The notes under the pieces are model-generated. The model did not search any database and was not told the origin of the DNA. It worked only from the letters and a program-made list of their open reading frames with translations. Shown here one piece after another: positions 1 to 64,000 of a stretch of DNA of 64,000 nucleotides. Within the stretch, counting starts at the first letter, position 1; every line of letters begins with the position of its first letter. The translations under genes and the position numbers were made by a program. This DNA comes from Diprion similis (taxonomy: Eukaryota; Arthropoda; Insecta; Hymenoptera; Diprionidae), in NCBI RefSeq assembly GCF_021155765.1, contig NC_060114.1, forward strand, positions 1,550,001 to 1,614,000, given 5' to 3'.

Positions 1-4
1 TTGG

Positions 5-544
5 AAACACGCGGGAGAAGGATTGATTTGGTATGATGACAACCCTAAATACATCCCGGGACCCAACTGCGCCTTTGAGAACGTGCAGTGGCTGAGAAGT
101 TGATATTTGAAGGAGTGTACCGGCTCTCTCAAGAAATCACTCCGCCTGTACAAGGAATTGGCTGGTTTGAGAACAATGAGGTCTGAGGATATCGCTTTTT
201 TGTCGAAAGAATTCGTCTACACGTTCGCATCAAATTCCATCAATGATGCGTGGGATAAACTGGCTGAGAATATGAAAATGGACGCCAGCATCACCAGTTG
301 CCGCAGATGTACCCTGCATTACATACCAGGACCCGGTGAAGGTATAGTGGATGGTCCAATCCGTCTAGTTAAAGACTGTTTGGAATGCAATCGTCTGCCT
401 AAAAGATGTAGGGCAATATGTTTGAAAATACCAAGAGAATTTACAACAATTACATCCCCACTGACACATAGAATTAAAATGCAGTATTCAATAAAATTAT
501 TCACGTATATAGAAAAAATAGAATTTATTGCAATTACATCCTAG
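5..544 (+). pseudogene. 3' part of a DEDD-nuclease-like arthropod family gene, broken
   Basis: The first ~120 bases are closely similar to 63880-64000 at the other end of the window and keep the same reading frame (codons from base 5). In the intact relative a Trp codon follows the LRR residues; here it is TGA at 101-103, so the frame is cut. The frame then stays open from 104 to 544 and encodes a Cys-rich tail with CRRC and CLEC pairs that could bind zinc (inference). It therefore probably shows what the missing end of the 63413 gene looks like. No catalytic function is assigned. The window cuts off its 5' part. The last ~40 codons run into AT-rich repeats, so the true end may be earlier. 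Confidence 0.6.
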
Positions 545-600
545 CACATACATAGAATTAAAATGTTATATGTAATAAGATTATTATAGAATTTATTACA
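449..600. repeat. Short AT-rich direct repeat, about 85-bp period
   Basis: A stretch with TTACATCC, then ACACATAGAATTAAAATG and AT-rich sequence, occurs at about 449 and again at about 534. It lies between the broken gene and the LTR of element A. It is probably a local tandem duplication. Nothing else is seen up to 633. Confidence 0.4.
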
Positions 601-633
601 ATTATACATAAATCTGTATAACTTTCATCCGTT

Positions 634-1075
634 TGTTACGTCCGACGTCCCGCCTCACGTTTCTCCCACCTTCCTCGACGCTTGTCTTTACCTACCATTC
701 CCACACTCCATATCTTGTCATCCTATTTCCATCTTGGCTTACACCACTCGCTATCGCCCTTACCTTGCTATTTCGATCCCCCTCTACCCTGTATCCTCGC
801 TCATTTTCTCATGCAAAAGACTCACGCTGATTCCAACGCTCTTACCTCTTGCATTCAACTTCAACTCCCGTTCCCCAAAACCATTGTCTCAACTACTCCT
901 CATCGACTTCACTCAATTTCCGAATCAAAATAAAAGTTATAATCATTCTGTAATTACTGTTCTTTCCTTTCCGTTCCCTGAACGAAAACGGCGACGACTA
1001 CGAACCTACAAAAATATCACCCGAACCAACATCATCGGGTGGGTACATGGACTGCCGTCCCCCTGTACCGTAACA
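634..1075 (+). repeat. 5' LTR of element A
   Basis: This is a direct copy of 11128-11569 with one visible mismatch, starting TGT and ending ACA. AATAAA occurs at about 928-933, a possible polyadenylation signal. Short open frames across the LTR exist in both copies only because the copies are identical and are not called as genes. Confidence 0.95.
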
Positions 1076-1763
1076 TTCTGGTGGCAGCGGTTTTGCCGTC
1101 GACCTACCCTTTGTTCAGTGCTTCGGAAAATCTACGCAAGAAAAGTATTAATACGCAAAACTTCCGATATCATATCAATAAGTGATAGCCACGTAGACAG
1201 TGTTCGCCGGCAAATCAAGTGCGTACCTGACAAATTCAGGACCCGCAACGAACTGTGCAACGAGTGAAAATATACGACGCAAGAAAAGTGTTAATACGCA
1301 AAACTCCCGATATCATATCAATAAGTGATAGCCACGTCAAGAGTGTTCGCCGGCTAATCAAGTGTGAACCTGACAAATTCAGAACCCGCAACGAACTAAA
1401 TATACGGACGAAAGCCGATCTATACCACACATCACCTTTTGGAACCCAAAATTGTGATTAGCCCCCACCCGTTTCTGGACGCCTGCGACGCTGGAACAAG
1501 AATTTGGACCCAAGATTGGCATCACTCAGATACCTGGAACACCAAACCGAGACTCTTCAACACGCAACGGACTTCCCCGCCTACACCCTCCTCTTGCCGA
1601 CGGACGACGTGCATCACATCTTCAAGTCTCACCTGCCTTCAGCCGCCTACAACCATGCTGTACCTTGCGTTTGTATTCATCTTTGCTCTGTAAGTTTGTT
1701 GTAATCCTTAGTAATAAGTTGATATTTCATCCCCGTACCCATTGCCCATCTCCGAAAATCGAT
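1076..1763 (+). promoter_or_regulatory. Element A leader: primer site and 143-bp-spaced duplication
   Basis: Three bases after the LTR lies TGGTGGCAGCGG (1079-1090), in the position of a tRNA primer site and beginning with the expected TGG; the tRNA is not assigned. Further on, about 120 bp beginning ACGCAAGAAAAG at 1134 recurs at 1277 with few differences, so the leader contains a direct duplication. Its role is unknown; repeated leader sequences can carry packaging, enhancer or insulator sites (inference). No gene is supported in the leader. Confidence 0.6.
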
Positions 1764-2882
1764 ATGGCACCAACTAATGAGACCGGTCCATCTTTTTGGT
1801 CAGTAAAAGACGTCTTACCGACGATCCCTGCATTCGATGGCAACAACATGCCTTTTGACCAATTTGTGGAACAATTGCGCCACGTGGAAACCCTCATTAG
1901 AGCTTCAGACAAAATGACCCTTGCTAAATTTGCACAATCAAAAATTACCGGCCCCGCTTCCCAATATTTAGTAGGCATTAATTGCAACGACGTCGAAGAC
2001 CTTATAACGGCCCTCAGCCGAGCATACCGTCCAGACATCCCCGTACGTCAATTATCAATTCAATTAGATAGAATTACCCAACAACCGCGTGAGCGTGTCA
2101 TCGATTACTCATGCAGAATAAGAGTAATATCAAACGAAATAAGCAAAGCTATCGAAAAAAAATACCCGCCAGACATAGCAAGCGCTTTGCTAAATGACTT
2201 AAGAAAAGACACTGCTAGAACATTCATTAGAGGGCTTAGACCAGAATTAGAGTGGAGAATAGCTACCATCAGACCACTCCCTACCTTTGATATCGCCGTC
2301 AGCGTCGCCGAAAGCGAGGAGACCGAGTTAAATAACCGTCAAATGCAACGCTTTGCACAATATTGTACTCCTCTTACACCTATGTATCCCCCAATTTCCG
2401 TCTCTGCCTGCCAAAACGATACCCCTCCACCTCAGGTGTCCATAACCCCCTCCCTTATCCCCCCTCTAATGTCATTGCCCACACCTGGTTACGCGCATCA
2501 GCAAGCGCCCGGTATCGAACCCATGTCCTACGCCCAAGCGCTCGGTGCAAGCACCCTCGCACCTCCCGCAGATCGAACGAGGACCTCGCCGACTATTTGC
2601 CAATTCTGCAACCACCGAGGTCACCTGATCACGGAATGCCATCACCTGCAAAATACAAGATACTGTACCAAATGTCGCAGAATGGGCCACTTTTACAATG
2701 AGTGCAACCAACCCAGCAGAAGCGACAAACTGTACTGCGATAACTGTAAGCGCAGAGGCCACACATCAGACCAATGTAGATCTCCCCCGCGTGATAACCA
2801 AAACCACGTAAGTTCGAATCAAGATTTAAACGGCAACACTGCCCGCGGGGAGAACGCGCCCGCGAGCTATGCAAACAACTAG
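1764..2882 (+). CDS. gag: Element A Gag (capsid and three-knuckle nucleocapsid)
   Basis: Gag forms the intracellular particle that packages element RNA. The ATG at 1764 begins a protein of about 372 residues; the frame is open further upstream, but this is the first ATG with a gag-like sequence. The N-terminal two thirds are helical and capsid-like, a retrotransposon-gag type region. A Pro-rich linker follows. Then come three CCHC zinc knuckles of C-X2-C-X4-H-X4-C spacing at about 2599-2780: CQFC...H...C, CTKC...H...C and CDNC...H...C. Three knuckles is more than many insect gypsy Gags carry. The stop TAG is at 2880-2882. The protease frame overlaps the last 85 bases in the -1 frame, implying ribosomal frameshifting or a base change at the junction. 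No loss of conserved knuckle residues is seen. Confidence 0.9.
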   Translation: MAPTNETGPSFWSVKDVLPTIPAFDGNNMPFDQFVEQLRHVETLIRASDKMTLAKFAQSKITGPASQYLVGINCNDVEDLITALSRAYRPDIPVRQLSIQLDRITQQPRERVIDYSCRIRVISNEISKAIEKKYPPDIASALLNDLRKDTARTFIRGLRPELEWRIATIRPLPTFDIAVSVAESEETELNNRQMQRFAQYCTPLTPMYPPISVSACQNDTPPPQVSITPSLIPPLMSLPTPGYAHQQAPGIEPMSYAQALGASTLAPPADRTRTSPTICQFCNHRGHLITECHHLQNTRYCTKCRRMGHFYNECNQPSRSDKLYCDNCKRRGHTSDQCRSPPRDNQNHVSSNQDLNGNTARGENAPASYANN

Positions 2883-3493
2883 CGTTCCGATCCACAAGAC
2901 ACATCTTAATAACAGCTTCAGCTGATCCCCCTTTAATTTCAATCGATACCCCTGAATTGACAAAGATCTCTAAATTTATTATCGACACCGGTGCAGACGT
3001 AAACTTAATCAAAGAAAGTTGTGTTAAGCCCTTCGTACGTCGCACCACAGACGAACGTTTGACATTGACTGGTATAACGGACGGTAAGACGGAAACCATC
3101 GCAAAAACGGAAATACGCTTTAATAACAACTCCCATACCTTTCACTTGGTCCCTGATTCATTCCCAGTCCCACATGACGGTATTTTAGGCCAACCCTTTT
3201 TACGAAAAGAGAAAGCAACTATCTCGTTCAACTCAAACTCGGTAATGCTTGGATCCTCATTGCCAATCCACTTCAACAAAATCGAACAACCTCCTCCTGA
3301 AACCGCACGTGTTATCACAATACAGGCCCGCACCGCGAAGGTCATCCCGATAATAGTTGCAAACCCAGATATCAAAGTAGGCTACCTTAAACACATTAAT
3401 TTAGGCAACAATGTTCTTTGTGGTGAAGCAATAGTTCGAAATCAGAACGGCATGCTTATTCCTACGTGTTCAATTGCAACGAATCTGTCGTAG
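2798..3493 (+). CDS. pro: Element A aspartic protease
   Basis: This frame is open from 2798, overlaps the end of gag by 85 bases in the -1 frame, and has no ATG of its own near the overlap, so it is probably made as a gag extension. The retropepsin active-site motif is IIDTGAD, coded near 2977-2997, followed about 60 residues later by GILGQPFL, the usual flap and second conserved loop. This protease would mature the Gag-Pol particle proteins. The C-terminal part (HINLG...ENG-like region) resembles the linker that normally runs into RT. The frame stops at TAG 3491-3493, while pol continues one frame further back, so the gag, pro and pol frames are three different ones. Confidence 0.85.
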   Translation, partial: PKPRKFESRFKRQHCPRGERARELCKQLAFRSTRHILITASADPPLISIDTPELTKISKFIIDTGADVNLIKESCVKPFVRRTTDERLTLTGITDGKTETIAKTEIRFNNNSHTFHLVPDSFPVPHDGILGQPFLRKEKATISFNSNSVMLGSSLPIHFNKIEQPPPETARVITIQARTAKVIPIIVANPDIKVGYLKHINLGNNVLCGEAIVRNQNGMLIPTCSIATNLS

Positions 3494-6400
3494 AGATAGC
3501 ATCTCCAACGGCAACCCTGGAAGAATTCGACGAACCACTGAGCACAGCCATGCCCGAAATTAAGTCTACCCCGCCGAATAATTCTGACAAAAATAATGGA
3601 CAAAAATCCCCCCTTCCTACCCAAACCACTTCTCATAATAATTCATTAATTCTTTCCACTAATAATCACATATCCCGTCCGCCCCATTACCCCCCCTCCA
3701 ACCCCCGCCAGCTCACTGACCTCGCACATCGGCAACCTGAGCCCCTCATACCTGATAACAGCGCACCTCGTCGTGGCGCCGCAACAGTACTCTTAACTGA
3801 CAGTAGGTCAGAGAGATTGGACACACTAAAGAATAGTGTGTGCCTCGATCATCTAAATGACACCGAAAAACAATCAACACTCGACCTGCTAACAGAATTT
3901 AACCATCTTTTCTATCTCCCGGGAGATAAATTAGGCCATACCAATCTAACCCATCACACTATCCCCACGACAGACGACACACCAATTCACACCAAACAAT
4001 ATCGTTTTCCAAAAATCCACAAAGATGAAATCGAATCCCAGGTCAATAAACTCCTTCGGCAAGACCTTATTAAACATTCCGCATCTCCTTATAATTCTCC
4101 GGTTTGGATCGTCCCCAAAAAACCCGATATTGACGGTAATAAACGATGGCGCATGGTGATCGACTACCGAAAGCTCAACGAAAAAACAATCGGCGACGCT
4201 TATCCAATGCCCGACATCACCGAAATTCTTGATCAACTTGGCTCAGCTAAATATTTCTCTACATTCGACCTTGCTTCCGGCTTTCATCAAATTCCCATGC
4301 ACCCCGATCACAGTGCAAAAACTGCGTTTTCGACGCCCCGGGGTCACTATGAATTCTCCCGAATGCCCTTCGGACTAAAAAACGCCCCTGCCACGTTCCA
4401 AAGGCTCATGGATCAAGTCCTGCTAGGCTTACAAGGCAACGAGATGTTCGTATATTTGGATGACATAGTTATTTACGCTCGAAATTTACAAGAACATGAA
4501 ATTAAATTCAGAAAATTGATGAAAAGACTAACTGAAGCCGGCTTGACTCTGCAGCCAGACAAATGCCAATTCCTGCGCAAAGAAGTCGTTTACCTTGGTC
4601 ACCTTATCACTGAGTCAGGAGTTAGACCTGACCCCGGGAAGTTAGTAGCCGTGAAAGAATATCCCGTCCCGAAAAATCCCAAAAATGTTAAACAGTTCCT
4701 CGGTCTTTTGGGTTATTATCGCAGGTTTGTCCCAAATTTCGGAAAAATTGCAAAATGCCTCACTAACCTAACCAAGAAGGATACCCCTTTCATTTGGACA
4801 TCCGAACACCAATCTGCCTTCGAAACCTTACGTGATTCTTTATGCAAAGAACCAATTCTCCAATACCCGGACTTCAGTAAGCCGTTTACGCTCACTACCG
4901 ACGCGTCAAAATTCGCCATCGGTGCGGTTCTGAGTCAAGATAAGAACGGTGCCGACTTACCAGTAGCGTACGCATCCCGAGCACTCAAATCCGCTGAATT
5001 AAATTACTCGGTGCCCGATAAAGAATTTTTAGCCGCCTACTGGAGCATCAACCACTTTCGCCCCTACATCTACGGTCAGAAATTTACTTTAGTTACAGAC
5101 CACGAGCCCCTCAAGTGGGTAAAAAGCGTTAAGAAGCCTAATTCTCGTTTATTACGATGGAGTCTAGAACTAGCAGAATACGATTTTGATACCAAACATA
5201 AATCGGGAAAAGCGAATGTCAACGCCGATGCTCTATCAAGAAACACGCCGCCTGACGTCGCACAAATCCTTCCTATAGATGCAAAACGCCCTCGTCCCAC
5301 GACCGAATCCTCTGACAGCAAACCGAAAAAACGCACCAAAGAGACCCATCAGTACCCCCGACGCCCTCGACAGACCACAGACGAATCTACGAACCCGGCC
5401 CCGCTAAAATGCCCAAAAATCTCACAACCCACCTACCAAATGATATACCCCTCTGATTCTTCTGATCTCTCAGATGACGAATCCAGTGACAAAGAAACCG
5501 CAATGCCTTTTAAACCTCCCCCCTCCATCCCACCTCCGCACCCGGTTCATCCCTACCCGAAACGCCATCGAGAAACGAATTCCTCTACAAACCCTGGACC
5601 ACGTAAGAGACCACACCTGAGCTACTTTTCGGACACTTCAACTAGCTCAGATGACCTACAAACCCCAGAGACGAACTCAGAAGTTGATGACATTAATTCG
5701 TCTACCGATTTACCTAGCTCCCCTCACATTCACAACCCCTCCTATAGCGATTTCCTTATAGAATGCGACACGTTCCCTCTTATGCGTAATAAATATATTA
5801 AAGAAATAAAAGCCGACCTACTACAGCAAAAAGATAATTTGGCTCACTGCATATCAGCTGATTGCCAAATGTCAAAAGGAATCGCGTCACAGCTAAGAGA
5901 ACGTAAATTCATAAATCGCGAACAACTTAGAGAATTCAATCCGACTGTGACTGACGTTATTTCTACCACTCACGGACACCGAAAAATTTATAACCTAGTG
6001 ACAAAGCCAAAGTACAATGACAAACCCTTACCACACGTTTTTTTTGATACCTTGGTCAACTTTAGGAAAACCTTGGAAGAAGATGGTGTAACATCTGTCT
6101 CAATCCCGTTAATAGGCTGCGGACTCGACAAACTAGAATGGAGCACGGTGCGCAAAATGATCCAATATATTTTCAAAGATTCAAAAATGAATATCAACGT
6201 TTGTCGCCTTGACCCTCCGCTTTCAACCCCCACACACCACGACGACACAACGGTGTCCGTTGATGACGCCTCACCTGACCCCATCCCTTCCACATCTGGT
6301 AACCCCGCTCCCTCTCTTCGTCCGCCGCGTAAGAAACCGCGACCTCCGACCAAATCAGTCGCACCTCTCGCGACCCCACCTCCCCTCCCAGCCACGAACG

Positions 6401-8202
6401 TCGTCATGCCCCCGCCTGTAGGACCCCCGCGTCGTGCTAAGAGACGCCCAACAGCTGTCCCCAGGCCAGCGAACTCTACTACTCACCCCCCTCCGCCTCC
6501 TCCCTCAGTACCCTCACTGGCCTCTGATAACGACAACAGCTCCAACTCGCTCACGGATACCGAATACCATACATGCGCCCGACAATCCGAATCCGATATG
6601 GAAACCACACACCCTGACCATGACATTGATCCCAATGTCGACGACGATTTGACCGATACCTCCCACGATTTCACGAACTTTGTTGACAACTTGGACGACA
6701 TACCGGTAGCTGACAATGTCAAAGACACCAATGATGGTCTTTTGATGCTCAAAACCAATTATGCACACTTTATATCAACAGACTGCTCTTGGACTAAAGG
6801 CATATCATCACAACTTGCCCATAATAATATCGTTGACCCAGATATAGTTATGACGCCCCGTCCACAGAAATTTGATATTATCGAATCCAAGCATAACAGC
6901 CGACAGATCTTTACTCTAGTACTAAAATCGAAAGAATCAGATAAAAGCAACCTATATGATATTTTTCAACTCTTGTCTAAACTGAAAACAGTCTTGACCG
7001 ATTCAATTCCGAAATCCCTCGCTTTCCCAATAACGGACGATAGTTTAGGTGGACTCGTTCCTCGTGTTATCCGAAAACTCTTATCTTACCTTTTCGCAGA
7101 CTTACAAATTCAAATTACGCTTTGCAGCAACACGACTGTCACCCCAGACGAATGTTTACGTAAAGAAATAATTAAAGAATGCCACGAATCATTAATTGGC
7201 GGTCATCAAGGCGTCACAAAAATATACAACCGCATTAGACAAAAATATTTTTGGCCCCACATGAAAGAGCAAATCCAAGACTTTATAAGAACCTGTGAGA
7301 GTTGCCAAAAGAAAAAACTAGTAAGAGTAAAAACCAGGTTGCCGATGGTGATAACAGATACTCCTGCCGATGCATTCGACAAAGTAGCACTAGACATCGT
7401 TGGTCCTCTCCCCCTTACTAAATCAAACAACAAATACCTTTTGACGATACAATGCAACTTGACGAAATTTCTGGACGCCATCCCTTTACCTGACGCCACT
7501 GCCAAAACAATAGGTGCAGCATTCGCGAAAGAATACATTACACGTTACGGTGCCCCTCGAGCAATACTTACAGACCAAGGACAGAATTTCATGAGCACAG
7601 TCATTAAGCAACTTTGTAAACTCTTTAAAATAAAACAAATTCGAACTACAGCTTACCGCCCACAATCTAACGGATCGCTAGAACGCAGTCACCTTGTTCT
7701 CACCGAACACGTCAAGCATTACACGAATGCTGGTAAAGACTGGGATGAATACATCCGCTTTGCTGTTTTCTGTTATAACACCGCGAAGCACGAAGGCACT
7801 AACTTCACTCCCCATCAGCTAATTTTCGGTTCCCATGCCAGACTTCCGACAGACGCGAACCCTGCCAGCGCTTACACCCGTTCCTACGATTCGTTCCTTC
7901 TAGATTTAATTTCCAACCTATCCAGCATACGAAAAAACGCCGCGGCTAACCTCATTTTAGCAAAGCACCGTTCCAAGACGTACTACGACCGTCGTACCAA
8001 TAACCAAAATTTCGAAGCAGGCCAAAAGGTCTATCTACTAAACGAAACCCGATCTAAATTTGACGACCACTATAAAGGAGCATATACGATCAAGCGCATA
8101 ATTGACGATATCAATGCCGAAATTTTCATCACCCCCCATCAGACCAAAATTGTCCATCTGAATAAACTCAAATTAGCACAGGAAGAAAGTGATTCAAATT
8201 AA
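3427..8202 (+). CDS. pol: Element A Pol: RT, RNase H, two macrodomains, integrase
   Basis: The frame opens at 3427 and overlaps the protease frame. Residue numbers here count from codon 3466. RT: conserved YRF/PxxKxR region, PFGL, and YLDD at about 330-333. RNase H: TDAS start, then H and D motifs, to about residue 595. A Pro/Ser-rich linker follows. Macrodomain 1 spans about 778-915, with HCIS-DC, LVTK (Lys 847) and IGCGLD (Asp 888). A second Pro-rich linker precedes macrodomain 2 at about 1089-1221, more diverged: its Lys is kept (1154), but the Asp loop reads DDSLGG. Integrase: H-H-C-C zinc finger from about 1235, then catalytic Asp 1310, Asp 1370 and Glu 1406 with 35 residues between the last two. 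Gypsy Pol normally has a short RNase H-integrase linker; here it is about 630 residues. Macro 1 closely resembles OARD1/TARG1 ADP-ribose hydrolases. Confidence 0.93.
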   Translation, partial: SNSSKSERHAYSYVFNCNESVVEIASPTATLEEFDEPLSTAMPEIKSTPPNNSDKNNGQKSPLPTQTTSHNNSLILSTNNHISRPPHYPPSNPRQLTDLAHRQPEPLIPDNSAPRRGAATVLLTDSRSERLDTLKNSVCLDHLNDTEKQSTLDLLTEFNHLFYLPGDKLGHTNLTHHTIPTTDDTPIHTKQYRFPKIHKDEIESQVNKLLRQDLIKHSASPYNSPVWIVPKKPDIDGNKRWRMVIDYRKLNEKTIGDAYPMPDITEILDQLGSAKYFSTFDLASGFHQIPMHPDHSAKTAFSTPRGHYEFSRMPFGLKNAPATFQRLMDQVLLGLQGNEMFVYLDDIVIYARNLQEHEIKFRKLMKRLTEAGLTLQPDKCQFLRKEVVYLGHLITESGVRPDPGKLVAVKEYPVPKNPKNVKQFLGLLGYYRRFVPNFGKIAKCLTNLTKKDTPFIWTSEHQSAFETLRDSLCKEPILQYPDFSKPFTLTTDASKFAIGAVLSQDKNGADLPVAYASRALKSAELNYSVPDKEFLAAYWSINHFRPYIYGQKFTLVTDHEPLKWVKSVKKPNSRLLRWSLELAEYDFDTKHKSGKANVNADALSRNTPPDVAQILPIDAKRPRPTTESSDSKPKKRTKETHQYPRRPRQTTDESTNPAPLKCPKISQPTYQMIYPSDSSDLSDDESSDKETAMPFKPPPSIPPPHPVHPYPKRHRETNSSTNPGPRKRPHLSYFSDTSTSSDDLQTPETNSEVDDINSSTDLPSSPHIHNPSYSDFLIECDTFPLMRNKYIKEIKADLLQQKDNLAHCISADCQMSKGIASQLRERKFINREQLREFNPTVTDVISTTHGHRKIYNLVTKPKYNDKPLPHVFFDTLVNFRKTLEEDGVTSVSIPLIGCGLDKLEWSTVRKMIQYIFKDSKMNINVCRLDPPLSTPTHHDDTTVSVDDASPDPIPSTSGNPAPSLRPPRKKPRPPTKSVAPLATPPPLPATNVVMPPPVGPPRRAKRRPTAVPRPANSTTHPPPPPPSVPSLASDNDNSSNSLTDTEYHTCARQSESDMETTHPDHDIDPNVDDDLTDTSHDFTNFVDNLDDIPVADNVKDTNDGLLMLKTNYAHFISTDCSWTKGISSQLAHNNIVDPDIVMTPRPQKFDIIESKHNSRQIFTLVLKSKESDKSNLYDIFQLLSKLKTVLTDSIPKSLAFPITDDSLGGLVPRVIRKLLSYLFADLQIQITLCSNTTVTPDECLRKEIIKECHESLIGGHQGVTKIYNRIRQKYFWPHMKEQIQDFIRTCESCQKKKLVRVKTRLPMVITDTPADAFDKVALDIVGPLPLTKSNNKYLLTIQCNLTKFLDAIPLPDATAKTIGAAFAKEYITRYGAPRAILTDQGQNFMSTVIKQLCKLFKIKQIRTTAYRPQSNGSLERSHLVLTEHVKHYTNAGKDWDEYIRFAVFCYNTAKHEGTNFTPHQLIFGSHARLPTDANPASAYTRSYDSFLLDLISNLSSIRKNAAANLILAKHRSKTYYDRRTNNQNFEAGQKVYLLNETRSKFDDHYKGAYTIKRIIDDINAEIFITPHQTKIVHLNKLKLAQEESDSN

Positions 8203-8332
8203 ACCACCTTTAGAAGTCAACAGCCGTATATTACCAATCTACCCGTAACTGCATCATATTCCGCCTCATGCCCTCAGATATCATTGCAGGTGCAACGCCC
8301 TAAACAGCGAGACAGACGAATCATCCACTGTC

Positions 8333-10354
8333 ATGATTAAACAACTGAAACAGAACCCGGGCATCTTCTTCGAACAACTGCAAGACTTGCGTACATATAA
8401 CGAAGAATGGACCCTGCTAAACTACGTGGACCTCCAAAACCTATTCGACCGACTTGACCAAGCATCAGATTTCTTGAATATAATAGAGAAAAAGTGCTCT
8501 TTGGCCAAGAGCAATTGCCAGACCGGTAATCACATCCCAATGTTGGCTAACAGAATAAAAACCATGAAAACATGTCAAAAAAGAATCGAATACCTAGTCG
8601 GCCAACGCACAGGCGAATCGACCCACTCTGAACTTGCAAAGCTAGCCCACCATCGCAAAACACGAGGCGCGATTAACTTCATTGGTAGCATATCAAAATC
8701 TCTATTCGGTACCCTAGACGTGGAAGACGGAGAATATTACAATCAACAAATCGACAACCTTTACAATGACAGCAGACACTTAGCATCTCTCCTTAATAAA
8801 CAGACTAATATCGTCCAGTCAACACTAGGCGCCTACAAAAAAGAACTCGACAGCATTATAAGCCACAACCACGAACGCGATACGTTACTTACGATTCTCT
8901 CGAATGATGCAGCTATCTCAAAAGCCTTAATTGCTGACAATACCTTTAGAACAACCTTACTCAACCGACTAATGGACTTGGACCGACACTTGAACGAATA
9001 CGAACTTGACCTGTACAGCCTATCAGATGCCATTCTTTTCGCACAAAAAGGTATTGTCCACCCCAAAATTCTATCACCGAACGAAATTATTTCTAGCCTT
9101 AAGCATATCCAGTCTCTTAGACCGCAAATAGAATTCCCTATCCCACTAGACCCAAACTACGCCGAAGAATTAATTCGCATATCACAAATCGACATAGCGT
9201 ATTCCAAGCCCAGGCTCCTTTACGTTATATCCATCCCACTGCTCAACCCCGACGCCTATAACCCATACAGACTGCTCCCCGTCCCTGTAAGACAGACGTA
9301 CGACTCAACAAATAACAAATTCGCCTACATTCAACCTGGCAGTGATTACGTAGCTATAGCACTTAACCGAGCGTCATACTTCCAAATTTCAGAATCTAAA
9401 TTCACTGGATGCGTTTTGTCTTTGGGTAAATTCATATGCAAACTGACACAACCACTGTTTCACCCCTCAACTCACCGACTCTGTGAGGTTGGTCTTTTTC
9501 TAAACCCCTCTGAGAAAATTGCAAAAGAATGCGATATCAGACTGACCGCATTCGATGGTACCTACTGGACAGAACTATCTACATCCAATTCTTGGATTTT
9601 CTCGTCTTCCACTCTTGAAACTCTACATATTCTCTGCTCAAATGACCACACCTCCCGTGTGACGATCTCCGGCTCAGGAATTATCTCCCTGAACGACTTA
9701 TGTACGGCTAGTACCTCTGAAGTAACCCTCAAAACCTCGAAACGTTCCCAATCTACCGAGACACTCTCCTACGTTCCCAAGGTTACCCTTGATTTAAGCG
9801 AAATATCCGTTAGTCTTGATTTTAATATTTCCACTGATTTATCCCTCGTCGCCATCCCCCCCTTGCGTGAACCTTCACACATTAACTCCCATGACCTTGC
9901 CATCGCTGGCGTTGCCCTGAATGACGTGCTCAAACGCTCAGCCGATCTAAGCACACACTACCGTACTCAAAGTAACATGCATCGCCTCACCACCAGCCTC
10001 AGCTATGGCGGAATCGCCTTCGCGTCCCTCTCAGCAGTTTTCTTTTGCTACAAACTCTCATTATTTAGAAGAATCTCAAAAGTATACTCTTGCTGTAAAC
10101 CCAGGCGAATACGCCACAACCTCGACTCACGTCATCCAAGACCGCAAATCCTTTCCCACCATGCCATTTCCCACCCTCACCTAGAAAATAGGTCATTCCC
10201 TAAGGACCTGTCTCCTCGCACTTCGTCGCTGCCCCGAGCTCATTCAGAAATTGAAATGATGGAAATGTCCAAGCTACGACAACACCCACGTAAACTGCCC
10301 CGCGATCAGAGCCTTGACGCTAGTTCCGACTCCCTCTTCATCTGGACAGACTAA
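8333..10354 (+). CDS. env: Element A Env: baculovirus-F/errantivirus-type envelope glycoprotein
   Basis: The ORF has 673 codons from the ATG at 8333; the frame is open from 8249. A basic furin-like site RKTR lies at residues 108-111, directly followed by a hydrophobic GAINF...LFGTLD segment, as in baculovirus F proteins and insect errantivirus Envs (fusion peptide region). A transmembrane segment is at about 558-577, then a basic cytoplasmic tail of about 95 residues. There is no N-terminal signal peptide. Pyrimidine-rich sequence ending in CAG at 8275-8277 and 8287-8289 could be the 3' splice site of a spliced env RNA that supplies the leader from upstream (inference). The protein would act at the cell surface in membrane fusion. 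The ORF is uninterrupted. Assignment rests on the cleavage site, flanking motif, membrane anchor and position after pol. Confidence 0.85.
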   Translation: MIKQLKQNPGIFFEQLQDLRTYNEEWTLLNYVDLQNLFDRLDQASDFLNIIEKKCSLAKSNCQTGNHIPMLANRIKTMKTCQKRIEYLVGQRTGESTHSELAKLAHHRKTRGAINFIGSISKSLFGTLDVEDGEYYNQQIDNLYNDSRHLASLLNKQTNIVQSTLGAYKKELDSIISHNHERDTLLTILSNDAAISKALIADNTFRTTLLNRLMDLDRHLNEYELDLYSLSDAILFAQKGIVHPKILSPNEIISSLKHIQSLRPQIEFPIPLDPNYAEELIRISQIDIAYSKPRLLYVISIPLLNPDAYNPYRLLPVPVRQTYDSTNNKFAYIQPGSDYVAIALNRASYFQISESKFTGCVLSLGKFICKLTQPLFHPSTHRLCEVGLFLNPSEKIAKECDIRLTAFDGTYWTELSTSNSWIFSSSTLETLHILCSNDHTSRVTISGSGIISLNDLCTASTSEVTLKTSKRSQSTETLSYVPKVTLDLSEISVSLDFNISTDLSLVAIPPLREPSHINSHDLAIAGVALNDVLKRSADLSTHYRTQSNMHRLTTSLSYGGIAFASLSAVFFCYKLSLFRRISKVYSCCKPRRIRHNLDSRHPRPQILSHHAISHPHLENRSFPKDLSPRTSSLPRAHSEIEMMEMSKLRQHPRKLPRDQSLDASSDSLFIWTD

Positions 10355-10433
10355 GCCCTCTACTACATATTTATAAGAACATATCCATTGTTATGCCCAA
10401 ATATCATTCAATAAAAATGTCTCAAATTACGCT

Positions 10434-10866
10434 ATTATAATAACCGTATACACTATCTACAATTATACTCCTGACATTGTCATTTAACTTTGACTTGTAT
10501 CTATAATATCTACAATCAAAACCCTAAAAATTATAATTTAACTATAATCGTATATATACTATCTACAATTATACCCCTGACATTGTCATTTAACTTTGAC
10601 TTGTATCTACAATATCTACAATCAAAACCCTAAAAATTATAATTTAACTATAATCGTATATATACTATCTACAATTATACCCCTGACATTGTCATTTAAC
10701 TTTGACTTGTATCTACAATATCTACAATCAAAACCCTAAAAATTATAATTTAACTATAATCGTATATATACTATCTACAATTATACCCCTGACATTGTCA
10801 TTTAACTTTGAGTGTATCTATATTATCTACAATCAAAACCCTAAAAAATTATAATTTAATTATAAT
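10434..10866 (+). repeat. Four tandem copies of a 106-bp AT-rich unit in element A 3' region
   Basis: The marker CTGACATTGTCATTTAAC occurs at 10471, 10577, 10683 and 10789, exactly 106 bp apart each time. The copies are nearly identical; the last is slightly diverged (TTTGAGTGTATC). The array lies between env and the 3' LTR. A run of 18 or so A at about 10927 follows it. No coding potential is seen. Function is unknown. Confidence 0.9.
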
Positions 10867-11115
10867 TGTACCTTTATAATATGTAACTACTACACGCTTA
10901 AATTATAAGAACATACCAACTGTTACAAAAAAAAAAAAAAAAAACATTTCTGCTAAAAATGTATACTAACCCGCTTAAACGCGCATTAACCCTAGGCGCT
11001 ATACTCTTTAAGGCAAACTATATTGTAATCTTTCGTAAGTGAGTCGATACATTACCCAAAAAATTCTGTTTTCCTTCGAACATTCGGCTCTGTACCCTCA
11101 CCGAATGTTCTTCCC

Positions 11116-11127
11116 GAAGGGGGGGCG
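11116..11127 (+). promoter_or_regulatory. Polypurine tract of element A
   Basis: GAAGGGGGGGCG lies immediately before the 3' LTR, in the position where plus-strand DNA synthesis is primed in LTR retroelements. Confidence 0.75.
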
Positions 11128-11569
11128 TGTTACGTCCGACGTCCCGCCTCACGTTTCTCCCACCTTCCTCGACGCTTGTCTTTACCTACCATTCCCACAC
11201 TGCATATCTTGTCATCCTATTTCCATCTTGGCTTACACCACTCGCTATCGCCCTTACCTTGCTATTTCGATCCCCCTCTACCCTGTATCCTCGCTCATTT
11301 TCTCATGCAAAAGACTCACGCTGATTCCAACGCTCTTACCTCTTGCATTCAACTTCAACTCCCGTTCCCCAAAACCATTGTCTCAACTACTCCTCATCGA
11401 CTTCACTCAATTTCCGAATCAAAATAAAAGTTATAATCATTCTGTAATTACTGTTCTTTCCTTTCCGTTCCCTGAACGAAAACGGCGACGACTACGAACC
11501 TACAAAAATATCACCCGAACCAACATCATCGGGTGGGTACATGGACTGCCGTCCCCCTGTACCGTAACA
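11128..11569 (+). repeat. 3' LTR of element A
   Basis: This is a 442-bp copy of the 5' LTR with one mismatch noted. It is followed by CGTT, the matching target duplication. Confidence 0.95.
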
Positions 11570-11819
11570 CGTTCTTGTGAAATAAATGTGAATATTATGA
11601 ATTTAATTTGTGGAAAAATATGTGATAAATAATTGTGTAATTTTGTGTAATATATGGTTTTGCTCCCCGAAATAATCCATAAAATCATCATCATTATCAC
11701 GAGATGTGTGGCCAAAAATGCATGTGGCAAAAATATGCAGAAAAAATTTCTCAAAGACACTTTACCCGAAAGACTCTTCTCCCCGTGTAGAAATTTCTTA
11801 GGGAAGGCCCTAACCACGT

Positions 11820-12360
11820 AGAGGCCCTGATCGGGATTAATCATGGATTCCTTAATAATATTTCCCTATCTCTGCCCGATCGTGGCCTGATCAGGTTATA
11901 TTCAGGTATCCTTAAGACTGTACGTATTGTGGTTTTGACAAGGCCAACGGATAAGGGCCTGCTCAGGAGACAATCAGGACTTCTCGAGAATAAACGTTAT
12001 GGCTTTGATAGGGCCAACAGATCAGGACCTGCTCGGGAAACAATCAGGTCTTTTCAGAAATTAACGTTACGGTTTTGATAAAGCCAACAGATAAGGGTTT
12101 GCTCAGGAAACAACCAGAACTTCTCGAGAATAAACGTTATGGCTTTGATAGGGCCAACAGATCAGGACCTGCTCGGAAAACAATCAGGTCTTTTCAGAAA
12201 TCAACGTTACAGTTTTGATAAAGCCAACAGATAAGGGCCTGCTCAGGAAACAATCAGAACTTCTCACAAATAAACATTATGGCCTTGGTAGGGCCAACAG
12301 ATCAGGGCCTGGTCTGGTAATAAACAAGTATTATTGCAAATATAGACGTTGGGGTTTGTA
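11820..12360. repeat. Minisatellite, ~70-bp units with alternating higher-order pattern
   Basis: The marker GCCAACRGATMAGG recurs at about 11942, 12012, 12079, 12150, 12222 and 12293. Alternate units are most alike (AGGGCC...ATCAGG versus AAAGCC...ATAAGG), giving a ~141-bp higher-order period. More diverged copies extend to the left. It is not a CRISPR array: there are no unique spacers. 11574-11820, between the LTR and the array, shows nothing recognisable. Confidence 0.8.
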
Positions 12361-13530
12361 TGAGGACTTTTTCAGGCCTTTGCTGGGATTTTCGACTGAT
12401 GAATAAATATATACTAATAATTGGTATTTGTGGGTCTCAGTAAATAGTCCATTCTTGTTTCTAAACACGAAGTTGGTTATACAGGGTATCCCTAAATTTA
12501 CGTCAAGTTTATAGGATTGTTCTTGTGAAAAATTAAAAGATGAGGATGGAGAATTTTTGAAAGCTTAGAGGTGCACAGGTCTGAAGTCACAGAGTCGCCG
12601 AGCATATCAGGCAAATATAATACGAGTTATGGCATCACTATCCCCATTATTCGTAGTTACATATGCGCTTCAAAAGCCCGTGCAACGTAATTTGTAAAAA
12701 TTATTCAAGAAAAATTCATGAATGGAATATAGTGGTCACTAATCACAAACACAAACAATAACGGGCATTATTTGTATGCTGTATTTTTATCTTGAAAATA
12801 TCATGATACATAGCAAAAGAAATTCCAAAATGGATACAAACTCTTATATATTAACAATTCTACGAACAGTCTGTCCGTTATAATTGGAGCTTTTTAAGAT
12901 CGATCTGAAACAATATCAGACTGTACAATTATTGAAAATCAATATTTTCGAAATGTGCTCAAAAATATATTTGGTCATATGAAGTTCCAGCAGTTTTTAA
13001 GAAAAGCAATTTATCCAAGTCTCTGAACTTATATTTCCTCTAAATTTTCGTTCGAATAGAATATTTCATGAATCAACTCTTGTTGACTAGAATACGCGAT
13101 CTCATTGTTATGTAAACAAATTTAGAAGAAAGCGAATGGATCGCCAATCATTTCAAGCGATTTTCAAGAGGTATTGCACATGATAAAAACATAGATCGAA
13201 ATTGGAGGGAACGTACAATTGTAACACCATTTTCTTCAGAACTCACTTTCTACTAACGTGGTAAAGTACTCGTCACGGTCAACAGTTCGTTTGGCTTACT
13301 TGGACGCTACGCGAACGTTAATATCGAGATAGAAAATAAATGCTTAACGTGTTTTGATTATGTTTCACAGTTCTTTCCTTTTCATTTATCAAGTTCATAA
13401 TCGATTATGAGATTCGCAAAAAAAAAACTTGACTGGAAATTTCTTTTTCATATATTATTACGGTAACACTTGATCTACTGTACTGAAACCACATGGACTT
13501 TTTTTTTGTAACTTGTAGACGTCTTTCAAA
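12361..13530. other. AT-rich spacer without a recognised gene
   Basis: No long reading frame with family resemblance is seen on either strand. ATACAGGGTATCCC at about 12480 resembles the end of mariner-type repeats, but I found no matching inverted end, so it is not called. Confidence 0.4.
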
Positions 13531-13816
13531 ATGTCAGAGCATGACAATTTCGTCCGCTACCAGCTACTTCAATTTACTGGTGAAAAAAAATTTAATAGAA
13601 AAGTGGTCGATTTTGTTCCATCTAAATGGATTAAATTTGACAACACAATTGGTAAATGCGTTACACAATTTATGGCACCGCCATTTACTCAAGAATCCGC
13701 TAAATTGTTGGATGACCTGCGAAAGACTCTGGCAGAGGCTCCAGAGAATTGGAAATGGTATCCTGTGATTCTCCGAGGTGAAGCAAGGAGTAAAACAATG
13801 AGGAAAAGTGGCTGTT
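13531..13816 (+). pseudogene. N-terminal exon-like fragment of an insect protein family, truncated
   Basis: The ATG at 13531 starts about 90 residues with a VDFVPSKW motif and a later NWKWYPV, GEAR pattern. This pattern occurs at the N-terminus of many poorly characterised insect proteins, some with BEN domains (recalled resemblance, not a search). The frame runs straight into the inverted-repeat element at about 13817 and ends within it at 13836, so the coding sequence was interrupted by that insertion. A candidate continuation with Ser/Glu-rich and Cys-pair residues lies at 14462-14830 but cannot be joined with confidence. Function is unknown. Confidence 0.4.
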
Positions 13817-14302
13817 TTAAGCCGGGATCTCGATGAAAATAACAGAACAGAACCGTAACACATAACATAGAACGACAGAAAGCAACATAGAACAGCATGG
13901 CCGTAGTGAAGAGCGAAGTAGCGATGACGCGTTGTTTTGAAATGGCAGTGGTCATGAGTTATGTTATGTTTTATTTGTGATATGAAAATGCCGGTGGCGC
14001 GAGACAATTATTTAATGTTTAACCTGCTTTTCGCTGGGAATTTGTTCGTTCTTTTTTTTAATTTTCGTGTACAACTACCCAGCGAAAGTCAGGTTAAGCA
14101 TTAAATAATTGTTTCGTACCACCGAAACTTTCACATCATGAGTAAAATAAAACGAACTCACGACACTGTCATTTCAAAACAACGCGTCATTGCTACTTCC
14201 CTCTTCAGTACGGCCATGCCGTTCTATGTTGCTTTCTGTAATTCTATGTTATACGTTACGTTCTATTTTGTTATGTTATGTTCATCGTTAACCTGGCTTT
14301 AG
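13817..14302. mobile_element. Foldback/MITE-like element with ~230-bp inverted arms
   Basis: Bases 13817-14050 and 14070-14302 are imperfect reverse complements over nearly their whole length. For example, CATTATTTAATGCTTAACCT-type sequence and the block GACGCGTTGTTTTGAAATG occur in both arms in opposite orientation. The loop is about 20 bp of T-rich sequence. The ends read TTAAGCC...GGCTTTA. It interrupts the reading frame at 13531. No transposase gene lies inside, so it would be non-autonomous. Confidence 0.8.
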
Positions 14303-14342
14303 TTGATTTATGTAGAATCATAAATTAGCACTCGTCGTTTGC

Positions 14343-14702
14343 ATGGCCTTGTACCCTGTCGATGGGTGCCACACACACAACCTCATGAGAACTATGCAAA
14401 TGATTTTATATACGAACCCTAGCTATCCACCAATGAAAAACCAAATCTTATTTTTTAAAGGTGAAAGACTGAAGTTGGTACGTTGTAGCGAGACACACAT
14501 TCCACAATGGAAAGTACTTTGTTTTCGAACTTTTCGCTCTCGTTTTTTAGAAACAAATAACGAGGCGGTAAAAGGAGCTGACATTCCAGAATCCGAACGG
14601 TTTGCATACTCTACAGAGAACGAGGAACATGCTGGCAAAGATCAGCTAATGTCACAAAACTCTATGAGTCCAAAAGCAAAAAAAATAACAAGGCGCAGTT
14701 AG
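14343..14702 (+). pseudogene. Decayed coding stretch, hypothetical
   Basis: The open frame is 119 codons. The second half is rich in Glu, Ser and Lys, and shortly after its stop the sequence would encode further acidic residues and a Cys-X2-Cys pair in another frame (about 14700-14790), just before the MITE at 14797. It may be the continuation of the fragment at 13531. No domain is recognised, and the beginning of the frame is probably not coding. Confidence 0.2.
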
Positions 14703-14796
14703 CAGAAATTCTTGAGACTTCTGAGGAATGTGACTCTTCAGATTGTAAGCCCGGCAGTAAATTCGAACTAGAATGTCCTGTATGCACATTGATGTA

Positions 14797-15108
14797 CAGT
14801 AATGTTCATCGATGCATGCACTGTGGCTAACTTTATTTTTTCAACTTTTGTTTCTTTTTTACTCGTATTTTATGTGTCCATGGCCGGTGAAACAGTCGAC
14901 AGGAGTAGTGGGAGAAACCACGACGACAGCCTCTCGGCGCTGTCATCCATATAACCTCTAAGATCGCGAGGGCACGAATGACCTCTTTCACAAAGTGCAT
15001 AAGCCGTCAATTTAAGACTCGACGAATATATAAATATGATAAAAAGAAAAGAAACAAAAGTTGAAAAAATAAAGTTAGCCACAGTGCATGCATCGATGAA
15101 CATTACTG
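14797..15108. mobile_element. 312-bp MITE with ~62-bp inverted repeats and TA target
   Basis: The two ends, starting CAGTAATGTTCATCGATGCA, are essentially perfect reverse complements for about 62 bp (14797-14858 and 15047-15108). TA flanks both ends (14795-14796, 15109-15110), as for Tc1/mariner-type insertions, and CAGT termini are common in that group. The ~190-bp centre has no gene. Confidence 0.8.
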
Positions 15109-15110
15109 TA

Positions 15111-15921
15111 CATGTTCATGTATATATTTTCAGCACAAAATGAAGTACTCTTTAGCCCAGATGTCAAACTTCGTTGAAAAAAAACTACCAAAAAAAGTCA
15201 CCTATGCGATTCAAACCTTCACAATCACGACAATCTACCACTGCGTCAAAAAAGAAAACACCTGTGGCCAAAAAGTCTGCAGCTTCACAAATCACCGGGG
15301 AAAGTGGGTCAGGCACACTCAATATCTCAGCTGTTGAATAACCAAGCCACAAATGCGCCAAGTAACAACGAAAAAACAGGGTATTGATTGATAGTTTTGA
15401 TGGAATCAGAAATTTATATAGAATTTCGCACCACATTTCTCGATACATTGAGAAAACCTCAGTCAATTTTGCAAGGGGTTTCGAAAGTTAAGAATTACAT
15501 GCTGTCATGCTTAATGAGAGCTGCCAATTTCATCCGCACATATTTGAGGACATATTTTATTGATTATATAGATTATATAGGACAATATATTGAATCCTGA
15601 AAAATGCGAAAAAAATCGAAATTACTGAAAAAAAAACAATTATTCAGTAAAAAAATTGATAAAAAATTACCGTTTCGCCTGCCCACTTCGATTTTGGTTG
15701 GGAAATTTTTCTTTTTGCCTACAGAATTTATGTAATTTTTTTCATAATTTTCAAAAATGTCCGATTGACCGTTTTCGAAAATATCATCTTAAGGGGTCAG
15801 GGGGCTTGGTAAAAATCTGAGAAAAATTTGGAGATGTTATTTTAGGCTAACGAAACACCTCCGGTCATTAAGACTGAGATTCGAGGGGGTGAGGGTCAGA
15901 CCCTCGTCGAATTGACCTGGA
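15111..15921. other. AT-rich stretch, no gene recognised
   Basis: Short open frames exist, but none has a recognisable motif. Sequence near 15840-15910 borders the polymerase fragment and may be diverged parts of the same element. Confidence 0.3.
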
Positions 15922-16439
15922 ATGCCCCATATACTACACTATAGAAATTTGAAGCAATGTTGGAGTTTAGGTTTGAAATTAGTCAAAGTGTATAGAGTTT
16001 TAAGGTTCGTACAATCTCCATGGCTCGAGCCTTGCATCACGCTCAACACCAAAATGCGCAAACAGTCCAGAAACGAATTTGAGAAAAACTTTTATAAGCT
16101 AATGAATAACGCTGTGTTTAGTAAAACTATGGAGAATGTGCGAAATCACACAGATGTCAAATTGACTACAAAATGGCAGGGAAGAGGTGGTGCGAGAGCG
16201 CTTATTGCTAGGGCAAACTTTCATAGTTGCACCGTATTTGACACTGATATGGTTATTATAGAAATGAATCGAGTCAAAGTTTACTTTAATAAACCAATTT
16301 ATATTGATGCCGCGATTTTAAACCTATCGAAAATTATTCTGTACGATTTTCATGACATATTATACAAAGCCGAATTTTCCCAACAAAAAAGCCAAATTGT
16401 TGTACACCGACACAGACAGCCTTATTTACTAATTTAACG
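15922..16439 (+). pseudogene. polB: Fragment of protein-primed DNA polymerase B (Polinton/adintovirus type)
   Basis: About 165 residues match the palm region of PolB of Mavericks/Polintons and related viruses: [18 protein letters not shown], then KFNKPIY-like and LSK...YDFH segments. This enzyme copies the element's own DNA. The polymerase motif C (YTDTDS) is present in the DNA just downstream of a run of A at about 16383, but in another frame, so a small indel breaks the protein there. Only this piece remains. Exonuclease and N-terminal parts are absent, and the sequence stops where the LTR of element C begins at 16450. Confidence 0.75.
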
Positions 16440-16449
16440 TACCCAACAT

Positions 16450-16518
16450 TGTAACCATACATTTATTCAAAACTAGCGCCATAACGTTTGACTAATGTGG
16501 TGCGCTTGGCGACACCAC
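16450..16518 (+). repeat. 5' LTR of element C, first piece
   Basis: Matches 60720-60788 (TTATTCAAAACTAGCGCC and so on). It is cut at GCGACACCAC by DIRS-B and resumes at 51310. Confidence 0.85.
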
Positions 16519-16748
16519 ATTGTGGGTATGTTCCGATATACACTGCGAGCACTGTTCAGTGCTCTTACTGGGTAGAAATTCGTTCCGTTATGGACCGACA
16601 GTATACTGCCGCAGTATCCTAGGGAAATATATGACGTCATCAATCGTCACCACTTTTGTACTGTGAGCACTGGCGTTCTCGAGGTAAGGTGCTCTCAGTG
16701 GTTTTGATCACGTGATCAACCGCGTCCAGATATTCGTCAAATACAAAC

Positions 16749-19700
16749 ATGGAAAATAGGAAGAAATATCCGTCAAATAGAAATCCCGAAAATTTGAGAA
16801 TATTATGTTTATTGCATTGTGAAACAAATACTCTGTACGAAATGAAAGTAACTGAAGAAATTTATAATCGTGCATCCATGGGTAAATATTCAATTGAACC
16901 ACAATTAAATTCATAACCTAATTATTTATATAAAATATTTTCTCGTTATTTTGCAGACATGGTTTTTGCGAATAAACTTTTGACGCGAAGTATTAATGAG
17001 GGTAAGAAAGAAAAACAATATAAATAATTTTTCCATTGATACTGTTATTATTTAAATAAAATTAGTTGTAGTTAGTAACATGGCGATTTACGTCCAGGAG
17101 GCTGCACTACTCTACCCTACTTCTTCACTTTGTCGTCACCGCCTGAGGAAGACAGATGTCTTTGCTGCCTGCGCTTCTATTCCTTTATTTGCCTCGTTCC
17201 TTTTACTTTTCAGATCTTAAGTGATATCTAAGTTTTTCTTTAACTAACATTAACATAACCAGTTAACAGTTCTCTCTTGCTTTTTCTAATTTCCTTTATT
17301 CACATCTGAGTTCTTTATTCTTTTTCTCCTATTTACTTTACGTAAGTGTGTTTTCTGTTCCCGGTCGAAACCCTGAGTCCTTTGCTGTATATTTTGTTCT
17401 GTTGAATTGTCCGCTTGAGTCATTAGTAGCGTCTCTCGGGTTTTCGTTCGTTTTAATTTGCTTTACTTTAAGTTTATATTCTATTATATTGGCCCATGTT
17501 ATGAGTTATCATCTAATATTCTTTTATTAATTGTTCGCTCAACTTTGCATTCTGTCGCTACTAATTCGCTAACGGTTTCTTATATTAGTAATTGGTTTAC
17601 TGATTATTATTCATTGTTTTCTGCTTTACTAATTTTCATTGCTTTTGTTTTCGATATTACTTTTAGTCAAGATTAGAGATTTACCCGTGGTAATTGATCG
17701 GTGATCCGCTGCCACGCGTCTGGGTATTGCGACACTGCATATAAGATTTAAGCTTACAGTAGCTTTAACATTTTCTTGTAATATTTCACATTTGATATAT
17801 TTCCTCGTATTATTTTATCATTATTTGTGTGCTATGCTATTGTCTTAATCTGACCTATTATCGCATTTCAAATTAAGCATCGAACATTATCCGCGATGCC
17901 CGAGCTCGCATCAGTCATCGCGTGGCTCTTACATAAATAACTAGCACTACTTGTTAAGTCATTATTGCTCTTCCTCGCATTGTTCTCGAATTTATACTAT
18001 ATATCATTCTTTGCCGCTGACGCCGTACTTGCGTTTCATAAACTGTCTGACCGTTAGGAAGCTTTGTGAGAATGGATCAATTTTGAATATTGGTTTATTG
18101 GTTTATTTTATATAACATATAATATTAGTTCATTTTATTTTTTATTTTTTTGTATTTATTTTACTGTAAAGGGCATTTTCTGCCCGTTGATTCTTGATAA
18201 ATAAATAAATAAATAAATTGGTTTAAATAAATCCTTGGTTATTCTTTACTTAACCCTTTTGGCAAGTTTCCCTCATTGGCACACGTTTCCCTCTAAATCC
18301 CTGAGCTACTTGGTTTCCTATTCCTGTTAATACCTCCTTCCGCTTCTACCTCAATATCTGGTATATTCGTACCTGGCACCCAACACAATTTCTTTCAGGT
18401 TACTTCTTGCTGCAATTCCGCTTTGTCTCTCTGTCACGCCTCACGGACGCCTTTTGTACGCACTCCCTGCCGCCGTAACGATTTCCCGGAATTGGCGGGC
18501 AGGAGGTGGTCGGCTTACAAGTTTAATAATTATTTCATAATCATTTATAACTTGCAGGAATAACAGTATTTGATGGTTCTGTAGACAGCTTTGATTCTGT
18601 TGACAATACAACAGAACACCAAGGTTTTTCGGATGCAGTGCCTTTGACGGCTGCTACATCACATACCGCGTCATCGAGCAGTAAATCACAAAGAAAACAA
18701 AAATCAATTCCAGATGACAGCGATGCAAAAACTGGTAAGATGTAATAAAACCTGAATAATGAAACGTTCACTCGATGCTAATTAAAGAAAGAATCTAAGA
18801 TCACATATCGACGTTCTAATTAGCAAATTGGGTAACTCTACGTGTGATAAAAAATTTAGTTAACAATTACTTTTTAACACAAAAATAAATTAAATATCTA
18901 ATGTATTGTTCCTAGAAAATGTCCAAAAAAATCTTTGACCAATATGGAGTTATCAAATTACTTTGACATTTATTCAATATCTGCTACTTCCTATGTCATA
19001 AGATTACAATTACATTGATTATAAGTTCAGCTACTTTATAATACGTTTTTAATTAATATATTGTTATCATTCAATTAAAGCAATACACAACTGGACGAAA
19101 GAAGAGGTTTTACTTTTAATTGCAACATACAAAGAACACCAATTGGAATTTTTAGAAGAAAATGCTTGTAAAAGTGAAGTTTGGTCGAAGGTCGTAAATG
19201 ATATGAAAACTACACTTGCCGAACACGGATTACCGCTTATTGATGAAAAAAAATGCAGAACAAAAATGGACACCCTAAAGCGTCATTATAAGAATCTGAA
19301 AGACAGCAACAAGAAATCAGGGAATTCAAAAATTACTTGGCCTTACTATGATGTAATATTTGAAATTTATGATTGTTTCTTTTACGTTAATATGTTTGAA
19401 TTAATTTTAAATAAATCTATAATTTCTAGGAAATGGAAGAGCTGTTTGGTGAGCAGCCATGGGTTCAACCTCTGTCAACTGCAGGATCAAATATTCCCAA
19501 CGAAATGGGTACTTATAACATTTTCGAAAATATTTATAATTGATATTGCCATTCGAAAGCTTTAATTTATATTTTATGCTTTTACTAATTTCCAAAATTA
19601 CCTAAAATTTACAAAACAAGTTTCCTGTCATGTTCTTACGTTTCAATGAGAAATAAAAAACTAACTTTCTAATTTTTAGAACACGAAATCAAAAGTCCAC

Positions 19701-19858
19701 CATCCAAGAGGCAAAAATGTTTAAAAGACTATTGCGACCAATTAGTTGAAGAAAGAAAGAGAAGAGACGAGATCCGTGAACAACACCATCAGGAAAAAAT
19801 AGCTGCTATGAATCGACTGACAGATGTTGTAGCACAACTTATGGGTAAAAAAAATTAG
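16749..19858 (+). CDS. Harbinger SANT/Myb-like accessory protein, six exons
   Basis: Predicted exons: 16749-16881, 16957-17001, 18558-18734, 19081-19352, 19430-19508, 19680-19858. All introns are GT...AG and phases join without a break, giving 294 residues ending at TAG 19856-19858. Exon 4 holds the SANT/Myb-like trihelix: HNWTKEEVLLLI near its start, W of SEVWSKVV, and a final aromatic. The last exon is a charged coiled-coil with a KRxRRDEIRE-like run. In Harbinger/PIF elements this second protein brings the transposase to the nucleus and to DNA ends (family knowledge). The third intron (after exon 3) is short; the second (17002-18557) contains an unrelated insertion. Confidence 0.82.
17095..18508. 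mobile_element. Unclassified ~1.4-kb insertion in a Harbinger intron, with LINE-tail-like part
   Basis: The intron after exon 2 is unusually long and T-rich. CAGGAGG occurs at both edges (about 17095 and 18502), which could be a target duplication, but no inverted or direct terminal repeats were found. Within it, GTAAAGGGCATTTTCTGCCC followed by (AAAT)n at about 18165-18218 looks like the 3' end of a small LINE/SINE, with TTGGTTTA on both sides. No protein is recognised. Confidence 0.35.
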
Positions 19859-19936
19859 GATTAAGTATTTTTTATCATTTCTTATTTTATAAAGTCATTG
19901 TCAATATTATCATTTTAATTAGATTTTAAAAATTAT

Positions 19937-20185
19937 CGGCTGCCCAATTTTAAAACACAGTAACTCACAAATTTTTCAAAATCGATTTTTTGGCATTCTT
20001 TGTTTTGGTGCAGACCTACAAAAAGAGTCCGACTCATATTTTATCACGATTTAAATATGATGATAATTTACTGCTCATTTCTCATGTATAGTTACCGTTT
20101 CGTGTGGCTCGACTACAATATGTTTTATTGGTTTCCTGAAAAATTTTCTTTTTGTCAGTTACTGTGTTTTAAAATTGGGCAGCCG
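19937..20185. mobile_element. 249-bp MITE with 28-bp inverted ends
   Basis: The ends CGGCTGCCCAATTTTAAAAC and its exact reverse complement are flanked on both sides by TTAT (19933-19936, 20186-20189). There is no gene inside. It lies just after the SANT gene, in the Harbinger spacer. Confidence 0.75.
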
Positions 20186-20463
20186 TTATGGAGACTGTAC
20201 TCACTGTAGTTACATATTAGAGCTTATATGTTAACATGTACTAAGTCATTACTGAAAAACCGAAGATCTAGATTTTAAAAAATGTTGATTATTGATAAGA
20301 GTTTTTTAGTCTAATGACTATCTTCATAAAAATAAATGTTATTATCTAAAAGTTTGCCAAAATGAACAGTACAAATTAGAAAGATTAATATTTTTATATT
20401 TTTCGATAAATAATTTATAATACATTTTCAAGTACTTTATAATATACGTATTTTAAAAATAAA

Positions 20464-21530
20464 ATGTATAAAATAACTTGGAAAAGAAATACCAATAAAG
20501 TTGAAAAAAAATTTATTATTAATAAATTTTTACATTTTAATGAGCAACTACTATCCTTAAACGGCAAAAAAACCAAATATATGATATACGCATCGAGCAA
20601 AATGGAAGAAGAAACATGCGGTCCGGAATTTTTGATTAATACCCGTATTCATAGTCCTTCCTTGAGGAACAAAGATTCCTTATGGTGTGTATAGAACATA
20701 CAATGAGGACCCCTTATCTATTGAGGGACAACTATGAATACGGGTGTAAACTGCACAAATGTTATATAACACACAAGAAATGCACATACGAAGAAATTAG
20801 ATACCTAGAAATAATCATTGACACTACTCAGAAGCTCATCCCAAGAATCGCATACAAAAGAGATAGGATGTACCTACCCTACAGAAAAACTCTTTGAAGA
20901 AACAGGATTATCAGATATTAGACAAATTTACATGAAGGTTGCACCGATAAAAATACACAAAACAAATTTAATGGACGAAGAATATCAGATCGTGCATACG
21001 CATAACACAATGGCTAAAGTCAACAAAGAGATAACAAATTTGAAAACATTCACCACAAAAGGACAGCACCAAACTGTCTACATAGGCAGAAATATTTATA
21101 ACAAAATTACTAATGAAATCAGAAAACAACCAATACTCAGATTTAAGAGAGACATAAAACAATGGATATTGAACAAAGGAAAAAAATACTTCGATAAAAT
21201 TACAAACCCGGAATAAACCTAATTATAGCTAGAAGACAAAACACAGTACTGACGAAACAATCACAATAACGGACAAAATGAAGCTAAACCCTGAACTCCC
21301 TACGCACAAGCCTACAAACTTATCTGGGTAAGGGCACAGCACTCTACATGAAGGTACACCGGATGGTATTCATTTTTCGTAAAAATCATGACAAGAAAAA
21401 TGTAAAAAAAAAAAAAAAATGATTGTTACTTGTATAAATAGCAAATATATCTATGTAAATCACATTGATTCAATGTAACGTGTACACCAACATGAGGAAA
21501 AACAAATAAACTAAACTAAACTAAACTGAA
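20464..21530 (+). pseudogene. 5'-truncated LINE reverse transcriptase remnant
   Basis: Two open stretches (20464-20694, 20818-21216) encode the C-terminal part of a non-LTR reverse transcriptase, with LNGKKTKYM and LSDIRQIYMK motifs that also occur in the LINE at 54541-57790. The 3' end has an A-run at 21404 and a (CTAAA)n-type tail at about 21510-21530. A 105-bp hairpin (20641-20745, 15-bp stem ends ACCCGTATTCATAGT) disrupts it. It is non-functional. Confidence 0.6.
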
Positions 21531-21712
21531 CTATTAATTCTCATTTAGTTTTCATAGCGATAACCCGTAAAAATTCTACAGAGGAACATATGTTTATAAC
21601 AAATGTACAATTTGTTTTTCAATCAAATCGATTTGAATGCCTGCTTTTCATAAATTTATATACATGAATTTAACAGTTTGTAATTAAGTTGCACACATTT
21701 ATAGCTAACGCA

Positions 21713-23146
21713 TTAAATTTCCAAATTGTTAATAAAATTTTTCAAGCGTTCTCTCTTCTCCATTCCGGCAACTTTCATGGCATTATTTACTTCAACATCA
21801 ACATCAAATGCTGGAATGTCATGATTCACAAGAATCGGAATTTCGATCAAATCGTTTCTCAAAATACAAATGTTGTGCAAAATACAACAAGCAATAACAT
21901 AATATGGTATTAAATCGGTTCTTTTGAATGGTAGCTTGTCTAATAAACTGCGAAATCTCCCTTTTAATGAAGCGTTTGCTCGTTCTATCATCATACGCGA
22001 ACTCGAATGTATCATATTGTATCGTAAACATTCTTGACTTAAATTACCATTGTTTCGATAAGGTACCATTATACACGGTTGGATACTGTAAGCCTTGTCT
22101 CCTAACAAATGAGTGTCATCAGGAAGAAATTCAGGTGTACAATAATTTTGTAGACTTGACAGCCGGAAAACTCGAGCGTCATGAACTGAACCTGCTTCAC
22201 CACAATATGCATGAATGATTTTCAATTTATGATCACATACTAGCTGAAATTACAAAATTAACTTTTTTCAAATAAGTCATACAATTATGTACGTGTGTAG
22301 TAAGAATATAATTTTTTTAATACCTGAGTTTGGATGGAATGAAATCCTTTACGATTAATATAGCTAGCATGGTGTTCTTTGGGCTGAGCTATTCTTATAT
22401 GTGTTCCATCAACTGCTCCAAAAACGTTTGGAAATCCGTACCGTCGATGTACATAATTTGATGTTGTCCTTGCTTCTTCGCGCGTAGGCCATTTGATGTA
22501 GACAGGTAAATAATTATAAATTGATTTAACTACTTTCCAAACAGATCTCCATGCAGTTGCTTTTCCGACATCAAAGCGATCACATACAGATCTATTAAAA
22601 AAATGATATATTAAATTACGTCTGCATTTCTATCTTTTTTCAGAGTAGATAAATAGCATGAAATAAATATTTTACCTGTAGGAGTCTGGTGTTGCCATGG
22701 TCCAAATACTCAAGAGAAGCTGTTTTTCGACAGAAATGGGGTGTCTACCGTAATGAACAGATTGTTTATGTAAATCAGGTCCGAGTAAATTTAGTAGGAA
22801 TTGAAAAGTATCTCGCCTCATGCTATAATTGAGTAAAAAATGGAAATCCAATGAAAAACAGTTAATGAAAATTCTAATTACATTGATTTTTAATGAGAAA
22901 AAAAATAATCAATAACTTTATTGGATAAAAATGCATGCCTTACCGAAAGTGACTTTTAAAAGTTTCATCAGTCATTCTAAAAACGGTTGTCTCCACATAA
23001 TCTTTTGTTCTGACGATGATATTTTGTCCCGCACGATTTCCAAAGATGTATATGAGATCTTCATCGTCATCAGATTCATCATCGGAAGATTCCAATAAAT
23101 TTTGGACTGCACCAGCAATTGCAGTTGCAATTAATGCGTATTCCAT
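21713..23146 (-). CDS. PIF/Harbinger DDE transposase, four exons
   Basis: Minus-strand exons: 23146-22944, 22822-22676, 22591-22324, 22243-21713. All junctions are GT...AG and join in frame, giving 382 residues and a TGA/TAA-type stop at 21713. An acidic N-terminus (SSDDESDDDED) precedes a helix-turn-helix-like region. The catalytic triad is visible: Asp in GAVDGTH (exon 3), Asp in LLGDKAY, and Glu in MIERANASLK (exon 4), as in the DDE_4 transposase family. It cuts and rejoins element ends at 3-bp targets. Since no stop or shift is seen and TIRs are intact, the element could be active or recently so. Length is normal for the family. Confidence 0.9.
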
Positions 23147-23599
23147 TGGCTATACATTTTTTTGCCAGTTAAATAATAAACAATTATTTGTTGAAATAAG
23201 TTCATCACTTTTACCGTACATAACCTCATTTAAATAATTCGTTTATAAAGTTATTATGTTAATATGTAAAGTTATATTAACGTTGCTTAAAAAACAATAT
23301 TTTCTTTTAACCAAAAGTATACTTACTTTTATTATGCGATTAATTCAATTGATTATTAACTTGAATATTCATTTTTTAGGTATAACTACACTCAACAACA
23401 ATTTTTCTTGAACAGATAACTTGTACATTTATAATTATTTTCAAGTGAAAAAAGCGGGAAAAATCATGGGTAACAGTATACTGAACTGCGTTCCGTTTTA
23501 AACAGTAACCAGTATAGCTAACTATAAAGGAACGGCTTCGCAGTATACTAAAGTGACGTCACACCTTACAGTGCTCACAGTGCATATCGGAACATACCC

Positions 23600-23760
23600 T
23601 GTATCATGCGTCTCTTCCTCTAGATCAACTCGTAGTACCTCTACTTCATACCGATGTCGCCACATTTTTAAAGCTAATAGCTATACAAAGATTTTTTGTC
23701 TGTTAGCTCGCGTAACGTATAGCTATCGTCATTCTTCTTTTTTTGTGCCGACAAGACACA
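23600..23760 (+). repeat. DIRS-B left inverted terminal repeat
   Basis: The stretch from TGTATC...TCTTCCTCTAGATC to about 23745 is the reverse complement of 51125-51260 (for example CGATGTCGCCACATTTTTAAAGC). The first ~40 bases also match, inverted, the first half of the internal complementary region at 50939. The terminal few bases lie left of the Harbinger at 16519-16523. Confidence 0.85.
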
Positions 23761-23787
23761 ACGATCGGAAAAAATCAAACCCGAAAA

Positions 23788-24323
23788 ATGGTTAAAAAAA
23801 GAAGCAAAAGTACATCATCGGACGGAGAAAATAATCAATACAAGATTGAGAAACGTCTTAGATAACTATAAAAAAAACTAAAGAAGCAGAAGAAGCATAA
23901 ACGACGTGAGACCCGATACAGTAAGTGACGAGCATAACCTACGTTAAAAAGAAAAGATCAAACCGAGAAAATCGTTTTGATTGCCACACGCGCCGGCCCT
24001 ACTAGCGCGTGGAGCTATGTCTCAGGCAAAAGATTTTCGAAGAACATGGAAAATGAAATTCATCGAAGTCGTAATTGTAGCCACACGAATAGGTCCAACC
24101 TTTCGTGGAGTTTTATCTCTGGCACATACAATAATCGACAAAAGTATATGAAGTTGAGTTGCTGTCATACGAGTAGGTTCAACCTCTCGGGGAGTTTCAC
24201 CTCTAGCATTTCACCATATTCGACAAAAGTGTATAATGAGGTCTAACCTCTTGACAAATAAAAATAATCTTTTTATATAAAAAAAATATAAAAAAAAAGA
24301 TGCAATTGGGCACATACCTATCC
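23788..24323 (+). pseudogene. DIRS-B ORF1, first exon and decayed intron
   Basis: The ATG at 23788 begins a Lys/Ser-rich start (MVKKRSKSTSSD) equivalent to the ORF1 start of DIRS-A at 26055. An early stop follows after about 25 codons. A GTAAGT donor at 23921 aligns with the donor in DIRS-A (26170), including the following CATAACCT. The rest (about 23975-24245) contains three imperfect ~85-bp repeats, each with a TAGGTTCAACCT-like core. The block is cut at 24324 by the LTR of element B; the next exon is expected after 39069. Confidence 0.5.
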
Positions 24324-25563
24324 TGTGACGTCCTCGTGAGAGACGTCCGCTTAATGAAAATTGCCTCTATACAAATTTGCCTATATATCTTTAAACTGCT
24401 GTTCTCTTCCATCTTTATAATACCTAGATTAACACATAAATACAAAAGATTATATTTTCTTATATTCCATTACAACCTGATTTTATATTATTCACTATAT
24501 AAATATAATTAGTAAGAAGCCTTAAAGGTTATCTTCAAATGGGCACGCCAAACCAGAAGGAAATCACAAACCAAAATTAATAATCAACTCAATGCCGAGT
24601 TCTGCGAATGGTCGCTATATCTTTCATTACCTCTATACTCCCACACTTGGTGGGTGGTACTATACAGTACTTTGGGTTGAGGATGGCGCAGTTGAAGATA
24701 TAACACTCTATAGATGTTTAAATATTGGGTTCCCTGCACAGCCCAGAGTCGGGCCACCGTTCATCAGAGTGATAGGAACATAGACTAAACAATAAATAAC
24801 TCTGGCATGACCAAAGGGCCCATGTGACCATCGTCAGCCAGCAGAGAGAAAAATCGCGCAAGCGCACAGCCACCTTGCAGCGGCCGGAGCGATCAGCTGC
24901 ATCGCGGCAAAAATCACTTTCTGTTTAGCTTTCAAACTGTTCAGTCACGTTAAAAAATAATAACTTTCGGTTAAGCTTTCAAACTGTTCAGTCACATTAA
25001 AAAATAATCACACTTTTTATCCAACGTTCGACGAGTTCAGTCGCTTGCGAAAAAACTAACTTCTTATTGTCCAATTACATTTAAACTTATTTACTTACTG
25101 TTACTCTCAACCGTTAGCTTCACCTCAAAAATCAACTTCAATATAACCTCGACCAGTAGTGATAATTATTAGATTTAAAACATTATATTTTAATTGTGTA
25201 CCTATTACAAAGGATTGTAACAATATATATAGTCATTTTGGTACTGTTAAATCATCAAGTGTTTGTGAGTTGTGTTCCTCCTGAGATCCCCATTCACTGA
25301 AATCCGTATTACATCAGGGTCCAGGGAAGGATAGGGATCAAACCCAGCTCACATCGATCAAGGGTAAGAACTATGTCATTTAACATCTCAAACACTCGCG
25401 GCACAAGTCCATTCCTCCATTCAGTACTTGTCCGTAGCGGGGGCCCGGGTCCTCTACCAAAAATCAGGGCTCCAAACGCGTGTTGCTGATGTTCGGGTGT
25501 TGTGCCTTCTGCAAAACACTCTACTTAGTTTGTTTCGACGATCGACGGCATCGGGACGTCACA
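24324..25563 (+). repeat. 5' LTR of element B
   Basis: Direct copy of 37830-39069. The termini form a short palindromic TGTGACGTC / GACGTCACA. Confidence 0.93.
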
Positions 25564-25774
25564 ACAGGTAAAAAATTCATGGTGGCAGTGGTGCGGATTT
25601 CGTTAACTTACCAGTAAACGCTGAGAAAAAAAAAGAACACGAAAATCCAAAATTCAAAATTTGAAAATTTTAAAATAACAAAAAAGGAAATTTCGCGGGG
25701 ACCGAAGATAGCTCGTGACGGTACAAAATACAGACCTCTCAAGTGCCAAGCAGTGAATTCTATAGTTATTCAAG

Positions 25775-25844
25775 ATGCCTATGGAAACTAGAAATGCTAG
25801 CAAAAAAGACAGTGAGGGAACTGCGTCAGCTGATTGTAACACAC
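25775..25844 (+). pseudogene. gag: Element B gag, first 23 codons before DIRS-A
   Basis: The ATG at 25775 (MPMETRNASKKD) starts gag. DIRS-A begins after the 70th base. The reading frame resumes exactly in phase at 31052 if one AATT copy is kept, so this is the 5' end of the ORF at 31054-31897. Confidence 0.65.
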
Positions 25845-26000
25845 AATTGTATTTCGCGCCTCTTCCTTCAGAGATCAAAATGTAGTACCCCTCACTTTCC
25901 ACAGTGTCGCCACAAAGTTTTAAAGCAAAACTTTTTTCCCTATGAGTCCCTATGCTCTCGGCACGCCTGCGCTGTTGGCTATCCTCATTCTTTCGCTTTG
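25845..26000 (+). repeat. DIRS-A left inverted terminal repeat
   Basis: The reverse complement of this stretch lies at 30868-31000 (GTGGCGACACTGTGGAAAGTG and flanks). The first ~42 bases are inverted in the internal complementary region at 30685. Confidence 0.9.
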
Positions 26001-26054
26001 TGTCAGCGTCGTCACACGCGAAATATAAATAAAAACGCAGAAAATTCAGGAAAA

Positions 26055-27680
26055 ATGGGAAAGAAGAGGAACCACGATCATTCGGCATCGAAGGAGGAGA
26101 AGAAAAATGAAGATTTAGTTGAGAGACTGAAAGAAATAGTGACGAATATCGACCGGAGATATAACAAACGTAAGTTGGAGGCGAACATAACCTCTACGTG
26201 CTTGGCGTGGGGGACGCCACGAGAATTGACTCTTTCTGAAAGATCAGTTACTGACAAGGATTTGTTGGTCGGGCTCCCTATAGTTGTTGTGCCAGCGATC
26301 TGATCGCTCGGCCGCGTGCCTTCGGTCTGACCGAGGCGCACGCCTTCGTTTGACGAAGGAATGCAACATACATTGTTCAGTCTCCATGGGTCTGACCCTC
26401 GGATATAGACATTTTCATTTGATGAAAAATTGAACAATTTAAAAATGATGAAAAACCAAGTATTGGCATTATATGCTCGTTTACCCTTTAGGTTATAGAT
26501 CGAGTTCGCCGCGTCGTCGAGATCGCTCTCGAACGCGTCACAGGAGGGACGGCGAATGCAGACGACAATCAGATCGTCGCAGTCGGTCTCGTAATCGCTC
26601 GCGATATTCTGTGGGTCGATCACGACGTTCGAGCAGCCGCTCACGTCACGCTCGTCGCTCAGAGCGTAGTCGCTCGGTCATTCTCGTCACGCAGGGCGTA
26701 GTCGCTCGAGAGAATTTGACAATGGTTCGCAACAATCTCTGCAGGAGTCGGAGGAAGAGCGAGAGGAGTCTCAGATACAGACTCAGAAAAATAACGAGGT
26801 GGTAATCGTTAATGAAAAGTTGCCAGCGGGTCCATCGGCACCTGAAACAACGGTCCCGGTCAGCACCGAACAGCAGGCGAGCTTGACCGATCAAGACATT
26901 CAGAAACAACCCGAGCATGAAACTGACCTTCAAGAGGACGTATTAAACGTACTTGGGCCACGTTTGGAACCAGACCAGAAGAAGGCCCCTTCATTGCACA
27001 AGGACATCGTTATTCGTTGGATGGAAATATTCAAAAAAGGGCTTTCCAAGGAGGAAAACAAGAACCTCGTGGAGAAATATAATATTCCGGAAAACTGTGG
27101 GTTCATAGCTGCTCCGGTGTTGAACTCGGAGGTCATTGCCGCGGTACAAGATAACGTCAAAACAAGGGACAAGCGTATCACCGAGAAACAGGAGCGCATT
27201 GCTTCCTGTATGGCAGCCATGGGAAAAGCGATCTCCATTACGCTAAAATCGGATCGTCAAGAAAAACTCGAGTTGCTAGAAATTCTGAGTGACACAGGAA
27301 GACTCCTGGCGTTTCTCCAGAGGGAGGAATCAGAAATTCGTAGAAGCTTGATCCTCGCAAATCTCAACTCGTCCGTGAGAGAAATCTTGACGTGCTCGAC
27401 AGTCGACGGTTTCCTGTTCGGGGCGAACCTGGAAGAAAAAATCAAGACTGCGAAGACGATCGAGCGTGCATCGAAGGACCTGGTTCAAGAAAAAACATCA
27501 AAACCCAAGGACTCAAAAAACCAGAGAGGCCCGCCGGCGCAGCGTCAGTTGACGCGCAAGAAGAATTGGACGTCGAGCGGGCCAAAAAGACCGGCGAACG
27601 ACAAATTCAGCTCGAGGCCGAAGAAAACGTATCCTCGGAGGACGCGGTTCTCGGACAGACGCCGATACTTCCCAACGTAG
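26055..27680 (+). CDS. DIRS-A ORF1 (gag-like), predicted spliced, with Arg/Ser-rich domain
   Basis: ATG at 26055 (MGKKRNHD). Exon 1 ends at 26169 before GTAAGT. An AG at 26490-26491 after pyrimidines starts exon 2; the 322-bp intron carries in-frame stops and several short hairpins. Splicing restores the frame and enters an Arg/Ser-rich segment (RSSSPRRRDRSRTRHRR, about 26492-26665). After that the gag-like part continues one frame back (frame change near 26668, probably a lost base). The conserved part, 26930-27500, with IRWMEIFKKGL and LSDTGRLL motifs, matches DIRS-B at 39400-41180. A basic tail ends at 27680 and overlaps the RT ORF. Likely RNA binding/particle protein (inference from position). 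Confidence 0.7.
26170..26491 (+). other. Predicted intron in DIRS-A ORF1
   Basis: 5' site GTAAGT at 26170, 3' site TTTAG ending 26491. It removes the in-frame TGA at 26301-26303 and joins codons in phase. The donor is conserved at 23921 in DIRS-B. Inside are stem-forming stretches such as GTGCCTTCGGTCTGACCGAGGCGCAC at about 26319. Confidence 0.6.
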
Positions 27681-29557
27681 GTAAAACTGCGGGCCGATTG
27701 CGGTTTTTTAATCAAGCATGGTCAAAAGTATCGGCTGATCCTGTAATTCATGAATGGATCAGAGGATTCAAAATTCCTTTTACGTCACTTCCTGTGCAGG
27801 GAAAAATCTCGGAAAAAACGGATTGGTCAAATAACGAAAAATTGGCGATCGCATGCGAGATAGAAAAATTGTTAAAAAAGGGCGCGATACAGAAGGTTAT
27901 TCCGTCCTCGGACCAGTTCCTATCAAACATTTTTTTAGTGCCAAAGCCCGACGGTACGCAAAGGTTTATATTGAACCTCAAAAAACTTAACGAGTTCATA
28001 AATGCGGAACATTTTAAAATAGAAGATTGGCGAGTGGCGAAGTCGCTAATTGAGCCGGAGTGTTTTATGGCGTCGATCGATATTAGGGACGCGTATTACC
28101 TCGTATCGATAGAAAAGAGTTTTCGAAGGTTTTTACGGTTCCAATATAATGGCGTATATTACGAATTTAATTGCTTACCGTTCGGTTTAAACGTCGCGCC
28201 TTTCGTATTTACAAAAATACTCAAGCCAGTGGCCGCGTATCTAAGAAAACAAGGTTTTAGGTCCGTCTTCTACTTAGATGATATTTTGCTTATCGGAAAA
28301 TCATACGAAGATTGCGCAAAAAATTTTCGAGCTATGACAGCTATTCTAGAGGAACTCGGGTTCATAGTCAATGAGAAAAAATGTCGTAGGATTCCCGCAA
28401 AACGATGCAAATATCTAGGACTTATTTTCGACTCGGCGAAGGTGACGATCGAATTGCCCGAAGACAAGATTCAAAGATCTCTCGATCTATTGAAAAAATT
28501 TGGAAAAATTAAAAGATGCTCGATTCGTGAGTTCGCATCCTGCATCGGTACTCTTGGCTCGTGCTGTCCCGCGATAAAATATGGCATGATACATATGAGG
28601 CGGTTCGAAAAAGTCAGGTTATTAGCACTCGAAGAAAATAATAATAATTATGACATGACTATGATTATTCCGGAGGAATTAAAAGAGGATATCGAGTGGT
28701 GGACGCGAAATATAGTCTCAGCCAGTGCTCCTTTGAATGAGCCAGTATTCGATTACGAGATTTATACCGATGCTTCGCGCACAGGATGGGGGGCAGCTTG
28801 CGAAGGTCGACGGGCGAACGGACACTGGAGCACGGATGATTTGAAGTTCCACATTAATCATCTCGAGTTGGTAGCCGCATTCTTCGGACTAAAATGTTTT
28901 TTAAGCCATAAAAAACAATGCAACGTGCTCCTTCGTATCGACAACACCACCGCAATAGCTTACATAAATCGTATGCGGGACAGCCGGTTCGATAATCTTA
29001 GCGATATAACAAAACAAATATGGGATTGGTGCGAAGCCAGGGATATTTGGATTGTTGCGGGATACATTGCATCGGAAGAAAATATAGAAGCGGATTACGA
29101 GTCGCGAAAATTACAGCCGGAAACGGAATTCGAACTCGCGGATTATGCGTTTCGAAAAATAGTAAGAGCGTTTGGCAAGCCGAGAATCGACCTGTTTGCC
29201 TCACGAACAAATACGAAATGCGAGCGATATATCTCATGGCGCCGAGATCCCGAGTCATTCGCGATCGATGCTTTTACCGTAGAATGGAATCAATGGTTTT
29301 TTTACGCGTTTCCGCCATTCTCAATCATTTCGAGAGTTTTGCGAAAAATTTGCCAGGATCGCGCAGAGGGAATTGTGGTTGTACCGTATTGGGAGGGCCA
29401 ACCTTGGTTTCCCCTTTTTTCCTCGCTAGTTATTGGCGATCTTGTTTTTCTCAAACCAAATGCTAATCTGTTGCATTCTTCCAACAGGAACCCTCACCCG
29501 CTGTCGAAGCAACTTACACTGGTTGCCGGCATGCTATCAGGGAAGCGTTCATCTTGA
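27392..29557 (+). CDS. DIRS-A reverse transcriptase, RNase H and methyltransferase-like protein
   Basis: This open frame of up to 721 codons overlaps the ORF1 end in the -1 frame; the true start is unclear and may be by frameshift. RT: KRFILNLKKLN-type motif (here QRFILNLKKLN), SIDIRDAYY, CLPFGLNVAP and the catalytic YLDD near 28271. RNase H: EIYTDASRTGWGA, HLELVA and RIDNTTAIAYI. C-terminal region: IDLFASRTN, AFPPFSII and VPYWEGQPW, the DIRS-specific Dam-like methyltransferase-like domain of unknown necessity. It copies element RNA into DNA. No internal stop is seen. The stop TGA (29555-29557) overlaps the start of the recombinase frame. Confidence 0.92.
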   Translation: MLDSRRFPVRGEPGRKNQDCEDDRACIEGPGSRKNIKTQGLKKPERPAGAASVDAQEELDVERAKKTGERQIQLEAEENVSSEDAVLGQTPILPNVGKTAGRLRFFNQAWSKVSADPVIHEWIRGFKIPFTSLPVQGKISEKTDWSNNEKLAIACEIEKLLKKGAIQKVIPSSDQFLSNIFLVPKPDGTQRFILNLKKLNEFINAEHFKIEDWRVAKSLIEPECFMASIDIRDAYYLVSIEKSFRRFLRFQYNGVYYEFNCLPFGLNVAPFVFTKILKPVAAYLRKQGFRSVFYLDDILLIGKSYEDCAKNFRAMTAILEELGFIVNEKKCRRIPAKRCKYLGLIFDSAKVTIELPEDKIQRSLDLLKKFGKIKRCSIREFASCIGTLGSCCPAIKYGMIHMRRFEKVRLLALEENNNNYDMTMIIPEELKEDIEWWTRNIVSASAPLNEPVFDYEIYTDASRTGWGAACEGRRANGHWSTDDLKFHINHLELVAAFFGLKCFLSHKKQCNVLLRIDNTTAIAYINRMRDSRFDNLSDITKQIWDWCEARDIWIVAGYIASEENIEADYESRKLQPETEFELADYAFRKIVRAFGKPRIDLFASRTNTKCERYISWRRDPESFAIDAFTVEWNQWFFYAFPPFSIISRVLRKICQDRAEGIVVVPYWEGQPWFPLFSSLVIGDLVFLKPNANLLHSSNRNPHPLSKQLTLVAGMLSGKRSS

Positions 29558-30501
29558 GACAAGCCCCACCGGAGTCAATCGACATTCTCATTGCGTCTCT
29601 AACAGACGCAACTATCCGGCAATACGATTGTGGGTTGAAAAAATGGTGGCGTTTCTGTGCAACCACCGGTGTCAATCCATTAAGGGGCTCGCCAATGGAC
29701 GTTTTGTCTTTTCTCACAAAAGAATTTCAAAATAACGCCTCATATGGATCGCTCAATTGTTATCGATCAGCGCTTTCGCTCATTCTGGGCTCGAATTTGG
29801 GAGAAGATGAGAGGGTAACACGGTTCTTTAAAGGGGTTTCAAAATTGAGGCCTTCTGCTCCACGTTACGATTCGACGTGGGACCCAAAAATCGTGTTACG
29901 TTTATTTTCAAGCTGGGGGTCGAATGAAAACATTTCAATGGAGAAACTTTCTATGAAACTAGTTACATTATTAGCGTTAATGACCGGTCATCGGCTGCAA
30001 ACTTTTGCATTAATAGATATTCGTAATATCCGAAAAATTGACGAGAAATCTTACGAGATAAAGATTCCGGACCGAATAAAAACTTCGGCTCCGAATAAAA
30101 AGCAGCCGGTATTGCGCTTACCGTTTTTCACAGAAGACAGATCTCTGTGTATAGCGTCAGCTCTTGAAAGTTACTTAAACAGAACGAAAGATCTGCGCAA
30201 CGCGATTTGGAGTCTTTTTATTTCGTTCAAAAAACCGCATAAGGCGGTTACGTCGCAGACGTTATCTCGTTGGGTTAAAAAGACTTTGTCAATAAGCGGC
30301 GTGGATGTTAACGTTTTTACCGCGTACAGTACGCGTCACGCCGCCACGTCAGCAGCGAAACGGGCTGGTGTAAGCGTTGATTTAATACGAAAAACGGCAG
30401 GTTGGACACAGGAGTCCGCGACCTTTGGTCGATTTTATGATCGAGAGGTTTTGCCGGACGAAGTCCAATTTGCTGAGGGCATTCTCGGTAATAGAGATTA
30501 A
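29554..30501 (+). CDS. DIRS-A tyrosine recombinase
   Basis: The ORF has about 315 codons, beginning in the overlap with the RT stop; there is no ATG at the overlap (the equivalent ATG exists in DIRS-B). Core-binding SAM-like N-terminus (IRQYDCGLKKWWRF). Catalytic residues: Arg in TGHRLQT, the HxxR-like box in AYSTRHAATSA, and the nucleophile Tyr in FGRFYDRE. It integrates the circular DNA copy by strand exchange without a target duplication (family knowledge). It is closely similar to 49845-50786 in DIRS-B. Confidence 0.93.
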   Translation: MRQAPPESIDILIASLTDATIRQYDCGLKKWWRFCATTGVNPLRGSPMDVLSFLTKEFQNNASYGSLNCYRSALSLILGSNLGEDERVTRFFKGVSKLRPSAPRYDSTWDPKIVLRLFSSWGSNENISMEKLSMKLVTLLALMTGHRLQTFALIDIRNIRKIDEKSYEIKIPDRIKTSAPNKKQPVLRLPFFTEDRSLCIASALESYLNRTKDLRNAIWSLFISFKKPHKAVTSQTLSRWVKKTLSISGVDVNVFTAYSTRHAATSAAKRAGVSVDLIRKTAGWTQESATFGRFYDREVLPDEVQFAEGILGNRD

Positions 30502-30684
30502 GGTCATTCGTTTGTATGTTACCTTGTTTTTTTGTTTTTGTTTTAAATATGCAGCGCATAAAATTATATGCGTATTCTTGCATTCTTGCGTTTTTTTTTT
30601 TTTTGTTTCAACTGTTATAAAACTTCAAATGTTTCAAAATAAAATATAACAGTTTTTTCATCAGCCGTAACTCGCTTTAAACAG

Positions 30685-30795
30685 CTACATTTTGATCTCT
30701 GAAGGAAGAGGCGCGAAATACAATTAACGATTAAACGAACTTACCTAAGTGAAGTTCTATCGTGATTGTATGAGCGCCTCTTCCGAAGAGATCAG
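30685..30795 (+). repeat. DIRS-A internal complementary region
   Basis: The left half (CTACATTTTGATCTCTGAAG...) is the complement of the element's left end. The right half (...TTCCGAAGAGATCAG) is the complement of its right end. The two meet at CAATTAACG, the same AATT as at the element ends. This is the template that rebuilds the ends in the circular DIRS replication model. Confidence 0.9.
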
Positions 30796-30867
30796 TCCCA
30801 CCCACCCATTAATCTCGTAAGAGATACCCAAATTTATTTCAGTTACGGCTTAGGCAGAACTTTAAAA

Positions 30868-31053
30868 GAATGAGGATAGCCAACAGCGCAGGCGTGCCGA
30901 GAGCATAGGGACTCATAGGGAAAAAAGTTTTGCTTTAAAACTTTGTGGCGACACTGTGGAAAGTGAGGGGTACTACATTTTGATCTCTTCGGAAGAGGCG
31001 CTCATACAATCACGATAGAACTTCACTTAGGTAAGTTCGTTTAATCGTTAATT
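30868..31053 (+). repeat. DIRS-A right inverted terminal repeat
   Basis: Inverted copy of the left terminus plus a longer outer extension (CACGATAGAACTTCACTTAG...GTTAATT), which ends at AATT. Confidence 0.9.
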
Positions 31054-31897
31054 AAAATACACAGAGGCTGACGTGGAATTTTTGCGTGAAGAAGTGAAAA
31101 ATAAAGAGAAAAGACTTAGATTAGAACAGGAAGCGATTGAACAACGAAAATTAGAGCTAGATAGAAAGTCACAACAAATAAGCGAAAATCTCCGGGCACA
31201 AGAAGCGGAGATTGAGCGCAGACAAAAAGAGTTAGAAATCAGAGAAAAAACAATTTTAAACTCAAATCCAGAAACGCAGCAGGAAATACAAGATAAGCCT
31301 GCGCGAGATAAAAATCAAAAGGATAAAGAATCAGAATCAAGTATAGAATCAGTTAGCAAGAAAATGGATCAAATACTTGCTAGGCTAGCAGAACTTGAGA
31401 CTCGGGAAAAAACAGATTCCAAGTCAATTTTACAAGCGCAGTCGGGAAACAAAGAAAACCCGGCATCAGACGTCAATGATCAACAGGTAGAGTCAAAAAT
31501 AGACATACCAGAAATAAAATCAGGAACTCAAAACCTGAAAAAAGAATCAAAAAAACAGGGTAACTTAGGATCTAGCGAAGCGACGGACGACACAAAAGAG
31601 AGCGAACCGCGGCTAGACCAGGGAAAACCAAAAATCAGCGAATTACGCCAGAATAAAATAGAAATAGATCAGAAGCTAAAGCCTTTAATCGCGAAAAGCT
31701 TAGACATTACCGATAAGATCGCGAACGAGTCCCAAATAAGAGCCACAGAAGCCGACACAGAGGTAAGTCCCGATCCGGTAATGAATCAATGTAGCGAAGC
31801 GATACAGGTAGAAGCGGAGATAATATATCTAAAAAATAAATTGAAGAAAAAGAAGTCAGATAGAAAAGATTGCGGAAGCATCGAAACCAACGAGTGA
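31054..31897 (+). pseudogene. gag: Element B gag, coiled-coil part after DIRS-A
   Basis: This continues in phase from 25844. It is about 275 residues, very rich in Glu, Lys and Gln with heptad-like spacing (EFLREEVKNKEKRLRLEQE), indicating a long coiled coil. The frame ends at TGA 31895-31897, but the same kind of protein continues in another frame (EKFADGPSAS-type sequence toward 32022), so a small indel near 31850 breaks it. Long coiled-coil Gags are uncommon but occur in gypsy-like elements (inference). Confidence 0.6.
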
Positions 31898-31899
31898 CA

Positions 31900-32789
31900 C
31901 GGAGAAATTTGCCGACGGTCCGAGCGCTAGCGTAAGAAAGCTCGCCGACGCTCCGCGCGCGAATCAGATAAACAGCAAAAGTGTAGACTACGATCGCGCT
32001 TCAATTATATCAGACACGTCTGTGCAGACTAAGGAAGAAAAAATCAATACTGAAGCCGAAGTTCTTGCGAAGGAACTCATATTTCGTGAAACGGAGAAAG
32101 AAATGCGTGCGAAATTGAAAGAATTGCGAGGTGTAGCGACGAGCGGTTCCGACCTAAAGCCACAAGAGCTAGGCGCACCCGACGCACCCCAATACCTGGT
32201 TTTGGACGATGATTTTGAAATCCGACAACGCGAACGTGAGTTACGACAACGCGAACGCGAGTTACAACAACGCGAATCAGAACTAAAAAGGCAGAAAGCA
32301 AAAGAAACGATTAAAGAGTTCAAATTTCAAAAGACAGACAAAGAGGCGCGCGAAAAATTAAAAGAACTAAGAGGTGGAGCAAGCGGAGAAGACCTACAGC
32401 CACAAGAGCTGGGCACTCACGGCGCACCCGAGTATCTTCGATTAGACGACGACTTCGAAATCCGTCAAAAGGAACGCGAGCTTAAAAAACGTGAACTGCA
32501 ATTAGAAGCACAGGTAAAAGAGTTAGAGCGTATAAAGTTTAATCCGCGAAACAAAAGGGAATTAGATTTAGCCCGCAGAGAAGAAGAACTAAAAACAAGA
32601 GAACTAGCTGTCAAAAACGAGTTAGCTCAATTTCAACAAAAGAATAACGAAAACCAAAATTACGAGAATTATCGAGTTTCAAAAGCAATCAATCAAAATA
32701 TAAACGTTCCAACTTTATCATTGACCGAGCAGTCAATATCCGTAAAAGACGCGCTCGCAGTAGTGCCGAAATTCGACGGAAAAATATAA
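31900..32789 (+). pseudogene. gag: Element B gag, second coiled-coil part with internal tandem duplication
   Basis: An 80-residue unit (KELRG...QELG..AP.YL.LDDDFEIRQ.EREL) occurs twice, at about 32116 and 32358, roughly 240 bp apart. The region between the units is RE/RQ-rich coiled coil. The frame ends at TAA 32787-32789 just after PKFDGKI, the usual beginning of a capsid domain. The capsid then continues in another frame. Confidence 0.6.
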
Positions 32790-33720
32790 CAGTTTTACAA
32801 TTCAATCGAAGCTGCAAACGCGCATTAGAAATGGTATCGCCGAGCCTGGAAGGTTACCTTACGAGACTAATTCGGAGTAAACTGACCGATCGCGCCTATG
32901 CAGTCATCGAAGAAGAAAATTTTACAACTTTACAACAACTTTTAGACAAACTGTCAGAGGTATTCGCGCCTACTCGCTCCGCGAATCATTATCGAGGGGA
33001 ACTTGGCCGTCTATACAAATTTTCCGACGAACACATCTTAGATTATATATCGAGAACCCGCGACATAAAGACCGGATTGGTAGAAAGCGAACGCCGAAAA
33101 AATGAAAAGCTCAACGACAATGAATCGAAAGAATTAGATGATGAAATATGCGAAGCCTTTATAGGAGGCTTGCCAACTGAATACAGAAACGCGATATTAA
33201 TCAAGGGATGTCCTACCTTAAAAACCGCGTATGAACGAGCAATAGATATTGATAAAAAACTTGAGCAAGACAAAGAAAGATTCAAAACTCGCGAATCAGG
33301 AAAACCGGATGGCGAAAAACGCGAACCTTGCAAACATTGCAAACAGACTAATCACAGATCAGAAAACTGTAGATTAATAAGAAAACCGCCGAGCGAAAAA
33401 CCCAACGAGAACGGGGAATCTTGCGCGATTTGCAAACGTACCAATCATGCAACCGAAGATTTTTTTACAATAAAAATAATAATCGACGTAAAGACAACGA
33501 AAATAGAAATGTCAACTCAAACCTCCCGTATTGCAAATATTGCAAGAAACTAGGGCACGCTTGGGAAGAATGTAGAATACGCAAGTACCATGAGAACTCA
33601 AGGTCGAATCAAGGAAACGGGGCAGGGCCCACGGGGGCGGGGAGCAGTCTTCGAGCAGCTCAGGCCAATGCTCTGGAAACGGAGACGGCGGAAACTTCAA
33701 ATCCGTCTGCCTCCACCTAA
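32790..33720 (+). pseudogene. gag: Element B gag, capsid and zinc-knuckle region, frameshifted
   Basis: 32831-33553 encodes a capsid-like helical domain (LRLL-type residues, EVFAPTRSANHYRGELG, EAFIGGLP) typical of retrotransposon Gag. A good CCHC knuckle follows (CKHC...H...C), then a second that lost its last Cys (CAICKRTNH...DFF). A third knuckle (CKYCKKLGH...C) is encoded in another frame within 33421-33720. At least two frame breaks make this a pseudogene. Confidence 0.7.
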
Positions 33721-33728
33721 AAGGGAAT

Positions 33729-33855
33729 ATACCAATGGTTATGTTAGAATCAAAAGATATTGTAGAGCAGGTTCCAATAATGCTAGATACTGGGGCCAAA
33801 GTAAGTGTTATCAAAATTTTAAATCTCAAGAAACCAAAAAGTTATCAGATTAAGC
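33729..33855 (+). pseudogene. pro: Element B aspartic protease remnant
   Basis: It contains the retropepsin signature LDTGAKVSVIK at about 33780, followed by ~20 residues and then stops. No flap or second loop is seen. The rest of protease and all of RT/RNase H are missing. Confidence 0.6.
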
Positions 33856-34850
33856 AGAAAATTACAACAGCAGGAAATAGAAATAAAAAAAAAAGGGGAA
33901 TTAGAATCCAATAGGTTAGTGGCCTTAGGTGAAGATGTTTAGCAGAAACTAGCGAGGTTAGCAGAATTAGAAGCCCAAGAGTCGGAAAGACAGAACAAAA
34001 AATACACAAGCGCAGCAGAGCAACCCACACGAGGACTCTGTACAAGACGCACAGCAACCTGCGAAGCCCACAGAAGGCACGGCAGGCAATTCGGCATTGA
34101 AAGGGCAGCAGAACCCCCATGCCAACAATTTATATCTAGCATTGAAAGGGCAGCAGAACCCCCATGCTAATGAATACTTAGGTACTAACGAAGCGTCGGG
34201 CCGATATCTCTTACAGAACGAACCGCGGTTAGACCAAGAAAGGGCAAAAATCTGTGAACTTCGTTGAAGGTTAGCCGAAACAGATCAGAAATTGAGGTTA
34301 TTCAAAATTTACAGAATAAAAAAAAAAAAAAAAAGAGAAAGGGTTAGGAAGACAGGGAGATCCCTCCCAGCTTATCAAGTGTCAGTTAAATCAATAATTT
34401 CCATTCCTGTTGACTACGGAGAAATCATTTTTAAACGCAGAATTATTAGCAAAAAAAATAAAATAAAAAATAATAATAATAATTATAAATAAATAAATAA
34501 AAAAATTACAATAAAAAAAAAGAAAGGAAAAAATACGATCAATTCAAAGCAATACAAGAAGGTATCAGCGGGCCGAGCCCCAACCCTCAAGAATTATCAG
34601 CAGCTACGGCAGTAGGAGAACTCGTCTTAGACGAAGAATTAGAAGTATAGCTATTCGAGCAAGAGCTTAAAGAGCGCGAATTGAATATAGTAAACCGGGA
34701 GATAGCGTTGCGCGCAGCAAAATCAGATCCACCAAAACAGAAAAGGCTGGGTTAGCAGAACGCGAAACAAAACAAAAAAAAAAAGAAAAAAAAAAAATTA
34801 ACTACTAATTTCAAAACAAAGTAAAATTTCGAATTTCTCAAAAAAATACA
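33856..34850 (+). pseudogene. Degenerate second copy of gag coiled-coil sequence
   Basis: With stops and frameshifts this region still reads LAELEAQE, LQQQEIEIKKK and SEPR/LDQ-like stretches similar to 31370-31700, so the deleted pol region is replaced by duplicated gag sequence. A 48-bp unit (GCATTGAAAGGGCAGCAGAA...) is repeated at 34091 and 34139. Long A-runs occur at 34318 and 34500. Confidence 0.45.
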
Positions 34851-34853
34851 TGA

Positions 34854-35081
34854 ATGATGAATCCGATAAAGATAAAGGGATGGAACTTAATATGTCTCTT
34901 CAAGTATAATACAAATATCCACAAAAGTACCAGGCATTCTCCGTACAAGCCAATATTCAACAGGACGTACGAAGAATACTTGATCACTTGTGTGAGAAAC
35001 TGCATGAGATATGAACCCCATGCAGGCACAAACCTTGCTCAAGCAAGGAGCAATCATAAACTTTATCATGACAAAAGATAA
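34854..35081 (+). pseudogene. Element B integrase C-terminal remnant
   Basis: YNTNIHKSTRHSPYKPIFNR matches the segment after the catalytic core of gypsy integrases (the usual YN..xH..T...P....F pattern). Nothing of the catalytic triad remains. It is followed by about 290 bp without a recognised gene up to 35370. Confidence 0.55.
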
Positions 35082-35369
35082 ATTCATCACAATGTTACGT
35101 TGTAAAAACCTATAAAACCAATGTTAACCAAACTACACTCCGAAAGGAACCAAACTCATTGAGGAATTAACTCAAAGACTTTGATTTACAGACATACAAA
35201 TACACATTCGAGATGAAGTTGCCCGCACCAGGCGAGGACAAGATTAAAGTAATGTTTCTGCCAAGGATCGAGATGGGTCCCGGGAACCGCACCCTTTATT
35301 AAAATAAATATGTACAAAGTTACCTTCTATGTTAATTACCTTAGTAGCCAACCCTTCAAAAAAAGGTAA

Positions 35370-35645
35370 GTGCTAATGGCTAGATCTGTAGATTTCCCCG
35401 AGGGGGAATATTTGACCTGGCAATGTGTCGTCACGAACTGCGGTGATATGTCAGACAAAATTATAAACGCATGCTTGGAATATCCAGACGAACTTCTACT
35501 TTTCGTCTTTCTCCTGTCCGGAACAAACGACCATTACACGTACATCGGTAGAGGTTTGGACGGGATAGTCTCGAAATATGTGGTGGAAAATCAATATCTT
35601 AAACATACCGCAAGCATTCCGTATAGAGTCGATTTTCAATTATAA
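35370..35645 (+). CDS. Hypothetical protein between pol remnant and env of element B
   Basis: The open frame has 91 codons; the likely ATG is at 35376. It has two Cys (QCVVTNCGD), a hydrophobic LLLFVFLLSG stretch too short and too interrupted for a clear membrane span, and GRGLDGIV. No family is recognised. It is uninterrupted although env next to it is broken, so it may be a real small accessory gene of this element type, or chance. Confidence 0.35.
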   Translation: MLMARSVDFPEGEYLTWQCVVTNCGDMSDKIINACLEYPDELLLFVFLLSGTNDHYTYIGRGLDGIVSKYVVENQYLKHTASIPYRVDFQL

Positions 35646-35799
35646 ATACTAAAATCAACCCCGCCGGTCATTAGCAGAAACATTACAACTTAAAAATGTA
35701 AACTTTTAAATAAAGAGTAAGTATTACAACTAGGGCTGTAATCAATTCAATCCAGATAATAATATGAAGAAAGTAATCAGATAATCATTACAGGGAACT

Positions 35800-37720
35800 A
35801 TGAGGACATTAAACATCATGACTGTCCTGACCCTGTGGATGAATACAGCCCTAGCCTTAATAGGTTATGATTGTGGCAGAGCTGCACTAAACGTCACAAC
35901 AATCAACCTCCTCGACATCGAGGACTGTAACCTCGAAGACCAGAGGACGGATACACAACGGACCTACATCCAACTCCTTCAACTGACAGAATACAAGTTA
36001 GCGGACGTGTTGCAGTGTAAGGTAGAAATCAACAGGATCATATACTGATGCGGAATGTTCTCCCACAACTCCGTCACTGAAGGAGGGAGAAAAGCCTATT
36101 TATCAAGAACGACCAGGGAAGCCTGCACCCAGCTACACCAAACGGGAACTCTGACCCTCACCCCGAGAATTCACCTGGTAGAAATAGCTTCCAATACTAC
36201 AACCACTCGTGATGTCACCTTAGCTGGCCGACTTAAATCAGACGGCTCGTGCGAAGGAGAGTACTACAACGATGGATATGGCCAATGGGACAACGCAGTG
36301 GTCCAGGCCATAATCAAAATTACGATAAAATCATATTCGGCGAATGTAAAAATTAATAAAAACCAAATCATTTTGCGGAGCGGAACAACTTGCCAGTTTA
36401 ACGAAGGATCTTGCATAGACGACGATGGAGGTTACAGCTACTGGACCAATACCCCCATAGACGAGTGTAAACTGGACAAATACGACGTGCTGTACACCGG
36501 TAACGCAGACAAAACCAACGCAACCGATTCACCTACGGTTTACTCCTTACAAACCGACGACACGACTTTTGCATTAATGGAGAAAACAAGGACAAGTGTC
36601 TGTGGTTACAAGATTATTAATACGGAACATCCGAGGCTATTTATATTTGAAACCTCGCCACAAGAAGTATTTAAAAAGAAAACGCATTTGGCAATAGCAA
36701 ACATCGACATCTTCTCATACGTTAATTCAAAATTCATATATGTTGAAAAACATATTAAAACACAAGTAACTCAACTTTACCACAACGTAATTGAACAAAA
36801 ATGCCGATTGGAACAGCAAGTCCTCAAGAATGCACTAAACCTAGCCGAAATCTCACCAGACAACTTTGCATACAATTTCATGAAGGGACCAGGGTATTTC
36901 GCAACGGTCTCCGGCGAGGTGATCTACGTAATGAAATGCATACCAATCGAAGTTGACTTTCGAAAAACAACAGAATGCTACAACGACCTGCCAGTAACAC
37001 ACAAAAACGAATCCATGTTCTTGAAACCTAAGTCAAGAATCTTAGTAAGAGTTGGAACACGTCGCGTTTGTAACGAAATAGTACCGCCAATGTTTCGAGT
37101 AGATGACACATGGTAAAAATTTCTACCAAGAGCCACAGAAGCTAGAGAACCACAACAGCTGAAACCACTGACAGCAATAACATGGAAATATTCCAGTGCG
37201 GGACCATTGGGCTCAAGCGGAATCTACACGAACGAAGAGCTTGAAAAACTCCGCGATCACATCATGTTCCCTGCTGAGAAACCAGCCGTCCTGGACGCCA
37301 TAACACGAGGAGCCCGAGAAGAGACAATAACCTCCGGTACCATTAACATGTACAACCTGATGGACGACCAAGCTCTCACTAAAGTAGCTGAATCAACTAG
37401 AAAGAAATTATACGCCAGTTTCATGACGTTCGGAAGTTTCAAATGAGAAATATGGGGAATATGGGCTGTTTGGTGCCTATTCAAATTTCTACTTGACAAC
37501 TGCATACATGGATACACTATCCACTCCGTCTACGGTTGGAGTGAACACCTGCTGGCTACCTTCTGGGACGCTGTAACTCATCTGTTACTACACATGAGCA
37601 GACAACGAGGCGACTCCAGACGAACTGACGATGAGGAATTGGGACATCATCTGCAAAAACAACTACACCAGACCCGTCACAGTCAAAACCAACTCCTGAA
37701 AAATTTAACTATGACTTAGA
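35800..37720 (+). pseudogene. env: Element B env: chuvirus-like surface glycoprotein, with premature stops
   Basis: A signal-peptide-like start (MRTLNIMTVLTLWMNTALA) precedes IGYDCG. Spaced Cys and motifs follow (LLDIEDC, YIQLLQLTEY, QCKVEI, CGMFSHNSV, TREAC), the pattern I associate with glycoproteins of chuviruses and of arthropod LTR elements that captured them (recalled family knowledge). Fusion and membrane-anchor parts follow up to about 37720, with a hydrophobic stretch after 37446. One reading frame runs throughout, but it is closed by TGA at 36046, TAA at 37114 and TGA at 37444, so this copy cannot make a full protein. The unbroken stretches are 35800-36048, 36055-37116 and 37207-37446. 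It is the source of a possible retrovirus-like life style for the element. Confidence 0.7.
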
Positions 37721-37820
37721 ATAAAAAAAACTGAAGAAAGAGCACAGCAGCGAGCAAAGGATCTTAACTTAGTATAAAAAAGATCCTTTCCTGGAAATAA
37801 ATTCTTATTTCCTAAAATAA

Positions 37821-37829
37821 GGAGGGGGG
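37821..37829 (+). promoter_or_regulatory. Polypurine tract of element B
   Basis: GGAGGGGGG lies directly before the 3' LTR. Confidence 0.7.
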
Positions 37830-39069
37830 TGTGACGTCCCCGTGAGAGACGTCCGCTTAATGAAAATTGCCTCTATACAAATTTGCCTATATATCTTTAA
37901 ACTGCTGTTCTCTTCCTTCTTTATAATACCTAGATTAACACATAAATACAAAAGATTATATTTTCTTATATTCCATTACAACCTGATTTTATATTATTCA
38001 CTATATAAATATAATTAGTAAGAAGCCTTAAAGGTTATCTTCAAATGGGCACGCCAAACCAGAAGGAAATCACAAACCAAAATTAATAATCAACTCAATG
38101 CCGAGTTCTGCGAATGGTCGCTATATCTTTCATTACCTCTATACTCCCACACTTGGTGGGTGGTACTATACAGTACTTTGGGTTGAGGATGGCGCAGTTG
38201 AAGATATAACACTCTATAGATGTTTAAATATTGGGTTCCCTGCACAGCCCAGAGTCGGGCCACCGTTCATCAGAGTGATAGGAACATAGACTAAACAATA
38301 AATAACTCTGGCATGACCAAAGGGCCCATGTGACCATCGTCAGCCAGCAGAGAGAAAAATCGCGCAAGCGCACAGCCACCTTGCAGCGGCCGGAGCGGTC
38401 AGCTGCATCGCGGCAAAAATCACTTTCTGTTTAGCTTTCAAACTGTTCAGTCACGTTAAAAAATAATAACTTTCGGTTAAGCTTTCAAACTGTTCAGTCA
38501 CATTAAAAAATAATCACACTTTTTATCCAACGTTCGACGAGTTCAGTCGCTTGCGAAAAAACTAACTTCTTATTGTCCAATTACATTTAAACTTATTTAC
38601 TTACTGTTACTCTCAACCGTTAGCTTCACCTCAAAAATCAACTTCAATATAACCTCGACCAGTAGTGATAATTATTAGATTTAAAACATTATATTTTAAT
38701 TGTGTACCTATTACAAAGGATTGTAACAATATATATAGTCATTTTGGTACTGTTAAATCATCAAGTGTTTGTGAGTTGTGTTCCTCCTGAGATCCCCATT
38801 CACTGAAATCCGTATTACATCAGGGTCCAGGGAAGGATAGGGATCAAACCCAGCTCACATCGATCAAGGGTAAGAACTATATCATTTAACATCTCAAACA
38901 CTCGCGGCACAAGTCCATTCCTCCATTCAGTACTTGTCCGTAGCGGGGGCCCGGGTCCTCTACCAAAAATCAGGGCTCCAAACGCGTGTTGCTGATGTTC
39001 GGGTGTTGTGCCTTCTGCAAAACACTCTACTTAGTTTGTTTCGACGATCGACGGCATCGGGACGTCACA
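37830..39069 (+). repeat. 3' LTR of element B
   Basis: 1240-bp copy of 24324-25563 with about four differences noticed (for example GACGTCCCC for GACGTCCTC near the start). Followed by ATCC. Confidence 0.93.
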
Positions 39070-41340
39070 ATCCTGAAAGAAATTCAGTTGCCTCACTCTT
39101 TCAACAGGATATCAATCATCCACATTGGTGCAGTCTGAGGACAGGGATGTTATGGGAGACGATGGGGAAGGAGGTAAGGATAATGTGGAACCAACAACGC
39201 AGGGATTGGCAACTGCCGTACCTGACCCCAAAGATACCACGAAGACGTTGTTGAATAATGCATTGCCTCCGAACCAGAGCTCCACATCCACCACGACGAG
39301 GGTTAGGGTTGACACAACCGAGGATAAGAATCTTCCTTCACTTCCAGACGTAGAGAACTCAACAGAGACACAAATACTAACTGAAGCACTTATCGAAGAA
39401 AAATTAGATGATAGAGTTTTAGAAATAATGGGTGACCGCCTGCCTGTAGACAAGTCCTTCGCACCGGACATACAAAAAGATCTGGCCATACGCTGGAAGG
39501 AAATTATAGAAAAAGGCCTTCCAAAAAAGGAAAGGGTCCGCCTCATGAACAAATATCCTTGCCCAGTAAATCTCACGATAGCCGACCCACCAAAGCTCAA
39601 CCCGGAAATTAAGGCATCTCTACAGGAGTCAATTATTAAAAGAGACGAACGCATTATTTCAAAATGAGAATGCATATCGTCTTGCATCTCCGCCCTGGGA
39701 CAATCGATCACCCTAATTTTGAATGAAAAATCAGTAGAAAACCTTGTATTGCTTGAACACCTCAGCGATACCGGCAGACTCCTGATGGACTTACAGCATG
39801 AGGAATCACAAATAAGGAAGAACCTGATACTCTGTCACATCCTCGATGCCCTCTGCCCCTACTCATTAGTTTTATTTCAGTTTCGATTAAATTCATTTAT
39901 ATGTCATGTTTTTGAGTCTCCGTATGCATTGTATGCATACGGCTTTCTTTATCACTTTTTACGGCTCTGGGAAATAACCACCCCCAGCTTATAATAATCT
40001 TACTCATTAAATAATGTTACGGGATAATCCTTATCTAAACAGACTAGAATATACAAACTCTCTAAGAGTAACCAGATGACCGGAAATCGCTTCTCGATAT
40101 TTCCAGGTATGCAGAATCTGGCACGCACGTGCAACGGATTAAAATCCATATATCCATCTTTGAAGTGTCTGTTTGGACAGGGTCATCCCGAACATACAGT
40201 AGAATATTTTTTATCATGTACCAAAACAAGCACGGCAATTCCCACCCGCACTCATGGAAGAGGCGGGATTAGTTAAGATAGTTTTGCATGCTACACCGTA
40301 CCCAAAGGGCGGGGGTAGTTAATAGCGAATGGGAAATTCAAAATCTTATCAATACTTCCTTATTGGACAGCTCTCTCAAAGATGCTGGGAACCAATCAGG
40401 AAGTAGTTTTTCTTAATTCTCAATTCTCAGTTTTCTGAACAGTCAGTTGTGGGATAGTCGTCAGTCAGTTGTGGGATAGTTGTCAGACAGTTGTGACATA
40501 GTCGTCAGTCAGTCGTGACATAGTTCAGCAGTTCTTACCGTTTCGTCAAGCAGTCATTACATAATTGTCAGACAGTCTTCAACAGAATTTGTTCTCTCAG
40601 TTTTAGGCAGATCAATCAGACCAGAGAATCTGTTAGAAACTCAAAAGGTCTTTTATTTTATTTAACTTAACAAACTAAAGCGCTAAAAGGGAATTCCGTG
40701 ACTTTACATTTAAAACCTTTCATCTTTTATAATCAAAATCATTATAAGAATTTTTCTTTAAACCTTAATTGAATAAACAAATATCGTGTGTTAAACTTAC
40801 ATCGCGAGTTGAACAATTAATTACCTTTAACGCCTAATATAAATTAAGCGATCAGTAACTTTAACCAATTTCACCACCGGCCGAACACGCAGAGCCGCCC
40901 ACATAGCCCGAATCAACGGTCACTAGCAAAAGGTAAGTGACCATTTTATTATCAAAGTCGGTTCAACCAAGAGGGAAAACGACATCAAAATTCAAATAAT
41001 TCACCATCCGGAAGAACTAGTCCGAGCCAAGCGTTATATTTTTGGGAGTGGTTTGGTCATCAACCAACCCAGCCCATAACAACTCCCTAACATTAATGCA
41101 TCGGTGAGAGAGGCGGTGAATGCAATATCTATCAATGAGTTTCTTTTTGGAGATAATTTTGAGGATCAGCTAAAGACAGCTAAGTCATTATTACGTTCAA
41201 GCAGAGAACTCAAATCCATTCCTAAGATCACACCAATTGCTATGAAAACAAAAAACCAGAAGGGCCCCAGGACGTCGGGCGGGCAGAAATATTTTCACCA
41301 ATTCGACGCGACAACAAAAACCAGATCAGCGTTCTCACTC
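39070..41340 (+). pseudogene. DIRS-B ORF1 (gag-like), interrupted
   Basis: Resumes after element B. A CAACAG acceptor at about 39105 may start exon 2. The conserved ORF1 region (DLAIRWKEIIEKGL, LSDTGRLL) matches DIRS-A. A TGA at 39665-39667 breaks the frame. At 39833 a solo LTR is inserted; after it NINASVREAVN continues in frame from 41086. The Arg/Ser-rich domain of DIRS-A is not seen here. The basic tail leads without a stop into RT, unlike in DIRS-A where the two frames differ. Confidence 0.7.
39834..41081 (+). mobile_element. Solo LTR, 1248 bp, inserted in DIRS-B ORF1
   Basis: Begins TGTCACATCC and ends CATAACA, with target duplication ACTC at 39830-39833 and 41082-41085. Removing it restores the ORF1 frame relative to DIRS-A. 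No internal genes are present. Short tandem GTCAGTCAGT-type repeats lie at 40445-40545. Its parent element is not in the window. Confidence 0.8.
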
Positions 41341-42776
41341 ATACAAGAAACGACCTTTCCGTTAATTACACTAGAGGTTAGTACCCCGGCCGGAAGGTTG
41401 AAGTATTTTAAAAAAGAATGGAAAACCATCACGTCAGATGAGGTTGTGCTTCAATGGATTATAGGTTACAATATTCCAATCAAATACTTTACTCTGCAGA
41501 GGGACCCTCCTAGGGAACCGCAGTGGTCAAAAACTGAGAAATCTCAGATGACAAATGCCATAGTCAAACTCTTAAGTAAAGGCGCGATCCAGAAATGCAC
41601 AGCCGTATCAGGTCAATTTATCTCAAAAATATTTTTAGTGCCTAAACCTGATAATTCAAAACGATTCATTCTAAACTTGAAAAAACTCAATGAATACATT
41701 CAGACAGGAAGTTTCAAACTAGAAGATAGTAGAATGGCAAAGCCTTTGTTAAAAGACAACTGCTATATGACGACAATCGATCTGTAGCATGCCTATTATT
41801 TCGTCCCTATAGCAGATTCGAGTAAAAAATTTCTAAGATTCATATTCAATAATCAGATTTATGAATTTACTTGCCTGCCTTTTGGACTGAACACTGCACC
41901 ATACGTTTTCACTAAAATGATGAAACCGGTGGTTGCTTATTTAAGAGACTTAGGCTACTTATCCGTTATTTACCTAGACGATTTTGTTAAACTAAATAGC
42001 CGATTAAGCTTTCCAATAGGAGGTTGAAACTTGCCCGCTTTTGTAAGTTTCAACCCTGTCAAAGCGACATCTGGGCTTAGGGATGGGCGATTCTGAATCG
42101 ATTCTTCAAAGATCCATCTTTTTGGGCCACAAGATCGATCTTTTGAATCGATTCTTTGTTAGTCGATTTTCGTATGAATCGATCTTTTAACCCAAGAATC
42201 GACGCCGTTACCAAAATACATAAATGATATTTTTGTAATTATTTCCCATGCTTATAGAGGAAGTGCGCGCAATTGACAACAGCGCCGAAACGGCCGCATG
42301 TGTCCCTTAGAGCATATACTATATTTCCCCTGTCTATGGCGCTCGCGCGCACGCCGCACATGCGTTTATTGCGTTTGCGAGTAATGCGAGTTTAACGTTA
42401 AATGATTGACGGTCCTTTGACCTTCGACCTTCGACCACGACGCCACACGCCACGACAAAGTTTATTGTCCGTTGGAAATTAGAAATTCTAATTACTTTGC
42501 CTTGGAACATACAATATTCCGGTATGTATAGGATTCTTATAATCTGCATTGTATCTGCATTCTGCATCGGTTGTCGTTTGTAGTTCTGTGTTATTCCGTT
42601 ATTTCGTTTCATACGGTTATTGAGACTTCAATCATTCGGATAAAAATTTATTATTTTTGATTTTGATATTTTTTTTCTAGAATTAAGAAACCAATTGTTT
42701 TTTCGTAACTTTTATCATATTTTATTAATGTATGTAAGCTAGGGATTCGATAAACGAGTAATGATATTGAGTATGG

Positions 42777-44613
42777 ATGCAAAGTAAGTATTTATTTGAA
42801 AGTTATAGAAATGAAAAAATGACAAAGAGCTCATGTGCATCGAGAACCGACGATCTCGATGCACAACGCACACGAGCTCTTTGTCATTTTTTCAACTGTT
42901 CGTTTAAAAACTTTCAAAATACAAACAAACAAATTTTATCTCTTTCTATAATAGTATATAGATAGATAATAAATAATAAAATACACCGTGAATCAAAAGT
43001 TTACATACTCTCACGAGCATTTTCATGTGAGAATTGCAAAAATTGAAGAATATCGAAGCATGACATTTGAATATTGATATATTTTCAGGAGGAGGCTCAA
43101 AGTCGGGAGAAGTCACGAACGCCATATTATTTATGATTGCCAAAGATAATCTTCCGCTTAGAACTGTGGAAAAAGAAGGTTTCCAGCACCTCATGAAAAT
43201 AACTGTGCCACTGTACTCTTTACCTGGCCGAAAATCGATCACAAAAAGAATGGAGGAAAAGTACGAGTATCTATCCACATGCTAAAAACATAAATTCGAA
43301 ACGATTGATTACTTCTCTATCACAGCTGACCTCTGGACAGATACACTCAATACTGTCAGTTACTTAGGTGTTACTGCACATTATGAATTCGGAGGAGAAT
43401 TACAATCTACTATGATTGGTGTCACGGAAATGCGAGAACGACACACGGCCGACGTTATCGGCAAATGGTTAAAAGCTAGCTTGCAAGAATGGAACATCGA
43501 TGAGGCCAAGGTAGTTGTCTTTGTCAGTGACAATGCATCGAATATTGTGAAAGCAGTTACTGATCGATTTGGGGCTAATAGACATCTACCCTACTTCGCG
43601 CACACGCTGAATTTGACTGCTACGCAAACGATGGATTTTTCGGAAGCCAACACTTTATGTGCGAAGATTAAAACCATCGTAAGTAGATTTTTCAAGCAAT
43701 CCACTACTGCTGCTGATGGGCTGCGAGGTGCCAGTGACCTGAAATTGATCCAAAGTGTTGAAACACGATGGAATTCAACCTTCGCGATGCTAGAACGATT
43801 TAATCTTTTATCCGACAAGGTTGGATCCAATTTGTTGAATATTCCAGGCTCACCTCCGATGTTGACTGCAACTGATCTTCAACTGGCGAAAGAAATCCTC
43901 GAAGTACTGCGACCGATTGAAGCAGTAACACGAGAATTATGTGGGGAACAATACGTCACAAGCAGTAAAATAATCCCTATAATCAATTGCTTAAAACAAC
44001 AAGTCCAGGTACTTCGCTCGAAAACATATACACAAACTGCGCTGACTTTGATCAATCGTCTTCAATCTATTATTTCGAAGAGATTCGGGAACATAGAAGC
44101 AAATCGCTTGATGGCGATTTCAACAATTCTAGATCTACGATTTAAGCGATTGCATTTTAAACAGTTGGTACAATGTTCCCAAGCGGTCAATCATATTGCC
44201 AAATGTATGAAAGAGATTGATGTGCTGAATATGATGAGAATGTTTGGAAAGTTCATTCCAATAACCTGTGGTCACATCACGAAGATCTTCTTAAAATTCA
44301 AGTTCTATCAGAAGAGGAACGATGCCAAGATGAAATGCCAACTGATCTCAGGCACTACTTGAATCAACCACTCGCAAAATTAAACGAAAACCCAATGAAC
44401 TATTGGTCACACCATTATAAATCGGTTTATCCGACTCTCACTACGGTCGCACGGAAGTTCCTGCCTCTCGTTGCCACATCTGTACCGTCGGAAAGGTTAT
44501 TTTCAAGGGCTGGTCATATTTTGACCGATAGCAGAAGCAGGCTTTCACCAGACCATTTACAGCAACTACTTTTTCTAAACTCATTGTCAGCCAAAAAATG
44601 GCAATTAAAATAA
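42777..44613 (+). pseudogene. hAT (ZBED-like) transposase, broken
   Basis: A short exon (ATG at 42775, MDAK then GTAAGT) may splice to AG at 43087-43088; from there GSKSGEVTNAILFMIAKDN starts the conserved part. TAA at 43283-43285 interrupts the frame before FSITADLWTD (catalytic Asp region), SDNASNIV and ETRWNST. A frameshift near 44235 precedes the C-terminal dimerisation region (ATSVPSERLFSRAG...RLSPDHLQQLLFL), which ends at 44613. The N-terminal BED zinc finger is not found. The enzyme would cut hAT ends; this copy is dead. Confidence 0.85.
42813..42893. repeat. Hairpin, ~34-bp arms
   Basis: GAAAAAATGACAAAGAGCTC at 42813 and its reverse complement ending at about 42893 form a strong stem around a short loop, inside the predicted transposase intron. 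Confidence 0.6.
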
Positions 44614-44639
44614 AGCAGTTTTTTTCTCACGAATATGAC

Positions 44640-45137
44640 CAGCCCTCGAAAATAACCTTTCTGACGGTTAGATATATAACCTTTCTCACGGAAAAAACTA
44701 TTTTATTTTAATCGCTATTCTTTGCAGTACTTTCTAGCCTAGTACTCTCCGTTCTAGGGTGGGCCAAAAATCCACTTTTTTTTTTAAATTTTTCTAGTAA
44801 TACCGAAAATATTGTTTATTGTGCTAAGAAAAAAATGTGTGCGAAGGAAAAAAATTATAAGTCGACAAGTTTTTTTTGTACTCAATTTTTACAAACAATA
44901 TTAAGCCAAGTATACTATCATCATAAGTATTTCAATCCTTATATAAGTACTACTGAAAGAATTAAAAAAAAAGTGAATTTTCGGCTCACTCTGCTCCGTA
45001 ATCTCTAAAATTGAATTCACATTATGATCATTAGATATCAACTTTCAATAAATAACCTAAAAAATGGACATGTACGAGTAGTTTTATTACCCCTTTCCCA
45101 TGTTGTCAATTAATGAATTAATTTAATGTATAAATTA
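44640..45137. other. AT-rich right half of hAT before the nested element
   Basis: No gene or repeat structure is recognised, apart from long T and A runs. Confidence 0.3.
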
Positions 45138-45199
45138 GGGCGATTTTTTTTGAACGACTATTTTTTTTTTTTAGTCCCCATCGAAAATTTTGTTCTATA

Positions 45200-45843
45200 T
45201 GTCGAACGAAAAATGCCCTTAAAGTTATAGCCCTTAATATTAACATTAAGTACTCGCCCAGGGCGTGAAAAGATTTCTCATATAAAATACACGTGAATCG
45301 AAGCGTTTTTTTTCAAATCTCTACAACTCAGCTGAATTTTATGATATCACATTGGTCTTGGTCGCAATTTACGCAGAATGAACGATCTTCGAAAGTGTCA
45401 AAAACGTCGTGAGTCCAACTTATACTGGTGAGATGGTACAGGTCAGAAATATCAATCAGAGCATTTTGGTCTATAGGACCTTTCTTGTAGGAAACCGAAT
45501 TTCCAACAAAGTTATTCTCTACATTTTTTCGGTAAAGTTGATCATATCGGAGATAACAGCGAAAAATGGAGAATTTTGGGTAAAAATCAACTATAGTGAC
45601 CTGTACCATCTCACCAGTGTAAGTTAGACTCACGACGTTTTAGACACTTTCGAAGATCGTTCAATTCTGCGTAAATTGCGACCAAGACCAATGTGATATC
45701 ATAAAATTCCGCTGAGTTGTAGAGATATGGAAAAAAACGCTTCGATTCACGTGTATTTTATATGGGAAATCTTTTCACGCCCTGGGCGAGTATTTAATAT
45801 TAATATTAAGGGCTATAACTTTAAGGGCATTCTTCGTTCGACA
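45200..45843. mobile_element. Foldback element, 644 bp, in the left arm of the long-TIR transposon
   Basis: Ends TGTCGAACGAA...GTTCGACA with TA on both sides. The arms of about 250 bp are imperfect reverse complements (GATGGTACAGGTCA versus TGACCTGTACCATC and so on). It is absent from the corresponding position in the right arm (48130-48170), which proves insertion. Confidence 0.8.
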
Positions 45844-46682
45844 TATGAGCGGATCCACGTCACTTCACTCAAAAAAAAACCGTCAAGTCACGGATCTTTG
45901 CGTCATTTGAAATATCCGTAGTACTATGAAAAAAAAATACAAGTTCAAGGATTTTGAAATTTTTTCAAAAATGGCTGAGTTAGAGCCATGTAAAGTTTTG
46001 TATACCACTGTTGCACTGCTATGTTTGAAAATTCATATCTCCGAAAGTATACATCGGAGCGGACTGATCCTGCAATCATTCTGTTGGTAAAAGAATGCGC
46101 TTCGAAAAACAAAAATTTATTTGAAGAAAAAAACATTTCTTTCAATATTTTTTTACCGTTTTCTTTTTTGATTTCGCTGCCATTTCCGCGGGACTAACAA
46201 CAATTCGTGGAGATAATTTTTTTCGGATACCTGTATCCTTCCTCTTCAATCCTAAAAAACAAAAATTCATGGAGAAGTTACCAGGGCCGGAGAAAAAAAA
46301 TGAAACGTCTCGATCCACGTCAGCGCTACTCGCGCGAGCTCGCTGTGTTGCGTATATTATATACGATATAATGGAGTTAAATTTCATTTGACGCTCTTCC
46401 ACTTACCATTCTTTATCCATTCTACGGAAATAGTTATTGAACCACCTTAGCCCTTCAGTGTCCGTTGAAAGAAATGGTGAAAAAATATCGGTTCAGAAGC
46501 ATCTGATGTTGAATAATCTGAGAGAATTGTATCGATTATTCCGTGATCGTTATCCGGATAAAAAAAATCGGTTTTTCTAAATCTGCAGAGTTGGTGAACT
46601 TTTAGTAGTATGCGATTTCGCTGAGAATTATGCATTTTTTGTACAAGATTCCACGCAAGGGTTTCACTGGACCAATAATCAG

Positions 46683-47315
46683 GTGACTTTTCATCCAATC
46701 GTGGTTTCCTATAAAATTTACGCCGACGACCAGTTGAGACATTATAGTTTCGTGATGATTTCAGAGCATCTGGAACATAATACAGTTGCGGTTCATTTCT
46801 TTCAAAAAAATTTAATCAACTTTATGAGAGAAAAGTTTCAAAATTCGATTCCTATAGAAAAAATAATTTATTTCTCCGATGGAGCAGCTTCCCACTATAA
46901 GAACAAAAAGAATTTCATAAACATAACACATCACTCTGAAGACTTTCAATGCGAAGCCGAATGGCATTTTTTTGCTACATCACATGGAAAAGGGCCGTGT
47001 GATGGTGTTGGTGCAACTGTTAAGAGAATAGCTTCGCGTACGAGTTTACAACTGATTGGCAATTCCGATCCTATCCAAACACCGCTGGATCTGTATAATT
47101 GGGCAGGTTCTTATTTTCGGAGCATATCTTTTGCGTACTGTACGTCTGCAGAACATCAAGCGGAAGAATCTATTTTACAAAATCGATTCGATAAAGCCTT
47201 GACAGTTCGTGGAACTTTAAAATTACATGCGGTCATTCCAGTATCTCATAAACTCATCAAAACAAAATTATTTTCCGCATCAGAAAAATTTGATTCGACG
47301 AAAATTATGAATTAA
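46683..47315 (+). CDS. Transposase-like protein, C-terminal part
   Basis: Open frame of 210 codons between the long inverted repeats; the likely ATG is lacking at the very start, and upstream frames (46450-46680) read as a continuation, so the N-terminus is truncated or frameshifted. Motifs: IIYFSDGAASHYKNKKNF, then EWHFFATSHGKGPCDGVG with conserved Asp residues, and TPLDLYNWA. This pattern recurs in many uncharacterised arthropod proteins that I take to be DDE-type transposases (inference). It is placed centrally, so it is probably the element's own transposase. Confidence 0.5.
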   Translation: MTFHPIVVSYKIYADDQLRHYSFVMISEHLEHNTVAVHFFQKNLINFMREKFQNSIPIEKIIYFSDGAASHYKNKKNFINITHHSEDFQCEAEWHFFATSHGKGPCDGVGATVKRIASRTSLQLIGNSDPIQTPLDLYNWAGSYFRSISFAYCTSAEHQAEESILQNRFDKALTVRGTLKLHAVIPVSHKLIKTKLFSASEKFDSTKIMN

Positions 47316-49844
47316 TTTCAAATAGAGGTTGGCTACTAAGCGTTATCCTGCGAATCATCGCTGAGAATATCGGCCCTTTTCAGAGCCACCAACATATTGC
47401 AGGATAATCTATCAGTCACGTAGCACAAACTGAGTGAAATAGAATTAAACCCAATTGCAGCACAGGTTTGCTCAACAAACCATAACCGTACTGGAATTCT
47501 CAGAACAGATATGTATAACTCCGAGAAAGGATGACCAGTGGACGGATACTGAAGGGCTAAGGTGGTTCAATAACTATTTCCGTAGAATGGATAGCGTGGG
47601 TAAGTGGAAGAGCGTCAAATGAAATTTAACTCCATTATATCGTATATAATATACGCAACACAGCGAGCTCGCGCGGATAGCGCTGACGTGGATCGAGACG
47701 TTTCATTTTTTTTCTCCGGCCCTGGTAACTTCTCCATGAATTTTTTTTTTAAGATTGAAGAGGAAGGATACAGATATCCGAAAAAAATTATCTCCACGAA
47801 TTGTTGTTAGTCCCGTGGAAATGGCAGCGAAATCAAAAAAGAAAACGGTAAAAAAATATTGAAAGAAATTTTTTTTTCCAAATAAATTTTTTTTTATCGA
47901 AGCGCATTCTTTTACAAACAGAATGATTGCAAGATCAGTCCGCTCCGATGTATACTTTCGGAGATATGAATTTTCAAACATAGCAGTGCAACAGTGGTAT
48001 ACAAAACTTTACATGGCTCTAACTTCGCCATTTTTGAAAAAATTTCAAAATCTTTGAAATTGTATTTTTTTTACACAGTACTACGGATATTTCAAATGGC
48101 GCAAAGATCCGTGACTTGACGGTTTTTTTTTTAGTGAAGTGACATGGATTCGCTCATATAGAACAAAATTTTCGATGGGGACTGAAAAAAAAAATAGTCG
48201 TTCAAAAAAAATCGCCCTAGTATGTATATATATATTCATAATTTAACGAATTTTAATCCGATTTTTGAAAGATCGATTCTTTACTAGACGATCTTTGCAT
48301 GAAACGATTTTCATTAATCCGATTCAAGATCGATTCAAGAATCGATCTTTTCCAGAGAATCGCCCATCCCTAACTGGGCTAAGGCTCTCTCTTCTTCCGC
48401 CCAACCTATTTTTCACTTCCTTCTTCCCAGTGCGTTCATAGTGATAAGACTAACGTTAGACATACAGAGATGAAAAATGCGTTACTAAATGAAGAATAAG
48501 AAAATAAACGTGCACCCAAGAAATATAGAGAGATCAACATCTACCTTCCCAAATCCACAATATTATAACAGATTTGCTGTTAATAGGGGATACATACATA
48601 GAATGCTTAGAAAATCTAAATAAGACCGTAGATCTTTTGAACAAACTCGGATTCATTATAAATTATGAGAAAAGCCAGATGATACCCAACATGAGATGCA
48701 AATTTTTAGGTTTTATTTTTAATTCAAGTCAAATGACAATGGAATTGCCAGATAACAAAAATACAAAAGCTTTACAACTGATACGTCAGTTTAAATTAAC
48801 AAAAATATGCAAAATTAGAAAATTTGCAAGTTTTATAGGTTTTTTAGGATCTTGTTGCCCAACCTTAAAATACGGTTGGGTCTATATGAAAAATTTTGAA
48901 AGAGAAAAATACTTAGCTTTAAAAAATAGCAAGGATAATTTTGAAGCTCCTATGCAACTGTTTCCTCATCTACAACAGGACTTCCATTAGTGGGAAAATA
49001 ATATTTCATCTGCAACTAACTCTATCAGATACCCAAAATTTATACCAACCATTCATTCGGATGCTTCCAAATCTTGCTGGGGAGCCTGCTGCGGAAATGA
49101 AAAAATAAATGGTTTTTGGTTTAAAGAGGAATCCGAACTAGATATTAATTATTTAGAAATGCTGGCTGCATTTTTCGGATCAAAGTGTTTTGCGGACGAA
49201 AATCTAGAATGCGATGTATTATTAAGAATTGATAATACAACCACGATTTGCTATATCAACCGCATGTGCGGTATTCAGTTCAAAAATCTAAATGATTTGG
49301 CAAAACAAATATGAATGTGGTGTGAGAGGCGAAAGATTTGGATATTTGCCTCTTACATTACATCCAAAGAAAATTCAGAGGCAGATTTTGAATGTAGAAA
49401 ACTGGAACCAGAAACAGAGTTTAAACTATCAGACAATTCCTTTGAAGGAATATGCAAAACGTTTGGACCTCCAGACATAGATCTATTCGCGACTCGAACA
49501 AACTCAAAATGCACTAAATTTGTTTCTTGGTTCAAAGACCCACATTCTATAGCAGTAGATGCATTCACTATCAGTTGGAAAAAATATTTCTTTTATGCAT
49601 TTCCACCTTTTTCTATAATCTTGAGAGTTTTACAGAAAATTAGGTGTGAAAAAGCGACTGGAATAGTAGTAGTTCCTTATTGGCCAGCACAGTCATGGTT
49701 CCCCTTGTTTAAATCATTGTGCATAGAGGAACCCATTTATTTCAAACCAAACATTACCTTATTATGTTCGTTGAACAGGAAACCACATCCTCTATGGAAA
49801 CAACTTTCCCTGGTTGCCGGGAAATTGTTCGGAGGTCATACGCA

Positions 49845-50786
49845 ATGAAAGGAATACCAAAGAAATCAATAGACATAATGCTTTCATCCTTGACCGAATC
49901 ATCGATAAAACAGTATGACTGCGCACTTAAAAAGTGGTGGAATCACTGCATATTTAGAGACATCGACCCCCTTTCGGGATCTATCTCAGATGTACTCAAC
50001 TTTCTCTCGGATGAATTTAAGAAAGGATCGTCATATGGCTCCTTAAATTGTACAAGATTAGCAATATCCTTAATTCACGAGTCAGATTTAGGCCAAAATG
50101 CAAAAATTAAAAGATTCTTTAAAGGTGAAGGAAAACTACGACCTCCTTTACCAAAATATGATACTATATGGGACCCAAAAATCGTGTTAAACCTCTTATC
50201 CCGGTGGTCCCTCTCGAACGAATCTGACCTTGAGAAATTGTCATTAAAACTCATCACTCTGTTAACACTAGTGACAGGCCAGAGAATTCAGACTCTATCT
50301 CTCATCGATATAAGAAACGTAAGAAAGACAGATAAACACATTGAAATCAAAATACCCGACAGAATCAAAACATCAGCTCCCAGAAAGATACAACCCACTT
50401 TGATTCTACCAATTTACCATGAAAACCCCAGGATATGTGCAGCATCTACTTTGGAGTATTATTTACAAAGAACCAACGAGTTACGATGTTCTGAATCTCA
50501 TTCCTTGTTCCTATCATTTAAAAAACCGTATAAAGCGGTATCCACTCAAACGTTGAGTCGTTGGGTTAAACAAACCCTTTCAAGGAGCGTGGTGGACACG
50601 AGTATATTTAGTGCACACAGCACGAGGCATGCTTCTACCTCAGCTGCGAGTAGACAAAATATTAACATAGATATAATTAGGAAAGCGGTAGGTTGGACCA
50701 AAACCTCGGAAACCTTTGCAAGATTTTATAAACTCCCGGTTATATTAAACAAAGATCTCTTTGCAAGATCAGTTTTAGAAGGTTAA
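49845..50786 (+). CDS. DIRS-B tyrosine recombinase
   Basis: The ATG at 49845 overlaps the RT stop as ATGA, suggesting translational coupling. It has about 313 residues and is uninterrupted, in contrast to the other DIRS-B genes. Motifs: SIKQYDCALKKWW (core-binding), Arg in TGQRIQT, AHSTRHASTSA and the Tyr in FARFYKLP. It is similar across its length to the recombinase of DIRS-A. An isolated functional recombinase could still act on DIRS ends, but this is speculation. Confidence 0.9.
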   Translation: MKGIPKKSIDIMLSSLTESSIKQYDCALKKWWNHCIFRDIDPLSGSISDVLNFLSDEFKKGSSYGSLNCTRLAISLIHESDLGQNAKIKRFFKGEGKLRPPLPKYDTIWDPKIVLNLLSRWSLSNESDLEKLSLKLITLLTLVTGQRIQTLSLIDIRNVRKTDKHIEIKIPDRIKTSAPRKIQPTLILPIYHENPRICAASTLEYYLQRTNELRCSESHSLFLSFKKPYKAVSTQTLSRWVKQTLSRSVVDTSIFSAHSTRHASTSAASRQNINIDIIRKAVGWTKTSETFARFYKLPVILNKDLFARSVLEG

Positions 50787-50938
50787 GGAAACTCAACATT
50801 ATTAAATCTTTTCATGTTTGAAAAAAAAAGAACAAGCTGGATTATATGTGACCTGTTCGAAATTTAGTAAAGTGGAATATGTGTTCAATATCACAACTTC
50901 ATGATATAACGTGATCTGCCGTAACGAACTTTGAACAT

Positions 50939-51051
50939 CTACGAGTTGATCTAGAGGAAGAGGCGCATAATACAATTGAATGATTAAACGAACTTACTTG
51001 TAAGTGAAGTTCTATCATGATTGTATGAACCGCCTCTTCCGAATAGATCAG
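50939..51051 (+). repeat. DIRS-B internal complementary region
   Basis: CTACGAGTTGATCTAGAGGA... is the complement of the left end (23600), and ...TTCCGAATAGATCAG of the right end (about 51230). The join is at CAATTGAATG. It has the same position relative to the recombinase as in DIRS-A. Confidence 0.88.
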
Positions 51052-51117
51052 TCCCACCCCATTTATGATTCCCTAGATCCAACATTAGTTGAATACCCAA
51101 AAAATGTTACGGCAATA

Positions 51118-51309
51118 CTTTGAAGAAATGACGATAGCTATACGTTACGCGAGCTAACAGACAAAAAATCTTTGTATAGCTATTAGCTTTAAAAATGTGG
51201 CGACATCGGTATGAAGTAGAGGTACTACGAATTGATCTATTCGGAAGAGGCGCTTCATACAATCATGATAGAACTTCACTTACAAGTAAGTTCGTTTAAT
51301 CATTCAATT
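51118..51309 (+). repeat. DIRS-B right inverted terminal repeat
   Basis: Inverted copy of 23605-23745 plus outer extension ending TTCAATT at 51309, where the element C LTR resumes. Confidence 0.88.
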
Positions 51310-52080
51310 TTACTATACATGTAGGTCAGCCGGAAGATCATGTGATCGGCAACCTCTTTCGACTCGTGGCTTGCAAAGGGGACAGACGTGTCTCTCAAAA
51401 CTAAAGAAATGTATCAGTCACAATCTAAAGCATCCATCGGAAAAATTAGTGGTTCAAAGTAAATTAACAAACTAAAATGTTGACACAATAAATCGACGAT
51501 GCCCTGTTGAGAAAAAGGCCAATATGACGAAACCACAGCTTTAAGAAACATCAACGGCATGCGGCAATTCCATTAAATGTACTTTTGAGAGTCGAAGCGC
51601 TTAATGTTTAATGTTTAATGTATGAACTCTATGTAAACTTCATAATAACACACACTCGTCTTTAATGAAAATTGTCCCTTTTTTGTACTCGAAATGAGTG
51701 ATATCATTATTTAATTTCCCACGGATATTTTCATATCCATAAAGAGTATTGTTTCCTTCGTTTTGTCCGTTAGCTTTAATAATTTATAAATGGAGATTTA
51801 TACATACAATGGAAAGAAATCACACATCTTAGACATGTATAAACATTTTTGTGATAGCTAAAAAACTCGTTTATGAATAATCATTGACATTTTGAAGAGC
51901 TACAAGACCTGTTTGATCAAACTATTACATATTGTTAATGTCAATGATATTGAAATTTTGCTTCTTAGCTTCAAATTTGAATGAACCGAGATTCTTCACA
52001 AATAAGAATAAACAAATTACTAGTGGTCAGTGAATGTTGTCTTAGTCTGTGTTTTATTAATTACCCTAATATTTCAATCA
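51310..52080 (+). repeat. 5' LTR of element C, second piece
   Basis: Matches 60790-62300 (CATGTAGGTCAGCCGGAAGATC and so on), except that the 3' copy contains the palindrome at 61037-61757. The end is placed at TTTCAATCA, uncertain by about four bases. TGGCGCCTAACG (52089) follows as primer site. Confidence 0.8.
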
Positions 52081-52638
52081 CCACATTTTGGCGCCTAACG
52101 TGATTTAAGAATGTACTAGCAATTTTAATTTTATGTACATGTTCTGTAGGTAATAATTTGTTGATGAGTAAAGTAAAACATAGTCCAATTTATTGAGGCA
52201 GTTGGTTTATCGCGTTTAAATTAACTAGTTGGCGAGATAGTCACGTCTGAGTGATGGCGACACTGTACGGGTCGAGTATAAGCACTCGGGTATATTCGGA
52301 AAGGTTCGTTTATTGTTCGCGAACGTGCTGAGGGAGCTCCCTCTTCTCTGTCTTGTTCTTCGCGGATCGTTGTAGCGTATAGACGTATTAAGAGCGAGCG
52401 AGTCATCGCAAATATTCAAGTATAGAAAAATAAACAAAACGTGTGATTTTCTCTTTATATACGCAAGCATTTCTTTCTTTATTATTCCCGCGATCCTTCC
52501 CTCACAGTAACCTTCGTTTTCTAAAAATGAGATAAAACAATTGTTACTAGGTACAAAACGAGTAATCAGTTACACTCAGTTTCTACGCCATCACCAATCA
52601 GTAAACTTCGAAAAAGAAAAGATCTGACAAATGCAACG

Positions 52639-53435
52639 ATGGATGAACAGCTGAAGCAATTGAGATTGGATCAGGAGAAAGTAGTTAGAGAAAAGGAGGA
52701 TTTGCAGAAAAAACTGGAAGAGCTTGAGTCACGTCAACGAGTAGCCGAACAAGTTCGAATACTACAAGCAGAAAAACAAGCAGGTTTTCAAACTCCGGTT
52801 CAAGATAGCGTAATTACAGCTCTTAAGCAATCAGCTGAAGCCCAAACCTTCTGTTTAGTGGATTATTAAATCATTTTCAACATTTACAATTAGAGGTAAA
52901 GCCTCCTAAATTTTCAGATGATAAAAATCAAAATCCTATAGAAATTTTAAACGATTTGGAGAAATATTTTAGAGTCAATAATGTTAAAGAATCACAAATA
53001 TGGTTGGTTATTGGGAGTGTTGTTGGTAGTAGAGCAAAAATTTTGGTTGAAATCAATAAGGATACTTTTGGCACCTATGAAAATTTTTAAAAATCATTCA
53101 AAGAAGAATTTTGGTCTGTACAAATTCAAGTGAAAATTAAGAATCGTTGGTCTATGCGCATATACGGATCACAAGACAATACACTTCATAGTTATTTTAG
53201 AACTCAAAGTAAACAAGCTAAATATTTTGAACCAGCACTTTCACAATATGAAATAAATTATGCTATAGTACAACAACTTCCATCTAGAATCAGAGATATG
53301 TTGGCAACAATAGATTTTAATGATACAAAATTGATCACACAGTCATTGTCAAATTTAGATTCGGTGCATGAAGATAGACAAAAAGATAAAAATAAATATA
53401 CCGGTTATTTTAATGGTAACAACAAAATCAGGTAG
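52639..53435 (+). pseudogene. gag: Element C gag remnant
   Basis: The ATG at 52639 starts a coiled-coil (MDEQLKQLRLDQEKV). Then come stops and shifts at about 52867 and 53088, and a capsid-like part (KPPKFSDDKNQNPIEIL; 53130-53435). Asn/Gln-rich sequence with further stops follows to 53640. It is non-functional. The upstream 52096-52638 is leader without a gene. Confidence 0.6.
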
Positions 53436-53640
53436 TAACATCAAGTACGAATAATAATAACAACAGGCAGGATAATCCTAAAATCAGTCAGCAAAGGCTA
53501 CATGGTTATAATCGTAACAATATCATACCATCTCAACAACAAAATTTCATTCTGCCGAATACAAATTATCATCCATCTATAGTAAATAATCAACATAATC
53601 AAAGTAATAGTAGAAAGTCAAATAATTCACATTTAAACTA

Positions 53641-54540
53641 ATTCGAGGAACGAATAAGCAAGGTCCATTATCGTACCGAGGATCTTATGATTTTATTGAG
53701 GACCTATCGCAAGACATTTTTAATAATTGTACATCACCAGTCAAGCATAAACAAATTCCTAAATGTTCTCATTTGTTAGTAAATATTGCAGGATTACCAG
53801 TACATGCGTCAATTAATTCAGGTAATCGAATAACCTGCCTTTCAGAAAATTTTTGCAATCAAATTTCAACTCATTGCATTTTAGCGGAGATACCAATAGC
53901 TAACATAAAGGTATTTCCAGCATTCGGAAAAACTGCAGTTAATCTTAAAAAACAAATTTTACTGGATATGTGTATGGATGGTCGAAGAATGACTTATGCG
54001 TTTTTGATAGTACCTAAATTATCATCTTATGTAATATTGGGAAATGATTGGTTGTCAGTGAATAATTTAATATTAGATTATAATGCGAACACTATTGAAG
54101 TTCATCGGTTTCGTGTAGATAAGCATATTGTATCGTACAGTCGAGAATCGGTAGATAGATTAAAGTCTTCTTTTAAAGATGAAATTACTTACATACAAAT
54201 AGTTTGGGGCGATCATCTAACTAGTTATGAAAAATCAAATGATGATCATACTCGTCGAATAACTGAAGATCTGATACATTCTAATCCTGAGGAAAATAAA
54301 AATGAATTAAAGGTAGTAATGATTGAAGAGACGAGTAGAGTAGATAATGAAATTGATATTATAAATATTGAAATTGATATGGCATATTGATAATAATTTC
54401 TTGTGTAATTTGAATTTTGATGACAATATTTCGGCTTTCTTATGTAAAATATTTTGTGAAAAACCTGATGATGCTATCGATGAAAGTTCGATGATCATTT
54501 GACAACAACTGATAGCTCAGTCGTACAACATCTAAACGAG
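53641..54540 (+). pseudogene. pro: Element C aspartic protease region
   Basis: 53773-54390 is open and includes the protease. The active-site position reads SINSGN, i.e. Asp of D-S-G is replaced by Asn, and a later FLIVP...YVILGNDWL loop is preserved. The mutation would abolish catalysis. The frame ends at TGA 54388. A short continuation to 54540 precedes the LINE insertion. Confidence 0.65.
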
Positions 54541-55223
54541 ATTAGATTTAGATTTAGATTTAGATTTATTGAAAACATATTTTCCGTATTTTTTCCATGT
54601 ACATTTATTTTTTACTGATATTTCTTAGTTCTCCATGCCTGAGCATCTATTATGCTTGTGTGGCTGGAGTTGCTTTTTTTACCTAGTGGCAAGTTGTCAC
54701 TCAATTTTCTAAATTACAATTTATTTGTGTGATTATGTGCTTGCATTTGAAACATTCTTATCTGCACCTAATAATTCACGATATTACGCTGATTACTTAT
54801 CCCTACTTATTATTCATTTATCAGGTTATACTTATCTATTAATTTATACTTAATTATTCGTCTATACTTATTTATTTACTTACACTTATAACAAAACCAT
54901 TCAGAAACCTTCAGAATACTTCTATATCCCTATGCAGTATTTTTACCAACTGTTCTTCGAGGTGTAAGTCAGTTTATCGTAGGAAATTCTTCCCTGCTGT
55001 AAGATCCAAGTACTAATACTTTTTTTGAAACCCTCTATACATTTTCGCTTTATTTCTAATGGAATTTCATTATACAGCTTGTTTATAATCACTTTCTCCT
55101 GTCTGTGCCCAATTGTTGTTTTAGTTTTCGGCAGTGTGACGTTTCCTCGTGTCCTGGCTCTGGTGTCATTTTCGTGGGTGTGCTCTCATTATTTTATTTC
55201 TTTCGGATTTCGTTTAAGACGCA

Positions 55224-56300
55224 CTAGTTCTTCATGTATGCCTGGCGTACGTCTGGTATTTTTGTGGTGGCAAACAGCATATTACTAGGGTAATACCGAG
55301 GTTTCCAAAAGGCTATTCGTAGGATCATCTTTTGTATTATTTCCAGTGGTCTCAAATTTTTTTGGTATGCATTTCCCCATGTTATTATTCCATATTCGAT
55401 AATGGAGTGTACTAGAGCATGATAGATTTTCCTCATCGTGTCCTGTGTTACAATGGATCTGATATTGAGCAGCGTGTGAATTGTTTGTCGTAGTCTGGCT
55501 GCTGTCTGTTTTATGTGTTCAGTCCACTTCATTTTTTCATCGATCGTGATACCCAGGTATTTGATGTGTTCCTTCATTTCTATTTCTTCACAGCCGCATC
55601 CTGGTTCGTATTTTCCGCAGGTGTGTATTTTCAGATTTAGGAATTGACTGTCTTCAGGATCTTTGATTTTATTGATTTTATACGGCATACACTTAGTTTT
55701 GGTCCCATTCAGGGTTAGTTTGTGATTTTCTAGCCATCTCTTTATTTTTGCCATATCCGTGTTCGCTTTTCTATAAACCTCCTTCCAGTCATTTCCTGAC
55801 GTTATTATTACCGTGTCATTTGCGTAGGCTATCATTTCTGATTCTATCTTCATTTTGCACAGATCGTTGGTGTACACAATATACAATATTGCTCCAAGTA
55901 CTGACCCTTGTGGGACGCCCGTTGTTATTACGCCTGCTTGCTATTTTTGTCACCGATCCTTGTTTTTTGTTGTCTGGTCCCGAGGTAGCTTCCAATCCAT
56001 TTATTCGCTATTCCTATGATCCCCATTTTCTCTAGTTTTCGGAGCAAGATGTGATGTTGTACTGTATCGAAGCCTTTCGAGAGATCCAGGTATGTGGCAA
56101 TGGTTTTGGTTCCCTGGTCGAGGTTGCTCGTAATACGGTTCGTGAGTCTATATATCGCATCCTGCGTACTCTTTTTCACTCTGAATCCGTACTGGGTTTT
56201 TGAGAGAATGTTATTTTTTTTCAAAGAACTCTATTAGCCTGGTTGTTATGCATTTTTCTAGGATTTTGCTTATGCTGCTTATGAGTGAGATAGGTCTGTA
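55224..56300 (-). pseudogene. LINE reverse transcriptase, mutated active site
   Basis: Parts at 56224-55928 and 55886-55224 in different frames encode YGFRVKKSTQDAI, LDLSKGFDTV and GVPQGSVLG-like regions. The catalytic box reads YAND where Y-A-D-D is expected, so one metal-binding Asp is lost. The C-terminal part matches the LINE remnant at 20818-21216 (IPDVRQAYMK). Confidence 0.8.
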
Positions 56301-56328
56301 GTTTGGTATATCTCTTTTTTCACCGGCT

Positions 56329-57465
56329 TTATATACTGGTATTACTATGCTTTTTTTGAATTGCTCCGGGAAGGTTCCATTTGATATGCTTCGATTGAAG
56401 ATGCATTCTAATTACTTTCCATGCTCGGTTTTGATCATTTCCGGCTGCCTCTACTTGATTCCTGTAATATTCAGTTTTTGTTTTGTTTATCAACTTTATT
56501 AGCGTTTTACGGTACATTTTGTATTCCGTTTGTATATCTGCATTGTAAGGCTCCATTCTTGCTTTTTTGGCGAGTTTATTTCTTTGTCGGATTGCTCTGA
56601 CGAGACCGTTTGTTACCCACGGCTTCAACTTTGCCGTTCTATTTTTGTTCGTTATTGTTATTTTTTTGGTAGCCTCCTCGACCGCTTTCTGCAGAGTGGT
56701 AATTAGGTTTTTGGTAGCTATTTCTAGGTCTTGTTCGTTCAGCACATTTCCCCATTTTTCTTCTTCAATTATTTCTGTTACTTTGTTGTAGTCGATTTTG
56801 TTCACATGTATTGTCCTTATGCTATCCATACTTGTTTTTCCTATTTGTAGTATGGTTGTATAGTGGTCGGTAATTGTCGTTTTTAGTACAGCTGCACGTA
56901 CGTTTTCTACATCTTTTTGTTTAATAAACATATGATCAATGCATGTACTTGTGTTATCTGTTTCCCTCGTCGGTGTTGTAATAGCTGCTACGTATCCATG
57001 CATGCTGAGGACGTTGAAGTATTCTTCTCCATCGATGGAATTACTGCCGGACTTGATATCTATGTTAATATCTCCTGCCAAGATTGCCGTTTTTGTTGTG
57101 CCTTCTCCCAATTCCTGGTCCAAGCTTTTGATGAATTTCTTCACATTTCCGGATGGGGATCTGTAGATCGCGTAGATTTCGGTGTTCTCTTGAGTGGTCT
57201 TCAGAATTAATTTGATCCCATTGGCTTCTTCGATGTTCAGTTGTGCGTCATAAGCTTCTAGATTTTTGTGAACCAGTTCAACAATTCCGTCTTTATCAGA
57301 TATCTTACTGTTGGCCGAAAAAGCAGTGTAATCTTTGTATTTCCATAAATCTTGTTTAGAGTTGATCCATGTTTCTGTAAAAATGATTATGTCCATTTGT
57401 ATTCTTATATCTTGTAACATCAAATGAATTGCGTCCGTGTGTCTCCGCAGGCTTCTTGTGTTCAT
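56329..57465 (-). pseudogene. LINE apurinic-like (EEP) endonuclease domain
   Basis: MNTRSLRRHTDAI, IIIFTETWIN (catalytic Glu), ILAGDINID, and CIDHMF with the final His region (ITDHYTT) are the EEP nuclease motifs that nick target DNA. Residues 1-220 hold the domain; the remainder is a linker to RT. The frame ends at 56329 within a T-run, where a base change separates it from RT. Confidence 0.8.
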
Positions 57466-57790
57466 TTGTAGTACATTTATACCTTGTTCTTCTGTTATTA
57501 TTTTTCGAAGAGATTCAGTGTCTTCTCATGTGTAATTTTTTATGTGTTGAATTTCCTGTATATATTCGTTCCACGTAGTCATATTTATCGTTTCTAAGTT
57601 TTGTATTGTTTGCTGTGTATTTTGGTGTTCATAGATCCTGTTCTGCGGTGTTTTCTGTCGACTGCGCTAAGTTCTCTAGGACTATGTGGTGTTTTATCTG
57701 TATAGTTTTTTCGCCCTCATCTTTGCGCATAAGTACATTTCCATCTTTAATACATACATATTTATAATGTTTTTCCCTCGCAAACATCTT

Positions 57791-60522
57791 GGCCAAGTAC
57801 AGTAGACGCAGGATACTAGATATGCTGAACCACTACTTGAACTAATTTTAAAACATCGAGCCTTATTCAGTGACAAACCAACTTGTACTAGTATATATGA
57901 GCATCATATTAGGGTATTAAACAATAAGCCGTTTGTTCGTCGATCTTATCCTATTCCATTGTCTTATCGAGACGCAGTAGATTCAGAAATACAAGTTATG
58001 TTAGAAAATGGAATAATAGAACATTCAATTAGTCCATATTGTAATCCACTTAGAGTAGTTGCAAAGAAAGATGGTAAAATTCGTACATGTCTCGATGCTA
58101 AATTTTTAAATGACATAATTGAATCTGATAATGAATCACCACCGTTGATTAATGAAGTTTTACAAATATATTATGGAACGAAATACTTTTCCACAGTAGA
58201 TTTAAAGCTAGGATATTAGCAAATTCCTTTAGCAGTATAATCGAAACCATATACAGCTTTGCTATATAATTCAACACTCTACCAATTTTGCAAAATACTT
58301 TTTGGGTTAAAAACCGCAGGATGTAGTTTTATTAGAGCTCTTAATTTAGCATTTAAAAATGACTTTTCAAATTTTCTAACATCATAAATAGATGCTTTGT
58401 TAATTAATTCTAAAAATTTTAAAGAACATTTACAACACCTCAGTCTTGTTTTCGAAAGATCGGAGCAAAATAATTTCACTCTAAAACTTAGTAAATCGTT
58501 ATTTTTAAAGGAATCAATTTCATTTTTGGGTTTCATCATATCAAGTACAGGAGTAATTCCTGATCCTGACAAAATTAGCAGTTATCAGAAACTATGCTCA
58601 ACCTAAAAACAAACAACAAGTTCGACAATTTATTGGTGTATGTAATTTCTACAGACAATTTTGTACCGAATACTTAAATTATATTGATCCATTTAGGGTA
58701 TTATTAAAGAAAAATTTGGAGTGGAATTGGACGATCGATCATACTAAAGCATTTGAGAATTGAAAGAAAAAATTGCTAGACGGTAACTTTGCATCATATA
58801 AATCCAAATTCAATATATAAATTACAAACAGATGCTAGTGACAAAGGAATTTCAGGTATTTTATTTCAAGTAGATCATGACAATAACCAATATATAGTAT
58901 AATAGGATTAGTTACTCGATGTCTATCAAACGCTGAATTAAACTATACTACTACTGAGAGAGAACTTTTAGCCATTGTGTATTCGGTTACAGAATTTCGC
59001 ACATACTTAATTGGCAATGAATTTGAAATAATTACTGATCCCAAGGGTCTTCTCTTTTTAAATAGTGCACCTTTTCAATATGCACGCCTTATGCGTTGCA
59101 GCTTATTATTACAGCAATATACATTTAGGGTTAATTATGTACTAGACGCGACAATTTAGCTGCAGATTTCTTTAGTCGTAATCCGGAAGGAAAATTTCAT
59201 AAACAACAAAATGACAAGCTAGTAATAGCAGCAATGACTTCGCATTTATTACCTAACTATAGTCCTAATGACAGTATCGAGCAAAATCAGATAGCAAAAT
59301 TAACAGTTGACACTAAGTTTCCAATTGAATTTAAAAAGATATCAAAATGGCAAAACGATGACCCCATATTAAAATCAATATTTGACGATATAACCAAAAC
59401 AAATGATAACTGTAAATATTTAGTGCATAATGACGTATTATTTACGAATAATAAAATGACCTCAGGTGGAAAATTGTCGTACCGCAAAAACTAACTAATG
59501 AATTAATCAAAGCTATACATAATAATTTGACACATGCTGGTGTTTACAAAATCTTACAATATTTAAAATCAAATTAATCATGGAAAAACATGACACGTGA
59601 AGTAAAGTATATTGTCTTACACTGTGACTTATGTCAGCGCATTAAACATTTAAATTATAGTATGGAAGGAGAGTATCAATTAGTTAAGGCAAAAAAACCT
59701 GGCGAGTTAGTTACAGTAGGTTTTTATGGACCATGATCACGATCTGTAGGAGGAGTTCAATATATTTTAGACGTGCTAGATGCATGTTCAAAATATGTAG
59801 TCCTGTATCCGATGAAAAAGGCAACTACTAAAGTTAGTTTATAGAAAACAATTGAGCATTATATCCCAAATTTTGGAAAACCACAAAGAATATTGTCCGA
59901 TAATGGAACCTAATTTACTTCACATGCTTGGAAAACCGAATTGGAAGCATTAAGCATAAAAATCTGTTTCTCGTCAATACGTCATCCTCAATCAAATCCT
60001 ACTGAGCAAGTAATGAGAGAATTAGGAAAATTATTTCGGTTATTTTGCAATGAACACCATACTAAATGGGCTAGATATATACTAAATATTCAAAAGGTTT
60101 TAAATATAACTGTTCATCATAGCACTGGTTTTACTCCTCATGAATTGCAATTGGCAGAAAGTCCAATTGATAAAATACAAGAACTTATTAAATTTCCGAA
60201 TTCAGTAGAATCTCCTTAACACAGTAAAATACAATTAGCTTATAAAAGAATCTTGACAAGTTTTGATAGACGCCAGAAGAATCAAAAGACCAGATCAAAA
60301 AATAAATTGAATGATAACGATTTAGTTCTTATACGTGTTCCGATACAGTCAAGTGCATTAGACAAAGTCACCCAAAAATTCTTTCATTTGTATCAAGGTC
60401 CGTTTAGAATTAAACGAACCAATGGGTGTAACGCTTCCGAATTAATAGACCCCAATGATCAAACTATTTCAAAAGGAGTTTATAATCGAACAAATTTACG
60501 CAAATATTACGAACCTGTGTAA
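57791..60522 (+). pseudogene. pol: Element C pol (RT, RNase H, integrase), many stops
   Basis: Resumes after the LINE with LLELILKHRALFSD. RT: FVRRSYPIP, RTCLDAKFLN, FSTVDLKLGY then TAG (about 58217). The YxDD region is lost (a stop occupies it near 58385). RNase H: TDASDKGISGI, ELNYTTTERELLAIVY. Integrase: HxxH/CxxC finger at 59525-59640, then the first catalytic Asp replaced (VGFYGP), and ILSDNGT with a stop after it. The C-terminal part up to 60522 is relatively open (60253-60522). It cannot be active. Confidence 0.8.
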
Positions 60523-60696
60523 CAAATTGGAGTTGCTAGCTCAATCTGCAATCTCATTTGTGACAATGTTCACACCAACGACTGCTTACGCTAAGATAGA
60601 ATAGAATATTTGTAAACAGATCGTAAGACAAATTGTACTCGTTACATGTTTAATGTTGGATTATCTTGAGATATTTTTGCAAACCCTGTAAAGATA

Positions 60697-60714
60697 GGGG
60701 GGGGGGGGGGGGGG
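60697..60714 (+). promoter_or_regulatory. Polypurine tract of element C, an 18-G run
   Basis: An uninterrupted run of G six bases before the 3' LTR. The length suggests later expansion by slippage or an assembly-sensitive site. Confidence 0.6.
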
Positions 60715-60719
60715 TTAGA

Positions 60720-62300
60720 TGTAACGATACATGTATTCAAAACTAGCGCCATAACGTTTGACTAATGTGGTGCGCTTGGCGACACCATTCTTGACTATGC
60801 ATGTAGGTCAGCCGGAAGATCATGTGATCGGAAACCCCCCTCGACTCGTGGCTTGCAAAGAGGACAGACGTGTCTCTCAAAACTAAAGAAATGTATCAAT
60901 TATAATCCAAAGCATCTTTCGGGAAGTTTAGTGGTTCAAAGTAAATTAACAAACGAAAATGTTGACACGATAAATCGACGACGCCCGGTTGGGAAAAAAG
61001 CCAATATGACGAAACCACAGCTTTAAGAAACATTAAGGGATCATCTCAGTGTGACCGCCCGACAAAATCACTGATTTTCGCGATTTCTTTTTTTCATGGT
61101 TTGGATATCCTAATCGGTCTGGGTTTTTTTGAGTAAATTAAAGCAGCGATGAAGAATACAAAATGATTTTTGTTGCCGTGATTTTTTAGTTTTTTATTAT
61201 TGTTATTATTTATCAAAAATGTTGTAAAAAAAAAAGAGTCCTAATCGGTGTGAACTTTTCCGGGCTCAATTTTGATCTGAAACAAAAATTTCAAAAAGAT
61301 TATTAATCTGTAGGAAACCTGCTATCGTCCTATGGAGGCTTTATTTTTTTTTTTAAACTTCCTATTTTTTTCTCGAAAAACTGTCAAAACAAAAGGCCAA
61401 ATTCACTACTTTTTGTTCAAATCGCCGCCACTTTGTCAAAAAAAATTAAAAAAAAAAAACCTCTATAGGACGATAGCGGCCTTCCTACAGATTAATAATC
61501 TTTTTGAAATTTTTGTTTCAGATCAAAATTGAGCCTGGAAAAGTGGACACCGATTAGGACTCTTTTTTTTTACAACATTTTTGATAATTATTAACAATAA
61601 TAAAAAACTAAAAAATCACCGCAACAAAAATCATTTTGTATTCTTCATCGCTGCTTTAATTTATTAAAAAAAACCCAGACCGATTAGTATGTCCTAACCA
61701 TGAAAAAAAAATCGCGAAAATCAGTGATTTTTCGGGCGGTCACACTGAGATGATCCCTTAACGAATTTAAGTATACAGCCATGCGGCCATTCCATTAAAT
61801 GTACTTTTGAGAGTCGAAGCGCTTAATGTTTGATGTTTAATGTATGAACTATACGTAAACTTCACTATATCACACGTTCGTCTTTAATAAAAATTGTTCC
61901 TTGTCGGTACTCGAAATGAGTGATATCATTATTTAATTTCCCACGGATATTTTCATATCCACGAAGAGTACTGTGTCGTTCGTTTTGCCCATTAGCTTTA
62001 ACAATTTATAAATGGAGATCTATACATACAATGAAAAGAAATGACACATCTTAGACATGTATAAACATCTTTGTGATAGCTAAAAACATGTTTATAAATA
62101 ATCATTGACATTTTGAAAATCTACAAGACCTGTTTCATCCAATTATTACATATTGTTAATCCCAATGATATTGAACTTTTGCATCTTAGGTTCAAATTTG
62201 AATGAACCGAGACTCTTCACAAATGAGAATAAACAAATTACTAGTGGTCAGTGAATGTTGTCTGAGTCTGTGTTTCATTAATTACCCTAATATTTCAATC
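60720..62300 (+). repeat. 3' LTR of element C with a palindromic insertion
   Basis: Starts TGTAAC and is comparable to the 5' LTR pieces. The sequence GCGACACCATTCTTGACTATG at about 60779 is the uninterrupted counterpart of the DIRS-B insertion site. Without the palindrome it is about 856 bp. Confidence 0.8.
61037..61757. mobile_element. 721-bp near-perfect palindromic element with TTAA target
   Basis: GGGATCATCTCAGTGTGACC at 61037 and its reverse complement ending 61757 are flanked by TTAA on both sides (61033-61036, 61758-61761). The whole element folds back on itself around about 61400 with arms of about 350 bp. TTAA targets are used by piggyBac and Kolobok groups. There is no gene inside; it is non-autonomous. 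Confidence 0.85.
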
Positions 62301-62360
62301 GAAAAATATTAGTAGAAGATTTAATCAAATCGATTAGAATACCTAAGAAGATAGGATATG
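62301..62360. other. Flank between element C and GC-rich block
   Basis: AT-rich, no recognised feature. It does not resemble the polymerase fragment on the other side of element C at this level of reading. Confidence 0.3.
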
Positions 62361-62364
62361 AGAG

Positions 62365-62575
62365 TTCTGGCCCACAATGGCGGCGTTTCGAGGGGGGGTT
62401 CCCCCCATTGCTACGGGCCGGCCGGCAGCGGCGCGCGGCGGGGGGGGGGCGAAGACTGCGCGAGGGATCCGCGGGAGGAGAGGGGGGGGGTTGGGCGTGC
62501 GGCGATTCCCCGGCGGGGGGGGGGGGGGGGGGCAAAATCCTGTCGGGTCCTGTTCGACGGCAGGAAGCTCTAAGT
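62365..62575. other. GC-rich block with long G runs
   Basis: Very different base composition from the AT-rich surroundings: GCGCGC stretches, G8-G9 runs and an 18-G run at 62515-62532. Open frames across it on both strands give Pro- or Gly/Arg-rich translations typical of composition rather than genes. Its origin is unknown. Confidence 0.6.
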
Positions 62576-62576
62576 T

Positions 62577-62873
62577 AGATAACGCTAGACCACTTGACAA
62601 AAATTCCTGGAAATGCAGCCTTTTAGCTCATGCCGATAATGAATGCAGTGGGTGGTAATGTAAATAAATCTGTACATACTAAAGTTTATCATAAATGCCG
62701 GATGCAGCTGTTGAAATAAATCTGTCACACATAAAAGATTCTTCAAAAATTATTAAAAAATGCCTGATGTCGGTTACGGGAGGATGGAGAGCGGGGGCGG
62801 TACATAAAAAAATTTCCCCACGATATGCAGGTCGAGTCTTGTTTGATGGGAGAATCGTGGTGGGGACGGATGG
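62577..62873 (+). other. Upstream region of the right-edge gene pair
   Basis: No gene is seen. The phrase ATAAATCTGT occurs twice (62662 and 62717), with only short AT-rich repeats otherwise. It is followed by the TATA box at 62874. Confidence 0.3.
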
Positions 62874-62882
62874 TATATAAAA
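62874..62882 (+). promoter_or_regulatory. TATA box of the OB-fold-like gene
   Basis: TATATAAAA is followed about 30 bp later by an initiator-like ATAGTTACTC and 70 bp further by the ATG at 62976. Confidence 0.5.
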
Positions 62883-62975
62883 TACGGATTCGTTTCGATA
62901 GTTACTCTGTTCTCATCGTCTTCTCGTCGTGAACTGTTCGTACTTGTGAATAAAGAAACTCTCATCGAAAACGCT

Positions 62976-63290
62976 ATGGATTTGGGAAAAATCAACCACG
63001 CCAGCCGCCTGGAGAATCTGCCGACCAAGAAGATGTCGGAATTCGAAATTGGAGAGGTGTATAACGTCACCGGACTACGACTGGTCAGAACGAAATTCGG
63101 GGTACGTGTTCTGGCCGAGATTGAGGGGGAATACAACGTCTTCCTGCCACCAAGAATCGCGAAAGTTCTGCAAGAAGATTCGAATCAGCTGTCCGAAATG
63201 TGTGATATGGCTGGGGCAAATCGTCTACAGTTGAAATACTTCGGGGGAGAGTTCAACAAGTTTGAATTTTCGTGCAGTTACGTGCCATAG
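62976..63290 (+). CDS. Small OB-fold-like protein of an arthropod mobile/viral gene pair
   Basis: ATG at 62976; the frame is open a little upstream but the first ATG is here. 104 residues: a short N-terminal stretch, then LPTKKMSEFEIGEVYNVTGL, KFGVRVLAEI and NVFLPPRIAKVL, i.e. alternating beta strands in the order expected of an OB fold that binds nucleic acid, as in small proteins often found next to the family encoded at 63413 in insects (recalled pattern). The C-terminus is LQLKYFGGEF. No stop or shift. It is 122 bp upstream of the next gene, but both have their own TATA, so they are probably separate transcripts. Confidence 0.55.
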   Translation: MDLGKINHASRLENLPTKKMSEFEIGEVYNVTGLRLVRTKFGVRVLAEIEGEYNVFLPPRIAKVLQEDSNQLSEMCDMAGANRLQLKYFGGEFNKFEFSCSYVP

Positions 63291-63332
63291 ATAATTTACA
63301 TCATCCCCTCCACTTCCATCAAATGCGAGGGG

Positions 63333-63366
63333 ATAAAAGCTGGTGTGCGGGAACGAATAGTCAGTC
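63333..63366 (+). promoter_or_regulatory. TATA box and TCAGT initiator of the right-edge gene
   Basis: GATAAAAG at about 63333 and TCAGTC at about 63360 are spaced about 28-30 bp, the arrangement of an insect core promoter. The ATG is at 63413. Confidence 0.55.
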
Positions 63367-63412
63367 TTCTACGGATATTTGAGAAAATACGAGCTTGGCA
63401 TCCCTCTGCAAC

Positions 63413-64000
63413 ATGGAGATGATCCTGGACGTGCAATGTTTCATCGGTCAAGGCAACCAGCTTGTACCCAAAGAAGTCGCAGCCATCTACATGAACGGTT
63501 CGGGTTTGGAGCACATCCTCGTTAAACCACCCTGTGATTTAACCAGCCTACCAATCGAATATAGAGCTACTAACGCCTGGTTAACGCGCGTTGATCATCA
63601 CGGGATACCATGGAATGCCGGCAACAAATCTCACGATGAAGTACCAAAGATTCTGAGAAAAATTGTGAGAAATGCATGTTACGTATACGTCAAAGGAGCA
63701 GAGAATAAAGCATGGTTGTCGGAGATCCTCGGTGGCACCACGCCAGTTATTAATATGGAAGATTTACACATCGAACCCCCTACACTGGTAAAATTGAAAT
63801 ATATGGAAGTGGCACCCTTGCACGACCTAAACCACGGATACTTCCCATCGGACGATATTTGTAAATACGCGGAAAAAGGATCGATTTGGTATGATGACAA
63901 CCATGAATACATCCCGGAATACAACTGTGCCTTTGAGAACGTGCAGCGGCTGAGAAGGTGGTATTTGAAGGAGTGTACCGGCTCTCTCGAGAAATCACTC
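63413..64000 (+). CDS. DEDD-nuclease-like arthropod family protein, 5' part (runs off window)
   Basis: The ATG at 63413 opens 196 codons without a stop to the window edge. It starts MEMILDVQCFIGQGNQLVPKE, a strand with an Asp, then IYMNG, WLTRVDHHGIPWNAG, YVYVKGAENKAWLSEIL and CAFENVQRLRRW. I recall this pattern from numerous uncharacterised arthropod proteins, in which the first strand resembles a degenerate DEDDh exonuclease motif; nuclease activity is not shown. The broken copy at 5-544 continues past this point and suggests a Cys-rich end. The copy here is in good condition through 64000. Confidence 0.6.
   Translation, partial: MEMILDVQCFIGQGNQLVPKEVAAIYMNGSGLEHILVKPPCDLTSLPIEYRATNAWLTRVDHHGIPWNAGNKSHDEVPKILRKIVRNACYVYVKGAENKAWLSEILGGTTPVINMEDLHIEPPTLVKLKYMEVAPLHDLNHGYFPSDDICKYAEKGSIWYDDNHEYIPEYNCAFENVQRLRRWYLKECTGSLEKSL

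What the first reader, a model, noticed from the sequence alone, without database searches (positions are those of the whole stretch)
5796..7128. Two OARD1/TARG1-type macrodomains inside the pol of a gypsy retroelement
Between RNase H and integrase, where gypsy Pol has only a short linker, lie two macrodomain-like modules separated by Pro-rich linkers. Module 1 has LAHCIS-DC, LVTK and IGCGLD, including Lys 847 and Asp 888 (counted from codon 3466), the positions matching the Lys and Asp used by OARD1/TARG1 to remove ADP-ribose from protein. Module 2 keeps the Lys but has DDSLGG at the Asp loop, so it is probably inactive or a binding module. RNA viruses use macrodomains to counter host ADP-ribosylation; an LTR element doing so would be a parallel. 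I do not know of a described case, so I rate it high but cannot confirm novelty.
Basis: partly seen in the sequence, partly recalled or inferred. Interest (0 to 1): 0.92.

Follow-up and report, generated by a model that had tools for sequence, protein, structure and literature searches.

The report
Macrodomain enzymes inside insect endogenous retroviruses
A whole clade of virus-like mobile elements in a sawfly-like insect carries, inside its replication polyprotein, copies of a cellular enzyme domain that strips ADP-ribose marks, hinting that these elements may counter an ADP-ribose-based host defence or use such marks.

Summary
The window carries an env-bearing Ty3/gypsy (errantivirus-like) element at 634-11569, with 442-bp LTRs one base apart and a CGTT target duplication. 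Its pol frame has two macrodomains between RNase H and integrase. Module 2 (M2) is weak alone (E 0.45), but an M2-only profile matches OARD1 at E 2.3e-16.

It is not a one-off. Of 20 loci hand-picked by RT, 12 of 13 with RT at least 68% identical have macrodomains; 0 of 7 more distant do. Relatives lie in Neodiprion, Athalia, an aphid and unnamed assemblies. Fourteen M1-type domains share 11 invariant columns of 139, both active-site residues included. dN/dS suggests purifying selection.

Likely M1 is a mono-ADP-ribosyl hydrolase carried in Pol, with a degenerate partner, acting around reverse transcription or integration. Counter-defence is inferred. Fish retroviruses with macro-domain ORFs are a precedent; the capped listings I saw show no Pol-embedded insect form.

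The parts
630..633 (.). target-site duplication CGTT (left)
   Evidence: read; same four bases at 11570-11573
634..1075 (+). 5' LTR, 442 bp, TG...CA
1079..1096 (+). primer-binding-site-like stretch beginning TGG, just after the LTR
   Evidence: read; position and TGG only, tRNA not identified
1458..2882 (+). gag-like open frame (474 codons)
   Evidence: zinc-knuckle matches only below cut-off; named by position
2798..3493 (+). open frame with retroviral aspartyl protease; in this copy in another frame than pol
   Evidence: RVP E 4.7e-5
3427..8202 (+). pol open frame, 1591 codons
4078..4626 (+). reverse transcriptase
4795..5226 (+). RNase H
5797..6207 (+). M1: OARD1/TARG1-type macrodomain with Lys and Asp kept
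   Evidence: OARD1 E 2.6e-20
6004..6006 (+). codon of Lys matching OARD1 Lys84 (number recalled)
6127..6129 (+). codon of Asp matching OARD1 Asp125 (number recalled)
6208..6720 (+). proline-rich linker; its part 6211-6708 has no Pfam match
6721..7128 (+). M2: degenerate OARD1-type macrodomain, GCGLD loop changed
7156..7722 (+). integrase (H2C2 and rve)
8249..10354 (+). env, baculovirus F-like fusion protein (701 codons)
   Evidence: Baculo_F E 4.5e-54
11128..11569 (+). 3' LTR, one mismatch to the 5' LTR
11570..11573 (.). target-site duplication CGTT (right)

Best explanation
An env-bearing Ty3/gypsy lineage of insects captured a cellular OARD1/TARG1-type macrodomain into Pol between RNase H and integrase, and it was later duplicated. 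Shown by sequence: fold family, position, spread over a clade, retained catalytic Lys/Asp in M1, signs of purifying selection. Inferred: M1 is an active mono-ADP-ribosyl hydrolase that is made as part of Pol, packaged with it and present in the reverse-transcription/integration complex, where it removes ADP-ribose (put on by host PARPs or other ADP-ribosyltransferases) from element or nearby host proteins or from nucleic-acid ends. M2, next to integrase, has a changed catalytic loop and most likely serves as a structural or ADP-ribose-binding partner.
For: OARD1 match E 2.6e-20 with the Lys and Asp aligned; M2 profile match E 2.3e-16. Across 14 hand-chosen M1-type domains (window genome, Neodiprion, Athalia, unnamed assemblies) 11 of 139 columns are invariant and both active-site residues are among them. 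Of 30 listed M1 rows, many of them near-copies or fragments, Lys is kept in 27 of 27 that cover it and Asp in 25 of 26. dN/dS of M1 0.06-0.25 (family C), 0.16 (family D, L020 against L026), 0.28-0.31 (family A against L012); M2 0.16-0.20 (family A against L013), 0.12-0.17 (families C and D, pairs with dS below 1.5); linker 0.43-0.68 (family A against L012). RT-selected loci: 12 of 13 close ones with macrodomains, 0 of 7 distant ones (11 of 13 with the first-pass profile). One RT clade of macro-bearing sawfly-type elements, 93/97, just short of the tool's star. Eight other copies list an open frame of 1801-1802 codons; in the three of them fetched at length (L009-L011) it spans PR to INT.
Against: No biochemical, expression or structure evidence; structure prediction never ran. 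dN/dS of M1 is higher than that of RT (0.08-0.09) or RNase H (0.05) on the same L012 comparison, 0.21-0.48 in family B, 0.33-0.48 for WIN and L009-L011 against L013, and up to 0.81 between very close copies. Against L012, M2 (0.35-0.50) overlaps the linker's range, and integrase itself gives 0.41-0.56, so that copy is a poor yardstick downstream of M1. Family E (L032-L036, L039: 6 of 40 loci) and L031 show only the M2-type domain and no M1, so the catalytic module can be absent. Drosophila errantiviruses do without such domains (recalled).
Confidence: 0.6

Rival explanations
1. Integration targeting: the macrodomains, M2 above all, read ADP-ribose on chromatin and steer the integrase to PARylated or repairing DNA, much as chromodomains steer chromoviruses (recalled).
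For: In at least one locus of each of families A to E, and in P0104 and P0105, M2 ends within about 11 residues of the integrase match; dN/dS of M2 is 0.12-0.20 in the better-resolved pairs though it lacks GCGLD.
Against: M1 keeps hydrolase residues, which a pure reader would not need; ADP-ribose binding of M2 is untested and its loop is altered; insertion sites were not analysed for bias.
Confidence: 0.18
2. DarG-like role: M1 removes ADP-ribose from nucleic acid (element RNA, cDNA ends or host DNA) rather than from protein.
For: M1 matches the NCBIfam DarG antitoxin model at E 3.1e-10; TARG1 itself also acts on ADP-ribosylated DNA (recalled). The domain is encoded in the same polyprotein as RT, RNase H and integrase.
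Against: The DarG score is far below that model's cut-off (39.9 against 250 bits), and OARD1 is the better match.
Confidence: 0.15
3. Passenger or structural spacer: the domains are relics or folding spacers without an ADP-ribose function.
For: M2 and M0 have changed or lost catalytic motifs; family E shows no M1.
Against: Lys and Asp are invariant in 14 of 14 M1-type domains compared, with dN/dS well below 1 in the better-resolved pairs.
Confidence: 0.06
4. A one-off host-gene capture or assembly artefact in this copy.
For: None found.
Against: 35 near-full-length places at 84-100% identity in this genome, the window's own included, several divergent families, other species; the host OARD1-like genes are split in two exons and stand elsewhere.
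Confidence: 0.01

Closest known systems
OARD1/TARG1/C6orf130 macrodomain (ADP-ribose glycohydrolase)
   Same: Nearly full-length domain match at E 2.6e-20 and the Lys/Asp pair
   Different: Here it is a module inside a retroelement Pol, in one to three copies, of which only M1 keeps the full motif
Errantivirus / gypsy clade of Metaviridae
   Same: LTRs, gag-pol-env order, baculovirus F-like env, 4-bp target duplication; errantivirus background in PMC12993057 (passages)
   Different: Known members have a short RNase H-integrase linker and no macrodomain (recalled); 6 of the 7 macro-less loci here have 78-354 nt there
Fish epsilon-like endogenous retroviruses with macro-domain ORFs (Basta et al. 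2009)
   Same: Retroviral elements carrying a macro domain (one passage of review PMC4977317)
   Different: Described there as additional open reading frames in ray-finned fish; the original paper is not held, so position and type could not be compared
Macrodomains of RNA viruses (nsP3, Mac1, hepatitis E X domain)
   Same: Virus-encoded macrodomain in a polyprotein; de-ADP-ribosylation role there (abstracts in a search listing)
   Different: Those are of other macrodomain classes (recalled); this one is OARD1-type and sits with RT and integrase
dUTPase between RNase H and integrase in non-primate lentiviruses (recalled)
   Same: A captured nucleotide-related enzyme at the same place in Pol
   Different: Other enzyme and other virus group

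Membership tests
OARD1/TARG1-type macrodomain (M1) | Significant full-domain sequence match to OARD1 | tested here: met
   E 2.6e-20, query 23-157 of 159
OARD1/TARG1-type macrodomain (M1) | Catalytic Lys in the (L/V/I)TK strand and Asp in the GCGLD loop | tested here: met
   6004-6006 and 6127-6129; aligned to OARD1; invariant in 14 of 14 M1-types compared
OARD1/TARG1-type macrodomain (M1) | Hydrolysis of ADP-ribosyl-glutamate | not testable with these tools
   needs purified protein
OARD1/TARG1-type macrodomain (M1) | Macro fold in a structural model | not tested
   prediction never ran
OARD1/TARG1-type macrodomain (M2) | Profile match to OARD1 | tested here: met
   M2-only profile of 10 sequences E 2.3e-16; hhalign 99.6%; family A M2 only: E 0.011, hhalign 97.3%
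OARD1/TARG1-type macrodomain (M2) | Catalytic GCGLD loop | tested here: not met
   0 of 28 M2 rows that cover it; single Lys and Asp letters at the aligned columns stand in 6 of 8 M2-types each; filed as fold relative, not as enzyme
Pfam Macro PF01661 | Score at or above the gathering score | tested here: not met
   window M1 17.1 against 22 bits; 5 of 8 related pols reach it
Errantivirus-like Ty3/gypsy element | LTRs, PR-RT-RH-INT order, env of baculovirus F type | tested here: met
Errantivirus-like Ty3/gypsy element | RT inside the Errantivirus clade with reference members | not tested
   no reference Drosophila elements were put in the trees
DarG | Score above the NCBIfam equivalog cut-off | tested here: not met
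   39.9 against 250 bits

The most novel reading that the evidence does not exclude
Insects have an ADP-ribosylation-based defence against endogenous retroviruses, and a long-lived errantivirus lineage answers it with a Pol-packaged erase-and-read pair (active M1, degenerate M2 beside integrase, sometimes a third M0 before RT), kept over the divergence of sawfly and aphid elements and, in family D, perhaps renewed by a second capture of an OARD1-like gene.
Probability: 0.3. Interest if true: 0.92.

Novelty: new variant of a known kind. Interest (0 to 1): 0.75.

Why it matters
Virus macrodomains are known mostly from plus-strand RNA viruses, where they undo host ADP-ribosylation (recalled; abstracts). 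A clade of insect endogenous retroviruses that keeps such an enzyme next to RNase H and integrase would point to ADP-ribosylation as a restriction of reverse-transcribing elements in insects. It also makes directly testable whether integration complexes are ADP-ribosylated, and whether retroelements read or erase that mark. M1 is small and can be assayed alone.

Tried and rejected
Rejected: one-off host capture; chance match; DarG membership. A scan of viral contigs with M1 alone found no relative. With the M1/OARD1 alignment, 127 stretches matched and the best 80 were kept; all 80 have an OARD1-like frame (median 152 codons) and none an RT, RNase H, integrase or protease match at E 1e-3 in the fetched stretch, flanks up to 3000 bases.

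Number of captures: in one sampling the best tree put family D M1 with an RNA-virus domain beside the host OARD1-like genes, and holding all element macrodomains as one clade was rejected (p 0.014; 21 rows of 39). In another sampling family D stood beside a mayfly protein, and one clade of all pol macrodomains was not rejected (p 0.30). Unresolved: one or two captures. Likewise the RT trees do not decide whether aphid-type and sawfly-type elements share one gain (p 0.28).

Linkers of families C, D and E gave no Pfam match of weight. L042 has about 2.5 kb between RNase H and a short integrase piece with no macrodomain found; not explained.

Full report
What is there. The window lies in a 269-Mb genome (G000, contig C10). 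Among named hits to the macrodomain the nearest are from sawflies, Neodiprion virginianus and Athalia rosae; that the host is a sawfly is an inference. At 634-11569 sits a complete LTR insertion: LTRs 634-1075 and 11128-11569 differ at one of 442 bases, begin TG and end CA, and are flanked by CGTT on both sides. Frames: gag-like 1458-2882, protease 2798-3493 in another frame than pol in this copy, pol 3427-8202, env 8249-10354 with a baculovirus F match of E 4.5e-54. This is an errantivirus-like, env-bearing gypsy element; the single LTR mismatch suggests a recent insertion.

The two modules. In pol the order is RT 4078-4626, RNase H 4795-5226, M1 5797-6207, linker, M2 6721-7128, integrase 7156-7722 (positions converted to 1-based). 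M1 matches human OARD1 at E 2.6e-20, query 23-157 of 159. That these are the catalytic Lys84 and Asp125 of OARD1 is recalled. M2 alone is not significant against solved structures (E 0.45) and four family A M2 sequences only reach 0.011, but ten M2 sequences from several families, without any M1, give E 2.3e-16 to OARD1 and 99.6% in hhalign against a 22-sequence OARD1-like profile. The window's general Pfam Macro score is below the cut-off, so the OARD1-specific comparison was needed.

Not a one-off. Module 1 has 35 places at 84-100% identity covering at least its residues 9-158 in this genome, the window's own included, and several further families at 34-41% (only the best 150 candidates were scored, so counts are lower bounds). 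I fetched 40 loci: 20 chosen by macrodomain hits (so biased) and 20 picked by hand from the RT hit list. Thirty-two of the 40 have a macrodomain at E 1e-2 or better with a profile iterated on these loci; 31 of the 40 already had one at E 1e-3 with the first profile, made of the window's M1 and OARD1-like proteins. Of the 20 picked by RT, 13 have RT at least 68% identical to the window's and 12 of these have macrodomains (11 with the first profile), the exception (L030) showing RT only; the 7 with RT at 44-62% have none. Six of these 7 have 78-354 nt between the RNase H and integrase matches, against 1929 nt in the window; L042 has a long unexplained stretch. In an RT tree of 36 unbroken rows, the 24 macro-bearing sawfly-type rows (unnamed P0105 counted among them) form one group (93/97, just short of the tool's star). 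Rows left out there: broken RTs (L045 among the macro-less), L024 and P0120.

Architecture varies. Family A (window) has M1 and M2. Family B has M1, M2 and a third, M0, upstream of RT (L014, L016, L017, L025, in part L029 and L038); the protease is in view only in L016, where M0 lies between protease and RT. Families C (L018, L019) and D (L020, L037) have M1 and M2 with long linkers. Family E (L032-L036, L039) and L031 show only the M2-type domain; in family E it stands next to integrase behind a long stretch without Pfam match (L033). M0 aligns with OARD1 at 95% in hhalign and lacks the Lys in 4 of 4 rows that cover it and the Asp in 6 of 6.

Elsewhere. One search gave 17 proteins at E 1e-3 or better among 687 candidates. 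Ten of the 17 have retroelement domains: in P0104 (Athalia), P0105, P0109, P0110, P0112, P0113, P0114 and P0118 the macrodomain lies between RNase H and integrase; P0117 (the aphid Uroleucon formosanum) has it after RNase H with a baculovirus F match further on and no integrase; P0120 has it at the C end, after integrase, in a distant LTR pol. The other seven (P0106, P0107, P0108, P0111, P0115, P0116, P0119) show none of these domains. P0002 (Neodiprion) has it after RNase H, the protein ending before integrase. itself gave 3 hits among 150 candidates, only P0002 of them a retroelement. Given to Pfam, 5 of 8 such proteins reach the Macro cut-off and also have RT and/or integrase matches above theirs (P0104, P0105, P0109, P0110 just at it, P0114); P0002 and P0117 fall below and P0118 is not listed.

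Constraint. Across 14 M1-type domains chosen by hand (two of them from family D of this genome; P0117, being partial, left out) 11 of 139 model columns are invariant, both Lys and Asp among them. In 8 M2-type domains 2 columns are invariant, not these two, but the aligned Lys and Asp letters each stand in 6 of 8, so M2 of some families may not be fully dead. Of 30 M1 rows (near-copies and fragments included) Lys is present in 27 of 27 covering it and Asp in 25 of 26; of 30 M2 rows 0 of 28 covering the loop have GCGLD, with Lys in 14 of 30 and Asp in 14 of 28 at the aligned columns. Pairwise dN/dS: M1 0.06-0.25 in family C, 0.16 for L020 against L026, 0.28-0.31 for family A rows against L012, 0.27-0.48 against L013, 0.21-0.48 in family B; M2 0.16-0.20 against L013, 0.35-0.50 against L012, 0.12-0.17 in families C and D (dS below 1.5), 0.13-0.76 in family E; linker 0.43-0.68, RT 0.08-0.09, RNase H 0.05 and integrase 0.41-0.56 against L012. 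Pairs with very low dS scatter to 0.8 and above; pairs with saturated dS gave no value. So the macrodomains look selected, less tightly than RT; L012 is a decayed mosaic and a poor yardstick downstream of M1.

Origin. The host has two neighbouring OARD1-like genes, each matched in two pieces split at about residue 88 of the query, as an intron would give, at C2:13509247-13509848 and C2:13511750-13512689. M2 domains of families A to E group together (95/87), which suits one duplication before the families split. M1 of family D falls beside the host genes and an RNA-virus domain, where one clade of all element macrodomains was rejected (p 0.014); with other sampling it falls beside a mayfly protein and one clade is not rejected (p 0.30). 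Aphid-type and older sawfly-type macrodomains group together (91/93). One capture, or one plus a recapture in family D, are both open.

How it probably works. Shown: sequence class, place, spread, retained motif, signs of selection. Inferred from OARD1 (recalled): the Lys attacks the ADP-ribose of a glutamyl or aspartyl ester with the Asp assisting. Inferred from place: the module is made as part of Pol and so should be present where reverse transcription and integration occur. Hence my best reading is removal of ADP-ribose around the reverse-transcription or integration complex, as an answer to host ADP-ribosylation. M2 beside integrase may bind ADP-ribose or only support structure. Confidence that M1 is an OARD1-type macrodomain about 0.98, that it is an active hydrolase about 0.75, that it serves counter-defence about 0.45.

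Comparison with what is in print. Ten searches of the held open library listed no title or abstract start that describes a macrodomain in a gypsy or errantivirus Pol; 'errantivirus' with 'macrodomain' gave 0 papers. I saw listings only, and four were capped: 20 of 722, 15 of 754, 15 of 3,365 and 10 of 2,340. Term look-ups in PMC12440569 (0 places) and PMC2774666 (12 of 17 places shown; 'macro' in those shown stands for macroevolution) gave nothing. The one precedent is a passage in PMC4977317 that some sequences in ray-finned fish, mostly epsilon-like, carry extra frames encoding macro-domain proteins, citing Basta et al. 2009, whose full reference I saw in PMC10499221 and which is not held. 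Most subscription papers are not in that library, so the absence is only for these searches.

Noticed in passing
window 27344-30498 and 49713-50783: Pieces of DIRS/Ngaro-like elements: RVT_1 (E 1.9e-23) with a weak Dam methylase match (E 5.8e-5, below its cut-off) and tyrosine-recombinase matches (E 3.3e-8, 2.2e-11); the element names are recalled.
   Followed up: no
window 36049-37113: Open frame matching the Monjiviricetes viral fusion glycoprotein (E 2.8e-142): a mononegavirus/chuvirus-type glycoprotein in the insect genome, perhaps the env of another element.
   Followed up: no
window 55227-57525, minus strand: Non-LTR retrotransposon pieces: endonuclease (E 1.9e-8) and RT (E 3e-12).
   Followed up: no
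P0003 residues 1344-1468; P0119 residues 1257-1378: OARD1-type macrodomains in two RNA-virus polyproteins, one with methyltransferase, helicase and RdRP_2, one with FtsJ and a flavivirus NS5 thumb match; both keep Lys and GCGLD.
   Followed up: partly
P0120 residues 1644-1777: A distant LTR pol with an OARD1-type macrodomain at its C end after integrase: another placement, perhaps a separate gain.
   Followed up: partly
P0004 residues 805-938; P0116 residues 918-1051: OARD1-type domains in a copepod DNA ligase 3 and in a mayfly protein with helicase and Tudor domains, named RNA helicase by a source.
   Followed up: no
L012 (C10:1501000-1507500): Mosaic copy: dS to the window copy is 0.26-0.73 in RT, RNase H and M1 but 0.07-0.11 in linker, M2 and integrase, as if two family A sublineages had recombined.
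   Followed up: partly
window 10447-10917: 53-nt tandem repeats just after env, between env and the 3' LTR.
   Followed up: no
L014, L016, L017, L025 (family B): A third macrodomain (M0) upstream of RT, lacking both catalytic residues; the protease is in view only in L016, where M0 lies between protease and RT.
   Followed up: partly
L042 (C2:3475300-3482400): About 2.5 kb between RNase H and a short integrase piece with no macrodomain found.
   Followed up: no
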